A stretch of 64,000 nucleotides of DNA, taken from NCBI GenBank assembly GCA_022768945.1, contig JALEKY010000024.1:1-64000 (forward strand), given 5' to 3'. Below, in pieces: positions 1-64,000 of this stretch (position 1 is the stretch's first letter; each line of letters opens with the position of its first letter). A model generated the notes under the pieces. That model worked only from the letters and a program-made list of their open reading frames with translations, did not search any database and was not told where the DNA came from. This DNA comes from Christensenellaceae bacterium (GTDB lineage: Bacteria > Bacillota > Clostridia > Christensenellales > Borkfalkiaceae). The translations under genes and the position numbers were made by a program.

Positions 1-149
1 ATATTTATTGTTATGTCTATTGAAAAAACTGTTATACGGTCTTTCATAGCAAGCACCTATTTTTTAACATAGAAAAAGCCGAGCGATTAACCGCCCGGCT
101 GATTCTTCTTTTTGCCGTTCAAATCGACTTTTATGCCGAAAAAGTCGTT

Positions 150-198
150 AAAAAAGAATAATACGAACTCCAAATTGTTCTCGGTGTTCGTATTATTC
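150..198 (-). terminator. Rho-independent terminator of tRNA-Ser
   Basis: 13-bp perfect inverted repeat GAATAATACGAAC/GTTCGTATTATTC (156-168/186-198) followed on the minus strand by TTTTTT. Confidence 0.85.
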
Positions 199-203
199 CC
201 TTG

Positions 204-292
204 TGGCGGAAGCGGAGGGATTCGAACCCCCGTGGGCTTGCACCCAAACGGTTTTCAAGACCGCCTCGTTATGACCGCTTCGATACGCTTCC
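204..292 (-). tRNA. tRNA-Ser (anticodon UGA), 3' CCA encoded
   Basis: Reverse complement GGAAGCG...GTCTTGAAAACC...GGTTCGAATCC...CGCTTCCGCCA; 7-bp acceptor stem, long variable arm, TGA anticodon. Confidence 0.95.
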
Positions 293-516
293 GTGTTGTG
301 AATTTTTAGTTTTATTCGATTTTTGAAAATCTTTCAATATGTTTTGCGCTTCTTGTTTGAAATACTGCGAAATTTCAAACCATTGCAAGCAAGTTTGCAA
401 TTTCTCTTATTATAATATAAAGAGGTTTTTTTTGCAAGTGTTTCCGTTGTGTTTTTAATTAAAATGTGTTAAAATTTAGTTATCTGCACGGTAAATGCGT
501 TTTGGAGGAGTTGAAA

Positions 517-3483
517 ATGCTCTTTAATAAAAACAAGAAAATGTTAAAAGTCAAAGGCGTTTTGACATCGACCGAGAATGCGTGCGGCGGCGAAGTTTCC
601 GTCGCTCTGCAAGGCGACGACGGGCGGCCTTTCTTTTGCGAAGAAACCGTATCTGCGGTGACGGAGAAAGCCGAAAAACCTTGTTCGATTGAGAGTAAAA
701 TCGAGCCGTTAAATGATAATAAGTGCCGTAAAACGAGCATTATCGGCAATATTTGGCTGTATTCTGCGGCTCCGCTTATCGCCGTTGCTTTTTTCATTGC
801 GTTCGTTGCGTACTGCGGAATTTATCCGTTCGGTAACAGAATGATGGCAAGTTACGATATGCTTGCTCAGATTGTTCCTTATGCCGAACATTTCTTCGAC
901 GTGTTAGAGGGAAAATCGTCGCTGTTTTATTCGTTTTCGATTGCCGGCGGAGCGGACGTGTTCGGTACGCTTGCATACTGTATGGTAAGTCCGTTTTCGT
1001 TTTTGTTTTTCGTCATGGGCAGAGGGAACGTTGCTTATACGGTTCCGTATATTCTCGGCGCGAAGATAATCTGTATTTCACTTTCGGCAACGTATTTTAT
1101 AAAAAAGATGTTCCCGAAGATAAACAATTATCTTGTGCCCGTGCTTGCCGTGCTCTACACATACAGCGGGTATTTTCACGTTGCGAACACTTATATCAAC
1201 TGGCTTGATTTTATGATTTATCTGCCCTTAGCCGTATGGGGCTTCAGGGTATTCAGAAAAACCGGTAAATTTATCTGGTTTTCGGTTTTTCTCGCGTGCG
1301 ATATATACGCTTGCTTTTCTATTGCGTGCTTTTCAATGCTTATAATTTACCTTATTCTTTTTTTCTATGCGGCTATGTGTGTAAAAAAAGAGTACAGGCG
1401 AGATTCGATTACGAAAATATGTCTTAGTCTGATTTTAACCGTCGCGTTTGCCTTGCCGATAATAGTGCCTTCTTTTATGGCATACGTCTGTTCGGGGAGA
1501 AACACCGGTTTGTTTTCGAACTTAAGCAACAAGCTAAGCGCAGATCATCTTTATCATAAGTTTTCTTACGTGCTTTGCGACGCGGTTTTGTTTGTTTTAT
1601 CGCTGTTTTATCTGGTTTTTTGCGATAAAAGCAAGCCTTTTAATAAGTTTGTTTTCGTCGCGACGGCGCTTATCATGGCACCGGTTTGCATAGACGAAAT
1701 CTGCCTTCTTCTGAATGCCGGTTCGTATATGAGTTACGCGTTACGGTTCGGATTTTTAAACTCATGTCTCAAATTATATCTCGGCTGTCTTGCCGTGGAA
1801 AACGCCGGCGATTTAAAGGCTGAGGCTTTTAGAAAAACGGGCACGAAGAATAACATAATTTCGGCATTGGTTTGCGCGGTTGTTTTTTGCTGCTGCGGCG
1901 GTATATTGTACGTGATTGACGACGTTATTACGAACGGAAGCAAATCGTTCGTTTTCGGTTGGTCGTTTATGAAAGAGGGAACGCCTCTTTACGAGATGTT
2001 TAAAGAAGCCGATTTTTGCAGTAGTTTTTCCTCAAAGTTCGCGCATTCCATCGGCGGACTCGAAATTATTGCGTTTCTGTTTATAGTTTTCGGGTTAGGC
2101 GTAGCCATAATAGCTGTTTTAAACAGATATAAGATTATGAATTTGCGTATAGCTGCCGGGGCGATTGCCGTAATAAGCTTTATGCAAATAGGATTTGTAT
2201 GCTATCACACGGTTGCGGGAAACAGAAACACGATGATAACGTACGACCGAATAAACGTCGCTTTGGACGAGATAAAAAAAGAAGAGGACGATTTAACTCA
2301 GTTTAGAATAAAAGACTACGAAAATAAGGTTACGGCGGACGCTCCGTTTACTCTGCATTACAGGGCATACAGTGTATTTTCATCCGTTACGGACGATACG
2401 AACTTCGGAATAATGAGACTTTTCGGATATGACGGAAACGGTATAAATACAATAAAAACGCGTAAAGGAAACGTTTTTGCGGACGCGCTGATGGGGTATA
2501 AATACGCCTATTCTTCGGGAACCGTCACCCCGTCGTATTGGGAAGACTTTGCAAAGACTGACAATTTTAACGTATACAAAAACAAATACGTATTTCCTAC
2601 GGCTTTCTACGTTCCCGGGGGAGAACTTAACCTTTCGGAATGCAAAACCGACGCCGACAGATACGATACGTTATATAACTTTTTGGGCGGCGAGGGAAAA
2701 CTTACCGAACGTTTTAAACCGGACAAAATAACGTACAACGCCGAGGATAACACTTATTCGGTGAGAGTCCGAGCGAGAGGAACTAAAGGGGACAGGTTCG
2801 TTTCGATTTGTTTTCCGGAAGATATGAAAGTCGAGTATTGCACATCGAGTATGTTTGTGGAAAGCGAAAAGAAAACGCTTAACTCCGCATACAAATCGTC
2901 GTCTACGTATACTTCCGGCGGCATTGCGACGAGCACGTATACTTTCAGATGCTTAGACGAGCGTTTTAATGAGGAATTGATAATGAATTCCGTCGAGTAC
3001 GTGGTTATTAGCGAGGACAAAGTAAAGGAACTTTCGGAAATCGCTAATGCAAACGCTGCGGAAACCGTTTTCGGTTCGGATAACGTGACATGTAAATTCA
3101 ATTCTTCGAACGAGGGGTATCTCTTTCTGAATTACGTGAATATAAAGGGCTGGACGGCGACGGTAAACGGGCAAAAAACCGAGCTGCTTTCGGACGATTG
3201 CCTCAGTTTCCTTATAGCAAAAACGGGCGAGGGCGAGAACGAAGTAAAATTTACGTACAGCTCTCCGTACGTGCGTTATATCTTTATCGGATTGTTTGCG
3301 GGCGCGCTTCTCTCGATTGCCGTTTTCGAAGTGTTTAAACGTTACGAAATCGTAAAAGGTTGGCTTGCGAAGATTGCGGATATAGCCGCCGACGTTCTTG
3401 CCGTGTTCGTTTTGGGCTTCGGATTTTTATATCCCGCCGTATTGTTTTTGATAAAGTGCTTTAAGACGATATTCGGAATTTAA
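517..3483 (+). CDS. YfhO-family multi-pass membrane protein
   Basis: Long ORF with many TM segments and YfhO-like architecture (YPFGNRMMASYDMLAQIVPYAEHF...); GGAGGAG RBS supports the ATG at 517 rather than 466. Confidence 0.8.
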   Translation: MLFNKNKKMLKVKGVLTSTENACGGEVSVALQGDDGRPFFCEETVSAVTEKAEKPCSIESKIEPLNDNKCRKTSIIGNIWLYSAAPLIAVAFFIAFVAYCGIYPFGNRMMASYDMLAQIVPYAEHFFDVLEGKSSLFYSFSIAGGADVFGTLAYCMVSPFSFLFFVMGRGNVAYTVPYILGAKIICISLSATYFIKKMFPKINNYLVPVLAVLYTYSGYFHVANTYINWLDFMIYLPLAVWGFRVFRKTGKFIWFSVFLACDIYACFSIACFSMLIIYLILFFYAAMCVKKEYRRDSITKICLSLILTVAFALPIIVPSFMAYVCSGRNTGLFSNLSNKLSADHLYHKFSYVLCDAVLFVLSLFYLVFCDKSKPFNKFVFVATALIMAPVCIDEICLLLNAGSYMSYALRFGFLNSCLKLYLGCLAVENAGDLKAEAFRKTGTKNNIISALVCAVVFCCCGGILYVIDDVITNGSKSFVFGWSFMKEGTPLYEMFKEADFCSSFSSKFAHSIGGLEIIAFLFIVFGLGVAIIAVLNRYKIMNLRIAAGAIAVISFMQIGFVCYHTVAGNRNTMITYDRINVALDEIKKEEDDLTQFRIKDYENKVTADAPFTLHYRAYSVFSSVTDDTNFGIMRLFGYDGNGINTIKTRKGNVFADALMGYKYAYSSGTVTPSYWEDFAKTDNFNVYKNKYVFPTAFYVPGGELNLSECKTDADRYDTLYNFLGGEGKLTERFKPDKITYNAEDNTYSVRVRARGTKGDRFVSICFPEDMKVEYCTSSMFVESEKKTLNSAYKSSSTYTSGGIATSTYTFRCLDERFNEELIMNSVEYVVISEDKVKELSEIANANAAETVFGSDNVTCKFNSSNEGYLFLNYVNIKGWTATVNGQKTELLSDDCLSFLIAKTGEGENEVKFTYSSPYVRYIFIGLFAGALLSIAVFEVFKRYEIVKGWLAKIADIAADVLAVFVLGFGFLYPAVLFLIKCFKTIFGI

Positions 3484-3593
3484 AGACCGGTTAACTAAAA
3501 ACTCTTTGTCCGGTTCTTTAAGAATAACGATAAAAGTCGGGCGAGAAATTGGAACCGCCGTAAATCACGCAAAAACGAGCTTTTTTGTATAAT

Positions 3594-3642
3594 AAAAGAC
3601 CGACCGCTCGGTTTAAAATCATGCCGGGTTGTCGGTCTTTTT
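3594..3642 (+). terminator. Rho-independent terminator
   Basis: AAAAGACCGAC...GTCGGTCTTTTT. Confidence 0.75.
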
Positions 3643-3658
3643 CTGTTTAAGGTTATGT

Positions 3659-4156
3659 TTATTCTTCGGAAATAACAGAGTCGTCGCCTTCGAAAAGGAT
3701 AAAGTCGTTTTCGAAAGCTTTTTCTCTACCGCCGAAAGAAGAGAAAACTCTTCTTAAAAAATTAACCGAATATTTGTTGTTTTTAAGCGCGGCGGCGCAG
3801 AACTTTCCCTGAAATAGAGATACGATTTGCTTTACGGCAATATCCGAAACGCCGCTTCCGCGATAGTAACCGACAATAAAAAATTCCTGCAAACAAAAAT
3901 CGTTTTCGCCGTATGAGTACGGGGGAACGGTTACTACGGCAAATCCTATTACCCTTTCGTCATACAGAATTATAAGCGGTAAAATCGATTTGTCGCCCGA
4001 AAAGTAGGCGTCTGCGGCGTGATTGTCGAAATATCCGTTTTCGTCCACGTCCTGAAACTCGCCGCAATACAGCCCGAGTTCGTTGTGATATATATTAAGC
4101 AGATTTTTAAACAGCTCTTTGTCAGTTTGTTTTGCAACTCTTACAGATACTTCCAT
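3659..4156 (-). CDS. GNAT-like N-acetyltransferase
   Basis: GNAT-like strand/helix pattern (VRVAKQTDKELF...ERVIGFAVVTVPPY...LQEFFIVGYYRGSGVSDIAVKQIV). Confidence 0.65.
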   Translation of the reverse strand: MEVSVRVAKQTDKELFKNLLNIYHNELGLYCGEFQDVDENGYFDNHAADAYFSGDKSILPLIILYDERVIGFAVVTVPPYSYGENDFCLQEFFIVGYYRGSGVSDIAVKQIVSLFQGKFCAAALKNNKYSVNFLRRVFSSFGGREKAFENDFILFEGDDSVISEE

Positions 4157-4158
4157 TT

Positions 4159-4881
4159 TTACTCCAATATATTAGTGGTGATGAAATCCACGCCGAGCTC
4201 GGAGAGTTTTTCCGCGTCCGAAACTTTATCAACTGTCCAACAATTTACCGCTTTCCCGTGAGATTTAAGCCACTTTATGCCGTTTTCGTCGAGAGCGGTA
4301 AACAGAATGTCAAGATCGAGATTGTATGTTAAAAGAAGATCCTTCGTTTGTTCGTCGAGCGTGTCCGAGAGCAGCATTGCGGTCTGAGAAGGGAGGATTT
4401 TTCTCAAAGCGATTAAGTCTGACGGAATAAAACTGATAAACGTAGTGTTTTCCAGCTGCCCCGCGTTTTTAACGATTTCTATTATTTCTTCAATTTCTTT
4501 CGCGACAAATTCGTCTTTCAGTTCGAGTACGGAATGCTTGCCGTAGCGGTGGCAGATTGAAACGTAATCGGCAAGAGTGGGGACTCTCAAATCGTTTCTT
4601 ACGCCTGTACCTTTCTCGGTATCGAAAAGGCGAACGGATAAAACTTCCTCGTAAGTGTGAGCGGTTACTTTGCAATCGACGCCGGAAACGCGCAAGGTGT
4701 TGTCGTCGTGAATGCAAACGTATTTGCCGTCGATAGTGCGGTGAACGTCTGTTTCTATGCCGTAGTAGCTGCGGTTTGCCGCCGCGACGAAAGCCGCTAC
4801 AGTGTTTTCCGTTTCCACGCCCGAAAGCCCTCTGTGAGCTACCATACGAACGCCTTTTTTGTCGAATGTTTCAAGTTTCAC
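4159..4881 (-). CDS. Glycerophosphodiester phosphodiesterase family protein
   Basis: MVAHRGLSGVETENTVAAFVAA...GIETDVHRTIDGKYVCIHDD GDPD motif; GTG start at 4881 with GGAG RBS. Confidence 0.85.
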   Translation of the reverse strand: MKLETFDKKGVRMVAHRGLSGVETENTVAAFVAAANRSYYGIETDVHRTIDGKYVCIHDDNTLRVSGVDCKVTAHTYEEVLSVRLFDTEKGTGVRNDLRVPTLADYVSICHRYGKHSVLELKDEFVAKEIEEIIEIVKNAGQLENTTFISFIPSDLIALRKILPSQTAMLLSDTLDEQTKDLLLTYNLDLDILFTALDENGIKWLKSHGKAVNCWTVDKVSDAEKLSELGVDFITTNILE

Positions 4882-5408
4882 TGTTTTTTCTCCTTTAAAC
4901 CGTCCTCGTTTTCGAGCTTGGCTCCGCAATTCGGGCATTTTAACGTCCCTGCGGAAAGATTTAAAATTTTAGCGCCGCAATAAGAACATACGAAATCTCT
5001 CGTTGCGGTTTTTTCTTTTTTCAGCGGAACGTTTTCGTTGAGCGTAAGGTTGTTTCCGTCGAATTTATATCCGGTAATCCAGTCGCGCTCTATTGCCGTG
5101 CGTATGGTGCGGTTTACGAAATCCCTGCCTATGTGAGTGGCTTCCGCTATCTCGCCTGCGTTGTAGTAGTGTTGTTTTTCAATCATTTTGACTATACGGT
5201 GATACTTGCTTACTTTGCCGAATTGCATCCAGTAAAATGTAACGCCGTAAAATCCGTGAACGACGAAAACGATTCCGAGTATTCCCATCCAAAGGAAGCC
5301 TTTGAGCCCGAACCCGAGAATTATCATTAAAATTCCCGCGGGGAGAGATATTGATACGAGTATGCTGACAATCAGCCAGATAACTTTGTTTGTAAGCGTT
5401 TTTTTCAT
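4878..5408 (-). CDS. Membrane protein with winged-helix-like segment and C-terminal zinc ribbon
   Basis: Two TM segments, IGRDFVNRTIRTAIERDWI helix-turn-helix-like segment, CSYCGAKI...CPNCGAKL zinc ribbon. Confidence 0.6.
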   Translation of the reverse strand: MKKTLTNKVIWLIVSILVSISLPAGILMIILGFGLKGFLWMGILGIVFVVHGFYGVTFYWMQFGKVSKYHRIVKMIEKQHYYNAGEIAEATHIGRDFVNRTIRTAIERDWITGYKFDGNNLTLNENVPLKKEKTATRDFVCSYCGAKILNLSAGTLKCPNCGAKLENEDGLKEKKQ

Positions 5409-5571
5409 TGTTTTATGCTCTTAGATTATTTATTTTTGTTTGATAATGTGCGTTTTAGGCGTTTTTTGTTATGCTATTGTTTGAGAAGAAGTCGCCGCGA
5501 CGCTTGGTTTGCCGCGGCGATTAGGTTGCCGTGATGTGTAGCTTGCCGGGCGGCTTAAGTTTTACGGGTGT

Positions 5572-7332
5572 TTAGTTTGTCGCGCGGCTTTGTGCCGAGC
5601 CGCCGTTAACGGGGTCCGTCGCCGTCCCTTCGAAAAGAAGAGAAATTTTTATCGTTGTGCCGTCGCTCTCGGTTCCGAACGTTTTTTCGGAGGTGACCGA
5701 ACGTATTTCGTTACCGACAATCGTTATGTTTCCGTTTACGAATGCGCCCGAAAAATCCGAGCCGTAATTCGTTACGTCGAACGGCGTGCCTTTTATGTGG
5801 TTTCTCGTTACAACAAGTTCCGCAACGTCTCCGAGTTTAAAATCGGAAAGCATCATATAGGTAACCGCTACGGTAAGTTGAGCGTCCGACGGGATAGAAG
5901 AAAGCGAGCCGTAGCTAAGGGGCGTTTCGTTAAGCTTTTCGATGAGCGCGGGAATTTTAAGATTTTTCATTTCCGCATAGGCTTGTTTTTTTGCTTCCGC
6001 GTCGAACGAAAGACCTTCCGCGTCACAAAGGAGTTTGAACTCGTCTATGTACGAATTAACCTTTTCGTCAACGTTCACGTCGCCTATAAAACCGAGCGTT
6101 TTCGCCATATCGATAATGTCTTGCAACGTCATGTTGTCGAAAGATATCGACGGCGTACCCGAGCCGCTGCCGTTTAGAGATTTCTGAAGTTCGTCGTAAG
6201 CTTGCTTTACGTTCGGATAAATTGCCTGACCGAGCGTCTTATCTTTGTTTTCGTTTAATCGGTTGCTGATTTCTTTCAGATATTTTGATATCGAAACGTT
6301 GAAGTTCAGTCCGTTTTCGGTTTTAGTGAGATTGTTTTTAAAGAAGTTATAAACGGAAAGCTGAGTCTGCAGAGAAGCTTCTTCTTCCGAACCGTCTGTC
6401 GAAGATTTCGAAAGAAGAGCTTTTATTGTAGAAACGGCAGTCTTGGAAATGCCGTTTTCCTCTACGAGATTGCCGTCTTTCTGTTTGTAGACTTTAATTT
6501 CGTCGTTTTCCGCTTTGAAATAATAGTGAACTATATTCAGCGTAACGCCGTCGTCGTTTTGTTCGTTAACCTTTATTTCGGCAAGTCCGACCGATTGGTT
6601 TACGGAAACGAAGTATAAATTCGTAAGATTCGTTTTATGGTCCTTTACGGTTATTTCGAAAGTGAAGTCTTCGAATTCGGTATTCTGAATGGCGTTCCAT
6701 AAAAGCTCGTTGTTTTCGTCGTCGAGCCCGTCAACGTTATCCGAGTAAATAAACTGAGCGACGAGAATAAGCTCTCCGTTTATGGTATTTTGCTTTGTTA
6801 TATGAGGAATGACGTATTCGGCGTCTTTGGAAACCGTCGTTCCGTTTTCGTTAACCCAGCCGGAGAATTTATAGCCTTTTCCGGGAGTGGCTACAAAAAC
6901 AACTTCGTCGCCTTCGGTAACTCTTTTCGTCGTTCCGGAAGCGCTGTCTTTTATTGCTGCCGTGCCTCTGTTTTGAAAGTACTTTTTAACGCCGGTGGTA
7001 ACTCTGTATTCCTTTGAAAGGTCAAACCAGTTTGCAAACAACGTTATGTTTTTGGTAACGGGCGTCGAAAAATCGAATTCCGTGCCGAGATAGAACCAGG
7101 CGTTGAATTTGTATCCGTCCGTTTCGGGTGTTTTTGGCGGCTTTACGGTTTCGCCCTCCGTTACCTTTTTCGTTTTGACTGTATTATTTTTGTCGGCATA
7201 ATCGAACGTGACCGTGTACGTTGCTTTTTCGCTTGCTTCGGGAACGTCGTTCGTGCACGAGTACAGACCGAAAAGCACGCATAAAGCCGCCGAGAATGCA
7301 ATCAGACGGTTAAAAACGGTTGCGTGTTTCAT
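5572..7332 (-). CDS. Lipoprotein with InlB/Listeria-Bacteroides-type repeats
   Basis: Lipobox-like LYSCTND; repeat VTFDYADKNN...EGETVKPPKTPETDGYKFNAWF...FANW. Confidence 0.7.
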   Translation of the reverse strand: MKHATVFNRLIAFSAALCVLFGLYSCTNDVPEASEKATYTVTFDYADKNNTVKTKKVTEGETVKPPKTPETDGYKFNAWFYLGTEFDFSTPVTKNITLFANWFDLSKEYRVTTGVKKYFQNRGTAAIKDSASGTTKRVTEGDEVVFVATPGKGYKFSGWVNENGTTVSKDAEYVIPHITKQNTINGELILVAQFIYSDNVDGLDDENNELLWNAIQNTEFEDFTFEITVKDHKTNLTNLYFVSVNQSVGLAEIKVNEQNDDGVTLNIVHYYFKAENDEIKVYKQKDGNLVEENGISKTAVSTIKALLSKSSTDGSEEEASLQTQLSVYNFFKNNLTKTENGLNFNVSISKYLKEISNRLNENKDKTLGQAIYPNVKQAYDELQKSLNGSGSGTPSISFDNMTLQDIIDMAKTLGFIGDVNVDEKVNSYIDEFKLLCDAEGLSFDAEAKKQAYAEMKNLKIPALIEKLNETPLSYGSLSSIPSDAQLTVAVTYMMLSDFKLGDVAELVVTRNHIKGTPFDVTNYGSDFSGAFVNGNITIVGNEIRSVTSEKTFGTESDGTTIKISLLFEGTATDPVNGGSAQSRATN

Positions 7333-7464
7333 TTTTTACCTCCGTAAAAATGCTTTATAAAATATAGATTCTTATTTTATTAGAATTATAGCATTTAGGC
7401 GAGGGTTTTGTCAATAAATTAACCTTAAATCGCATACCTCTCGGCTCGTTCCGGAAAAAAATTT

Positions 7465-7603
7465 CAAAAAACAAAGACCCGCAGTCGAGATTATCGAAGC
7501 AAGTCTTTGTTTTAAGGAATATATAAAGAAGTAGGGGCAAATTCGGTAACGCGCCGTAAACGCGTTTTTGTAATCGTCGGTTCGTTTCGTCCTTCCCGAT
7601 TAC
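7465..7603 (-). ncRNA. Putative small structured RNA (unclassified)
   Basis: Minus-strand extended -10 TGCTATAAT (-10 hexamer 7610-7615), then hairpins GTAATCG/CGATTAC and AACGCG/CGCGTT, then an 11-bp stem AAAACAAAGAC/GTCTTTGTTTT with U-tract; no plausible ORF. Confidence 0.4.
7468..7513 (-). terminator. Terminator-like hairpin, 3' end of putative ncRNA
   Basis: AAAACAAAGAC (7468-7478)/GTCTTTGTTTT (7503-7513), minus-strand T-run. Confidence 0.6.
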
Positions 7604-7635
7604 GCGATTATTATAGCAGACGAATTTTAATTTTT

Positions 7636-7695
7636 TATAAACTTTCGATTAAATTTATATAAACTTTCAATTAAAAATTTGTTAACTTTTTAGGT
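7636..7695. repeat. Three-copy AACTTT iteron array, 22-bp period
   Basis: TATAAACTTTCGATTAAA (7636) and TATAAACTTTCAATTAAA (7658) differ at 1 of 18 positions; degenerate third copy GTTAACTTTTTAGG; AACTTT at 7640, 7662 and 7684. Confidence 0.7.
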
Positions 7696-7772
7696 TTAAT
7701 TCGCTTTCGTCCGCAAATAGCGTTGAAAAAAAAATCCATTGATGTTATAATGTAATCGTATTATAATATTTT

Positions 7773-8501
7773 GTGGAGAAAAGTTGTTTGAAGATTTTTG
7801 CTATAAGCGATTTACATCTTTGCACGAGCGGAGAAAAGCCTATGGATATTTTCGGTGCTCGCTGGCAAAATTACGTCGAAAAAATTCGGGAAGATTGGCT
7901 GAATAAAGTCACTGAGGAAGACGTGGTTCTTATTGCCGGCGACATAAGCTGGGCGATGGGACTTGACGACGCCGAAAAAGACATCAGGGCAACTCTTTAC
8001 GACCTTCCGGGCAAAAAAGTTATGATAAGAGGAAATCACGATTACTGGTGGAGCGGAATAGGAAAAATAAGAGACAGAATGCCCGAAAACGATAATTTCT
8101 TTTTCTTGCAGAACGACTGCGTGCGGCTTGGAAGCGTAATTTTGTGCGGTTCGCGCGGGTGGGCGGTCGAAGGCAGCCCCGATTTCAAAGAGCAGGACAG
8201 AAAAATTTACCTAAGAGAAGCGGAAAGGCTCAAGCTCGCTTTTTCAAAGGTCGAAAAAGAAAGAAAAGACGGGGACGAGGTGATTTGTCTTATACACTAT
8301 CCTCCTTTTAACGTCAGGCGAGAGAATTCGTTGTTTACGGATATTTTCGAAAAGTTTTCGGTAGACAAAGTAGTGTACGGTCATTTACACGGAAAAGAGA
8401 GCAGAACGGACTTGCTTCTTGAAAAGAACGGGATAAAATATTATCTTACTTCTTGCGATCAGGTGGATAACAAACTTCAGCTGATTTCGGAAAAGGACTG
8501 A
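7773..8501 (+). CDS. Metallophosphoesterase
   Basis: FAISDLHL...VLIAGDISWAMG...IRGNHDYWW...YGHLHGKES motifs; true start may be the TTG at 7788. Confidence 0.85.
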   Translation: MEKSCLKIFAISDLHLCTSGEKPMDIFGARWQNYVEKIREDWLNKVTEEDVVLIAGDISWAMGLDDAEKDIRATLYDLPGKKVMIRGNHDYWWSGIGKIRDRMPENDNFFFLQNDCVRLGSVILCGSRGWAVEGSPDFKEQDRKIYLREAERLKLAFSKVEKERKDGDEVICLIHYPPFNVRRENSLFTDIFEKFSVDKVVYGHLHGKESRTDLLLEKNGIKYYLTSCDQVDNKLQLISEKD

Positions 8502-8552
8502 AAGGTTTTGCGTTAAGCGAAAGTTTATAAACAAACAAAGGAGAAGCGAAAA

Positions 8553-9764
8553 ATGGAAAACAATTCGGATATGGCGGAAATAAAAGAGCCGTCTTTTAAT
8601 CAGAAAGCTCGCGCTTACTTCAAGAACTTGCCGAAAAGATATTTTATCGACGCGTTCACGGGTATGGCGCAAGGGCTTTTCGTTACCCTCATCGCGGGTA
8701 CGATTGTCAAGAAAATAGGCGATATAATAGGCGATAACGCCGTAGGCAGAATATTCGTTCTGCTCGGGCAGATAGCGAGCATTCTGATGGGCGCGGGCAT
8801 AGGCGCGGGCATAGCAAGCTATCTTAAAGCCCCCAGACTCGTCGTGTTTTCCGCGATAGTCGCCGGGTTTCTCGGCGCGTATGCGGAGCAGGCTCTCGGC
8901 GCAAAAATAACTTATTCTTCAATTTACGTCGGAATGGACGGAAATATTTCCGTAATAACCGCAACGCTCGCAAAAGGCTTGCCCGGCAATCCGATAAGCG
9001 CGTACGTATGCTCGCTTATGGCTGTGGAAATAGGAACGCTCGTTCAGGGGAAAACAAAACTCGATATTCTTTTAGTCCCTCTTACGTGTACGCTTACGTC
9101 GTTTGTCGGTTGTTTTGTGTCTATACCGTTTATATACCTTGTAAGTCTTTTGAGTAAGGGGATAGCCGTTTCAACGGGCGCGGTTCCTTTCGTTATGGGC
9201 GTGGTGATTGCCGTTGTGATGGGCGTGCTTCTTACGATGCCTACTTCGTCCGCCGCAATATGGGTTGCGATAGCAACGCCGATTATAAACGGAGGAGCTG
9301 CTTCGGAAGCGGAACTGTACAATATTTATCTTGCGGGCGGAGCGGCTGTCGTAGGGTGTTCGTGCCATATGATAGGTTTTGCCGTAATGTCGCTAAAAGA
9401 AAATGGCGTTGGCGGTTTGATTTCGCAAGGGCTCGGAACGAGCATGTTGCAGATACCGAACATTATGAAAAAACCGATTCTGCTTCTCCCGCCGGTTATT
9501 TCTTCGGCAATCTGCGGTCCGCTTTCCACGTGCGTTTTTAAACTGCTCTGCAACGCTTCGGGCGGCGGTATGGGTACGAGCGGACTCGTGGGCGTATTCG
9601 GCGTGATAGCCGAAGAGTGCGCCTCTATGCAAAACCCTGTTACGATGTGGCTCGGAATTGTGCTTTTAATGTTCGTTCTGCCTGCGGTTTTGAACCTTTT
9701 GATGTCCGAATTTATGCGAAAAAAGGGACTTATCAAAGAAAACGACCTGAAACTCGATTTGTAA
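8553..9764 (+). CDS. PTS EIIC-like (PTS_EIIC_2-type) membrane transporter
   Basis: FIDAFTGMAQGLFVTLIAGTIVKKIG...GAGIGAGIASYLKAPRLVVFSA...GGGMGTSGLVG. Confidence 0.7.
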   Translation: MENNSDMAEIKEPSFNQKARAYFKNLPKRYFIDAFTGMAQGLFVTLIAGTIVKKIGDIIGDNAVGRIFVLLGQIASILMGAGIGAGIASYLKAPRLVVFSAIVAGFLGAYAEQALGAKITYSSIYVGMDGNISVITATLAKGLPGNPISAYVCSLMAVEIGTLVQGKTKLDILLVPLTCTLTSFVGCFVSIPFIYLVSLLSKGIAVSTGAVPFVMGVVIAVVMGVLLTMPTSSAAIWVAIATPIINGGAASEAELYNIYLAGGAAVVGCSCHMIGFAVMSLKENGVGGLISQGLGTSMLQIPNIMKKPILLLPPVISSAICGPLSTCVFKLLCNASGGGMGTSGLVGVFGVIAEECASMQNPVTMWLGIVLLMFVLPAVLNLLMSEFMRKKGLIKENDLKLDL

Positions 9765-9814
9765 TGTCAGACGCGCGTTTTAACTGAAAACATAATATTT
9801 TCATAAACATAAAG

Positions 9815-9849
9815 CCCTCCGAATATACTGTTGTATCGGAGGGTTTTTT
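9815..9849 (+). terminator. Terminator of the EIIC-like gene; its 3' arm contains the yabP Shine-Dalgarno
   Basis: CCCTCCGA...TCGGAGGG followed by TTTTTT, immediately before the yabP ATG at 9850. Confidence 0.8.
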
Positions 9850-10101
9850 ATGGATAAGAATCAAGTATTGACTGTTAACGGCGTTAATTCGGCGTCTATG
9901 ACGGGTGTAAAATCCGTCGATTGTTTCACGGGCGAAAGAATAAAACTGACTACGGAAACGGGAACTCTTACAATCAACGGGCAAAACCTTAAAATTAACG
10001 CGTTTACTACGGGCAGCGGTAATTTTTCCTGCACGGGAAATATATCTTCTCTGATTTTCGGAGGGGCGACGAAAAGCGTTCTCGGGAGGTTGTTTAAGTG
10101 A
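9850..10101 (+). CDS. yabP: Sporulation protein YabP
   Basis: LTVNGVNSASMTGVKSVDCFTGERIKLTTETGTLTINGQNLKI; followed by yabQ and divIC. Confidence 0.85.
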   Translation: MDKNQVLTVNGVNSASMTGVKSVDCFTGERIKLTTETGTLTINGQNLKINAFTTGSGNFSCTGNISSLIFGGATKSVLGRLFK

Positions 10102-10667
10102 CTTTTGTCGCGGACGGGCAAATAAGAAGTTTTTTTATTTGTTTTCTGACCGGTTTTTTAAGTTTGATTCCGTTCGTGGCGTTTTACGCGATAGGCGAGC
10201 TGTCCGAAAGGAAAATTACGTCGATAATATGCGATATAGGCGGTTTTTTATGTCTTTGCGGGCTGTATTTCGTCGCTGTTCGGCGTTTTATGCTGCCCGA
10301 AATCAGATTGTTTTCCGTTCTCGGAGTGTTTCTCGGGCTTTGTTTCTCTCGCGCAATTTTCAATAAACCGCTTGCAAAAGTCGTTAGAATATTGTATAAT
10401 ATTCTAAATAAAGTTAAAAGAAAGGTAAAATCGAATGGAAAAAGAAAGGGCGAAAAGGCTGGTAATATCCTCGGTCGCAACGGCGGTAGTGTTTCTCGTC
10501 GTGCTGATGACCGTCGCGGTTTACCAGATGATTTGTCTTACGCAACTAAACAAGGAGTACGAGAACCTTTGCAAGGAAGAGGAAAAACTCGAAGCCGAAC
10601 GCGAACAACTCGAGGACGGCATAGACCTTTGGCTTCAGGAATGGAAAGTGGAGGAAACCGCCCGTAA
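10098..10667 (+). CDS. yabQ: Spore cortex biosynthesis protein YabQ (C-terminal extent uncertain)
   Basis: Hydrophobic YabQ-like N-terminal part, position yabP-yabQ-divIC; ORF continues 233 bp out of frame through divIC. Confidence 0.7.
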   Translation: MTFVADGQIRSFFICFLTGFLSLIPFVAFYAIGELSERKITSIICDIGGFLCLCGLYFVAVRRFMLPEIRLFSVLGVFLGLCFSRAIFNKPLAKVVRILYNILNKVKRKVKSNGKRKGEKAGNILGRNGGSVSRRADDRRGLPDDLSYATKQGVREPLQGRGKTRSRTRTTRGRHRPLASGMESGGNRP

Positions 10668-10698
10668 ATACGGATACAAAAAGAAAGGTAATGAATAA
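10435..10698 (+). CDS. divIC: Septum formation initiator (DivIC/FtsB family)
   Basis: Single TM then coiled coil QLNKEYENLCKEEEKLEAEREQLEDG. Confidence 0.8.
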   Translation: MEKERAKRLVISSVATAVVFLVVLMTVAVYQMICLTQLNKEYENLCKEEEKLEAEREQLEDGIDLWLQEWKVEETARKYGYKKKGNE

Positions 10699-11605
10699 CG
10701 CTTTTTTAAGTTGTTCCGGCGGTTTCGCGGTGCTTGACGTCGGCTCGAATTCTGTTCGCGCCGGTATTTTCGTAAGCGGTAAACTCGTTTCGAGGACGTT
10801 AATTACGTCAAGGCTCGGAGAGGGCGTCGAAAACGGCGTTTTAAAGAGCGAGAGCATTTTGCGAACCGTGGCTGCGATTAAAGATCTTATCGGATTTGCA
10901 AAAGAAAAGGGCTCGGAGTATATTTGCGCTTTTGCGACCGAGGCTGTAAGACGTGCGGCAAACAAACCGGATTTTCTCTCAAAAGTAAAAGCGGAAACGG
11001 GGCTTGAAATCTGCGTTGTAAGCGGCGAAGACGAGGCTGAACTCGCTCTTACGGGCGCGTTAAACGGCGAGGACGGCACGGTTATAGACCTCGGCGGCGC
11101 AAGTACGGAGGTTGCCGTAAAACAGAACGGAAAGACCGTTTACGCTCATTCGCTCGGGCTCGGAGCGGTCATACTCAACGACCTTTGCGGAAGAGATAAG
11201 TGCCGTTTATCTCGGCTTATTTCGCAAAAAGTAGCAGAATACGGTGAAATCGCGCAATCCGAAAACGTTGTGGCGATAGGGGGAACGGCAACTTCGATTG
11301 CCGCGTATTTCTTAAAGTTGAAAGAGTATGATTCTAAAAAAATTCACGGAACGGTAATTTCTTTGACCGAACTTGCGTCGATAACGGACGAGCTTTTCGT
11401 AAAAGAGCCTGCCGAGATTTACGAAAATTCCTGCGTGGACAGAAAACGTGCGGAGATACTTTTCGGAGGAGCGTTGCTTTTGAAAGCCGTTGCGGAAAAG
11501 TGCGGGGCGAAGAAACTCGTTATAAGCGAAAGCGACAATCTCGAAGGGTTTTATATATTCGTTGCCCGTTCTTTAATAAAGCCCGAAATATTAAAAATTC
11601 AATAA
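10691..11605 (+). CDS. Ppx/GppA exopolyphosphatase family protein
   Basis: AVLDVGSNSVRAGIF...FATEAVRRA...VIDLGGASTEV...AIGGTATS. Confidence 0.85.
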   Translation: MNNAFLSCSGGFAVLDVGSNSVRAGIFVSGKLVSRTLITSRLGEGVENGVLKSESILRTVAAIKDLIGFAKEKGSEYICAFATEAVRRAANKPDFLSKVKAETGLEICVVSGEDEAELALTGALNGEDGTVIDLGGASTEVAVKQNGKTVYAHSLGLGAVILNDLCGRDKCRLSRLISQKVAEYGEIAQSENVVAIGGTATSIAAYFLKLKEYDSKKIHGTVISLTELASITDELFVKEPAEIYENSCVDRKRAEILFGGALLLKAVAEKCGAKKLVISESDNLEGFYIFVARSLIKPEILKIQ

Positions 11606-11679
11606 CAAACAGAGCGATTTTAAATCGCGAATAAACTAAAAACTTCTGTACAAAAGACGGAAGAACGGAATTTTATTAC

Positions 11680-12801
11680 ATGAAAACACTAAGAAAAACA
11701 TTGTATTGGATTCTTTTTGTCGTCGGAGTGTCCGGATTGATAGCCGCAGACGTTTTTTTTATAGGCAAGGCGTTTAAAACTTCGTTAAATTTGCCTCTCG
11801 CCATAACGTTATGCGTTGTCGGCGCGGTTGTTACCGTGTTTCTTGCGATAACTTTACATGAAATCGGACATATGATATTCGGGCTTATCGGAGGAATGGC
11901 GTTTCATTCGATCAGGCTCCCGTTTGTCACTCTGATAAAGCTGAACGGCAAAACCAAATTTATAAAAAATACCGAACGCGGCGTTCTCGGTATGTGCGAA
12001 ATGTACCCTAAAACAACGGTTAATCCCGAAAAATGCTTTGCTCTTCAGGCGTTCGGCGGACCGTTGGGCTCGTTTGTTTCGTTGTGCGTTTCTGCTGTGT
12101 TATTGCTTCTCGGCGGAATTATTAACGGTTACGTTACGTGTTTCTTCGGCGTAGCCGCGCCGCTGCTTTACGTGATTTTTCTGAATAACGCTTTTCCTTT
12201 GGAAATAGGCGGCGCGAAAACGGACGGCGCTCAGATCGCAGGATATTTCAAAAAAGATCCTTCTTTTCGGGTTCTGTCTGCCGCGTTGACGGCGCAAGGG
12301 TGTTATTATAGCGGCGTTTCACCGAAAGATTTACCGCACGAACTTCTCCACGACTTGCCCGTAATTCCCGAGGATGACCTTAATTACGTTTATTACCTTA
12401 ATAATCTTTATTTGTATAATCTCGACAGACGGGATTACGCCGGAGTCAGAGAAGTTCACGAAAGACTTCTTAGCGCGATGGAGTTTGTGCTGACTTCGGT
12501 AAGAGAACAGCTTACCTGCGATTTGTTTTTCGACTGTCTGTATATATGTCCGGACGAAAAATTCGTAATCGAAAACAAGGAAGACGTTTTTCGCTATTTA
12601 GGCGAGCACAACGATATTTACGCCGCGAGAATAAGGGGATATTATTACTTGTACGAAAACGATTTCGTTTCCGCTTTAAGGGAAGTTTCTCTCGCTCGCG
12701 AGCTGTATTCCGTTTATCCGCTCAAGGGGATTGCCGATATGGAAATTTCGCTGACGGATGACCTCGAAAATCTTATAGCCGAACGCAGCGTTTCGCTCTG
12801 A
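11680..12801 (+). CDS. M50-like site-2 protease-related membrane protein with C-terminal helical region
   Basis: HEIGH zinc motif in a TM segment (ITLHEIGHMIFGLIGG), NNAFPLEIGGAKTDGAQ. Confidence 0.6.
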   Translation: MKTLRKTLYWILFVVGVSGLIAADVFFIGKAFKTSLNLPLAITLCVVGAVVTVFLAITLHEIGHMIFGLIGGMAFHSIRLPFVTLIKLNGKTKFIKNTERGVLGMCEMYPKTTVNPEKCFALQAFGGPLGSFVSLCVSAVLLLLGGIINGYVTCFFGVAAPLLYVIFLNNAFPLEIGGAKTDGAQIAGYFKKDPSFRVLSAALTAQGCYYSGVSPKDLPHELLHDLPVIPEDDLNYVYYLNNLYLYNLDRRDYAGVREVHERLLSAMEFVLTSVREQLTCDLFFDCLYICPDEKFVIENKEDVFRYLGEHNDIYAARIRGYYYLYENDFVSALREVSLARELYSVYPLKGIADMEISLTDDLENLIAERSVSL

Positions 12802-12828
12802 CCGGCTGTGAATTTATTAATATATTAA

Positions 12829-12865
12829 AAAAGCCTCGTTTATCGCTTTTAAACGAGGCTTTTTG
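12829..12865 (+). terminator. Rho-independent terminator
   Basis: AAGCCTCGTTT...AAACGAGGCTTTTTG. Confidence 0.85.
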
Positions 12866-12881
12866 TTTGAAATCCCGTTGT

Positions 12882-13034
12882 TTAATTCGTATAAAACAGT
12901 TCGGAAGAACAGTAGGGACAAATCATCGCGTTTTTACTCGCGCACGATTTACATATCATCGCTCCGCAGTTTACGCAATTAATTAGGGTAGAACCGGTTA
13001 TTTCGCCTTTACAGCAAGAACATCTCACACTCAT
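12882..13034 (-). CDS. Small zinc-ribbon protein, 50 aa (absent from ORF track)
   Basis: MSVRCSCCKGEITGSTLINCVNCGAMICKSCASKNAMICPYCSSELFYTN; AAGGAGATGAAAAA RBS; four CxxC motifs. Confidence 0.7.
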   Translation of the reverse strand: MSVRCSCCKGEITGSTLINCVNCGAMICKSCASKNAMICPYCSSELFYTN

Positions 13035-13264
13035 TTTTTCATCTCCTTTATTACTTAAAAGCTCGTCTTATTTATTGCCGTTTCCGTTAAAAATTATTCG
13101 TAGGAAATTTCCTTTTTTAATTTATAAAAAACGCTTGCTTTTTATATGTTTTTTATGTTATAATCACCTTGTCAATTATATAATATATTTATAACAAGTA
13201 TATTATTATTACGTGCGCGCGCGTTGTCGCGGGCAAAACACTTTTATTCAGACTAAATAAGTGA

Positions 13265-15178
<1,914 letters not shown>

Positions 15179-15199
15179 TAAGGGGGAAGGTGCATAACG

Positions 15200-17785
15200 A
15201 TGGCTAAAAAAGAAAACAACTCCGCCCTTACCGCGGAATTTAAAGAGGTATTAAACAAAACGAACATAATCGATATAGAAGTCGAGCAGGAGATGAAGAA
15301 ATCGTTTATAGCTTACGCTATGGCGGTTAACGTTTCGAGAGCTATTCCGGACGTCAGAGACGGTCTTAAACCCGTTCACAGACGAATTCTCTACTCGATG
15401 CACGATATCGGTTTATATAACGAAAAACCGTATAAAAAATGCGCTACGATCGTCGGTGACGTTTTGGGTAAATTCCACCCGCACGGCGACAGCTCGGTTT
15501 ACGACGCGCTCGTTCGTCTCGCACAGGACTTTTCGATTAACTGTCCGCTCGTAGACGGTCACGGAAACTTCGGTTCCGTCGACGGAGATCCTCCGGCTGC
15601 TTACCGTTATACGGAAGCGAAAATGAGCAAACTCGCCGCGGAAATGCTTCGCGACATCGATAAGGAAACGGTAGACTTCTACCCGAACTTCGACGATACG
15701 AGAATGCAGCCTGCGGTACTCCCCGCAAGAATACCTAACCTTCTCGTAAACGGTTCGGACGGTATAGCCGTAGGTATGGCTACGAATATTCCGCCCCACA
15801 ATCTCGGAGAAGTAATCGACGGCGTTATCGCTCAGATGGACAACCCCGAAATTACGATAGACGAGCTTATCAATTATATTCAAGCTCCGGATTTCCCCAC
15901 GGGCGCGATTATAATGGGCAGAAACGGCATTAAACAGGCTTACAGAACGGGGCGCGGCAATATTATCATTCGCGCTAAAACGGAGATTGAAGAGTTTAAT
16001 AACGGCACGAGAAACCGCATTGTAGTTACAGAACTTCCTTATCAGGTAAACAAACAGAAGTTAATCGAAACGATTGCCGACTACGTTAAGGATAAAAAGC
16101 TCGAGGGAATTTCGGACATCAACGACGAATCCGACCGCAGCGGTATGAGAATCGTCATCGACGTAAAGAAGGATGCTAACGCGCAGGTTGTTCTTAACAG
16201 CTTGTTCAAGCATACAGACCTTCAGAAGTCGGACGGAATTATAATGCTCGCACTTGTCGACGGCGAACCCAAGACGCTCAATCTCAAACAGATTATCGAT
16301 TGCTATATAAGGCATCAGATCGACGTTATAACGAGAAGAACGCGTTACGACCTTGCAAAAACGGAAGAACGCGAACACATCATAAAAGGTCTTGTAATCG
16401 CGCTTGCGAACGTAGACGAAGTTATCGCGATAATCAGAAAGTCACTCGATAAAAACGAAGCATGCGCTAAGCTTATGTCGTCTTTCGAACTCGACGACAA
16501 GCAGGCAAACGCAATTCTCGAGATGAGATTGCAAAGACTTACTTCTCTCGAAGTCGAAAAACTCCGCGAAGAACTCGCAGAGCTCGACAGGCAGATTGCG
16601 GACTTTAAGGACATTCTCGCAAAACCCGAAAGAGTTCAGGCGATTATCAAACAGGACCTTACGGAAATCAAAGAGAAATACGCCGTTCCGAGAAAGACGG
16701 AAATTTCCACCGATCCGTTCGGCATAGAGGACGCCGACCTTATTCCGGTGGAAGACGTAGTCGTATCGATGACGCACTTCGGATACGTCAAGCGTTTGCC
16801 TGTTTCCGAATACCGCGCTCAACATCGCGGAGGCAGAGGCGTTACCGCGCATAAACCCAAAGAAGAGGACTTCGTCGAGAATATGTTCGTATGCTCCTCG
16901 CACGACGATATACTGTTCTTTACGAACTTCGGCAAGGTATACTGCATGAAAGCTTACTATATCCCCGAAGCGCAGAGAACGGCAAGGGGCAGAGCGGTAG
17001 TAAACCTCATTCAGATAGAAGACGGCGAAAGAGTTGCCGCTATGATACCCGCGAAAGAGGGCGGCGAAGGCTATATCGCGCTCGCAACGAAGAAGGGTTT
17101 GATTAAAAAGACCAAGCTTTCGGAATTTGCAAACATCAGAAAGACGGGTAAAATCGCAATCTCGATTAACGAGGGCGACGAGCTTATTGGCGTTCAGTTC
17201 ACGACCGGCGAAGACGAACTCATCGTCGCTTCGAGACAGGGCAAGTGCATAAGATTCAGCGAGACGGACGTTCGCGCTACGGGCAGAGATACGATGGGCG
17301 TACGCGCAATAGAGCTTGACGAAAACGATATACTCGTAGATCTTGCGGTCATCAAGCCGGGCGATCAGATTATAACCATTTCTTCCAACGGCTTCGGAAA
17401 GAGAAGCAGTACGGACGATTACAGATTGCAGAACCGCGGAGGTAAGGGTATAAAAGCCGGTATCTTCGACGAAAAGACGGGCTATCTCGTAAACCTTAAA
17501 GTTATCGATGAAAATCAGGACGTTATGCTTATTGCCGACACAGGCGTTACCATAAGAGTCAAGGCGGACGAAATTTCTATGATAGGCAGAAGCACGAAGG
17601 GCGTTCGTATAATGAAACTCGGAGAAGGAAATATCGCTTCAGTTGCTCTTGCTCCTCACGAGGACGAAGAGGAAACGGATGGCGAAGAAGAGGTTGTTTC
17701 GGACGAAACTACTTCAACCGAGGGAACCGAAGCTCCTTTCGAAGCTGACGCGGAGAATAACGGCGACGGCGAAACAAACGAATAA
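15200..17785 (+). CDS. gyrA: DNA gyrase subunit A
   Basis: SRAIPDVRDGLKPVHRRILYSM, HPHGDSSVYDALVRLAQDF; downstream of gyrB. Confidence 0.97.
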   Translation: MAKKENNSALTAEFKEVLNKTNIIDIEVEQEMKKSFIAYAMAVNVSRAIPDVRDGLKPVHRRILYSMHDIGLYNEKPYKKCATIVGDVLGKFHPHGDSSVYDALVRLAQDFSINCPLVDGHGNFGSVDGDPPAAYRYTEAKMSKLAAEMLRDIDKETVDFYPNFDDTRMQPAVLPARIPNLLVNGSDGIAVGMATNIPPHNLGEVIDGVIAQMDNPEITIDELINYIQAPDFPTGAIIMGRNGIKQAYRTGRGNIIIRAKTEIEEFNNGTRNRIVVTELPYQVNKQKLIETIADYVKDKKLEGISDINDESDRSGMRIVIDVKKDANAQVVLNSLFKHTDLQKSDGIIMLALVDGEPKTLNLKQIIDCYIRHQIDVITRRTRYDLAKTEEREHIIKGLVIALANVDEVIAIIRKSLDKNEACAKLMSSFELDDKQANAILEMRLQRLTSLEVEKLREELAELDRQIADFKDILAKPERVQAIIKQDLTEIKEKYAVPRKTEISTDPFGIEDADLIPVEDVVVSMTHFGYVKRLPVSEYRAQHRGGRGVTAHKPKEEDFVENMFVCSSHDDILFFTNFGKVYCMKAYYIPEAQRTARGRAVVNLIQIEDGERVAAMIPAKEGGEGYIALATKKGLIKKTKLSEFANIRKTGKIAISINEGDELIGVQFTTGEDELIVASRQGKCIRFSETDVRATGRDTMGVRAIELDENDILVDLAVIKPGDQIITISSNGFGKRSSTDDYRLQNRGGKGIKAGIFDEKTGYLVNLKVIDENQDVMLIADTGVTIRVKADEISMIGRSTKGVRIMKLGEGNIASVALAPHEDEEETDGEEEVVSDETTSTEGTEAPFEADAENNGDGETNE

Positions 17786-17799
17786 ATTCAATCGACAAT

Positions 17800-17836
17800 A
17801 AAAAAATCCGGGCGGGCAATACTCGCTCGGATTTTT
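17800..17836 (+). terminator. gyrA terminator
   Basis: AAAAATCCGGGCGGG...CTCGCTCGGATTTTT, GU-rich stem. Confidence 0.7.
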
Positions 17837-17848
17837 ACTTTAAAAATA

Positions 17849-17887
17849 AAAAAGTGCCGTTTTTCGCGTGTTATCGGCACTTTTTTG
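17849..17887 (+). terminator. Second hairpin terminator between convergent genes
   Basis: AAAGTGCCG...CGGCACTTTTTT. Confidence 0.7.
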
Positions 17888-17919
17888 TGTGAAAAAAACA
17901 AATAAAAACAAGAAATACT

Positions 17920-18519
17920 TTATTTTTTTGTCGATTTTTCGAGCGCAAACGGAGCTTTATCTTTCTCGGTGAGTTTGCGCACGGGCTTGCACGGATTGCC
18001 GAAAGCAAGGTGATAAGGCGGAATATCCTTCGTTACCACCGAGCCCGCGCCTATAACGCAGCATTCGCCTATCGTCACGCCGGGAAGAACTGTAACGTTA
18101 CCGCCGAACCAACAGTTATCGCCTATTTTTACAGGCGCGCTGTATTCGTAGCCTGTGTTTCTGTCCTCGGGTAGAAGCGGGTGAACAGGCGTGTAAATAG
18201 AACAATTCGGACCGATAAAAACGTTATCGCCTATCGTTACGGTATTCTCGTCTAGAACGCAGAAATTGAAATTCGCGTAAGAGTTCTTACCCATCGATAT
18301 ATGCGTTCCGAAGTCGAACTGAATAGGTCCTTGCAGATATACGCCTTCTCCGCGGTTCGGCATCAGTTCGTCCAGAATTTTATTTCGCGTTGCGGTATCG
18401 TGTTCGGGTGCGGAATTATACTTTTGGCAAAGTTCATGCGCTTTTTGTCTTTCTTCGGGCATATTATCCGCAAAAGGGTTATATAAAATTCCTCGGAACA
18501 TTTTTTCTTTTTCGGTCAC
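17920..18519 (-). CDS. Maltose/galactoside-type O-acetyltransferase (left-handed beta helix)
   Basis: Hexapeptide repeats, [36 protein letters not shown]-type motif; start near 18519 (GTG) or 18501 (ATG). Confidence 0.85.
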   Translation of the reverse strand: [199 protein letters not shown]

Positions 18520-18539
18520 TGCTTTTACTCGCTTGTAAT

Positions 18540-20327
18540 TCAGATTTTTTCGAAATCGCTCGCGCCGTGTTTGCAAAGTGGGCAAACGAAGTCTTCGGGC
18601 AGATTTTCGCCCTCGTAAATGTATCCGCAGACCTTGCAAACGTAGCCTTTTTTATTTTTCGTCTGCGGCTTTGGTTTTACGTTGTTTTGATAGTACGAAT
18701 AAGTCATCGAAGGCTCGTCGTTCAGAACGCGGGCTTCTGTCACGGAGCAGATAAACATACCGTGCGTTCCGAGGTCTACGTAATTTTCGACTTTCAAGGA
18801 CATGTAAGAGTTGATATAGTGAGGGAGATACACGAGTCCGTTGTCCGAACGAAGGGGAGAGCAGCCCTCGAATTTATTTACGTTTCTGCCGCTTTGGAAA
18901 CCGAATTTTTCAAAAACTTTGAAAGGCGCGCTTTCCGAAAGACAGTTTACGTTGAGTACTCCGGTATTTTTGATAACGTGGTAGGAATAGTTTTGTTTGT
19001 TTACTGTAACTGCAATGCGTTTCGGGTTGTCCGTAAGTTGCGAAACGGTGTTCACGATAAGCCCGTTGTCTTTATCTCCGTTTTTTGTTGTTACGACGTA
19101 CAATCCGTAGCCGATGTTGAATAACGCGCGGTTGTCGTTTTTGTTTTCGCTCGTTTCGGTTAAAGCCGAATATTCTTTGCAAAGTTCGCCCGCAAGCTCG
19201 TTGATTTGTTTAATGCTCGCTTCGTCCAAAGCCGAAATAATCTTTACTTCATTTTCGGCAAAAGTCACGTTTTTCGCGGAAGAAAGCATATTTTTCATAA
19301 CTTTCGCGGCTTGTGGAGCCCAGGATCCGTTCTCGATTAAAGCTACAGTTCTGTTTTGGAAATTCCTTTCCGTAAGGTGGTTTATAAATTCCTTCATAAA
19401 CGGGAAAATATCCGCGTTGTAAGTCGTGGTGGCGAGAACGAGTTTGCCGTAGCGGAAAGCGTCGGCAACTGCAAGCGCCATATCGCAGCGTGCGAGATTG
19501 TGCAAAACAACGTCTTTACAGCCGTTTGCTTTAAGTTTTTCGGCAAGCAGTGCTACCGCTTTTTCCGTGTTGCCGTAAACGGAAGTATAGCAAATCACAA
19601 TGCCGTCTTTCTCTACGGAATAGGACGACCAGGTGTTATACAGGTCGAGATAGTACCCGAGGTTCTCGGTAAGAATTTCGCCGTGAAGGGGGAGTATAGC
19701 CTGGATATCGAGCTGTGCTGCTTTCTTTAAAACGGATTGAACCTGCACGCCGTATTTTCCTACTATGCCGATGTAATATCTTGCCGCTTCGTCCGCCCAT
19801 TCTTCGTTTGCATTGAAACTTCCGAATTTTCCGAACCCGTCGGCGGAAAACAAAACTTTATCTTCTATAAGATAGGTCATTATTACTTCCGGCCAATGAA
19901 CCATCGGTGCATTTACAAAAGTAAGGGTTTTATTGCCGAGCGATAACGCGTCGCCCTCGGTTACTGTAATTCTTCTGTCTTCGTACGCGCTTCCGTAGAA
20001 GTTTTTCATCATCTCGAAAGCCTTTTTCGACGAAACGATTTTAGCTTCCGGGTAAGTTTCGGCAAACGCTTTGATATTTGCCGAGTGGTCGGGCTCCATA
20101 TGCTGTACGACGAGGTAGTCGGGCTTTCTTCCGTTCAGAGTCTTTTCGATTTTGTCGAGCCATTCGTGTTTGAACGCCGCGTCAACCGTATCCATAACGG
20201 CTATTTTATCGCCCGTTATTATATAAGAATTATAACACATTCCGCTTGGTACTTTATACTGACCTTCAAACAAATCCGTTTGAAAATCGTCAACTCCGAC
20301 ATAATATAAATTATCTTTGATTTTCAT
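18540..20327 (-). CDS. Flavodiiron protein with flavodoxin, flavin-reductase and rubredoxin domains
   Basis: HMEPDHS diiron motif, flavodoxin YTSVYGNTEKAV, flavin-reductase-like segment, C-terminal CKVCGYIYEG...CPLC rubredoxin. Confidence 0.85.
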   Translation of the reverse strand: MKIKDNLYYVGVDDFQTDLFEGQYKVPSGMCYNSYIITGDKIAVMDTVDAAFKHEWLDKIEKTLNGRKPDYLVVQHMEPDHSANIKAFAETYPEAKIVSSKKAFEMMKNFYGSAYEDRRITVTEGDALSLGNKTLTFVNAPMVHWPEVIMTYLIEDKVLFSADGFGKFGSFNANEEWADEAARYYIGIVGKYGVQVQSVLKKAAQLDIQAILPLHGEILTENLGYYLDLYNTWSSYSVEKDGIVICYTSVYGNTEKAVALLAEKLKANGCKDVVLHNLARCDMALAVADAFRYGKLVLATTTYNADIFPFMKEFINHLTERNFQNRTVALIENGSWAPQAAKVMKNMLSSAKNVTFAENEVKIISALDEASIKQINELAGELCKEYSALTETSENKNDNRALFNIGYGLYVVTTKNGDKDNGLIVNTVSQLTDNPKRIAVTVNKQNYSYHVIKNTGVLNVNCLSESAPFKVFEKFGFQSGRNVNKFEGCSPLRSDNGLVYLPHYINSYMSLKVENYVDLGTHGMFICSVTEARVLNDEPSMTYSYYQNNVKPKPQTKNKKGYVCKVCGYIYEGENLPEDFVCPLCKHGASDFEKI

Positions 20328-20356
20328 AAAAATAGGATTCCTTACTGTTTTCTTTG

Positions 20357-20385
20357 ATTATAACACAACGATAATTTTTTGTCAA
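20357..20385 (-). promoter_or_regulatory. Consensus sigma-A promoter of the flavodiiron gene
   Basis: TTGACA-17 bp-TATAAT on minus strand (20385..20357). Confidence 0.85.
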
Positions 20386-20454
20386 CAAGTTTAAAATATA
20401 TTCCGAACAAATATATTCCGGACTATTCCGGACGAAAAAATATAAGCGTAAAAT

Positions 20455-20500
20455 AAAAAACGGCTCACTTTTGCATAAAAGCAAAATGAGAAGCCGTTTG
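20455..20500 (-). terminator. Terminator of the YerC/ABC operon
   Basis: AAACGGCTTCTCATTTTGC...GCAAAAGTGAGCCGTTTTTT on minus strand. Confidence 0.75.
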
Positions 20501-20550
20501 ATTACTATGTTATTGTTAAATGATTTTATTGCGTTAATGTGCGAAAAAGG

Positions 20551-20826
20551 CTACTTTTTAAGAATAAGTCTGTATCCGTTTCCGTACTTTACGCATTTCG
20601 ATACGCGAGACAAAGTAGCCGACGATATTTCGGTTTCACGGGTGACCTGTTCGTATGTGTTGCCGTCAAGCAGAAGTTCAGCGGCTTTAAGTCTGCCTGC
20701 CATTGCCGAAATTTCGCCTATCGTGCAAAGGTCCTCAAAAAGTGCGCGAACTTCTTCGGGAGAGGAGAGAGAGGCTATAACCTCGTATAATCTTTTTTCT
20801 TCAGCTGATTTAAATTCGTTGTTCAT
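20551..20826 (-). CDS. YerC/YecD-type TrpR-family regulator
   Basis: VIASLSSPEEVRALFEDLCTIGEISAMAGRLKAAELLLDGNTYEQVTRETEISSATLSRVSKCVKYG. Confidence 0.85.
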   Translation of the reverse strand: MNNEFKSAEEKRLYEVIASLSSPEEVRALFEDLCTIGEISAMAGRLKAAELLLDGNTYEQVTRETEISSATLSRVSKCVKYGNGYRLILKK

Positions 20827-21740
20827 TTTAAAGACCTCGATAAAAATTGTTGTAGTTTTACGGTTTTTGGCGCGTTGAACATTTCGGAGGATACTCCTTG
20901 TTCCGCGATTACCCCGTCCGCGATGAAAATTGACTTGTCGGAAACCTCTTTTGCAAATTCCATTTCGTGCGTAACGATTATCATAGTCATTCCTTCGTTG
21001 TCCTTCAACTCGCGGATAACCTTCAGAACTTCACCCGTAAGTTCGGGATCGAGCGCGCTCGTAGGTTCGTCGAAGCATAAAACTTTGGGTTTCAGCGCAA
21101 GTGCTCTTGCTATGGCAACTCTTTGCTGTTGTCCGCCCGAAAGCTCGCTCGGGTAGGCGTCCGCTTTATCTTTCAGTCCAACTTTTTCTATGATTTTTTG
21201 CGCGCTCGAAAGGATTTCTTCTTTGCTTTCGGCTATAAAAGTTTTTTTCTTTTCGGGAAAAGCTTTTTTAAGTTCCTTATAGTTGCGCTTAAGCTCGGAA
21301 AGTTTTTGTTTGTCGCCTTTGCTTAACGAAATCTGTTTTTTCAGTTTGCATAGCGCCGCTTTGTGGTTTGCCGTCATTTCTTTAACTTCGTCGGAAAGAA
21401 GAAGAGTGGGGGCGAGTGTAATGTTTTCGGTTACGGTGTATTGTGGGAAAAGATTGAACGATTGAAAAACAAGCCCGAAATTAAGCCTTTTTTTCCTTAA
21501 ATCGTTTCCCGAATAGTTTTTGACCTCGTCCGCATTAAAAATCATATCGCCGTCGAGGCTCATTTTCCCGCCGTCGGCCAAAGTCAAAAAGTTAATGCAC
21601 CTTAAAAGGGTTGTTTTCCCTCCGCCGGAGGAGCCGATTATCGAAAGGACTTCTCCTTTTTCCATGGAGAAAAAAATTCCTTTCAAAACCTCGGTGTTAT
21701 CGAATTTTTTCGTAAGATTTTCAACTTGAAGATACGCCAT
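20823..21740 (-). CDS. Amino-acid ABC transporter ATP-binding protein with helical insertion
   Basis: Walker A GSSGGGKTT, LSGGQQQRVAIARAL, CFDEPTSALDPE; insertion of about 55 aa. Confidence 0.9.
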   Translation of the reverse strand: MAYLQVENLTKKFDNTEVLKGIFFSMEKGEVLSIIGSSGGGKTTLLRCINFLTLADGGKMSLDGDMIFNADEVKNYSGNDLRKKRLNFGLVFQSFNLFPQYTVTENITLAPTLLLSDEVKEMTANHKAALCKLKKQISLSKGDKQKLSELKRNYKELKKAFPEKKKTFIAESKEEILSSAQKIIEKVGLKDKADAYPSELSGGQQQRVAIARALALKPKVLCFDEPTSALDPELTGEVLKVIRELKDNEGMTMIIVTHEMEFAKEVSDKSIFIADGVIAEQGVSSEMFNAPKTVKLQQFLSRSLK

Positions 21741-21743
21741 AAA

Positions 21744-22388
21744 CTATGCCTTTATGTATGAAAGTTTCTTTTCGATAAACCCGAAAAGCAGAGTGAGTAT
21801 TCCTATGAAGGCGAGGTAAAAAACACCTGTGTAGAAAAGCGGCCAGATAAGCCCTCTTACAACGAAATCCTGCGCTGCTTTAAGTATCTCGGTTACCATA
21901 ATAACCCTTGCGAGCGAGGTGTCTTTTACAAGAGTAATAACTTCGTTCGAAATAGGGGGAAGAATTCTTTTTACGACTTGCAAAAGAATGATTTTACCGA
22001 AAATCCGTCCTTTTGTAAGTCCCAAAACCTGTCCGGCTTCGTATTGTCCTTTCGGTATGCTTTCAATTCCGCCGCGGTATATTTCCGCAAAATAGCACGC
22101 ATAGTTTATAACGAAAGCAATGCAGACCGTGACGAACCTCGGTAAAAATCCCCAGCCGAAAAGAAGAGCCGGACCGTAGTAAAACGCGAGAACCTGAAGC
22201 ATAAGAGGTGTGCCGCGTATTATCCAAATAATAAATTTTACAACCGAACGCAGCGGCTTGAATTTGCTCATCGCCCCGAAAGAGATTAAAAGCCCGAGAG
22301 GGAGAGCAAGTATCAAAGTAACGGCAAAGAGTCCGACAGTTGTGCCGAACCCTTCGAGCAGTTTTAAATTAACCGACCAAAATTCCAT
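21744..22388 (-). CDS. Amino-acid ABC transporter permease (HisM/GlnP type)
   Basis: IIRGTPLMLQVLAFYYG...YRGGIESIPKGQYEAGQVLGL. Confidence 0.9.
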   Translation of the reverse strand: MEFWSVNLKLLEGFGTTVGLFAVTLILALPLGLLISFGAMSKFKPLRSVVKFIIWIIRGTPLMLQVLAFYYGPALLFGWGFLPRFVTVCIAFVINYACYFAEIYRGGIESIPKGQYEAGQVLGLTKGRIFGKIILLQVVKRILPPISNEVITLVKDTSLARVIMVTEILKAAQDFVVRGLIWPLFYTGVFYLAFIGILTLLFGFIEKKLSYIKA

Positions 22389-22442
22389 TTAAAAATACCT
22401 GTAAATGTGAGATATAGGGGACTTTTTGAAGTTTGCGACGTT

Positions 22443-23207
22443 TTATGCCATATATTTTTTTATAAGTTCGTCGAAAGTCCCGTCCGTTTTATACTTCGCT
22501 ATAACCGCGTTGAGTTTTTCGAGAAGTTCGGTATCCGATTTTCTTACGCCTATGCCGTATTCTTCCCCTGCGAAGCCAACGTCTACGTAGGTAAGATCGC
22601 TGTAATTCGTGCCGTCGCCCGTCATAGCTTTAGCGAGAGTGATGTCGAGAATAGCTATCGCGTTCGTCTTTGCCTTTACTTCAAGAAGGCAATCCGCCTG
22701 TTTCCCCGCCTTTTGCGCGTCGGTAAGGGTAATGCCGTTTTCCGTGCAAACGGTTTCCGCCGCGCTGCCGTTTTCCACGTAAACTTCCGCGCCCGAAGCT
22801 TTTATGCTCGCTACGTCCGTAAACTTTGCGGCGTCCGTCTTTTTGCAAACGACAACCTGTTTGTTTTCCATATAGCTGTCGGTAAACGCCATATACTCTT
22901 TAAGTTCGTTTTTAATCGTCATACCGTTCCATATAAGGTCTATTTCTTTAGTGTTGAGAGCGATTTGTTTTGTGTCCCAGTTGATTTCCACGAACTCTAT
23001 CTTCTCGTAACCGATTTCTTTAAGAGCCTTTTTCGCAAAGTCGGTATCGAAGCCTACAAGCTCGTTCGTCGTCGTATCTATATAGTTCATCGGTGCGTAG
23101 TAAGTGATGCCTACTTTAATAGAATTGGAGTTGTTTCCGCACGCGGTAAACGCAAAACCGAATGCGAGAGTAGCGATAATAAGTAACGTTGAAATAATTT
23201 TTTTCAT
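22443..23207 (-). CDS. Amino-acid ABC transporter substrate-binding lipoprotein
   Basis: Lipobox FTACGN; DTDFAKKALKEIGYEKIEFVEINWDTKQIALNTKEIDLIWNGMT. Confidence 0.9.
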   Translation of the reverse strand: MKKIISTLLIIATLAFGFAFTACGNNSNSIKVGITYYAPMNYIDTTTNELVGFDTDFAKKALKEIGYEKIEFVEINWDTKQIALNTKEIDLIWNGMTIKNELKEYMAFTDSYMENKQVVVCKKTDAAKFTDVASIKASGAEVYVENGSAAETVCTENGITLTDAQKAGKQADCLLEVKAKTNAIAILDITLAKAMTGDGTNYSDLTYVDVGFAGEEYGIGVRKSDTELLEKLNAVIAKYKTDGTFDELIKKYMA

Positions 23208-23222
23208 CTGAATGCCTCGTTT

Positions 23223-23284
23223 ACTTTAGCGCTTTAATTCGCTAAAGTGATTTTATGTTTGTATTATACTTTATCTCGCTAAAG
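23223..23284 (-). promoter_or_regulatory. Promoter plus CTTTA/TAAAG operator array for the ABC-yerC operon
   Basis: Minus strand TTTACT-17-TATAAT; CTTTAGCGAGATAAAG in the spacer and CTTTAGCGAATTAAAGCGCTAAAG downstream. Confidence 0.65.
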
Positions 23285-23528
23285 AAGTAAAGCGTTTTTA
23301 CGCTGTTTTTTTAATTTTTTTTAAAAGTTTCGCGCGAAACGCAATTCCTGACAATATTCTCAAAAAACGAATTGCGAAAAAACATTATACTTTTTTAAGT
23401 AAATGCAAACAATATAAAAAGCGCAAGAAAATTTCCGATGGCTTTATAAATCCGCAACTAAGGATAACCGAACTGATGATAACAGAGGGTTATATAAAAT
23501 CGATAATCCCTGATAACGTAGTTTCGCT

Positions 23529-24551
23529 TCAGGTTGTCTGACGTATAATCGGTTTGGATTGTAAATAAATAAACTGACTGCGTTGTCCGGGATCGATTAC
23601 TCTGTCGAGCAGAACAGAAAGAATTTTTTTGCCGATGAGCGATTTGTCTACGCTGAACGTGGTGAGCGGAGGATTGCACTTTTTCGATTCGGACAGATTA
23701 TCAAACCCCATGACGAGCACGTCCGCGGGAACTGTCTTTTTAAGCGATTCAAGCGCGCTGAGAATAGAAACGGCAATCGTGTCGTTCGCCGCGACGAAGC
23801 AATCGGGCAGCGACGGCATTTTTTTGATTATTTCGGCAAGTCTTTCCGCATTGCCGTAAGGGAACGCGTCGTTTTCTATTACCGAGTGTTCTGGCTTAAC
23901 TTTCAGTCCGCATAAAAAGCAAGCTTCGCGCATGCCGAGGTAGCGTTCGTAAAAAGACATGCAGTGAGTGTAATCGCCCACAAAACCGAACGATTTGCAT
24001 TTTTGTTTGTTTACAAGCTCTATGCAAAACTCTCTGACGGCGTTAAAGCTCTCGGGCAGAACGACATCGAAATTTCCGTCGTAAATGGAATTTGAAAAAG
24101 GGAAGTCGAAGAAAACGATGGGGTATCCGAGAGTTATGAGCTTGGAAATCCAGGTAGGTTGAAAAAGTTCTATGCAAATAATGCCGCTCACGTTGTTTTC
24201 GTTCAAAAAGTCGAGAAATCTGTCGAAAAAATTGTTTTTAGTCGCGGTAAACTGCAAAAGTTCTATGTTGTCCTCGTCGAGCACGGCGGATTCGATGCTC
24301 CTGAGGATATGTATAAAATAGGTAATGGTGGTGAGCATTTTCGAACTTAACAGAACTATGCGTCTGTGAGAACCTATACGTTCGCTCGCTATCGTGCGGT
24401 AGCTTTTATATCCAAGCTCTATTGCCGCGTTTAATACTTTGTCGCGCGTGCGTGCGGGTACGTATTGACCGTTGAGAGCTTTGGAAACGGTGTTTCTCGA
24501 TACTCCGAGATATTCCGCTATATCGTTTACCGTTATCTTTTCTTTTTTCAT
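23529..24551 (-). CDS. LacI-family transcriptional regulator
   Basis: ITVNDIAEYLGVSRNTVSKALNGQYVPARTRDKVLNAAIELGY. Confidence 0.9.
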   Translation of the reverse strand: MKKEKITVNDIAEYLGVSRNTVSKALNGQYVPARTRDKVLNAAIELGYKSYRTIASERIGSHRRIVLLSSKMLTTITYFIHILRSIESAVLDEDNIELLQFTATKNNFFDRFLDFLNENNVSGIICIELFQPTWISKLITLGYPIVFFDFPFSNSIYDGNFDVVLPESFNAVREFCIELVNKQKCKSFGFVGDYTHCMSFYERYLGMREACFLCGLKVKPEHSVIENDAFPYGNAERLAEIIKKMPSLPDCFVAANDTIAVSILSALESLKKTVPADVLVMGFDNLSESKKCNPPLTTFSVDKSLIGKKILSVLLDRVIDPGQRSQFIYLQSKPIIRQTT

Positions 24552-24634
24552 TGTCGTCGCCTCTCGGTTTCGTTCGGGTAATTATAATTAAAGTATATAG
24601 CGAGCGGCGGCTTTTGTCAAATTTTTTTGGCGAT

Positions 24635-24728
24635 TTTGCACATTTTTAAGTCACGATTTGTGCAAATGTAAAAAAATCTTCAAAAAAAAGAAAGGCATAT
24701 TGACTAATTATATTTTGAATGCTATCAT
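24635..24728 (+). promoter_or_regulatory. Operator-like palindromes and promoter of the fructan-type locus
   Basis: TTTGCACA (24635-24642)/TGTGCAAA (24659-24666) inverted repeat; TTGACT-17-TATCAT at 24700-24728. Confidence 0.5.
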
Positions 24729-24766
24729 AAAGCCGCGTGATGGAAGTATGCGGATAAAGGAGGAAG

Positions 24767-25747
24767 ATGATGATTACTTCGTTTAAGCAAAGTAAAGAAT
24801 CCGATACGTTAAATGCGAAAACGGGAAGAGGAAAGTCAAGCGATTTTGCAAGGAATTTCAAGCAAAATTGGGGATATTTGATTTTTCTGTTGCCCGCTGT
24901 TATCGTAACGTTCGTTTTTGCCTACGTTCCCATATACGGCTTGCTTATATCCTTTCAGGACTATATGCCGGGCGACTCTATTCTTTCCGACACAACCGTT
25001 TGGGTGGGATTTGACAACTTTGTAAAGTTTTTCAACGATTACAGATTTTGGGATTTGATGAAAAACACCTTTTTATTGTGCATAATAGGCTTTGTGATAG
25101 GGTTTCCGTTGCCGATTATAGTCGCGCTTTTGTTGAATTCCATAAAGAATAAAAAGGTGTCCAAGATTTTGCAAACTATATTCAACGGACCTCATTTTAT
25201 TTCTCTTATAGTTCTCGTCGGTATGCTGTATTTGTTTTTCGGCAGATACGGGCTCGTCAACAATATAGCCGTTGCGCTCGGCGGCGAAAGGTATTCGTAC
25301 TTTCTCGAACCGTCGGCGTTCAGACCTATGTACATTCTCTCGAGCAACTGGCAGGACTTCGGCTGGAGTTCCATTATCTATATCGCAGCGTTATCCGCGG
25401 TAGATCAATCTCAGCACGAAGCCGCTCAGCTTGACGGAGCTACGAGATTTCAGCGTATTATTCACGTGGATTTTCCGGCGATTTCCTCTATAGTTTCCGT
25501 AATGCTGATAATGTCGATAGGCGGGCTTATGGGCGTAGGGTACGAAAAAGTTCTGCTTATGCAGACGGACGGCAACCTTGTTATAAGCGAGATTATAGCT
25601 ACTTACGTGTATAAAAAGGGTTTGACGGGGCTGCCCGATCAGGGGTTTGCCACCGCGGTAGGTTTGTTTAACTCGGTGATTAACCTTGCTCTTTTGATTA
25701 TAGCGAACACCGTTGCAAAACGTTTTTCCGAAAACACGTTGTTTTAA
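24767..25747 (+). CDS. Carbohydrate ABC transporter permease (LplB type)
   Basis: NWGYLIFLLPAVIVTFVFAYVPIYGLLISFQDY; EAAQLDGATRFQRIIHVDFP motif. Confidence 0.9.
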   Translation: MMITSFKQSKESDTLNAKTGRGKSSDFARNFKQNWGYLIFLLPAVIVTFVFAYVPIYGLLISFQDYMPGDSILSDTTVWVGFDNFVKFFNDYRFWDLMKNTFLLCIIGFVIGFPLPIIVALLLNSIKNKKVSKILQTIFNGPHFISLIVLVGMLYLFFGRYGLVNNIAVALGGERYSYFLEPSAFRPMYILSSNWQDFGWSSIIYIAALSAVDQSQHEAAQLDGATRFQRIIHVDFPAISSIVSVMLIMSIGGLMGVGYEKVLLMQTDGNLVISEIIATYVYKKGLTGLPDQGFATAVGLFNSVINLALLIIANTVAKRFSENTLF

Positions 25748-25758
25748 GGGGTGAGAAA

Positions 25759-26649
25759 ATGAACGCTAAAAAAATAAAAGAAAGCAGAAGCGATCGCATT
25801 TTCTATATAGTCAATTATATAATTCTCGGTTTGCTCGCGTTAATCGTAATATACCCCCTTTATTTTATAACCATCGCCTCTTTTTCGAGCGCGGACGCCG
25901 TTCTCGGCGGAAAGGTTATTCTTTTCCCCGTCGATATAAACTTTGACGGTTACGTAAAGATATTTCAGCGCGACGATATATGGCGCGGCTATCTGAACAC
26001 GATATTTTACACGGTAGCTTACACCGCGTTAAGCGTGCTGTTTACGGTAACGGCCGCATGGGCGCTCAGTCGCAAAAAGCTTCCGTTTCGTAAATTCTGG
26101 ATGGCGTTTTTCATAGTAACTATGTTTTTCGGCGGCGGGTTAATTCCCTTTTATAACGTCGTGAGCGGGCTCGGAATGCTGAATTCCCCGCTTGCTATAA
26201 TTCTTCCCGGAACGGTATCCGCGTGGAACTTGTTTATGGCTAAAACGTTCTTTCAGGCGGACATACCCGACGGCATAGTAGAGGCTGCCGAAATAGACGG
26301 GGCAGGCAAACTGAAATTATTCGTTTCTGTTATATTGCCTTTGTCTATGCCGATAGTAGTAGTGCTTGCGCTGTACTACGCGGTAGGGCAGTGGAACAGT
26401 TACTTCAACGCGATGATATTCTTAAGCGACGAGAAAAAATATCCGTTGCAGCTTGTTTTAAAGGAAATACTTACCGCTTCCGAAACGACTACCGGCGGTA
26501 GCGGCGAAACGATACTCGAACAGTTCCGCCTCGCCAACCAACTCAAATACGTTTCGGTTATAGTTTCCAGTTTGCCCATGTTTTTGTTATATCCGTTCGC
26601 GCAGAAGTTCTTTGCGCAAGGCGTAACCATGGGTTCGTTAAAAGGTTAA
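25759..26649 (+). CDS. Carbohydrate ABC transporter permease (YtcP type)
   Basis: EAAEIDGAGKLKLFVSVILPLSMP motif. Confidence 0.9.
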   Translation: MNAKKIKESRSDRIFYIVNYIILGLLALIVIYPLYFITIASFSSADAVLGGKVILFPVDINFDGYVKIFQRDDIWRGYLNTIFYTVAYTALSVLFTVTAAWALSRKKLPFRKFWMAFFIVTMFFGGGLIPFYNVVSGLGMLNSPLAIILPGTVSAWNLFMAKTFFQADIPDGIVEAAEIDGAGKLKLFVSVILPLSMPIVVVLALYYAVGQWNSYFNAMIFLSDEKKYPLQLVLKEILTASETTTGGSGETILEQFRLANQLKYVSVIVSSLPMFLLYPFAQKFFAQGVTMGSLKG

Positions 26650-26701
26650 AAACGGCTGAGCCGTAAAAAATATTTAAGATTTCTAAGGAGGACAGTGAAA
26701 A

Positions 26702-28384
26702 ATGAAAAAGATCGTTGCACTTCTGTCAATCGTATGCGCTTTATCTGTGTTTGCTTTCGGCGGTTGTTCGAATAAAAACGACAAACCTTCGGTTTCGGAT
26801 AACGATTTGGTTGAAAAATACGGTTATCAATACACGGATACTTCCGCGCCTATTCTCAACGAACAAGGTGCGAAAGACATCGCTTTCAACGTTTATTCTT
26901 CGAAGAACGCTTCCGCTCTCGATTATAACGATATGAAAATCATGCAGGATTTGTTCGAAGCGACAAACGTAAGAGTTTCTTGGGAAAACGTTTCCGAAAC
27001 GGTCTATTCCACGCAGAAAGCTTTGATTTTCAGCAATAAAGACAACAGACCGGACGCTATTTATCACGCGGGAATGAGCGCGGGCGAAATCATTCGTTAC
27101 GCAAACCGCAAGACGATACTTCCGATAAGCGACTATTTGCAGTATATGCCGAATTTCTCTAAGATTTTGGAGGAACGCCCCGACATAAAACAGCAGATAA
27201 CGAACGTTCAGGACGGCAAGATTTACTCTCTTCCGAGAGTGGAGGAGATGGGATTGCTTCAGAACCCGAACTTGCTCTTCCTCAATAAGAACTGGACTGC
27301 GAAAGTAATTCAGGCGGGTGCGGTAACGGGGCTTACGACGGACGACCTTAAAGACGGAATTCGTCTCACAAGCGCACAGATGGAACAGATTCTTACCTAC
27401 TTCAAGAACAACGATATGAACGGCGACGGTAAGAGTACGGACGAAAGACCTTTGAACTTCGTTTACAACAACTGGCAGGGTAATCAGTGCGACCTTTACG
27501 GTATGTTCGGACTGAACGACAACCTCGAGCACAGAGTTATAAAGGACGGCAAAGTTTTCTACACCGTTACGGACGATAAATTCAAAGAAGCCACGAACTA
27601 TATAGCGAATTGGGTATCCAAGGGACTTATAGACTCCGTGTCTTTCGAGCAATCGCAGGATAACTTCCTTGCAAACGGCAAAGGCGCGGAAAAATACGGC
27701 GCGTTCTATTGGTGGGAAAGCGAAACGGTTGTAAGTCACCCCGAAAACTATATAGTATGTCAGCCGCTCGTAGGACCGAACGGAGATCAGACTATCTGCG
27801 TTTCGAACAACCCCGAAATCAGCACCGGCGAACTTATAGTGTTCTCTGATTGTAAGAATCCTCAGGTTCTTCTCACTTACTTCGATCGTTATTACGCTCC
27901 CGAAATTTCCGCTCAGATAAATTACGGTCCCGTAGGCATCGTATACGAAGAAGAGCGCGACGAAAACGGAATGCTCGTAAACAAACCCGTTCCGGAAGGA
28001 AAGACTGTAGACGAAATCAGATTGCAGAATGCGCCTCTCGGAATATGCTATCTTAACGATTACGCGTGGAAAAACGTGGTAAATATGGAACCCCGCGCGA
28101 AGCTTCGTTCGCAAAGACTTGAAAAGTACGCTACGCCGTTCGTTCCCGAAAGCGTAACGCCCGTTCCGAATCTTCAGTTCTCGCTCGAAGAATTGAACGT
28201 GCTCTCGCAGTACGAAAACAACGTAAACGACTATATCAAAACAAATCTTATTACCTGGCTCACGAAGGGCGGCGTAACCGACGCTAAATGGAACGCGTTC
28301 AAAACCGAGCTTACGGGTAAAGTAGGTCTCGATAAAATTCAGCAGGTTTTCCAGGCCGCTTACAACAGATATATCGGTGAATAA
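26702..28384 (+). CDS. Extracellular solute-binding lipoprotein (oligosaccharide)
   Basis: Lipobox FGGCSN; large type-1 sugar-binding protein beside two sugar permeases. Confidence 0.85.
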   Translation: MKKIVALLSIVCALSVFAFGGCSNKNDKPSVSDNDLVEKYGYQYTDTSAPILNEQGAKDIAFNVYSSKNASALDYNDMKIMQDLFEATNVRVSWENVSETVYSTQKALIFSNKDNRPDAIYHAGMSAGEIIRYANRKTILPISDYLQYMPNFSKILEERPDIKQQITNVQDGKIYSLPRVEEMGLLQNPNLLFLNKNWTAKVIQAGAVTGLTTDDLKDGIRLTSAQMEQILTYFKNNDMNGDGKSTDERPLNFVYNNWQGNQCDLYGMFGLNDNLEHRVIKDGKVFYTVTDDKFKEATNYIANWVSKGLIDSVSFEQSQDNFLANGKGAEKYGAFYWWESETVVSHPENYIVCQPLVGPNGDQTICVSNNPEISTGELIVFSDCKNPQVLLTYFDRYYAPEISAQINYGPVGIVYEEERDENGMLVNKPVPEGKTVDEIRLQNAPLGICYLNDYAWKNVVNMEPRAKLRSQRLEKYATPFVPESVTPVPNLQFSLEELNVLSQYENNVNDYIKTNLITWLTKGGVTDAKWNAFKTELTGKVGLDKIQQVFQAAYNRYIGE

Positions 28385-28432
28385 AAACCGTTTAATTAAA
28401 TAATTACAGGAGATATAATTACAGGAGATATA

Positions 28433-30262
28433 ATGATGAAAAAGAAAATTGTATCAATGCTCGTAGCTTTTTCGCTTATGCTCGGCACGGCTTCATTGGC
28501 TGCTTGTGATAACTCGTCGGAAAATACCGCTCCCTCGATTAACGGAGTTAAAGAATCTGTTACGGTAGAAGCGGGAACTCAATTCGACGCTTTGGACGGC
28601 GTAACCGCTTCCGACAAGGAAGACGGCGACCTTACGAATAAGATTACCGTTACTTCTATGCCTTCGCTCGAATTCGTAGACGGCAAAGCAACGCCGCAGA
28701 ACGCCGGAACTTACGAACTCACTTATTCGGTCGTCGACTCCGGCAAACTTTCCGCGGAAGAATATTCTACGCTTACGGTAACCCGCAAAAAGGGTGAAAG
28801 CGAAGAACTCTACAGATTCGATTTTTCTTCGGCAGTTCAGGGAGATCTTAAAAATTGGTACGGCGGTTATCAGGAACCCGCTGCGGGAACCGCGGGAGTT
28901 AAAGAGGGTGCGGTCGTTTACGACGTAACCAACCCCGGCACGGACGCCGGGCAGGTTATGCTCAAAAAGCTCATAGACGTAAAACCCGCTTCTTATAAGG
29001 TTAAATTCTTCCTTAAGTCCTCCGCTCCCACGTATATTCACATCGGCGCGAGAAACGCAACTGCCGAAGCGTTTGTAAACTACGGCGCGGCGTTCGCTAT
29101 CGAAGTAGGCACCGAAATTAAAGCGTACGAACTCAACTTCGAAGTAACCGAAAACGGTCAGTGCGAACTCGGATTGTATCTCGGTAAAATAGTTGTGGAC
29201 GCAACTCACGCTTCCCCCGACAGTTATACCGTAACTATCGTTAAAGCGGAAATTTACGAAACGGTAGGAACGGAAACCGAAGAGGCTAAATACTCTCAGA
29301 ACTTCTCCGAATCCGCCGACAGCGTATCGCTTTTGGCTTATCAGGAAGCTTCCGCAACCATAACAAACGAAAACGGCGCGGCTAAATTGACGATTAACTC
29401 CTATCCGACCGATAACGTAAACTGGAATTTAAAGGCTGTATTCGCTCTCGGAACCGTTACTCTCGACGGCGAAGGTAACTACTATTACAGATTAAAAGTA
29501 ACTTCAAAATACGCTCAGAGCGGCGATATATGCGTCGAAAGCAACGAAACCGAATGGCAAAACAGAGCGAATTTCTCTTCGTTCTCTTTGGCAGCGGGCG
29601 AAACGAAAGAAATCGTAACGAAGTTCCACAACGATAAAACCATTTCCGACGTGGTAATCAAAATGTATTTAGGTACCGCGAGCGAAGGCGTGACGACTAA
29701 CGAACTTACTTTCGACGATTTGTCCTTCGGTGAAGTAAAGGGCGATAAGAGCACCGAAACTACGGTCGATCGTTTTATGAACTTCGGTAAAGGTTCTGAA
29801 AACTACACGAACAAAAATACAATCTGGGATACTTTCAACGGAACAGACGAAGGCAACGAAAAGGGTATAGGCACTCTCTGGACTGAAAACAACTCTCTCA
29901 ATTACCGCATTTACGAAGGCGGCAACGTAGACTGGCACAATAAATTGTTCTTCGGCTATACGGACAACCCGTTGGTATTGCCCGCTAACTGCTACTTCAC
30001 TATCAAGTTTAAAGCGAGAGCGACAAAGGATATTACCTGCGCGATGATTCTTAACGCGCTCGGCGGCTGGGATCCTCGTCTTTCGGAATCCGTTGAAATT
30101 ACTACTGAAGAAAAGGAATTCACTTTCACCGTTTCGAAGGAATTCGTAGTGGATATGAACTTTGAATTGTTATTCCAATTCGGTTCTGAAGCTACCTCGA
30201 AACTCGGAGAAGTAACGATTACTTTCAGCGATATGGTTATCTATAAAACCGAAATCGCTTAA
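28433..30262 (+). CDS. Lipoprotein with DUF5011-like Ig domain and CBM-like modules
   Basis: Lipobox LAACDN; DGVTASDKEDGDLTNKITV; C-terminal VDWHNKL...GGWDP...LLFQFG. Confidence 0.75.
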   Translation: MMKKKIVSMLVAFSLMLGTASLAACDNSSENTAPSINGVKESVTVEAGTQFDALDGVTASDKEDGDLTNKITVTSMPSLEFVDGKATPQNAGTYELTYSVVDSGKLSAEEYSTLTVTRKKGESEELYRFDFSSAVQGDLKNWYGGYQEPAAGTAGVKEGAVVYDVTNPGTDAGQVMLKKLIDVKPASYKVKFFLKSSAPTYIHIGARNATAEAFVNYGAAFAIEVGTEIKAYELNFEVTENGQCELGLYLGKIVVDATHASPDSYTVTIVKAEIYETVGTETEEAKYSQNFSESADSVSLLAYQEASATITNENGAAKLTINSYPTDNVNWNLKAVFALGTVTLDGEGNYYYRLKVTSKYAQSGDICVESNETEWQNRANFSSFSLAAGETKEIVTKFHNDKTISDVVIKMYLGTASEGVTTNELTFDDLSFGEVKGDKSTETTVDRFMNFGKGSENYTNKNTIWDTFNGTDEGNEKGIGTLWTENNSLNYRIYEGGNVDWHNKLFFGYTDNPLVLPANCYFTIKFKARATKDITCAMILNALGGWDPRLSESVEITTEEKEFTFTVSKEFVVDMNFELLFQFGSEATSKLGEVTITFSDMVIYKTEIA

Positions 30263-30281
30263 AAAGGATAATATAAGGTTT

Positions 30282-30364
30282 GCGCATATGTTCCCGTTTT
30301 AACGCGGGGCGTATGCGCGGACGTTCCCTGAGCTCGAGCGTAAAATATGTTCGAGTTTAAGGAA
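30282..30364 (+). other. Two strong intercistronic hairpins
   Basis: GCGCATA...TATGCGC and TTCCCTGAGCTCGA...TCGAGTTTAAGGAA; no U-tract. Confidence 0.55.
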
Positions 30365-30443
30365 GGTCGATTGATTATCCATAGGGCGGCTGATATATAA
30401 ATAGTTTAAAAGACTTTTGCCGTCGGATAAAGGAGTTTTTGAA

Positions 30444-31385
30444 ATGAAGAAAGTATATGCGGTAGGCGAAATGCTAATCGATTTTACCGCCGGGCAAATC
30501 GATAAACCCGAAAACGTAAACGTTTTTTATAAAAACGCGGGCGGCGCGCCGGCAAACGTAGCGGTGTGCGTTTCCAAACTCGGCGGAAAAAGCTCTATGA
30601 TAACAAAACTCGGTGACGATATGTTCGGCAGATTTCTTAAATACACCCTCGAAAAAGAGGGGGTTGAAACAGACCGCGTATTGTTTACGGACGAAGCGAA
30701 CACAGCCCTCGCTTTCGTTTCTTTGGATAAAGAAGGGGAGAGGTCTTTCTCGTTTTATCGCAAACCGTCGGCGGATATGCTTTTAAGCGAAAACGACGTT
30801 AATGACGTAGAGTTCGACGAAACGGATATTCTCCATTTTTGCAGCGTAGATTTAATAGACGCGCCCGTAAGAAAAGCCCACGACGCGCTCATCGCAAAGG
30901 CGAGAAGTTGCGGGGCAAAGATAAGCTTCGATCCGAATCTTCGTTATTCTCTTTGGAAAGACGGACAATCGCTTATAGATACCGTAAAAAAATACATTCC
31001 GCTTGCCGATTTCGTAAAGGTGAGCGACGAGGAGTTATTCGATATTACCGGTATTCCTGCCGAAGAAGAAGCCGTGCTTTCTCTTTTTAACGGCAACGTA
31101 AAACTCGTAATCGTAACGAAAGGCTCTCTCGGGGCGACCGCTTATACCGAAAAGGCAATCGTAACCGTGCCGTCCGAAAAGGTTGAAAAAGTTATAGATA
31201 CGACGGGCGCGGGCGATTCGTTTGTAGGGGCAACGTTGTATCAGCTTATAGAAAACGGCTTCGACATATCCGGCGAAGAGCTTAAAAAAATCCTTTTCTA
31301 CGCTAATAAAACGGCGGGTATAGTCGTAGGCGGAGCGGGAGCAATCCCCTCGATGCCGAGCGGTAAAACCGTATTCGGCAGATAA
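30444..31385 (+). CDS. PfkB-family carbohydrate kinase, probable fructokinase
   Basis: GGAPANVAVCVSKLGG...DTTGAGDSFVGA; adjacent GH32 genes. Confidence 0.85.
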   Translation: MKKVYAVGEMLIDFTAGQIDKPENVNVFYKNAGGAPANVAVCVSKLGGKSSMITKLGDDMFGRFLKYTLEKEGVETDRVLFTDEANTALAFVSLDKEGERSFSFYRKPSADMLLSENDVNDVEFDETDILHFCSVDLIDAPVRKAHDALIAKARSCGAKISFDPNLRYSLWKDGQSLIDTVKKYIPLADFVKVSDEELFDITGIPAEEEAVLSLFNGNVKLVIVTKGSLGATAYTEKAIVTVPSEKVEKVIDTTGAGDSFVGATLYQLIENGFDISGEELKKILFYANKTAGIVVGGAGAIPSMPSGKTVFGR

Positions 31386-31422
31386 TTCCGAAACGTACGG
31401 CTTCGGGAAAAGGGAGGAAATT

Positions 31423-33162
31423 ATGAAAAAGATTATTCTTGTCGTTTTATCGGCGGTAATGGCATTATCGATAACCGGTATGACGGCTTGCGGAGACGGA
31501 AAAGAATACTCCGTAACGTTTGACAAAAACTGTTATGCGGAAGTGATCGTTCCGTCAGGTTTAACGGTTAAGGGCGGCGGAAAAATAACCGAGCCCGAAA
31601 CTCCTTCGAGAGAGGGATATTCGTTTACCGGCTGGTATTCGGACGCTTCGTTAACCGAAAAATGGGATTTTATGAAAGACGCGGTAAAAAAAGAAACGGT
31701 TCTTTACGCAGGTTGGATGAGAAGCGGCGTAACCGATAAGATTTCTTATCCGGATACGGATAAAGATTTTTCGAAATTATACACACCCGGGCAGCAGGAA
31801 GCGGCTTACGATTATAAAACGTATTTTCTTCCGTCCAAAAACGGCTCGGTTCAGCCGTACGTGGGCGATACGATGCCCTACTACGAGAACGGAACTTATT
31901 ATATCTATTATCTGAAAGACGGCGGAGATTCGTATAATCATTCTATATTCGTTGCCACTACCAAAGACTTTGTTAACTATGAGGAAAGAGGAGAAGTCGT
32001 TCTTGAATCCGACCGCGGCGACGCTCAGGATTCTTGGATAGGCACGGGTTCTCTCGTAAAAGTTGAAAATAAGTATTATTTCTTTTATACCGGCCATAAC
32101 GGCTCGGAAAGCAAGGAATTCAACGAAACGATAATGGTCGCGGAGGGTTCTTCCCCGACGAACTTCGTAAAAAAGACGGGTTGGCAGATTACTCCGCCGG
32201 CTTCGCTCGGTCAAAAACGCGATTTCCGCGATCCGAATGCCGTGTACGATCCCGAAAGCGGGAAAATCACTCTTACCGTAACGGCTGCTCAGGAAGGCAG
32301 AGCGAGAATTCTTAAATTAACGCTCGATAAAGATTTGAGCAACGTCGTCTATAACGGCATTATTTTTACCGACAGCACGGGAAAATATATGAATCTGGAA
32401 TGCAGCGATACGTTCAAGGTAGGGGATAAGTGGTATCTTACCTATTCCGCTCAGGACGACACGATGTTTTACGCTTCTTCCGATAATGAATACGGTCCTT
32501 ACGACGAGCCGAAGATACTCGACGGCAAGCTTTTCTATGCGGCAAAGCACGTTTCGGACGGAACGGATACCTACCTTGTCGGTTGGGCGAGAAGATCCGA
32601 GTCCGTTTCCTCCACTCAGGACGTTTCCGGCTGGGCAGGTAATATGATAGCTCAGAAGGTCGTTTCGGACGGCAACGGAGGAATATACCTCGCGCCCGTC
32701 GATTACTCTTCGCTTTTAAAAACTCGTCGCGCGTTAGCTGTGAATTCCACGTCCGTGGTTTTGGAGAGCGGTTCGAGAATATCCTATACGGACGCGTTTA
32801 ATTGCTACGAAAGATATATCGTAGAGGGCGATTTGTCCTTTACGAACGGTGGGGAATTCGGCTTTGCGTTCGACTACAACGGCACGGAAAACAAGTACAA
32901 AACCATTTATATAAACCCGGCAAAAGGAGTTATAGGGCTTGCTTTCAATAAGGGAAGCACGGTTATAACCGAAATACCCGTTTCGCTTTCAGCTAAAAAA
33001 GAATATTCGTTCAAATACATGCAGGAAGGCTCGGTCGGAGTTTTCTATATAGACGGGAAAGTCGCTTTGACCGTTCGTTTATACGGCTGCACGGGCAAAA
33101 ACGTAAAACTGTTTGCAAGCAACAACAACGTAACGTTGTCGTCCGTAACGATTTACACTTAG
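31423..33162 (+). CDS. GH32-clan lipoprotein with InlB-type repeat
   Basis: Lipobox MTACGD; VGDTMPYYENGTYYIYYL, RDFRDPNAVYD, MNLECSD motifs. Confidence 0.7.
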   Translation: MKKIILVVLSAVMALSITGMTACGDGKEYSVTFDKNCYAEVIVPSGLTVKGGGKITEPETPSREGYSFTGWYSDASLTEKWDFMKDAVKKETVLYAGWMRSGVTDKISYPDTDKDFSKLYTPGQQEAAYDYKTYFLPSKNGSVQPYVGDTMPYYENGTYYIYYLKDGGDSYNHSIFVATTKDFVNYEERGEVVLESDRGDAQDSWIGTGSLVKVENKYYFFYTGHNGSESKEFNETIMVAEGSSPTNFVKKTGWQITPPASLGQKRDFRDPNAVYDPESGKITLTVTAAQEGRARILKLTLDKDLSNVVYNGIIFTDSTGKYMNLECSDTFKVGDKWYLTYSAQDDTMFYASSDNEYGPYDEPKILDGKLFYAAKHVSDGTDTYLVGWARRSESVSSTQDVSGWAGNMIAQKVVSDGNGGIYLAPVDYSSLLKTRRALAVNSTSVVLESGSRISYTDAFNCYERYIVEGDLSFTNGGEFGFAFDYNGTENKYKTIYINPAKGVIGLAFNKGSTVITEIPVSLSAKKEYSFKYMQEGSVGVFYIDGKVALTVRLYGCTGKNVKLFASNNNVTLSSVTIYT

Positions 33163-33172
33163 ACAAAAGATT

Positions 33173-34696
33173 ATGATACACGAACATTTACATGAAAATA
33201 ACAATGAAAGAGTTTTTTCGGATACGTCCCGGAATAATGCTGAGTTTACGGTCGAAAGAGCTGAAGAGTATATTCGCGAAAACAAGGGAAATGTAGCTTT
33301 TGAAAGGCGGCTTACGTACCACGCGACGCCACCCGTGGGGTGGACGAACGATCCCAACGGATTTTGCTTCGCTGTAGGAAAATATCATTTGTTTTTCCAG
33401 TTTCACCCGTATTCGACCGAATGGGGACCTATGCACTGGGGACATTTCGTTACCGAAGATTTCATAGAATGGCAATGGGTAAAAACGGCGATCGCGCCTG
33501 ACGAAGAGTACGATAAGGACGGTTGTTTTTCGGGCTCTTCGATAGAAAAAGACGGAAAACAGTATATATTCTACACGGCGGTTTGCGGCGACAGGCAAAA
33601 TCAGGCGGAAGCGGTGTCCGAAGACGGGGTTGCTTTTGAAAAGAAAGGAATCGTTATTTCCTCGGATAAGTTGCCTGAAGGCTGTTCCGTGCACGATTTC
33701 AGAGATCCGTACGTGTTCAGGAAAAACGAAAAATATCATATGCTTTGCGGTTCGAAAGCGTCGGACGGGGACGGACAGGTCGTTTTATTCGAAAGCGATA
33801 ACCTCGATAGTTGGCGTTTTGTCGGCGTCGTCAGAAAAGACGATAAGCCGAAAAGCGGTATTTACGAGTGCCCGAGTTTTTTTACGGCTATGGGAAAGGA
33901 CGTACTCATAACGAGTCCGCAAGGCTATGTAACAGAAAAGTATCGTTACGGAAACGTTAATTCTTCGATTTACTCGGTAGGACAGCTCGACTTAAACACG
34001 GGCGTTTTTACGGCGGAAAGCGAGGATGAAATAGACGGCGGTTTGGATTTTTACGCTCCGCAGACTCTGGCGGCTCCGGACGGAAGAATTATAATGACGG
34101 CTTGGATGCAGATGTGGGGGAGAACGATGCCTACCGCTTCGGATGGTTGGGCGGGTTCGTTTATACTCCCGAGGGAACTTTATCTTAAGTACGGCAAGCT
34201 GTATCAATCGCCTGTCAAAGAAATCGAAAAATACAGAAGAAACGGCGTATTTTATAAAAACGTGAGCTTTGGCGAGCATACGGCTTTAAACGGCGTTTCG
34301 GGAGATAAAATAGAACTTAACGTAACATTTTCGATAGGGAATGCGGAGAAAATCGAGGTCAGATTTTTCGAAGGCGAAAACGAGTACGCTTCGCTTTTCT
34401 ATTCGGGGAGCGATAATTCCGTAACGTTCGACAGGTCGAAAGCCGGGACGGAAATTTCTTGCGATCCTAAAGAGAAAGACGCTTACGTTCGCTCGGTAAA
34501 ACTAAGCGGCAACGACGGTGAAATCTCTATGAGGATTTTCCTCGACGTAACTTCTTCCGAAGTTTTCATTAACGGCGGGGAGAAGGTTGTGACTAATAAC
34601 GTGTACACGAACGAAAAGGGAAAGGGAGTTTCTTTCCGTGCTTACGGCGGCGAAGCGAAAATTCTTTTCCTTGAAAAATACGATATAGAATTATGA
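33173..34696 (+). CDS. GH32 beta-fructosidase
   Basis: GWTNDPNGF, FRDPYVF, YECPSFF catalytic motifs; no signal peptide seen. Confidence 0.9.
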   Translation: MIHEHLHENNNERVFSDTSRNNAEFTVERAEEYIRENKGNVAFERRLTYHATPPVGWTNDPNGFCFAVGKYHLFFQFHPYSTEWGPMHWGHFVTEDFIEWQWVKTAIAPDEEYDKDGCFSGSSIEKDGKQYIFYTAVCGDRQNQAEAVSEDGVAFEKKGIVISSDKLPEGCSVHDFRDPYVFRKNEKYHMLCGSKASDGDGQVVLFESDNLDSWRFVGVVRKDDKPKSGIYECPSFFTAMGKDVLITSPQGYVTEKYRYGNVNSSIYSVGQLDLNTGVFTAESEDEIDGGLDFYAPQTLAAPDGRIIMTAWMQMWGRTMPTASDGWAGSFILPRELYLKYGKLYQSPVKEIEKYRRNGVFYKNVSFGEHTALNGVSGDKIELNVTFSIGNAEKIEVRFFEGENEYASLFYSGSDNSVTFDRSKAGTEISCDPKEKDAYVRSVKLSGNDGEISMRIFLDVTSSEVFINGGEKVVTNNVYTNEKGKGVSFRAYGGEAKILFLEKYDIEL

Positions 34697-35511
34697 AAAA
34701 ATATATTAAAGGCATAATTTGCCCCGTTATCCTATGCATTTGCTTCGGGCTGATTTCCTGCGGGGCGAATCCGAAAGACGTCAAGGCTCCCGTTTTTTCG
34801 GGCGTCAGCGAATTGAACGCGATTCTGTTTGAGGAGTGCAATCTGCTCGAAAACGTAACCGCTACGGACGAAACGGACGGCGACGTCACGGATTTAATAG
34901 AAGTAGCCGTTCTTCCTTTTTCGGACGTTAATAACGGCGTTTTCAGACCGAAAACGGTTGGAGAGTATCAAGTCGTTTACAAAGTAAAGGACAAAACCGG
35001 TAACGAGGCGAAAGCATATTCCAAAGTAATCGTTTCGGGCGGCGACGACAGACCGCTGTTCAAGGCGTTTGACTTTCACGCGAAAGACTTAGGAAGTGCG
35101 GACGTAGATTGTTATAACCACACCGAGGCAGGCGCTGCGGGCAGAGCTTCGTTCGATAACGGAAAGCTCGTTTATTCCGTCGAAAAATTCGGTGAGGTCG
35201 ATTGGTACAACAAACTCACGCTTATAAATTTGTCGTTGGTTTCGGGTAAAAAGTATTCGGTCGAATTTAAAGCTTCGGCTACAAACGCGCTGACTTTCGT
35301 TATGTTCGTAAACATAAACGGCGGTTCGTGGAATCCGGCGGTATCCGCATTCGTGTCTTTGACGGATAAACCTAAGGAATACGCGTTCGAAACGACAACA
35401 GTATCGTTAAGCGGAAATTACGCGTTGTTTTTACAGTTCGGAGGCGAGCAAAACAAATCGTTGCCCGCAACCGAAATTACTTTCGATTACGTAAGGATTT
35501 ACGAGATATAA
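34693..35511 (+). CDS. Lipoprotein with DUF5011-like domain and CBM-like module
   Basis: Lipobox LISCGA; ATDETDGDVTDLIEV; VDWYNKL...GGSWNP...LFLQFGG. Confidence 0.75.
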   Translation: MKKYIKGIICPVILCICFGLISCGANPKDVKAPVFSGVSELNAILFEECNLLENVTATDETDGDVTDLIEVAVLPFSDVNNGVFRPKTVGEYQVVYKVKDKTGNEAKAYSKVIVSGGDDRPLFKAFDFHAKDLGSADVDCYNHTEAGAAGRASFDNGKLVYSVEKFGEVDWYNKLTLINLSLVSGKKYSVEFKASATNALTFVMFVNINGGSWNPAVSAFVSLTDKPKEYAFETTTVSLSGNYALFLQFGGEQNKSLPATEITFDYVRIYEI

Positions 35512-35512
35512 A

Positions 35513-36427
35513 ATGAGAACGACATTAAATAAAAGATTAAAAACGATTGTCGCGTCGGTTGTTTTGTTTGTTATGACGGTAATGAGCGGTTTTGCTTGTT
35601 CTTCGCCCGAAACCTCGGGAGAAAGCGCGGGCGTAAAAAAGGCTAAAGTGATTATTCTCGCCGGTCAGTCGAATATGGAAGGCTGGACTTTTTCCCGCTA
35701 TGCTCAAGCGAACCTCGGAGAAGAAGAGTATAGAAGCTACGATAAAGGCTCTGCCAACGTGAGGATAGCTTTCTATAAGAATTCGGTTTCGGGTAACGGA
35801 AATCCGTTCGGAACGGTTCGTTTCGGTCTCGGAATGGAAAGCGCGCGTTTCGGTCCGGAGATAGGCATTGCGAGTGAACTGAAGAAAGATTCTTCTACAA
35901 AATATTATATAATAAAGTACGCCGTCGGCGGAACAAACCTTTACAACGATTGGCGAGCGCCTTCTACGGGTAATACCGGGGCGATGTATAAGGGTTTAGT
36001 CGATTATGTCTCTTCCGTACTCGGATATCTTGTCGAGCAAAGAGTGGACTTCGAAATTACCGATTTCTGTTTTATGCAGGGAGAAGCCGACTGCGATACG
36101 CTTTCGCACGCCGAAGCATATTACTCTAACCTTTCCGCTTTAAAAAAGGATATAAGAGAAACTCTTGGTTTCTTCGCTTCGGAAAAGGGGATAAGGTTTA
36201 TAGACGGGGCTGTGTCGGACGTCGGTATGTGGCAGTACTACGCAACGGTTAACATCGCTAAAAAAACTCTTGCCGAAGAGGACGGAAACAGCGTGTTTAT
36301 AGACACCATAGCCGAGGGCTTGAAGACAACGGAGGAACCCGCGAATTCGCCCGACAAAGCGCATTACGACTCGCTTTCTATGATAAAACTCGGCAAATTG
36401 TTCGGAGGCGCTATATTGTCCGAATAA
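35513..36427 (+). CDS. SASA-family carbohydrate esterase, lipoprotein
   Basis: VIILAGQSNMEGW...KYAVGGTNLYNDW...QGEADCD...DKAHYDSL. Confidence 0.8.
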   Translation: MRTTLNKRLKTIVASVVLFVMTVMSGFACSSPETSGESAGVKKAKVIILAGQSNMEGWTFSRYAQANLGEEEYRSYDKGSANVRIAFYKNSVSGNGNPFGTVRFGLGMESARFGPEIGIASELKKDSSTKYYIIKYAVGGTNLYNDWRAPSTGNTGAMYKGLVDYVSSVLGYLVEQRVDFEITDFCFMQGEADCDTLSHAEAYYSNLSALKKDIRETLGFFASEKGIRFIDGAVSDVGMWQYYATVNIAKKTLAEEDGNSVFIDTIAEGLKTTEEPANSPDKAHYDSLSMIKLGKLFGGAILSE

Positions 36428-36476
36428 AAGCGTTATTTCGACGTTAAATATATAATAAAGAAATATACAATGGAAA

Positions 36477-36509
36477 AAGCGGCTTGCGAATACGCTTCGC
36501 AAGCCGCTT
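36477..36509. terminator. Bidirectional terminator between convergent genes
   Basis: 14-bp perfect stem AAGCGGCTTGCGAA/TTCGCAAGCCGCTT. Confidence 0.85.
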
Positions 36510-36525
36510 GATTGTTTTTCGAATA

Positions 36526-37950
36526 TTATTTCGACTTTGTCGTTTTCTGCATACGGTTTTTTCTTATTCCGTTCGCGATGATTACGTAAAGTCCGAGAGC
36601 GAGAGTGGTGTAATAAGTGATGATTCTCCATATAAACATCGGCCAGAAGCTGCCGAAAACCACGTAGAAACTTCCTTCGGAAGCGCCCGCCGTGCCGGGG
36701 GTGGGGATAAAGCTTACGGCTGCGTAAATCATTATCGTCATCGCCGTCATTTCAAGGAAGCTGTGACTCGTAATGCCGTTGAAGCAAGCCATCATAACAA
36801 AGTACGTTACCGACATTTCGCTGAACTTTTCCATAATAGAGAGGAGATAGCCGAGGAAGATAACCATTTTGGATTTTGCCATATAGCGTACGCTTATACG
36901 GTAATCGTTTATGGTGTTTATCGTTTTTTCCTGCGATTTTGCGGGATCTTTTATTATGTGTATTTTTGCTAAAACCTTAATAAAGAAGAAGCAGATCTTT
37001 TTTGTCGTTCCGGGTAAAACCGAAAGAAATATAATAGCGAGAGGAGTCAGCGAGTTTATGCCCATGCCTACGTAAGCCATAACTCTTATCGGAGTGGACA
37101 CCGACGAGCCGAAGAAGATGATGCTGATAATCGCAATCGTTAAAAATCCGCAGGTGCCGAGGAGAAGTTGAACTATCGGCGCGGCGGTTGCCGTTCCCAC
37201 GGGTACGCCGTTTTGCGACAGGTAATAAGCCTGAAAAGGTTGACCGCCTATTGCAAGCGGGGTAATGTTATCGTAATACTTCCCCAAAATAACGCTTTTT
37301 ATAATCGGCTTTATTTTGCATTTACCTGTTGACGCTTTTATCATCAAAGCGATTTTCATAACCTGGAAAACGTACAGAAGTAAGAACGCTACGACGCCGA
37401 GAAGCAGGAAATACCAGTTTTTCGCAATGGAGTTTAAAATCGCGCCGAGTGTGTTCGTTTCTTCCTGCTTTGTGCCGCCGAACTCGAACATCGCGGTAAT
37501 CGCGATAACAATTACGTTTACGGCTATAAACAAAATAAGCGACCAGTTTTTCTTTTTGCGTTTAGCGGAGTTGTTAGTGTGCTTATGTTTGATGCTGTCG
37601 TCTATATCGAGTGCGGAAAGAGGAATGTCCACAAAACCTTTGTCTTCCTTGTTTGCGTCGGAAGGCGTTTCGCTTTGCTCCGTTTGTTCCGCGTTATCGC
37701 CGTCGGTTTTTTCTCCCACGGCGTCGGTCGGAACGTCGTCGCCCGCCTGTTTTCCTTCGGTTTTTTCGATATTATCGACGGAGTCTTTATCCGAAACAAT
37801 CGGCTTATCCGTTAAATCGTCGGCGGAAACGGGAGTTCCGAGGACGGGTGCGTCAGTTTCGTTTTCCGCTTCGGGAGACGACGCGCCGTCGATATTTGTT
37901 GTGAGCTCTTCGCCGTTTACGGGGAAAGAATCTTTTTGAAGCTCGTTCAT
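36526..37950 (-). CDS. YbhN/MprF-type flippase-like membrane protein with acidic N-terminal tail
   Basis: LPG-synthase TM-like core (LGKYYDNITPLAIGGQPFQAYYLSQNGVP...FIPTPGTAGASEGSFY) after about 140 aa of low complexity. Confidence 0.8.
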   Translation of the reverse strand: MNELQKDSFPVNGEELTTNIDGASSPEAENETDAPVLGTPVSADDLTDKPIVSDKDSVDNIEKTEGKQAGDDVPTDAVGEKTDGDNAEQTEQSETPSDANKEDKGFVDIPLSALDIDDSIKHKHTNNSAKRKKKNWSLILFIAVNVIVIAITAMFEFGGTKQEETNTLGAILNSIAKNWYFLLLGVVAFLLLYVFQVMKIALMIKASTGKCKIKPIIKSVILGKYYDNITPLAIGGQPFQAYYLSQNGVPVGTATAAPIVQLLLGTCGFLTIAIISIIFFGSSVSTPIRVMAYVGMGINSLTPLAIIFLSVLPGTTKKICFFFIKVLAKIHIIKDPAKSQEKTINTINDYRISVRYMAKSKMVIFLGYLLSIMEKFSEMSVTYFVMMACFNGITSHSFLEMTAMTIMIYAAVSFIPTPGTAGASEGSFYVVFGSFWPMFIWRIITYYTTLALGLYVIIANGIRKNRMQKTTKSK

Positions 37951-38035
37951 GATTTCTCCGAAAAATATGTGTTTGGTTTTCGTATGCGATATACGAAAAG
38001 ATTGGAGTTGTTGAGCCGCGTGCTTTTAACGTGCG

Positions 38036-38482
38036 TTACTGAGCCGAAACGACCTTTACTACGATTTTACTCGAAATATTGGGTAGAAGCTTAACTTCCA
38101 CGTAATAGACGCCTACGTTTTTGATAGGCTCTTTCATTACGATTTTCTTTTTGTCGATTTCGTAGCCGAGTTTGTTAAGTCCGTCCGCGATTTCCTGAGA
38201 GGTAACGGAGCCGAAGATCTTTCCTTTTTCGCCGCATTTGACGCTTACGGTAACCTCCGCAAGGTTCATTTTTTTGGAAAGTTCCATACATCTTGCGATT
38301 TCCTCGCGACGTTTTCTTTCTTCCGCTTCTTTTTTTATCGTCAGACTGTTTACGCTTACCGCGTCCGCGGGGGTTGCGAGGTTCTTCTTGAAGAGGCAAT
38401 TTCTTGCGTAACCGTCGCTTACTTCTTTAATTTCGCCTTTTTTGCCCGTGCCTTTCACGTCAGCCGTTAAAATTACCTTCAT
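38036..38482 (-). CDS. rplI: 50S ribosomal protein L9
   Basis: [39 protein letters not shown]. Confidence 0.97.
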
Positions 38483-38704
38483 AATCAGACTCCTTACTGA
38501 AAAATTACTTGAAATATCATATAAAAATCGGGAGGGAAAGTGGGTAACGCCGTCGGTAAAAAAACAGCGTTTTAACTCTATTCGAGCCGTAAACCCGTAC
38601 CCTAACCCATTTTAAACTAAAAAAATTATACATTATATGGTATTAAAAGTCAATTATAATAAGTGTCCGTTTGAACATAATAATAAAAAAAGGGAGGTGA
38701 AAAA

Positions 38705-38854
38705 ATGATTAACGAAAGCATTAAGTGCGACGTAAACTCGTGCAAGTACAACTGCGAAGGTAAAAACTGTTCGCTCGGTCAGGTGAAAATCACGACGGAT
38801 TGTACCGACTGCACCTGTTGCGACAGCTTCAGCTTCAAGGAAAGCAGAGAATAA
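38705..38854 (+). CDS. DUF1540-type small Cys-rich protein, 49 aa (absent from ORF track)
   Basis: MINESIKCDVNSCKYNCEGKNCSLGQVKITTDCTDCTCCDSFSFKESRE; RBS GGGAGGTG. Confidence 0.8.
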   Translation: MINESIKCDVNSCKYNCEGKNCSLGQVKITTDCTDCTCCDSFSFKESRE

Positions 38855-38867
38855 TAGGTCAAATAAA

Positions 38868-38913
38868 GAAAAGCCCGCGGGGAGAACGAGAAAGAGACTT
38901 CCCTCGGGTTTTT
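38868..38913 (+). terminator. Terminator after the DUF1540 gene
   Basis: AAGCCCGCGGGGAG...CTTCCCTCGGGTTTTTTC. Confidence 0.65.
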
Positions 38914-39012
38914 TCTTATTAGCCGAAAACCGAACTTGAATCCGTTTGACTATTCGTTTTTCATCTGTTATAATTAACATACGGAAAAATACCGTTCAAG
39001 GAGAATTATACC

Positions 39013-40935
39013 ATGAAAGAATGCGCTTGCACAGAACAAAGCAGCCTTGGCGAGTACTGCTGCGGGTACGAATGTTTTCGCGGCAATATTCCATATGCCT
39101 TAAAGAAAAAAAGAGGCATCAGGTCACGCAGATATCGCCCGTTACATGTTAAAAAAGCAGATCACTTGTCCGAAACTAAGGAGTGTATGGACGGTAGTAT
39201 CGGGGAAATAGTAAACGAAGAGATAAAAGAAACTCTTTCCGCTACGGAGGAGGTAGCTTCGGAAAACGTCGCGGCTTCTTGCGAGGAAACGCCTGCGGCG
39301 GAAAGCCCGGAAACAGCCGAAGAAACGGCGGCAGAGGAACTTCCGATCGAACCGACCGAAGAGCAAACGGAAGAAGGAACTGTTTCCGAGGAAAATGCGG
39401 AAGAAGAAACCGAACAGGAAGAACTGCCCGAAGAGGAAGAAAAAGAACTTCCGGCAGAAGAGAAGGAAGAGCAACCCGAAGGACTTCCAGTAGAAGAGGA
39501 AAAAGAACTTTCCGAAGAGGAAATCCCGGAGGAAAAGACGGAAGAGGACTTCTCTGAACGTGAAGCTACGGTTACCGAAGATACGGAGGATAAGACTGAA
39601 GAACCGCTCGAAGAAACCGCAAATGAACAAACGGAGGCAGAGGAACTTCCGATCGAACCGACCGAAGAGCAAACGGAAGAAGGAACTGTTTCCGAGGAAA
39701 ATGCGGAAGAAGAAACCGAACAGGAAGAACTTCCCGTAGAAGAGGAAAAAGAACTTCCGGCAGAAGAGAAGGAAGAGCAGCCCGAGAAGGCTTCCGAAGA
39801 ACTCGAGATAGAAGAAAACGAAGAAGATCAGGACGCGTTCTCTTGCGTAGAGGACGAAATACTGCTTGACGTTCCGGACGACGAAGAACCCGAAGAAGTT
39901 TCGGTAGAATTGCCCGCGGGCGAAGCGACCGAGGAAGAAGAAACGGAGCCTTCCGTCGAAATAGAACTTCCGGCAGAAGAAGAGGAAAAAGAAGAGACTA
40001 AAGAAGAGCCGGAAATCGTTATCAACGACGAAGAAGCGGCCGAAAACGCGGAAGAACCTGCAAAAACGGAAGAAAACGTTCAGGAGCCGCTGACCGAAGT
40101 ATCCGAGGAAATCGGAGAATCGGAAGCGAAAACCGGAGATACCGCGGCAGTCGAAGAGACGACTGAAACGAAAGCGGACGAAAAGACAGAAGAAGCAACC
40201 GAGACTGCAGAAGCAGCCGCAGAAGAAAGTTCCGAAGTTCCCGTGGAAGAGCCCGCAGAGGAAAGTCAGGAAGTTTCCGCCGAGGAAGCCGCGATGTTTA
40301 AAGAAGAGGAAGAGCCGGAAGAGAAACCCGATCCGGACGCCGCTTCGAAAGAAGAACATAAGCAGATGGTTGAAAAACTGCTTACCACGCTTGCCATTCC
40401 GCCGAGAAGAAAATACATTGCTCCTCCGTCGCTCGCGTCCGAGTCGGACGACGAATACACGGTGGAAGTTCTTACCAAGAGCGAAATGAAAGAGAACGTT
40501 CAGTCCGTTTTCAAAGCTCTCGTAAAAGAAGGCGTGAAACTCGGTTATCTCGATAAGTATGACGGACTTTCTCCCGCCGAAATCAAAGAGGAATACGAAG
40601 GCGAACTCGTTTACGAAGTTGCCGAGCAGGAACTCAGAAAAATCGCTCTCGGAATTTCCGAGGTAAAGGGCGAAAAGAAAGTAAGCGTTTACGCGTTCAG
40701 TTGGGACGGTACTGATCTGCATCATCTCGGTTATCTCAACGAACCTGAAAAAGCGGAAAAAGTTATCCCGTTTATCGAAAACAAAGATGACTACATATTC
40801 AATATTTGCGGCATAATAACAGGCGGCAAATATAAATCGGTCGAAAAGGACGCGAGCGGTAAAATCAAAATTAAAAACTGCGAAGGTCTTCCTTACGGAA
40901 TCGAACTCGATATAACCGTTTATAAAAAGGCTTAA
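39013..40935 (+). CDS. Glu-rich repeat protein with Cys-rich N-terminus and globular C-terminus
   Basis: AAGGAGAA RBS; N-terminal MKECACTEQSSLGEYCCGYECF; about 400 aa acidic repeats; last about 180 aa normal complexity. Confidence 0.75.
   Translation: MKECACTEQSSLGEYCCGYECFRGNIPYALKKKRGIRSRRYRPLHVKKADHLSETKECMDGSIGEIVNEEIKETLSATEEVASENVAASCEETPAAESPETAEETAAEELPIEPTEEQTEEGTVSEENAEEETEQEELPEEEEKELPAEEKEEQPEGLPVEEEKELSEEEIPEEKTEEDFSEREATVTEDTEDKTEEPLEETANEQTEAEELPIEPTEEQTEEGTVSEENAEEETEQEELPVEEEKELPAEEKEEQPEKASEELEIEENEEDQDAFSCVEDEILLDVPDDEEPEEVSVELPAGEATEEEETEPSVEIELPAEEEEKEETKEEPEIVINDEEAAENAEEPAKTEENVQEPLTEVSEEIGESEAKTGDTAAVEETTETKADEKTEEATETAEAAAEESSEVPVEEPAEESQEVSAEEAAMFKEEEEPEEKPDPDAASKEEHKQMVEKLLTTLAIPPRRKYIAPPSLASESDDEYTVEVLTKSEMKENVQSVFKALVKEGVKLGYLDKYDGLSPAEIKEEYEGELVYEVAEQELRKIALGISEVKGEKKVSVYAFSWDGTDLHHLGYLNEPEKAEKVIPFIENKDDYIFNICGIITGGKYKSVEKDASGKIKIKNCEGLPYGIELDITVYKKA
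39331..39480 (+). repeat. 150-bp intragenic direct repeat, copy 1
   Basis: AEELPIEPTEEQTEEGTVSEENAEEETEQEELPEEEEKELPAEEKEEQPE. Confidence 0.9.
39637..39786 (+). repeat. 150-bp intragenic direct repeat, copy 2
   Basis: Same as copy 1 except about six bases, counted by eye. Confidence 0.9.
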
Positions 40936-40955
40936 AAATTAAATAGTTTTTCAGG

Positions 40956-40986
40956 CGGGGCGAATTGTTCGCCCCGTCGATTTTTT
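40956..40986 (+). terminator. Terminator of the Glu-rich gene
   Basis: CGGGGCGAA-TTG-TTCGCCCCG then TTTTTT. Confidence 0.75.
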
Positions 40987-41103
40987 AATTCAAATATATA
41001 AATTGCCTTCCGTTACCGAAAGCCATGAAATTTTATAAATATCGTTCTTAATTCGCCTATCCGAACATAAAGTAAAACAGAAATAAAAAAGGAAGGTGCT
41101 GAT

Positions 41104-41874
41104 ATGAACGATACAGATTACGCGGCAATGATAGAAATTCCGGTCGACACAACGGAAGTCGTCACTAAAAAGCGCAGATTCAAGCTGAGCGGCGAAGACG
41201 CAAAGCGCAGACTTATGCGTGCGATCAACAGGGATATGGAAGAAGAGAGCGAAGATAATTACGTTCCCGAAACGGATTCGGTATCCGTTACGACCGCAAA
41301 GAAAGAAAAAAGCCGCGAAAGAGGACTCAAAAAGTCGGTTGCGGGAGATGGCGAAAAGGGGCGTTTCGATATAGTCGCGGCGCAGATAGCCGTGGTGGTC
41401 GCGCTTCTTTTAACCGTTTTGCTTACCAATATCTTCTGGCAGGAAAGCGGCATAAACAAGCTTGTTAAATCGGTGTTTACGGAGAATACGCAAGTAGAAG
41501 AAGAGCAGGACGTTTCTTACGATAAGTTCTCGGCGTTCTCGCCCGTACGTACTTCCGACCTCTCTCTTTCCGAGGGCGTAATGACTTTCTCCGGCAAGGG
41601 CAGCATTTACTCGGTTGCGGACGGAGTTGTTACGAAAGTGGCTCAAAACGAAGCTAAAACGGATAAAAAGGACGTTTATATAACTTTCAGTCCGAGCTTT
41701 TCGGCGTTGATTTCCGGCGTGGATTTTGCCTATTACAATCCCGGCGATAAGGTGTATAAATCAGTTCCCGTGTGTTATACCTCGGGCGGCGATGTCAGCG
41801 TGTACTTATACAGCAACGGTAAACTTCTTAAGGATTATACCGTGGATAACGGGAAAATAATCTGGCAGAGCTGA
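41104..41874 (+). CDS. SpoIVFA-like membrane protein with degenerate LytM/M23 domain
   Basis: One TM, then GSIYSVADGVVTKVA...VYITFSPSFSALIS...YYNPGDKVYKSVPV; M23 zinc ligands not seen; upstream of an M50 gene. Confidence 0.65.
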   Translation: MNDTDYAAMIEIPVDTTEVVTKKRRFKLSGEDAKRRLMRAINRDMEEESEDNYVPETDSVSVTTAKKEKSRERGLKKSVAGDGEKGRFDIVAAQIAVVVALLLTVLLTNIFWQESGINKLVKSVFTENTQVEEEQDVSYDKFSAFSPVRTSDLSLSEGVMTFSGKGSIYSVADGVVTKVAQNEAKTDKKDVYITFSPSFSALISGVDFAYYNPGDKVYKSVPVCYTSGGDVSVYLYSNGKLLKDYTVDNGKIIWQS

Positions 41875-41908
41875 AACAGACTCTTTACCGACAAACGGCG
41901 ATAATTTA

Positions 41909-42772
41909 ATGAAGTACGGCGTTCACCCGCTATTCTTTTTATTCGGGTTATACTATGCTTTTACGGGCAGAATATTCGTTTTTCTCACGTTTACTTCGGT
42001 GGCGGTATTGCATGAGTTCGGTCACGCTCTTGTAGCGGCTTCGCTCGGCTACCGCCTTAATAAAATAACGCTTATGCCGTACGGCGCGGTTATTTCGGGC
42101 GATATAACAGGCTTAAGGTTTTCGGACGAAGTAAAAGTAGCTCTTGCCGGGCCGCTTACAAATCTGGCGTCTGCGGTGTTGTTCGTCGCTCTCTGGTGGG
42201 TTTTTCCGGAAACGTACGCTTATACCGATCTCGCGGTATCCGCAAGCCTGTCCGTCGCGCTTGTGAATTTGTTGCCGTGCGCCCCTCTCGACGGAGGAAG
42301 GATACTCGGCGCGGTGCTTTCCGCGTATTTCCCGAAAAAGACGGTTTCAATCGTAATGACGGCATCCGGAATAGCGTTTTCGTGCGTTTTAGGCGGTTTA
42401 TTTGTTGTTACGTGCTTCGGAAAAGTTAATTTTTCTATTCTGTTTTTCTCGTTGTTCGTTTTGTTCGGAACGATTTGCGTTTCGAAAGAGGCGAAGTATG
42501 TGAGAATTTACGACGGTTCGTTTTTCAGGGTTTTAAAAAGAGGCGGCACGATAAGAAGAATAGCCGTGGCGGAGGTTGTTTCTGTAAAAAGATTGCTTCT
42601 TTTGCTCGACAGCCGCTCGCTTAACGAAGTGTGCGTATTCGACGAAACCGCAAAGCTTAAAAAGGTTCTTTCTCAAACTGAATTGCACGCTCTTTTTTCC
42701 GGCGAAAACCTTTACAAAACGATAGGGGAAGCCATGGAAAACATGGAAAGAGGCGCGATTGAAAACGGTTGA
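41909..42772 (+). CDS. spoIVFB: SpoIVFB-like M50 intramembrane metalloprotease
   Basis: VLHEFGHALVAASLGYR, NLLPCAPLDGGRIL, C-terminal CBS-like tail. Confidence 0.8.
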   Translation: MKYGVHPLFFLFGLYYAFTGRIFVFLTFTSVAVLHEFGHALVAASLGYRLNKITLMPYGAVISGDITGLRFSDEVKVALAGPLTNLASAVLFVALWWVFPETYAYTDLAVSASLSVALVNLLPCAPLDGGRILGAVLSAYFPKKTVSIVMTASGIAFSCVLGGLFVVTCFGKVNFSILFFSLFVLFGTICVSKEAKYVRIYDGSFFRVLKRGGTIRRIAVAEVVSVKRLLLLLDSRSLNEVCVFDETAKLKKVLSQTELHALFSGENLYKTIGEAMENMERGAIENG

Positions 42773-42921
42773 AAAATATGAGTAAAGCGATTAAACGGAT
42801 ATAATTTTTCTGTTTTTTTATCGATATTTTTATACCGTGAAATATACGATATTATGTCGTATTTTGACAAAAGTGTAAAAATATAACATCAATAAACGAA
42901 ATAATCAAATTTTTTAAAACG

Positions 42922-42957
42922 GAGCGTTAAGTTTTTACGGCTTAACGCTTTTTTTTG
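42922..42957 (+). terminator. Rho-independent terminator
   Basis: GCGTTAAG...CTTAACGC then TTTTTTTT. Confidence 0.9.
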
Positions 42958-42958
42958 C

Positions 42959-43040
42959 TTGCTTAAGTTTTGCCGATGTGATATAATTCATATGTTGTTT
43001 ACTTAATCGATATTTTTTTATCGATAAAATTTTATCGATA
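42959..43040 (+). promoter_or_regulatory. Promoter and phased ATCGAT palindrome array upstream of mdh
   Basis: TTGCTT-17-TATAAT with TGN extended -10; ATCGAT at 43006, 43020, 43034; 22-bp perfect palindrome TATCGATAAAATTTTATCGATA 43019-43040. Confidence 0.7.
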
Positions 43041-43221
43041 GCAATCAGTTTGATATTACGTAGAAAAATTTAAATCGTAAAAAGCCTTATCAGATAGGAG
43101 TTAAGACTGCGAAAACGGAACGGAGAGGAAATAAATTTTTCGTTTTTCCAAAAAATAGTCTTATAACCGTTTATATAAGGTTAAATAAATAAGCAAATTT
43201 TTTATACAAGGAAGGTATGAT

Positions 43222-44172
43222 ATGAGTAAAGTTACCATTATCGGCACAGGTTCGGTCGGCGCGTCTATTTGTTATGCGATGTCCCTTAAGGGAACGGCTT
43301 CCGAAATCGTTTTAATCGATATCAACGAGAAGAAAGCGGAAGGCGAAGCACTTGACATCAGACAGGGTATGCCCTACAGCCCGCAGAATAAAATCTATGC
43401 GGGTACTTACGAAGACGCTGTCGGTTCGGACGTAGTAGTTATTACTTCGGGCATTCCGAGAAAAGCCGGCATGAGCAGACTCGATCTAGCTCAGGTCAAC
43501 GTAGACATTATGAAGTCTATCGGACCTCAGATCGTAAAATACGCTCCGGACGCGGTTTATATTATCGTTTCCAACCCCGTAGACGTTCTTACCTACGTGT
43601 TCAGAAAGATAACCGGACTCCCGGAAGAAAGAGTTATCGGTACCGGTACTCTTCTCGATACCGCGAGACTCAGAACTTCGCTCGCTTTCAACTATAATAT
43701 CAGCATGAAGAACGTTCACGCGTACGTATTCGGTGAACACGGCGACTCTCAGTTCGTTCCCTGGTCGATTTCGAATATTTCGTCCATTCCCGTTAAAGAG
43801 TATTCCAAAAGAATAGTCGGCAAGACTAACGTTCGCGAAGAGAACGTAGACTTCGACGCTATGGCTGAATTCGTTAAAAAATCCGGCGGCTGGATAATCG
43901 AAAGAAAGGGCGCGACCTTCTACGGTATCGCCGCTTGCGTAACGCACATCGTAGGCTGCATTTTCTCGGGCGTAGAAATCGCTCTTACCGTTTCCACCCT
44001 TCAGCACGGCGAATACAAAGGCGTAGACGACGTATGCCTCTCCACGCTCGCGCTCATCGGCAGACACGGCGTTTGCGGCAAATTGGCTGTTCCTCTTACC
44101 GAGGAAGAAGAAGCTAAACTTCGCAACAGCGCGGAAAAACTTAAAGAAGTTATCAATTCCGTCAAATATTGA
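43222..44172 (+). CDS. mdh: LDH-like malate dehydrogenase (predicted)
   Basis: IGTGSVGASICYA Rossmann; SGIPRKAGMSRLDL has Arg at the specificity position; GEHGDSQF catalytic His; followed by fumC. Confidence 0.75.
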   Translation: MSKVTIIGTGSVGASICYAMSLKGTASEIVLIDINEKKAEGEALDIRQGMPYSPQNKIYAGTYEDAVGSDVVVITSGIPRKAGMSRLDLAQVNVDIMKSIGPQIVKYAPDAVYIIVSNPVDVLTYVFRKITGLPEERVIGTGTLLDTARLRTSLAFNYNISMKNVHAYVFGEHGDSQFVPWSISNISSIPVKEYSKRIVGKTNVREENVDFDAMAEFVKKSGGWIIERKGATFYGIAACVTHIVGCIFSGVEIALTVSTLQHGEYKGVDDVCLSTLALIGRHGVCGKLAVPLTEEEEAKLRNSAEKLKEVINSVKY

Positions 44173-44220
44173 TTTTCATACAATAACACAATATAAGACT
44201 CATAAAACAGGAGAAAAAAT

Positions 44221-45585
44221 ATGGATTATCGCATCGAGAAAGATTCGATGGGCGAAATGAAGGTGCCCGCCGACAAATATTGGGCGGCGCAAACTCAGAG
44301 AAGCTATGAAAACTTCCGTATCGGCGGAGAGATTATGCCTCGCGAAATAACCCACGCTTTCGGCATTTTAAAGAAAGCCGCGGCTATGGCTAACTTCGCG
44401 CTCGGCAAGATGGACGAGGAAAAGAAAAACGCCATCTGCGCCGCGTGCGACGAGGTTATTTCCGGCAAATTATACGATAATTTCCCCCTTGTGGTATGGC
44501 AGACGGGCAGCGGCACTCAGTCGAACATGAACGCGAACGAAGTCATCGCCAACAGAGGAAACGAAATAGTAGGGAAGAAGCTTCTTCACCCGAACGACCA
44601 CGTCAATATGAGTCAAAGCTCTAACGACACGTTCCCCACGGCAATGCACATTTCCGCCGTACTTATTATAGAGGACAAGCTTTTCCCCGCGATGGACAAG
44701 CTTATCGATACTTTCAAAAGACTCGAAAAGGAAAACGAGGGTATCGTTAAGAGCGGAAGAACTCACCTTCAGGACGCAACGCCGATTGCTTTCTCTCAGG
44801 AAATCAGCGGCTGGCGCAATATGATAGAAAAAACGAAGGATATGCTCGAAAAGGCTCTTCCCGGGCTTAAAGAGCTCGCTCTCGGCGGCACTGCCGTCGG
44901 AACGGGACTCAACTCGCCTAAGGGTTGGGGAGAGGAAGTTGCAAAGCAGGTTTCTCTTTTAACGGGCAAACAATTCGTTACGGCAGAGAATAAATTTCAC
45001 GCTCTTACTTCCAAGGACGATATAGTATTCGCTCACGGCGCACTCAAAGCTCTCGCTTGCAACCTTATGAAGATTGCTAATGACGTAAGATGGCTCGCAA
45101 GCGGTCCTCGCGACGGGCTCGGTGAAATCTTCATTCCGGAAAACGAACCGGGCAGCTCTATAATGCCGGGTAAAGTAAACCCCACTCAGTGCGAATCTAT
45201 GACGATGGTTGCCGTTCAGGTAATTGGTAACGACGTTGCCGTAGGTATGGCGGCTTCGCAAGGCAACTTCGAACTCAACGTATTCATGCCTGTTTGTATT
45301 TATAATTTCTTGCAATCGGCAAGACTGCTTGCGGACGGAATCAACTCGTTTAACGATAAATGCGTTTCCGGAATTCGTGCAAACAGAGAAAAAATGGATC
45401 ACAACCTTCACAATTCTCTTATGCTCGTTACCGCGCTCAATCCTTATATAGGATACGACAACGCGGCTAAAACGGCAAAGACGGCGTATAAAGAAAACAT
45501 CTCTTTAAAGGAAGCTTGCGTTAAGCTCGGTTTTCTTACCGCCGAGGAGTTCGATAAGGTGTTCCACCCCGAACAGATGATTTGA
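44221..45585 (+). CDS. fumC: Class II fumarate hydratase
   Basis: MGEMKVPADKYWAAQTQRS...SGTQSNMNANEVI...GSSIMPGKVNPTQCE. Confidence 0.95.
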   Translation: MDYRIEKDSMGEMKVPADKYWAAQTQRSYENFRIGGEIMPREITHAFGILKKAAAMANFALGKMDEEKKNAICAACDEVISGKLYDNFPLVVWQTGSGTQSNMNANEVIANRGNEIVGKKLLHPNDHVNMSQSSNDTFPTAMHISAVLIIEDKLFPAMDKLIDTFKRLEKENEGIVKSGRTHLQDATPIAFSQEISGWRNMIEKTKDMLEKALPGLKELALGGTAVGTGLNSPKGWGEEVAKQVSLLTGKQFVTAENKFHALTSKDDIVFAHGALKALACNLMKIANDVRWLASGPRDGLGEIFIPENEPGSSIMPGKVNPTQCESMTMVAVQVIGNDVAVGMAASQGNFELNVFMPVCIYNFLQSARLLADGINSFNDKCVSGIRANREKMDHNLHNSLMLVTALNPYIGYDNAAKTAKTAYKENISLKEACVKLGFLTAEEFDKVFHPEQMI

Positions 45586-45590
45586 CGTTC

Positions 45591-45623
45591 TTATCCCGCA
45601 GCGTTTTTTTCGTTGCGGGATAA
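45591..45623 (+). other. Strong intercistronic hairpin without external U-tract
   Basis: TTATCCCGCAGCG-TTTTTTT-CGTTGCGGGATAA, 13 bp with one GU. Confidence 0.7.
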
Positions 45624-45664
45624 CGCACACTAATACGAATTATTTGAGGTAATAGTTTTACATT

Positions 45665-46444
45665 ATGAAATACTCATATTTTCCCGGGTGTACCCTTAAA
45701 AACAAAGCGGTAGAACTCGACGAAAGCGCAAAAAAATGCGCAAAAGCGCTCGGCGCGGAGCTTGAAGAAATAGACGAATGGCAGTGTTGCGGAGGCGTTT
45801 ATACGACGGCTAAGGACGAAATAGCCACAAAGCTCGCTTCGGTAAGGGCGCTTGCAAACACGAGAGAAAAGAACCAAAAACTCGTTACGATCTGCTCCGC
45901 TTGCCATAACGTTTTAAAACGCGTGAACGACGATATGAGGAACAACGAATACGTCCGCACCCGCGTTAACAACTACAACGCGCAAGAGGGCAAAGAGCCT
46001 TACGGCGGCGAAACGGAAGTTATTCATTATCTCGAACTTCTTCGCGACGAAATAGGCTTCGAAAACATTAAAAAAGCGGTCGTTAATCCTATCAATTTAA
46101 AGGTGGGAACGTATTACGGCTGTTTGCTTCTTCGCCCGAGCTCGGTTATGCGGATGGATAATCCCGAAAACCCGACGATACTCGAAGATTTCGTTAAAGC
46201 GATAGGCGGCACGCCTGTCGTATCTGCGCTCAGAAACGAGTGCTGCGGCGCGTATACAGCCGTTACGGATAAGCAAATAGCAAAGACGAGGAGCGAACTA
46301 ATTACTTCTTCCTACGCTAAGAAAGGCGCTGAAGTAATAGTTACGGCTTGCCCGCTTTGTATGTATAATTTGAAAGAAAACGGCGGCAAAGAAGTCGAAA
46401 TCGTGTATTTTACCGAACTTCTTGCAAAGGCGTTGGGAGTGTAA
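45665..46444 (+). CDS. hdrB: Heterodisulfide reductase subunit B-like (two CCG domains)
   Basis: WQCCGG...CSACH and ECCGAY...CPLC. Confidence 0.88.
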   Translation: MKYSYFPGCTLKNKAVELDESAKKCAKALGAELEEIDEWQCCGGVYTTAKDEIATKLASVRALANTREKNQKLVTICSACHNVLKRVNDDMRNNEYVRTRVNNYNAQEGKEPYGGETEVIHYLELLRDEIGFENIKKAVVNPINLKVGTYYGCLLLRPSSVMRMDNPENPTILEDFVKAIGGTPVVSALRNECCGAYTAVTDKQIAKTRSELITSSYAKKGAEVIVTACPLCMYNLKENGGKEVEIVYFTELLAKALGV

Positions 46445-46447
46445 GCG

Positions 46448-46834
46448 ATGGATTATAATACTTTAAGCGAAAATATCAAATACATAAGCGACGTCAATAC
46501 GAAAAAATGTATGCGCTGCGGCAAATGCACCGCTACTTGCCCGAATTTCAAGGAAATGGACATTCACCCGCATCAGTTCGTTTATTTTATAGAAACGGGC
46601 AGACTGGACAGATTGCTTAAATCGCAGTCGGCGTACAAATGCCTTACCTGTTTTGCCTGCGTGGAGAGATGTCCGAGACAAGTCGAACCCGCAAAGCTGA
46701 TAGAAGCGGTCAGACTTACGCTCGTAAGGAAACAAGGCGAAAATTACTTAAAACCGGACGACGTTCCGTGCACGCTCGACGAAGAAATGCCTCAGCAGGC
46801 TATCGTATCGGCGTTCAGAAAGTATACCAAATAA
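46448..46834 (+). CDS. hdrC: Heterodisulfide reductase subunit C-like ferredoxin
   Basis: CMRCGKCTATCP and CLTCFACVERCP. Confidence 0.85.
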   Translation: MDYNTLSENIKYISDVNTKKCMRCGKCTATCPNFKEMDIHPHQFVYFIETGRLDRLLKSQSAYKCLTCFACVERCPRQVEPAKLIEAVRLTLVRKQGENYLKPDDVPCTLDEEMPQQAIVSAFRKYTK

Positions 46835-46918
46835 TTCCGAAAAAATGAAAGCGAGTATGGAAAAACGCCGTATTTCGCACGTTTTAAACAGATTTATATA
46901 TCAAGAGAGGACAAAGAA

Positions 46919-48904
46919 TTGCAAAGGATAGGCGTATTTATTTGTTGGTGCGGCTCGAACATAGCCGCCACGGTAGACGTGAAAAAAGTCGCTGAAGCGG
47001 CTTTGAACGAACCGGGCGTAGTGTTCTCTGCCGATTATCAGTATATGTGTTCGCAAAGCGGACAACAGCTGATGAAAGACGCGATCAAGGAGAAAGGACT
47101 TACCGGCATAGTGGTATGTTCGTGTTCCCCGAGAATGCACGAAACAACGTTCAGAAAAGCTGCGGAAAGCTGCGGCATCAACCCGTACATGGTTGAAATA
47201 GCGAACATAAGAGAACATTGTTCGTGGATACATAAAGATATAAAAGAGGCTACCGAAAAAGCTATAATACTTATGCGTACCGCGGTTGCGAAAGTCAATC
47301 TCGACAATTCGCTCACGGCAGGCACGAGCGACGTAGTTAAACGCGCTCTCGTAATCGGCGGCGGTATTGCGGGTATTCAATCCGCGCTCGATATAGCCGA
47401 AGCGGGATATGAAGTAGACATAGTCGAAAAAGCGCCTACTATCGGAGGGAAGATGGCGCAGCTCGACAAGACTTTCCCGACGCTCGACTGCGCGGCTTGT
47501 ATTCTCACGCCGAAAATGGTTGAGGCTGCAAGCAACGAAAAAATCAAAATTTATTCTTTCTCGGAAGTTGAAAGCGTAAAAGGCTTCGTAGGAAACTTTA
47601 CGGCTAAAATAAAGAAAAAGGCAAGATTCGTAGACGAAAATCTCTGCACCGGTTGCGGACTTTGTACGGAAAAATGCCCTTCGAGAAAGACTCCCAACGA
47701 ATTTAACCGCGGCATGAACACCCGTTCGGCGGTATATATTCCGTTTGCTCAGGCGGTTCCGAAGCTCGCTATAATCGATCCTACCGCATGCTTGCATTTC
47801 AAAACCGGCAAGTGCGGTCTTTGCGAGAGAAACTGCTCGGCAAAGGCAATCAAATTCGACCAGCAGGACGAATATATCGAACAGAAATACGGCGCAATCG
47901 TAGTTGCTACCGGTTTCGACACGATTAAACTCGATAACTTCGGTGAATACGGTTACAACGAAAATCCGGATGTAATCACTTCGCTCGAGCTCGAAAGACT
48001 CATGAATGCGGCAGGTCCTACCGGCGGCGTGCTTCTCCGTCCTTCGGATAAACAGCATCCTAAGAAGATCGTATTCGTTCAGTGCGTCGGTTCGAGAGGT
48101 TTGCGCCCCTGCGATAAGCCTTACTGCTCGAAGATTTGCTGTATGTATACGGCTAAACACTCCATGCTTATCCGCGAAAAATATCCCGATACCGAAGTTA
48201 CCGTATTCTATATCGACGTAAGAACGCCGGGTAAGAATTTCGACGAATTCTATCGCAGAGCGGTCGAACAGTACGGCGTTAACTATATCAAAGGTCAGGT
48301 AGGAAAAGTAGTCGAAAACGACGGTAAACTCACCGTTTACGGTTCAGACCTTCTTATGAACGAACAAGTCGTGATCGACGCCGACCTCGTGGTTCTCGCA
48401 ACCGCAATCGAACCCGACAAGACGGCTAAGAGCGTGGCTACCATGCTTACCGCAAGCATAGACACGAACAACTTCTTCACCGAAGCTCACCCCAAGCTTC
48501 GCCCTGTAGAATCTCCTACGGCGGGCGTATTCCTTTCGGGCGTATGTCAGGGACCTAAGGATATTCCCGAAACGGTAGCTCAGGCAAGCGCGGCGGCTGT
48601 TAAGGTAGTAGGTTTGTTATCCAAGGATAAACTTACCTGCAATCCGTGCGTAGCGCATTCGGACGAAATGCTCTGCAACGGCTGCTCTTCGTGCGAGAAA
48701 GTTTGCCCTTACGGCGCAATAACTTATATAAACAAAGAAGTCAACGACCACGGCAAGAGAGAGGTAAGAAGACTTGCAAGCGTAAACGAAGCGGTTTGTC
48801 AGGGCTGCGGCGCATGCACGGTTGCTTGTCCTTCCGGCGCAATGGATTTGAAAGGCTTTACGAATAAACAGATTATGGCGGAGGTTGACGCGATATGCAA
48901 GTAG
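46919..48904 (+). CDS. hdrA: Heterodisulfide reductase subunit A-like FAD/Fe-S protein
   Basis: VIGGGIAGIQSALDIAEAGYEV, GGKMAQLDKTFPTLDCAACILTPKM, C-terminal CNGCSSCEKVCP/CQGCGACTVACP; TTG start. Confidence 0.9.
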   Translation: MQRIGVFICWCGSNIAATVDVKKVAEAALNEPGVVFSADYQYMCSQSGQQLMKDAIKEKGLTGIVVCSCSPRMHETTFRKAAESCGINPYMVEIANIREHCSWIHKDIKEATEKAIILMRTAVAKVNLDNSLTAGTSDVVKRALVIGGGIAGIQSALDIAEAGYEVDIVEKAPTIGGKMAQLDKTFPTLDCAACILTPKMVEAASNEKIKIYSFSEVESVKGFVGNFTAKIKKKARFVDENLCTGCGLCTEKCPSRKTPNEFNRGMNTRSAVYIPFAQAVPKLAIIDPTACLHFKTGKCGLCERNCSAKAIKFDQQDEYIEQKYGAIVVATGFDTIKLDNFGEYGYNENPDVITSLELERLMNAAGPTGGVLLRPSDKQHPKKIVFVQCVGSRGLRPCDKPYCSKICCMYTAKHSMLIREKYPDTEVTVFYIDVRTPGKNFDEFYRRAVEQYGVNYIKGQVGKVVENDGKLTVYGSDLLMNEQVVIDADLVVLATAIEPDKTAKSVATMLTASIDTNNFFTEAHPKLRPVESPTAGVFLSGVCQGPKDIPETVAQASAAAVKVVGLLSKDKLTCNPCVAHSDEMLCNGCSSCEKVCPYGAITYINKEVNDHGKREVRRLASVNEAVCQGCGACTVACPSGAMDLKGFTNKQIMAEVDAICK

Positions 48905-49350
48905 AAAACGGACAATTTAAACCGACTATCGTGGCGTTTTGTTGTAACTGGTGTTCCTATGCGGGTGCAGACCTTGCGGGAACGGGCAGAATGCAATATC
49001 CCGCCGAAGTAAAAATTATAAGAGTACCCTGCTCGTGCAGAGTTAATCCCATGTTCATTTTGCGCGCGTTTCAGCGCGGAGCGGACGGCGTAATCCTTTG
49101 CGGTTGCCATCCCGGGGATTGCCACTACACGACGGGCAACTACTATGCGAGAAGACGTATGACGATGCTCTTCGATTTCCTCGACTATCTCGGAATAGAA
49201 AAAGAAAGAACGAGAGTGGAGTGGGTATCCGCGGCGGAAGGCGCAAGATTCGCGTCCGTCATGAACGACTTCGTTAAAAAGGTAACCGAACTCGGTCCCA
49301 ACAAGAGAATAACAGACCTCCGTTGCAAACCGGAAAAGGAGGGTGAATAA
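48895..49350 (+). CDS. MvhD/FlxD-like [2Fe-2S] subunit
   Basis: VAFCCNWCSYAGADLAGTGRMQYP...VPCSCRV...CGCHPGDCHY. Confidence 0.88.
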   Translation: MQVENGQFKPTIVAFCCNWCSYAGADLAGTGRMQYPAEVKIIRVPCSCRVNPMFILRAFQRGADGVILCGCHPGDCHYTTGNYYARRRMTMLFDFLDYLGIEKERTRVEWVSAAEGARFASVMNDFVKKVTELGPNKRITDLRCKPEKEGE

Positions 49351-50333
49351 TGCAGAAAGTAGTCGATATTATGAAAAAGAGGGCTCTTCAGCTTCTCGAA
49401 CAGGGAACGGTAAACCGCGTTTTAGGCTGGAAAAACGGTGATTTCACCTACGACCAGACGCCCGCCGTTTTCAATTCGAAAGAAGAAGTAAACGAGCTTG
49501 TATATAATGATTTCAGCGCGGCAAATCTTTCCAAATATCTCATAGCGGAAACCAAAAAAGAAGGCAAAATTCTTGCGTTCTTAAAGCCCTGCGATACATA
49601 CAGCTTCAATCAGCTTATAAAAGAACACCGCATTAATCGCGAGAACGTTTACGTAATCGGCGTCGAGTGTCAGGGTAAGGTGGACGTCGAAAAGGTCAGA
49701 GCTCTCGGAGCGAAAGGCGTTACCGGAGTCGAAGTCGACGGAGAAACCGTTACCGCGCACACCCTTTACGGAGATAAGACGTTTACCAAAGAAAGCGTTC
49801 TTATGGAAAAATGCCTCGCTTGCAAGGGTAAAACCCATATGGCTTACGACGAACTTATCATCGTAAACCCTGTAGAGGATAAGAAGAACGACAGATTTAA
49901 GCAGGTAGAAGAGCTTGAAAACATGACTCCCGACGAAAGATTCGCTTTCTGGCAAGGTCAGCTTTCCAAGTGCATAAGATGCAACGCCTGCAGAAACGTT
50001 TGCCCGGCGTGCAGCTGCCTTAAATGCGTGTTCGACAATCCGAATTCCGGTGTTGCAAGCAAAGCGGTGCCGGATACTTTCGAAGAACAACTCTTCCACG
50101 TAATCCGCGCGTTCCACGTTGCCGGCAGATGTACCGACTGCGGCGAATGCTCGAGAGTTTGCCCGCAGAATATTCCTCTTCACCTTCTCAACAGAAAGTT
50201 CATCAAGGATATAAATAAGTTCTACGGCGAATATCAGGCGGGTGCCGATACCGAAACCCGCGCTCCGCTCACAAACTTCACTAAAGAAGACGTAGAGCCG
50301 AGCGTCATCTCCGACAAAGGAGGTAAAGCATAA
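49350..50333 (+). CDS. FlxC-like 4Fe-4S subunit
   Basis: CIRCNACRNVCPACSC and CTDCGECSRVCP; FLKPCDTYSFNQLIKEHRI N-terminal region. Confidence 0.75.
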   Translation: MQKVVDIMKKRALQLLEQGTVNRVLGWKNGDFTYDQTPAVFNSKEEVNELVYNDFSAANLSKYLIAETKKEGKILAFLKPCDTYSFNQLIKEHRINRENVYVIGVECQGKVDVEKVRALGAKGVTGVEVDGETVTAHTLYGDKTFTKESVLMEKCLACKGKTHMAYDELIIVNPVEDKKNDRFKQVEELENMTPDERFAFWQGQLSKCIRCNACRNVCPACSCLKCVFDNPNSGVASKAVPDTFEEQLFHVIRAFHVAGRCTDCGECSRVCPQNIPLHLLNRKFIKDINKFYGEYQAGADTETRAPLTNFTKEDVEPSVISDKGGKA

Positions 50334-51373
50334 TGTTGAAAATCAATAAAAGCAACCTCGAAAAGCTCTTTAACGCTATATCGGAGAAGCAGAATTTATA
50401 CATTCCCTGCAACGTAAACGGCAAGACCAATTACGCTGTTTACGGCGAGGGCGCACAGGTTGACCTTGAAACTTTAAAGACGGTTAAATCTGCAAAGGAA
50501 GTATTCTTCCCTCAGTGCGAAGACATAGTTTCGTTCAAGAGAAACGGTAAAGCCGTAGAGGTTATCGACGTAAGAAAGGAAAGCGAAGATTTCACCGTTT
50601 TCGGCGTTCGCGCATGCGATCTTAAGAGTTTTGAAATTCTCGATACCGTATTCCTTTCCGAACCCGTAGATACGTATTATCAGACGAAGAGAGAACACGG
50701 AACGGTAGTAACTCTCGCTTGTAATTATCCCGAAGAATCCTGCTTCTGCCATACGTTCGGAATAAACGCTTCCGAGCCGAAAGGAGACGTTACTTGTTGG
50801 TTTGCAGGCGATTTCCTTTATTGGCAGGCTAATACAGAAAAGGGCTTAAATCTCACAAAAACCGTTGAATCCTTATTCGAAAAAGCTACGGCGAAAGACG
50901 AGAAAGAGGTTGAAACGGAAAAGAAAGAAATAGAAAAAAGAACGGAAAAACTTCCTCTTTACGACCTTACGACGGAAGGTTGGGGAAAGGACTCCGTACT
51001 TCTCGAAAAATTCAATTCGCCTCTTTGGCAGTCTCTTTCCGAGGCGTGCCTCGGCTGCGGCGCATGCACGTTCGTCTGCCCCACGTGTCAGTGTTACGAT
51101 ATTAAGGATTTCGATAAGGGACACGGCATACAGCGTTATCGTTGCTGGGACTCCTGCATGTACAACGACTTCACTATGATGGCCCACGGAACGCCCCGTC
51201 CCACGCAGATGCAGCGTTTCCGTCAGAGATTTATGCATAAGCTCGTATATTATCCTAAGAACAACGAAGGAACGTTCGGTTGCGTAGGTTGCGGCAGATG
51301 CGTAGAAAAATGCCCCATTCATATGAATATAACCAAGGTAATGAAAGCGTTCGGAGGAAAGAAAAATGACTAA
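50333..51373 (+). CDS. FlxB-like (HydB/AsrA-related) 4Fe-4S subunit
   Basis: VFGVRACDLKSFEILDTVFL, CLGCGACTFVCPTCQCYDI, CVGCGRCVEKCP. Confidence 0.8.
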   Translation: MLKINKSNLEKLFNAISEKQNLYIPCNVNGKTNYAVYGEGAQVDLETLKTVKSAKEVFFPQCEDIVSFKRNGKAVEVIDVRKESEDFTVFGVRACDLKSFEILDTVFLSEPVDTYYQTKREHGTVVTLACNYPEESCFCHTFGINASEPKGDVTCWFAGDFLYWQANTEKGLNLTKTVESLFEKATAKDEKEVETEKKEIEKRTEKLPLYDLTTEGWGKDSVLLEKFNSPLWQSLSEACLGCGACTFVCPTCQCYDIKDFDKGHGIQRYRCWDSCMYNDFTMMAHGTPRPTQMQRFRQRFMHKLVYYPKNNEGTFGCVGCGRCVEKCPIHMNITKVMKAFGGKKND

Positions 51374-52190
51374 TGACAGACTTATACCGGTGCCGGGCGT
51401 TATAACCGAAATAAGAAGGGATACTCCCGACGTAAAAACTTTCAGAGTAGTAGGGCGTGACGGTAAAAAACCGTTCGTCAACATACCCGGTCAATGCGCG
51501 ATGGTATCCGTACCTGGCGTAGGCGAATCCATGTTCTCCGTAACATCCTCGCCCGAAACTCCGTATATGGAGTTTTCCATTAAAAAATGCGGATGCGTTA
51601 CAGAATGGCTCCACTCTGCGGAAGTAGGCACCGAAATAACCGTAAGAGGACCTTTCGGAAACGGCTTCCCCGTCAATACCGAATTCAAAGGTAAAAACCT
51701 TGTATTCATTGCCGGAGGTATCGGTCTCGCTCCTCTTCGTTCGGTAATCAACTACGTAAGAGCGAACAGAGCCGATTACGGTAAGGTAACCGTCGTTTAC
51801 GGTTCGAGATCAAAAGACGACCTCGTCGATTTCGAAGAAATTAAGAACGAATGGGCTAACGAGAAAGATTTTACAGTATATCTGACAATCGACCGTCCGC
51901 AGGACACATGGGACGGACACGTAGGTTTCGTACCCGCATACGTAAAAGAGTTGAATCTCAGAACGAGTGACACCGTAATCCTCTGCGGTCCTCCGATAAT
52001 GATTAAGTTCACGCTTGCGGCTCTTATCGAACTCGGGTTTGAAAAAACTCAGGTTTACACCACTATGGAGCTTCGCATGAAATGCGGCATAGGCAAGTGC
52101 GGCAGATGCAACATAGGCGATAAATATGTCTGCAAGGACGGACCTGTTTTCCGTTGTGATCAGATAGACGAAATGCCTAACGAATATTAA
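51366..52190 (+). CDS. FlxA-like (HydG/AsrB-related) FAD/NAD(P)H-binding subunit
   Basis: GPFGNGFPV, FIAGGIGLAPLRSVI, CGPPIMIKFT, C-terminal CGIGKCGRCNIG...C 2Fe-2S motif. Confidence 0.85.
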   Translation: MTNDRLIPVPGVITEIRRDTPDVKTFRVVGRDGKKPFVNIPGQCAMVSVPGVGESMFSVTSSPETPYMEFSIKKCGCVTEWLHSAEVGTEITVRGPFGNGFPVNTEFKGKNLVFIAGGIGLAPLRSVINYVRANRADYGKVTVVYGSRSKDDLVDFEEIKNEWANEKDFTVYLTIDRPQDTWDGHVGFVPAYVKELNLRTSDTVILCGPPIMIKFTLAALIELGFEKTQVYTTMELRMKCGIGKCGRCNIGDKYVCKDGPVFRCDQIDEMPNEY

Positions 52191-52229
52191 TACGCTCGAA
52201 CAGATTGTTTTGGAGGTCACTATTTTAAA

Positions 52230-52904
52230 ATGGAAAAAAATGTAGATATTTTTCTTTACGGAAAAAAATACAGCGTACCCGAAAGTCTTACAATAATGGG
52301 CGCTATGGAATATGCGGGGTATCGTCTTGTTCGCGGTTGCGGTTGCAGAAACGGCTTTTGCGGCGCGTGCGCTACGATATACAGAATAAAGGGCAAACAG
52401 GAGCTTCACGCCTGCCTCGCCTGCCAGACTCAGGTTCAGGAGGGAATGTACATAGCTACGCTCCCGTTCTTCCCGCTCGTAAAGCAGGTTTACGATATCA
52501 ATAAAATCAAGCCCGAACAGCAGATTATGATGCAGCTTTACCCCGAAATCTACGCTTGCGTAGGTTGTAACGCCTGCACCAAGGCTTGCACGCAGGGGCT
52601 CAACGTAATGCAGTACATCGCATACGCTCAGCGCGGCGACTTCAAAAAGTGCGCGGAGGAATCTTTCGACTGCGTTATGTGCGGAGTATGTTCTTCGCGT
52701 TGTCCCGCGGGCATTTCGCATCCGCAGGTCGCTCTTCTCGCCCGCAGACTTAACGGTAAGTATCTCGAACCCAAGAGCGAACACCTTCTCGAGAGAGTAA
52801 AGGAAATCGCAGAGGGCGGCTATGATAAACTCATCGAGGACATTATGAATAAGCCTTTGGACGAGATTAAAGAGCTTTACAATACAAGAGAAATCGAAAA
52901 ATAA
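52230..52904 (+). CDS. Fumarate reductase/TfrB-type iron-sulfur subunit (no CCG domain)
   Basis: CGCRNGFCGACATIYRIKGKQELHACLAC 2Fe-2S; CVGCNACTKACTQG and CVMCGVCSSRCPAG. Confidence 0.75.
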   Translation: MEKNVDIFLYGKKYSVPESLTIMGAMEYAGYRLVRGCGCRNGFCGACATIYRIKGKQELHACLACQTQVQEGMYIATLPFFPLVKQVYDINKIKPEQQIMMQLYPEIYACVGCNACTKACTQGLNVMQYIAYAQRGDFKKCAEESFDCVMCGVCSSRCPAGISHPQVALLARRLNGKYLEPKSEHLLERVKEIAEGGYDKLIEDIMNKPLDEIKELYNTREIEK

Positions 52905-52915
52905 GGAGAAGCACT

Positions 52916-54514
52916 ATGTATACACCGGAAATGCTTGAATCTATAAAGAAAGTTGAAGCAACGAGAGGCGAACGCATAGGCGCAAACCTCCGCAGAATGA
53001 CCGCCGACGAAAAGGACGCGGTTTTAAAGGCTTTTCACCCCGACTATAAGGAAAGCGCGTTCACCACTTTGAAAGTCGGAGCGAATAAGGGCGAAAAAGT
53101 TCCTCTCGAACTCGAAGCCACGTTAGAGGGTAAAAGCCGTATTCTCGGCAAAAAAATCAATCTCGATAAAATCGATTACGACGTAGACGTTCTCGTTATC
53201 GGAGGCGGCGGAGCAGGTTCTTCGGCTGCAATCGAGGCGAACGAAGGCGGCGCGAACGTTATGATGGTAACAAAGCTCCGTATAGGCGACGCCAACACGA
53301 TGATGGCAGAAGGCGGCATTCAGGCTGCAGATAAACCTAACGACAGCCCCGCTCAGCACTATCTCGACGCGTTCGGCGGCGGACACTTCGCAGCAAAGCC
53401 CGAGCTTTTGAGAAAGCTCGTTATGGACGGTCCCGAATGTATCGAATGGCTCAACGAGCTCGGCGTAGAGTTCGACAAAGCTCCTGACGGAACGATGATT
53501 ACCACGCACGGCGGCGGCACTTCGAGAAAGAGAATGCACGCGGCTAAGGACTATTCGGGCGCGGAAATCATGAGAACGCTTCGCGACGAAGTTTTGAACC
53601 GCGGTATTCCCGTAGTAGACTTTACTTCCGCTATAGAGCTTATCAAGGACGATGAAGGCAAAATTGCCGGAGCCGTTCTCCTCAATATGGAAACCAACGA
53701 AATTCTTATCGCGCGCGCAAAAACGGTTATAATCGCAACGGGCGGCGCGGGAAGAATGCACTATCAGGGCTTCCCGACATCCAACCATTACGGCGCAACG
53801 GCGGACGGGCTCGTTCTCGCTTATCGCGCGGGTGCAAAGCTCCTTTATCAGGATACTTTGCAGTATCACCCGACCGGCGCGGCTTTCCCGTCTCAGATAT
53901 TCGGCGCGCTTGTTACCGAAAAGGTTCGTTCTCTCGGCGCGCAACTCGTAAACAGCGAGGGCGAAGCATTTATGAACCCGCTCGAAACTCGTGACGTTTC
54001 CGCTTCTTCCATTATCAGAGAATGCACGGAAAGAGGCAAGGGCGTTAAGACTTCTCAGGGCGAAGGCGTATGGCTCGATACCCCGATGATAGACATTATC
54101 GGAGGAGAAGGCACAATTGAAAAGCGCATTCCCGCAATGATGAGAATGTTCGGCAAATACGGCATAGATATAAGAAAACAGCCTATTTTGGTTTATCCTA
54201 CGCTTCACTATCAGAACGGCGGTATAGATATAACCGTGGACGGCATGAGCTGCATTCCCAACCTTTACGTCGCAGGCGAAGCGGTAGGGGGAATACACGG
54301 CAGAAACAGACTTATGGGCAATTCTCTTCTCGACGTAGTCGTATTCGGCAGAAACGCGGGACAGCACGCTGCGGAAAAATGCAAAACCGTAAAACTCGGC
54401 AAGCTCACGCTCAAACACGTTGAAGAGTTCGAGAAAGAAGCCGCAAAGGCTGTTCCCGGCGAACGTAAAATTTCGCCTATACTTCTTCCCGATTACACAA
54501 GGAAGGATATGTAA
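52916..54514 (+). CDS. frdA: Fumarate reductase-type flavoprotein subunit
   Basis: VIGGGGAGSSAAIEA, MMAEGGIQAA, QYHPTGAAFPSQIFGALVTEKVRSLG, LHYQNGGIDI, HGRNRLMGNSLLD. Confidence 0.85.
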   Translation: MYTPEMLESIKKVEATRGERIGANLRRMTADEKDAVLKAFHPDYKESAFTTLKVGANKGEKVPLELEATLEGKSRILGKKINLDKIDYDVDVLVIGGGGAGSSAAIEANEGGANVMMVTKLRIGDANTMMAEGGIQAADKPNDSPAQHYLDAFGGGHFAAKPELLRKLVMDGPECIEWLNELGVEFDKAPDGTMITTHGGGTSRKRMHAAKDYSGAEIMRTLRDEVLNRGIPVVDFTSAIELIKDDEGKIAGAVLLNMETNEILIARAKTVIIATGGAGRMHYQGFPTSNHYGATADGLVLAYRAGAKLLYQDTLQYHPTGAAFPSQIFGALVTEKVRSLGAQLVNSEGEAFMNPLETRDVSASSIIRECTERGKGVKTSQGEGVWLDTPMIDIIGGEGTIEKRIPAMMRMFGKYGIDIRKQPILVYPTLHYQNGGIDITVDGMSCIPNLYVAGEAVGGIHGRNRLMGNSLLDVVVFGRNAGQHAAEKCKTVKLGKLTLKHVEEFEKEAAKAVPGERKISPILLPDYTRKDM

Positions 54515-54544
54515 TTAAAAATTAAGAGGAAATATAACATTATA

Positions 54545-55807
54545 ATGAATAGTTTACTTGCATTCAGCGACGTGTTGTCTATAAGCGGAATAACCGCGGT
54601 AATTTGCGGCTGTTTCCTTATAGCGACAATCGGCTATCTTTTGGGGAGGATAACCGTAAAAGGCGTTTCGCTCGGCACGGCAGGGGTGTTCCTTGTTGCA
54701 ATCGGGTTCGGATTCCTTTTCGCTATTCCGGGACTTAAAGACCTCGACTTTTTAAAGAACTTCTATATACCCGATTCGTCCGCAACCGCTTATAAGTATT
54801 ACAACGAAATCGACAGTTTAGGTTTGATTTTGTTCGTTACCGCGGTCGGATACATAGCCGGTCCCACATTTTTCAGAAATCTGAAAAAGAACGCCACAAG
54901 CTACGTTCTTCTCGGCGCAATCATCATTTTATCCGGCGTTCTCGTAGCTGTCGGATTTGCGTTTTTGCCGGATATAGGTTCCGGCTTCAGCGCGGGCATT
55001 CTCTCGGGCGCGCTTACTTCCACCCCCGCGTTTTCCGCGGCGGAGGAAGCCGCAAAAGCCGCCGGACAGGACGTTGCAATGGTCGCTCTCGGTCACGCAA
55101 TCGCATATCCTTTCGGCGTTGTAGGCGTTGTTCTCTTCGTTCAGCTCGTTCCTAAAATAATGAAGGCGAACAAAGAAGAGGAAATCGCAAAAATGCTTTC
55201 CGTTTCCACGGGCGAAGAAAAGGCGGAAGAGAAAAAGCTCTTCAGTATCGACGAGTTCGGTCTTGCCGCTTTCGGCTTGGCTGTCGTGCTCGGCATAATT
55301 CTCGGTAAACTCACCGTAACTATCGGTTCGTTGAAGTTTAACCTCGGTACCACCGGCGGTCCGCTTATCGTAGCTTTGATTTTCGGTCACTTCGGAAGAA
55401 TAGGCAAAATCTCTCTCAAAGTTCCCGAACATACACTTAAAGTGTTCAGAGAATTCGGTCTTATGCTCTTCCTTATCGGCGCGGGCGTAAGAGGCGGCGT
55501 AAGCCTTCTCGAAAAAATTCTCGCCGGCAACTTCGATCCGATGCTTATCCTTTGGGGATTCATAGCCGGCGCGATTATGACCGTCGTTCCGATGATAATC
55601 GGTTTCTTCTTTGCGAAGAACGTTCTGAAGCTTCCTTTGTTCAACAACCTCGGTTCGATCACCGGCGGTATGACGTCTACTCCGGCTCTCGGTTCGCTCT
55701 GTCAGGTAGCCGGTACTGATAACGTTGCAGGCGCGTATGCGGCAACCTATCCTATCGCTTTGATACTTATAGTCATTGCGTCGAATCTTATAGTCACGTT
55801 GATATAG
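54545..55807 (+). CDS. AspT/YidE/YbjL-type transporter, candidate C4-dicarboxylate exporter
   Basis: Two homologous hydrophobic halves (YIAGPTFFRNL...SGALTSTPAF / LMLFLIGAGVRGG...GGMTSTPALG). Confidence 0.75.
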   Translation: MNSLLAFSDVLSISGITAVICGCFLIATIGYLLGRITVKGVSLGTAGVFLVAIGFGFLFAIPGLKDLDFLKNFYIPDSSATAYKYYNEIDSLGLILFVTAVGYIAGPTFFRNLKKNATSYVLLGAIIILSGVLVAVGFAFLPDIGSGFSAGILSGALTSTPAFSAAEEAAKAAGQDVAMVALGHAIAYPFGVVGVVLFVQLVPKIMKANKEEEIAKMLSVSTGEEKAEEKKLFSIDEFGLAAFGLAVVLGIILGKLTVTIGSLKFNLGTTGGPLIVALIFGHFGRIGKISLKVPEHTLKVFREFGLMLFLIGAGVRGGVSLLEKILAGNFDPMLILWGFIAGAIMTVVPMIIGFFFAKNVLKLPLFNNLGSITGGMTSTPALGSLCQVAGTDNVAGAYAATYPIALILIVIASNLIVTLI

Positions 55808-55828
55808 CGTCGTGAAACAATAAAACAT

Positions 55829-55867
55829 GAAAGTCCCTTTTTTCACACGAAAACAGGGACTTTTTTC
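55829..55867. terminator. Bidirectional-looking terminator
   Basis: ACATGAAAGTCCCT...AGGGACTTTTTTCATG. Confidence 0.85.
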
Positions 55868-55951
55868 ATGCAAAAAATATATTGTTAAAAATGAATGTCG
55901 CTCCTTTTTTGCACGCTTGAAAATAATGCTCCCTTTTTTTAGCAAAAACCA

Positions 55952-56014
55952 TTGACAAGCCGATATTTTCGTGATACAATTTAAAACGAAAGCAAAAGAA
56001 AGTAAATGCTTTCG
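55952..56014 (+). promoter_or_regulatory. Sigma-A promoter plus operator of the sugar operon
   Basis: TTGACA-17-TACAAT (55952-55980); CGAAAGCA (55987-55994)/TGCTTTCG (56007-56014) at the start site. Confidence 0.7.
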
Positions 56015-56046
56015 ATAATTTTCAAATCAAGGAAGCAAAACAAAAA

Positions 56047-57084
56047 ATGGAAAAGGTAAGAATTGCTTTAATCGGTTCCGGCAGGGCGGGAATGATCCAT
56101 GCTCGCAATTTTGCGGGAAGGGTGTCTTTTTGCACTCTTACTGCAGTATGCGACGCTTTTCCCGAGGCTGCGGTCGCCGCGGCTAAAGAACTCGGAGTCG
56201 AAAGATACGAAACAGATTACGAGAAGATTATTTCGGACGAAAATATCGACGCCGTAGTTATCGCCACACCGACAAAGTATCACTGCGAGATAGCCGTAAA
56301 AGCGGCAAAGGCTGGTAAACACATTCTCTGTGAAAAGCCTATGGCAATGACCGTTGACGAGTGCGATTTGATGTACAGAACCGCTAAGGAATGCGGCGTC
56401 GTTCTTCAAATAGGTTTTATGAGAAGGTTCGACGCGTCTTTTATCGCGGCAAAAAAGATGGTAGACGAGGGCAAAATAGGCGACGTGGTTATGGTTCGCT
56501 CGAACACGCGCGGACCGAGTATTCCGAAACCTTGGATGTACGATATTTCAAAGAGCAACGGACCGCTTGCCGAAGTAAACAGCCACGATATAGATACGCT
56601 CAGATGGTTCACCGGAAGCGACTTTAAAACCGTTTACGCCACTGCGGGGAATTTCCGTTGTCCGGACGCGAAAAATGAGTTCCCGGATTTTTACGACAAC
56701 GTAACGCTTAACGCTAAGTTCGAAAACGGTTGCCTCGGAATAATCGACGGAGCTCAGGGCGTTTTGTACGGATACGACGCACGCTGCGAAATTCTCGGCA
56801 CTAAAGGTTGCATATATCTCGGCAACACCAAAGAAAACTCGGTAACTCTTTGTACTTCGGATATGCAAAAGAGCGAAGAATACGTAAACAGTTGGAGGAA
56901 CCTTTTTACAGACGCATATCTTGCGGAAGACCGTGATTTCGTTGAAACGATACTCGAAGGCAGAGAGCCTAAAGTAAACGGTTACGACGGCAAAATGGCT
57001 GTTTTAACGGTAAACGCGGGCAATTTATCTATAAAAGAAAACAAAGTAGTAGAAATAAACAAAGACAGTATTTTCGTTCGTTGA
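56047..57084 (+). CDS. Gfo/Idh/MocA-family oxidoreductase
   Basis: ALIGSGRAGMIHARNF...CEKPMAMTVDECD...EVNSHDIDTLRWF. Confidence 0.9.
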   Translation: MEKVRIALIGSGRAGMIHARNFAGRVSFCTLTAVCDAFPEAAVAAAKELGVERYETDYEKIISDENIDAVVIATPTKYHCEIAVKAAKAGKHILCEKPMAMTVDECDLMYRTAKECGVVLQIGFMRRFDASFIAAKKMVDEGKIGDVVMVRSNTRGPSIPKPWMYDISKSNGPLAEVNSHDIDTLRWFTGSDFKTVYATAGNFRCPDAKNEFPDFYDNVTLNAKFENGCLGIIDGAQGVLYGYDARCEILGTKGCIYLGNTKENSVTLCTSDMQKSEEYVNSWRNLFTDAYLAEDRDFVETILEGREPKVNGYDGKMAVLTVNAGNLSIKENKVVEINKDSIFVR

Positions 57085-57108
57085 ATTTAAACGAAAAAAG
57101 GGAGTAAT

Positions 57109-58143
57109 ATGTTAGCAGCAAGAATGTACGGCGCGAACGATCTTCGCGTAGAAGAAATTCCCGTTCCCGAAGTAGGAGACGGAGAAGTTTTAATAAAAAT
57201 CAAAGCGGCCGCGGTATGCGGAACGGACGTGAGAATGCTTTCTTTCGGCGCAAGCGGAATAGACGAGAGCAATCCTCGCGTTTTAGGGCACGAATTTGCC
57301 GGTATAATCGATAAAGTCGGCAAAAACGTAAAAGGATACAAGGTGGGCGACAGAGTTGCCGTAGCGCCGAATTTCGGCTGCGGTATCTGCTCTCAGTGCA
57401 TAAAGGGCAACGGACATTTGTGCGCCGATTACAGAGCGACGGGTATCAATACGGACGGCGGATTTGCCGAATACTGTCTTATCCCGGAAGACGCGGTGAG
57501 AGGGGGCAATATATGTTTGCTTCAGGACGACGTTTCGTTCGAAGAGGGCGCGATAAACGAGCCTCTTTCGTGCGTATATAACGGCTTCGAGCATGCTTCC
57601 GTTCATCCCGGCGACGTAGTGCTTGTCGTAGGCGCGGGGCCTATAGGCATAATGCACTGCAACCTTGCGCTTATGGCGGGCGCGGTCGTATGCCTTAACG
57701 ACGTTTCGGTGGAAAGACTTGAAAACGCAAAGAAGATTTTCCCGAAGTTGAACATCGTATCGGGTAACCCCGAGGAAACCGTCATGAAGCTTTCCGGCAA
57801 CGCGGGTGCGGACGTCGTTATAACGGCTTGCCCCGTTCCTTCCGTTCAGGTACAGGCGCTTGAGCTTGCCGGCATTGGGGGAAGGGTTATATTCTTTGGC
57901 GGAATACCCGCGGGCAAGGAACCCGTAGGCATAAATACCAACCTGATTCATTACAAACAGCTGATCGTTTCGGGAACTACCAGGGCAAGTCTTTCTCAAT
58001 ACAGAAAAACTCTCGATTTCGTTTCGAAAAAGGTGCTTGACGTTAAGCCGCTTATAACGAATTATTTTACTTTGTCCGAAATAGACAAAGCTTTCGATTA
58101 CGCAAAGCGCGGCGTCGGTTATAAAAACGTAATTAAGTTATGA
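57109..58143 (+). CDS. Zinc-dependent alcohol/polyol dehydrogenase (MDR)
   Basis: GHEFAGIIDKVGKNVKGYKVGDRV, CGICSQCIKGNGHLC, VVGAGPIGI. Confidence 0.9.
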   Translation: MLAARMYGANDLRVEEIPVPEVGDGEVLIKIKAAAVCGTDVRMLSFGASGIDESNPRVLGHEFAGIIDKVGKNVKGYKVGDRVAVAPNFGCGICSQCIKGNGHLCADYRATGINTDGGFAEYCLIPEDAVRGGNICLLQDDVSFEEGAINEPLSCVYNGFEHASVHPGDVVLVVGAGPIGIMHCNLALMAGAVVCLNDVSVERLENAKKIFPKLNIVSGNPEETVMKLSGNAGADVVITACPVPSVQVQALELAGIGGRVIFFGGIPAGKEPVGINTNLIHYKQLIVSGTTRASLSQYRKTLDFVSKKVLDVKPLITNYFTLSEIDKAFDYAKRGVGYKNVIKL

Positions 58144-59642
58144 AAAAACGGTTTCCTTTGTTCGTCGGCGCGGATATAGGCACGCAAGGAACGAAAAGCG
58201 TCGTTTGCGACGTCGACGGCAATATTATCGGAGAGGGATTTGCTCCTTCTTCTCTCGTATATTCGGATAACGGCGGTGTATGGGAAGCCGCCGAGGGTAT
58301 ACTTGCCGGAGTCGTTGCTTCTTTAAAGAAAGCCGTATCCGTCGCCGGCGTAAATCCGAGAGACGTAGCCGCTTTGAGTTTCGATTCGCAGATGGCGGGA
58401 CTTATGGCGATAGATAAAGATTTCAACGCCGTTTTGCCGCTCGATTCCTGGCTCGACGAAAGGTGCGCGCCGTATACGGACGAATTGAGGGAAAAACTCG
58501 GAGACGACGCGATTTTAAAAAGCGGCGGACAGTTCGTGCATTCGCATGCTTCGAGAATGTTGCGGCTTAAAAGGGAATGCCCCGAGCTATACGAAAAAAC
58601 GGCAAAGTTCATTCAGCCGAATGCCTTCGTCGCAGGGAAAATCTGCGATTTAAAGGCGGAAAAAGCGTTTATCGATTACACGTTTTTGCATTTTAACGTG
58701 TTTTCGGATAATCTAAACAAACGTATAGACGGCGATAAACTCGCTTTATTAGGTATTTCCGAAGATAAAATGCCGAAAATCGTTTCTCCTTTCGACGAAG
58801 CAGGGAAGACGAGTAAGACGTTCGAAGAAGAAACGGGTATCTCGGAAGGTACGCCGGTATTTGCAGGTTGCGGAGATACCGCGGCTTCCGCGCTCGGCTC
58901 CGGCATTACGAGAAAAGGTCTTGCGTACGATGTAGCGGGTACGGCTTCCGTATTTGCCTGTTGCACGGAGAAATTCGAGCCGGACGTAAAGAATAAAACG
59001 CTTCTTTACGCGCGCAGCGCGATAGACGGATTGTATACTCCGCTCTCCTACGTGTCGGGCGGGGGATTGTGTCTGAAGTGGTTTTCGGAGATTACGGGAG
59101 CCGGATACGACGTTCTTGACAAAGAGGCGGAAAACGCTAAAGCCGCAGAAGAGGGATTGTTCTTTATTCCGCATTTTTCGGGCAGATCGTTTCCTCTTGA
59201 CGACGGTATGCGCGGCGGATTTGTCGGAATAACGCAAAAAACCACGCGCGGCGCGATGTACCGCGCAATAATGGAAGCGTTGGCTTTCGAATATAGGATT
59301 TATTCGGATATACTCGCCTCGTGCGGGGCAATAGATAATATATCTGCCGTTTACGGGGTAGGCGGCGGCGCGAAAAGTCGGGTGTTTTCGAAAATAAAGG
59401 CAGATATTTTAAACGCAGAGTATCGCGCTTTGAAAATTGCGGATTCCGCTCCGCGCGCGGCGGCTGTTATAGCGGCTTCGGGCGCCGGATTTTTAAACGA
59501 GCCGATAGCGGAGTTTTTTTCGCCGGAGAGAATAAAGGCGGAAAGTTTTATGCCCGACGGAAAAAGGTACTCGGGGCTCGAAAAAGAATATTTAAATGCC
59601 GCGGAGTGTTCTTACAGACAAAAGCGGTTTGAAAGGAGATAA
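58140..59642 (+). CDS. FGGY-family carbohydrate kinase (xylulokinase-like)
   Basis: GADIGTQGTKSVVCD...AGCGDTAASALGSG...VYGVGGGAKSRVFSKIKADIL. Confidence 0.88.
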   Translation: MKKRFPLFVGADIGTQGTKSVVCDVDGNIIGEGFAPSSLVYSDNGGVWEAAEGILAGVVASLKKAVSVAGVNPRDVAALSFDSQMAGLMAIDKDFNAVLPLDSWLDERCAPYTDELREKLGDDAILKSGGQFVHSHASRMLRLKRECPELYEKTAKFIQPNAFVAGKICDLKAEKAFIDYTFLHFNVFSDNLNKRIDGDKLALLGISEDKMPKIVSPFDEAGKTSKTFEEETGISEGTPVFAGCGDTAASALGSGITRKGLAYDVAGTASVFACCTEKFEPDVKNKTLLYARSAIDGLYTPLSYVSGGGLCLKWFSEITGAGYDVLDKEAENAKAAEEGLFFIPHFSGRSFPLDDGMRGGFVGITQKTTRGAMYRAIMEALAFEYRIYSDILASCGAIDNISAVYGVGGGAKSRVFSKIKADILNAEYRALKIADSAPRAAAVIAASGAGFLNEPIAEFFSPERIKAESFMPDGKRYSGLEKEYLNAAECSYRQKRFERR

Positions 59643-59644
59643 AA

Positions 59645-60346
59645 ATGATTACTAAACAGCAACTCGCTAAATATTTCGACCAGACTCTTTTAAAGCCTTT
59701 CGTAACGGAAGAAAGACTTAAAGAATTTTGTCTGGAAAGCGATAAATACGGTTTTGCCATGGTTGCGATAAATTCCGCGCCCGTGGCGTTTTGTAAAAAC
59801 GTTTTGAAGAACAGTTCCGTTCACGTCGGGGCTGCTATCGGTTTCCCTTTGGGGCAAACGACAATCGAAGATAAAGTTTTCGAAACGGAACAGGCAATAA
59901 AAGACGGAGCGGACGAAATCGACTACGTGGTAAACCTCGTAAAGCTTAAAAGCGGAGATTTAAATTATGTCGAAGAAGAGATGAGCCGTATCGTAAACGT
60001 GTGCAGAAAAAATAAAAAAATTTCAAAAGTTATCTTCGAAAATTGCTACTTGACCGACGACGAAAAAAGAACGCTTTGCCGTATCGCTCTTAAGGTAAAG
60101 CCGGACTTTATTAAGACGAGTACCGGGTTCGGAACGCCTGCTGCGGGAACGCCGGTGGGAGCGACCGTAGAGGACGTAAAACTTATGAAGAGCGAAGTAG
60201 GCGACGCCATAAAAGTAAAGGCTGCCGGCGGAATAAGAACGCTTAAAGACGCGCTTGCGATGATAGAAGCCGGTGCGGAGAGAATAGGCACGAGCGCGGG
60301 CGTTTCAATTCTCGAAGAGTTGGAAAAAAATTCCGGGAACAAGTAA
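59645..60346 (+). CDS. deoC: Deoxyribose-phosphate aldolase
   Basis: FDQTLLKP...EIDYVVNL...DFIKTSTGFG...VKAAGGIRT. Confidence 0.9.
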   Translation: MITKQQLAKYFDQTLLKPFVTEERLKEFCLESDKYGFAMVAINSAPVAFCKNVLKNSSVHVGAAIGFPLGQTTIEDKVFETEQAIKDGADEIDYVVNLVKLKSGDLNYVEEEMSRIVNVCRKNKKISKVIFENCYLTDDEKRTLCRIALKVKPDFIKTSTGFGTPAAGTPVGATVEDVKLMKSEVGDAIKVKAAGGIRTLKDALAMIEAGAERIGTSAGVSILEELEKNSGNK

Positions 60347-60479
60347 AGCGCTCAGTTGTCCGAAATGTTTTTTTGTTTTTTCGTAAGCGGGGTTTACATA
60401 TACTTCGCCACTTAGATTTAAACGGTTGAAATAATCGCGAAAACGGAGTATAATAGTAAAAAACAAATCGGAGAAAATT

Positions 60480-61256
60480 ATGGAAGACAAGCTGTTTTAT
60501 ACCGAGGAGAGAAGAGCCGAAATACTTTCCGACCTGAGAGTGACGAGAAAAGTATCCGTCAACGAACTAAGCGCGAAATACTCCGTTTCGTCGGCAACCA
60601 TCAGAAGCGATTTGGCGGAACTTGAGGCGCAGGGACTTTTAAAAAGAACTCACGGCGGAGCAATACCCGTAAGCGGAACTTCGCTTGAACTCGGTTACGG
60701 CGAAAAAGAGAGAATTCATAAATCGGAAAAGCTGCGTATAGCCGCAAAAGCCGCGGAGTGCGTTTCGGACGGAGATACGATAGCCGTCGATTCCGGTTCC
60801 ACCGCTTATTTTTTTGCCGAAATGTTATCGGAAAAAAAGAACCTCACGGTAGTTACTTACGATATGCGTATAGCAGGCGTTTTCGACGCTTTCGAAGGCG
60901 CGAAAGTAATACTTGCCGGAGGGGTTTTGCGTAAGGGATTTTACTCCTGCGTTGGGGAATTCACGACAACGACTTTAAATCAGCTGAACGTCGATAAAAC
61001 GTTTATAGCTACAAACGCGATAAGCAAAAAGGGAAATCTCGGTACGCCCGATCCGTTGCAGGCGGAAGTCAAAAAGAAAATGCTGGAGATAGGCGCGCGG
61101 AAATATCTTCTCGCGGACGGCTCCAAATTCGAAACGACTTCTCTTGTCGATTTTGCGTCGATAGGCGATTTCGACGTCATCATTACAGATGATTCCGCTC
61201 CCAAAGAGAGGGTGGAAGAAATTAAAGAAAAAGGTATTGAAATAATTACCGTGTAA
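60480..61256 (+). CDS. DeoR-family transcriptional regulator
   Basis: RRAEILSDLRVTRKVSVNELSAKYSVSSATIRSDLAELEAQGLLKRTHGGAI. Confidence 0.92.
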   Translation: MEDKLFYTEERRAEILSDLRVTRKVSVNELSAKYSVSSATIRSDLAELEAQGLLKRTHGGAIPVSGTSLELGYGEKERIHKSEKLRIAAKAAECVSDGDTIAVDSGSTAYFFAEMLSEKKNLTVVTYDMRIAGVFDAFEGAKVILAGGVLRKGFYSCVGEFTTTTLNQLNVDKTFIATNAISKKGNLGTPDPLQAEVKKKMLEIGARKYLLADGSKFETTSLVDFASIGDFDVIITDDSAPKERVEEIKEKGIEIITV

Positions 61257-61310
61257 CGCGCAGACGAACGAAAAACGTCAATTCCGAGTGCTGTTACAAA
61301 GAGGTTAAAT

Positions 61311-61847
61311 ATGAAAGACATTCAAAAAAAAGCTAAAGAAAACGCCTTGAAATTATACGAGGCGGCTCACATCGTTTTAAACGAAGAAGAAAAGAACAGG
61401 CTTGAATTCTGCGATTACGGCCTTAACGATTTCGATAAAATAGGAACGATAATTCTTATTTACGTAAACACCGCGCGCGTTTGCGCAAAGGAAATGGCGC
61501 TTACTCCTTATCAGATTTGCCCCGAACACATTCACCCTCAGCTCGGAGATTATCCCGGCAAAGAGGAAACCTTCCGCTGCAGATACGGCGAAGTTTATCT
61601 TTATGTTCCGGGCGAACCTACCGTGAACCCGCACGCCGTCGTTCCCGAAGATAAAAAAGATACTTTTACCGTTTGGCACGAAATTCTTTTGCGCCCCGGA
61701 GAACAGTATACTTTAAAGGAAAAAACTCTTCATTGGTTTCAGGCAGGCCCTCAGGGCGCGGTTATTTCGGAGTTTTCTACGCCGAGCTTTGACGATAAAG
61801 ACATTTTTACCGATCCCGCAATTAAGCGTGTGGGAAAATTTGACTAA
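61311..61847 (+). CDS. D-lyxose isomerase-type cupin sugar isomerase
   Basis: PEHIHPQLGDYPGKEETFRCRYGEVYLYVPGEPT...LRPGEQYTLKEKTLHWFQAGPQGAVISEFST. Confidence 0.85.
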   Translation: MKDIQKKAKENALKLYEAAHIVLNEEEKNRLEFCDYGLNDFDKIGTIILIYVNTARVCAKEMALTPYQICPEHIHPQLGDYPGKEETFRCRYGEVYLYVPGEPTVNPHAVVPEDKKDTFTVWHEILLRPGEQYTLKEKTLHWFQAGPQGAVISEFSTPSFDDKDIFTDPAIKRVGKFD

Positions 61848-61859
61848 AAAGAAAAAAAT

Positions 61860-61899
61860 AATCTCCCGTCGGTGAGTTTTTCGGCGGGAGATTTTTTTA
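61860..61899. terminator. Terminator between convergent genes
   Basis: AATCTCCCGTCG...CGGCGGGAGATTTTTTT. Confidence 0.85.
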
Positions 61900-61950
61900 C
61901 GCGTAATTTCTTTTTCATTCTCTTTGAACTCTCTTTTGAGATTGCAAATA

Positions 61951-63051
61951 TCAAAAAGAGTAGAAGCTTCTCGTGGAATTCCTTATCGTGAGAACGGACG
62001 GAAGGACTATATGATTTTTGTTTGTGGGAAAGCGGTGTATCAAGCCGGAAAGGGAGTTCGCCGCAGCCTCTCCTATAAGCGTCGGATTTTGCTTTATCGC
62101 GGTTAGTTTAATTTCCATAAACTCGGTCATGTCGTAAAAGTCGTCTTCGTACCCGACGATAGAAATGTTTTGAGGTATTTTTTTACCGAGTTTGTTCAGA
62201 ATTTTTAAAACAGACAGAGTTAACGCCGAACTCATAACGACTACGGAGGTAAGGCGTTTGTTGTTTTTTAAATACGTTTCGATTAGTTTGTCTTTTTCTT
62301 CATCGGAAGAATTAAACGGTATAGTCAGGCAGTACGCCTTATGAAAGGGTACCGAAAAGCTCTTTATAGCCGAGCGATAACCGAGAATTCTGTCCGGAAC
62401 GCTGTTGTTTTCGTTTGCGGACGGACAAATTATGCCTATATTTTTGTGTCCTATGTGCAGCAATCTGCTCGTCGCGTTTTCTATGTCGATAAAACCGTTG
62501 GAAGAAACGGAAATAAATCTGTCTCCGTAAATCTGCGCGTCTATAAACACGGAGGGGAGGGAGTTCGTTTTCAAAAGAGAAAGAGTTTCCCTGCAGTTAA
62601 TGTTGTCCGCAAGATACATTATTACGCCTTTTACCGAAGCGGATATAGCCCTGTTTACGCATTCGGCTTCTTTAATCGTGCTTTTTTCACTGCAAAAAAC
62701 AAGAGTAGAGAATTGGTTTCTGAACGCTTCCCGTTCGATTGTGTGAATGACGTCCTGCATAAATCTGCTCGATAAATCGGGCACAATTACGGCTATAATA
62801 TCCGGAACGATGGCTTTTACTCGTCTGATAAGTCTTTCCGCGTCTTTGGATATAAACGCGCCGCTTCCCTTTACCGTATAAATGTAGCCTTTTGCTTTAA
62901 GACTGTCCAGCGCGGGGCGGCAGCATTGCCTGCTTACGCCGAGAAGCCTGCACAGCGCGTTTTCGCTCGGGAGCTTTAAATTAGCCTCCGCGGAATGCTG
63001 TTCTATATAGTTTAAAAGATATTGTTCTACCTTGTTCGTTTTAGTTGACAT
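61951..63051 (-). CDS. GntR-type HTH regulator with LacI-like effector domain (AraR-like)
   Basis: LPSENALCRLLGVSRQCCRPALDSLKAKGYIYTVKGSGAFI plus periplasmic-binding-like C-terminus; start at 63051. Confidence 0.85.
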   Translation of the reverse strand: MSTKTNKVEQYLLNYIEQHSAEANLKLPSENALCRLLGVSRQCCRPALDSLKAKGYIYTVKGSGAFISKDAERLIRRVKAIVPDIIAVIVPDLSSRFMQDVIHTIEREAFRNQFSTLVFCSEKSTIKEAECVNRAISASVKGVIMYLADNINCRETLSLLKTNSLPSVFIDAQIYGDRFISVSSNGFIDIENATSRLLHIGHKNIGIICPSANENNSVPDRILGYRSAIKSFSVPFHKAYCLTIPFNSSDEEKDKLIETYLKNNKRLTSVVVMSSALTLSVLKILNKLGKKIPQNISIVGYEDDFYDMTEFMEIKLTAIKQNPTLIGEAAANSLSGLIHRFPTNKNHIVLPSVLTIRNSTRSFYSF

Positions 63052-63352
63052 TACAAGTTCCTCAAATTCATTGTATATGAAAAAACAAAATTTGTCAATG
63101 CAAAAGAAAGCGTAAAAATACATTTTTCGCAAAATAAAATCTGTAATTACAAGTTTTTTAGAAACGGTCAAAAAATACATTAAAAAACGTAAAAACTGCA
63201 AAAAATCGATATTTACAAATAAAAAGAATAGTGATAAACTATATGTGCGACAACAGAATGAGAAAAGAATATCCGAACGATCGGCTTTTTAATTTGCAAG
63301 CTTGAGATAAACGATAATTTAACGCGTAGTTCTGTTAACGGAGGATTATTTA

Positions 63353-64000
63353 ATGAGCAACAACATCATAGAAGATTCAAAATTCCGCCATCGTTTCGGG
63401 TTGAAGGGCGTATCCAGCGCGATAACCGGGCAAAAGGTTTTCGGTGAAGCGAAGTGGAAAGGCGCGAAAACAGGCTACGTGTGGACTTTGAGCGAATGGG
63501 CTTCGAAGCATCTGTTTCTCGAAGAGATGAACGAAGAAATCATCGAAGACGGCATAGACTTTTGCAATGAGGCTAAATCGGTAAAAGTTTATCCCGGCAA
63601 GGGAAAAATTTCTCTCGCGATAGATTCGAGAAAGGAATACGACGGGCACAGAAAGGAGGGCGACTCCTGGGCGCATCTGCTTTTGGAACAAGCCGTTCCG
63701 ATGGAAAAAAGAGTGTCTCTGAGTAAAATGGATAAGCTGTTTATGGAAATATCGTTCAACATTACAAAGTGCGATATTTATATGACGCCCGAAGAATTCA
63801 AACCCGGTTTGCACAGCGCGCAGGTCAGTTGGTTTCTGACCGTCGAAAACGGAAAAGGTAAGGTTTTCGACATAGAGGGCAGACCTGATTATATGTGGTT
63901 CGGCGTGCCGATTTACGATTACAGATACAACAAAATAGAAGGTCCGCAGGTGTTCCTCGATCACGGAACCCAAAAAGTCATTTACGGAATGAACAGGGGC
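63353..64000 (+). CDS. Hypothetical protein, truncated by window edge (absent from ORF track)
   Basis: ATG after GGAGGA, 216 open codons to window end: MSNNIIEDSKFRHRFGLKGVSSAITGQKVFGEAKWKGAKTGYVW... Confidence 0.6.
   Translation, partial: MSNNIIEDSKFRHRFGLKGVSSAITGQKVFGEAKWKGAKTGYVWTLSEWASKHLFLEEMNEEIIEDGIDFCNEAKSVKVYPGKGKISLAIDSRKEYDGHRKEGDSWAHLLLEQAVPMEKRVSLSKMDKLFMEISFNITKCDIYMTPEEFKPGLHSAQVSWFLTVENGKGKVFDIEGRPDYMWFGVPIYDYRYNKIEGPQVFLDHGTQKVIYGMNRG

Follow-up and report, generated by a model that had tools for sequence, protein, structure and literature searches.

A lactate-dehydrogenase-like protein at the head of a succinate-type operon in a Christensenellaceae bacterium is most probably a malate dehydrogenase

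The gene at 43222-44172, here called mdh, most probably (probability about 0.92) encodes an NAD-linked L-malate dehydrogenase (MDH) on a lactate dehydrogenase (LDH)-like scaffold, which would act as the first enzyme of a succinate-forming branch. This is the best explanation of the data as a whole. The window (the whole stretch that was analyzed, 64,000 nucleotides of contig JALEKY010000024.1) was originally predicted to encode an MDH here rather than an LDH. That call has become much stronger, since the gene heads an operon leading from oxaloacetate to succinate, this gene order recurs in many genera, and all sampled members of the clade have Arg102, against Gln102 in the canonical LDHs sampled. 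The features are as follows:

42921..42951, + strand: terminator-like hairpin with a stem of 13 pairs and a T-run, lying after the M50-peptidase gene and before mdh (a pattern match only; in total such hairpins were no more numerous than in shuffled sequence)
43222..44172, + strand: mdh, predicted LDH-like malate dehydrogenase (intermediate-group MalDH), 316 aa; Arg80 = position 102, Thr232 = position 246
43459..43461, + strand: codon of Arg80 (Eventoff position 102, the substrate-specificity arginine), converted from the ORF start at 43222
44221..45585, + strand: fumC, class II fumarate hydratase, 454 aa (TIGR00979, fumC_II equivalog, 738 bits, cut-off 665)
45665..46444, + strand: hdrB-like subunit with two CCG domains (PF02754 in two stretches; TIGR03288 and SdhE models; aligned to solved HdrB)
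46448..46834, + strand: hdrC-like 2x[4Fe-4S] subunit (TIGR03290, 58 bits; Fer4 domains)
46919..48904, + strand: hdrA, HdrA2-type flavoprotein, expected to carry the bifurcating FAD (NF040770, 799 bits, profile positions 1-641)
48895..49350, + strand: flxD / MvhD-type delta subunit (PF02662, 189 bits)
49350..50333, + strand: Fe-S subunit in the FlxC position (4Fe-4S domains; position conserved in relatives)
50333..51373, + strand: Fe-S subunit in the FlxB position, AsrA / sulfhydrogenase beta-like (PF17179, NF040829)
51366..52190, + strand: flxA, FAD/NAD-binding subunit, expected NADH entry point (PF00175, PF10418, PRK08345)
52230..52904, + strand: frdB-like Fe-S subunit of a soluble fumarate reductase, 2Fe-2S + 4Fe-4S (PF13510, Fer4 domains, TfrB N-terminal match; phylogenetic profile)
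52916..54514, + strand: frdA-like flavoprotein of fumarate reductase (TfrA, 339 bits; alignment to E. coli SdhA)
54545..55807, + strand: AspT/YidE-type transporter, candidate dicarboxylate exporter (PF06826, TIGR01625)

The mdh reading frame is complete, with an ATG start and without internal stop. The domain search matched both PF00056 and PF02866 and showed the LDH/MDH domains to be intact; many solved LDHs and MDHs match strongly, which leaves no doubt about the fold. The motifs GTGTLLDTARLR, KGATFYGIA and SGIPRKAGMSRLDL were found exactly as first quoted, and the domain matches and the TIGR01771 model confirm the LDH-like similarity. The best PDB match was 1y6j, presumably a C. thermocellum protein, which is named L-lactate dehydrogenase and has Arg at position 102. 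Eventoff numbers, assigned from the alignment with relatives and solved enzymes and from motif anchors, gave Q68, R102 (Arg80), R109, D168, R171, H195, Q199, T246 and I250, so that the arginine said to replace the Gln of LDH is at position 102 by alignment. The catalytic residues R109, D168, R171 and H195 are all kept, and Q199 departs from the pattern of LDHs as well as from that of type-3 MalDHs. Arg102 was fixed in 13/13 sequences of alignment A1 and in 122/122 relatives of at least 49% identity, and is thus not due to chance. The original prediction had set the loop against the NQKPGETR of LDH; the arginine is real, but the AGANRKPGETR loop is also common among clostridial relatives, 1y6j included. 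According to Wilks et al. (1988), as cited in PMC3268733, Q102R alone turns an LDH into an MDH and Arg102 selects dicarboxylic substrates.

Thr246 and Ile250 are as in LDHs and, with the overall similarity, count against the MDH reading. The threonine of KGAT had moreover been taken as an LDH-like sign that specificity may be mixed. This argument did not hold, as Thr246 was present in 168/168 MDHs and LDHs compared and is thus not diagnostic; mixed specificity is possible, but it is not indicated by Thr246 alone.

The annotation models were then compared. The mdh product passed the NCBIfam L-LDH equivalog TIGR01771 (323.8 bits, cut-off 303.55) and the PRK00066 LDH model (344.4, cut-off 339), barely passed a malate dehydrogenase subfamily model (285.7, cut-off 283) and failed the bacterial-MDH model TIGR01763 (225 bits, cut-off 352). 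These results indicated that TIGR01771 does not separate LDH from this type of MDH, and automatic annotation would mislead, as was anticipated; the L-LDH label is wrong or at least misleading. The residues agree with this. A canonical L-LDH has Gln at 102, with D/E at 199 and H68, where the mdh product has Arg80, Q199 and Q68, and all 35 Q102 sequences were other genes. Of the type-3 MalDH set (R102, M199, A/S246, P250) it shares R102 only, with Q199, T246 and I250 in the other places, and none of the 147 class genomes sampled contained a protein passing TIGR01763. The combination of R102 with T246 is present, by which the protein fits the published "intermediate" MalDHs.

Twelve consecutive genes on the + strand, overlapping or separated by short gaps, span 43222-55807 in the order mdh-fumC-hdrBCA-flxDCBA-frdBA-transporter; they include the fumarase, hdrBCA, flxDCBA, frdBA and transporter genes of a Flx-Hdr succinate operon. 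The predicted fumC lies directly downstream of mdh, 48 bases away. From mdh to the transporter the genes look like one transcription unit, and the hairpin upstream of mdh may hint that mdh starts it; no RNA elements were found upstream of mdh. Both CCG motifs of HdrB, the motifs for two non-cubane Fe-S clusters, could be read directly in the sequence. FrdA has the dicarboxylate-site motifs of E. coli SdhA (QYHPTG, RDV, PTLHY and GRNRL), with Asn in place of the covalent-FAD His in the same alignment, and no membrane-anchor genes were found beside frdA.

Two regions flank the operon. The 640-aa protein encoded at 39013-40935 contains a long repetitive stretch that is Glu-rich and highly acidic, and the opposite strand has 527 open codons across it; part of this protein is kept in the genus, where it lies upstream of mdh and the M50-peptidase gene. 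After the operon, a separate sugar-catabolic cluster at 56047-61847 (judged from translations only) contains genes for a Gfo/Idh-like oxidoreductase, a zinc-type alcohol dehydrogenase, a sugar kinase, a deoC-like aldolase, a DeoR-type regulator and a sugar-isomerase-like protein.

The order mdh-(fumC)-hdrBCA-flxDCBA-frdBA was kept in the genus, the family, other Clostridia and Treponema. Among the 80 named loci (rumen and gut Clostridia, Oscillospiraceae, Lachnospiraceae, Petroclostridium and Treponema) and 29 class loci compared, mdh was the first gene of the same cluster in most, a second form of the cluster lacked fumC, and in L109 and L118 mdh was placed after frdA. The named relatives came mostly from animal guts. 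Across the 122 relatives of at least 49% identity, the signature was R102 (122/122), T246 (122/122), Q68 (121/122) and S199 (111/122). Many loci being incomplete, hdr/flx/frd genes were on the fetched DNA in at least 72 of the 122, and fumC and/or hdr/flx/frd genes lay beside at least 100; 22 had no operon genes on the fetched DNA, which was counted against the MDH reading. No fumC or hdr/flx/frd neighbors were seen for 46 other superfamily genes sampled (35 Q102 and 11 R102), and the sampled Q102 LDHs had another signature, mostly H68/Q102/E199.

Furthermore, the same 293 class genomes were searched with the MDH and with the FrdB of the operon. Of the 33 genomes in which the MDH search gave a match of at least 50% identity, 32 also had FrdB, versus 11/260 others; the Fisher p of about 3e-32 is not corrected for relatedness and, as the genomes are related, overstates their independence. 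The association spans many families. Taken with R102 and the operon, this co-occurrence points to a preference for malate and oxaloacetate.

The cluster form without fumC was also found in a same-genus assembly (G003, 56% complete), where mdh is followed directly by hdrB between 9982 and 11794 of locus L023; the sole full-length homologue found elsewhere is a distant aspartase-like protein (38%), and fumC may have been replaced or lost there. Other mdh-hdrBCA loci without fumC are L045, L087, L092, L093, L099, L102-L104, L107, L111, L112, L119, L120, L131, L133, L139, L140, L142, L143, L146, L147 and L149, and a good part of the named ones are Lachnospiraceae. Among the upstream ORFs of L102, no class I fumarase near mdh was recognized by eye.

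A superfamily phylogeny, proposed earlier as a check, was built by quick search from 81 sequences. The succinate-operon-type MDHs and a few unlinked relatives formed one clade (SH-aLRT 99), with the Q102 LDHs outside it. The R102 sequences other than type 3 formed one group (SH-aLRT 81), in which the malic-enzyme-linked R102 type is likely the sister of the succinate-operon-type clade. A tree constrained to a single Q102 clade was not rejected (p-AU 0.71) and fitted slightly better by likelihood. There is accordingly no need to read R102 as a reversion from LDH, or the protein as an LDH that re-acquired Arg102. The tree is in line with the published proposal that the intermediate MalDH group gave rise to LDHs, with T246 before Q102 (PMC9486893).

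The assembly of the window's genome is 79.6% complete, and the absences in it are provisional. The mdh gene was the single LDH/MDH gene found; the search for a separate canonical ldh that the original prediction proposed returned no canonical or other LDH in this genome and none in five same-genus assemblies (56-90% complete). ATP-PEPCK and an [FeFe] hydrogenase are present, while no malic enzyme and no RnfC over the cut-off were found. This gene set fits a route from PEP through oxaloacetate, malate and fumarate to succinate, with ferredoxin re-oxidized by the hydrogenase. Rnf was set aside as the ferredoxin outlet in view of the missing RnfC and the hydrogenase found instead. A malate-shunt role, for which no malic enzyme was found in the genome, was set aside too; it fits the other R102 clade. 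A second fumarase/aspartase-family gene (G000:C54:495-1850, 39% to FumC) probably encodes an aspartate ammonia-lyase, whose product could feed fumarate into the same fumarate reductase.

In the proposed mechanism, PEP carboxykinase would make oxaloacetate, which the MDH would mainly reduce with NADH to malate and NAD+, Arg102 pairing with the second carboxylate of oxaloacetate. FumC would then make fumarate, which soluble FrdAB would turn into succinate. The Flx, Hdr and Frd subunits presumably form a complex, in which electrons for FrdAB would pass from NADH through FlxA, FlxBC and FlxD to the HdrA flavin. From there one branch would lead through HdrC/HdrB to FrdB/FrdA, and the other might reduce ferredoxin by flavin-based electron bifurcation. 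Such bifurcation to ferredoxin was proposed for the Flx-Hdr and fumarate reductase of P. thermosuccinogenes (PMC7282089), and the coupling of FrdAB to ferredoxin is a hypothesis from the literature. We tentatively suggest that an LDH-like MalDH subgroup (Q68/R102/S199/T246) might be dedicated to, and perhaps channel malate into, a bifurcating soluble NADH:fumarate reductase in many gut Clostridia and Treponema, giving succinate and reduced ferredoxin without a membrane.

It is unlikely, although conceivable, that the protein is a bifunctional malate/lactate dehydrogenase which, with no canonical LDH in the genome, reduces oxaloacetate as well as pyruvate at physiological rates. Besides the lack of another LDH in the assemblies searched, this reading has in its favor the LDH-like T246 and I250 and the fact that pyruvate is also a substrate of some intermediate-group MalDHs with T246 (PMC9486893). 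In C. cellulolyticum, moreover, the loss of mdh atop the loss of ldh cut the residual lactate further, which the authors ascribed to overlapping specificity (PMC3268733). However, the universal T246 does not discriminate, the arginine at 102 does not vary, and the operon ties the gene to fumarate reduction. We found no published kinetics for the succinate-operon MDH clade, and some pyruvate activity of the window's MDH is conceivable.

An oxidative direction of the operon is quite improbable. The AspT-like carrier, encoded by the last gene, would import succinate or malate for oxidation to oxaloacetate, with Flx-Hdr reversed (confurcation), and MDH and fumarase are indeed reversible. Yet PEPCK is present, most named relatives come from animal guts, a soluble FrdAB without quinone anchor and with the His-to-Asn change at the covalent-FAD site favors reduction, and P. 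thermosuccinogenes, which has the counterpart operon, produces succinate. A true L-LDH in which Arg102 is a neutral or atypical substitution is very hard to credit, for although the two LDH cut-offs are passed and 1y6j bears the L-LDH name, that name is itself doubtful given the Arg102 of 1y6j and its place in the tree among genes next to malic enzyme, the whole sampled clade has R102, Q102R by itself is cited to convert LDH to MDH, and the operon is one of malate, fumarate and succinate.

The preferred MDH reading implies a systematic annotation error: genome-based predictions would give such gut Clostridia lactate formation where succinate is more likely. Where family models fail to tell MDHs from LDHs, the surrounding operon can do so. 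That clostridial R102 proteins act as MDHs is already known, and the operon minus mdh has been published for P. thermosuccinogenes; in most cases this succinate operon opens with an MDH gene of its own.

The clostridial MDHs paired with malic enzyme (Ccel_0137, Cthe_0345) share the LDH-like scaffold and R102 with the window's MDH, and 1y6j and its group have the same T246 and I250. In the tree 1y6j groups with L166, whose next gene encodes malic enzyme, and this R102 type (H68/R102/Q199) stood beside malic enzyme in 3/3 members checked (L165, L166 and L170). 1y6j is probably the product of Cthe_0345, since Cthe_0345/Cthe_0344 in C. thermocellum have the same arrangement as L166 (PMC3268733). 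Ccel_0137 (Arg81) is the primary MDH of C. cellulolyticum, as shown by mutant extracts, with some overlap toward lactate (PMC3268733). In contrast to this H68/Q199 group, the window's clade has Q68 and mostly S199 (Q199 in the window's MDH) and heads the Flx-Hdr-Frd operon; it is a separate supported clade, about 45% identical. The two clostridial MDH clades thus appear specialized, one for the malate shunt and one for succinate.

The intermediate-group MalDHs share the mixed R102 and T246 signature with the window's MDH, which falls near LDH in the tree, but M is mentioned for them at position 199, where the window's type has Q/S. MalDH type 3 (PDB sequences of Chloroflexus, 1guy, and Chlorobium, 1gv0) has R102 in a similar loop (PRKPGM), but M199, A246 and P250 instead of Q199, T246 and I250. 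The 'succinate operon' of the succinate producer P. thermosuccinogenes (Pseudoclostridium) comprises fumC/Flx-Hdr/Frd/transporter (PMC7282089); its genes CDQ83_RS03365-RS03315 (fumarase, Flx-Hdr at RS03360-30, two fumarate-reductase genes and a putative transporter) are the same list as 44221-55807, except that the published list begins at fumarase, whereas the window and most sampled relatives begin with mdh. Finally, FlxABCD-HdrABC of Desulfovibrio vulgaris (Ramos et al., 2015, as cited in PMC7282089) is the same seven-subunit NADH dehydrogenase/heterodisulfide-reductase set, which that citation ties to ethanol metabolism and which here would be tied to a soluble fumarate reductase.
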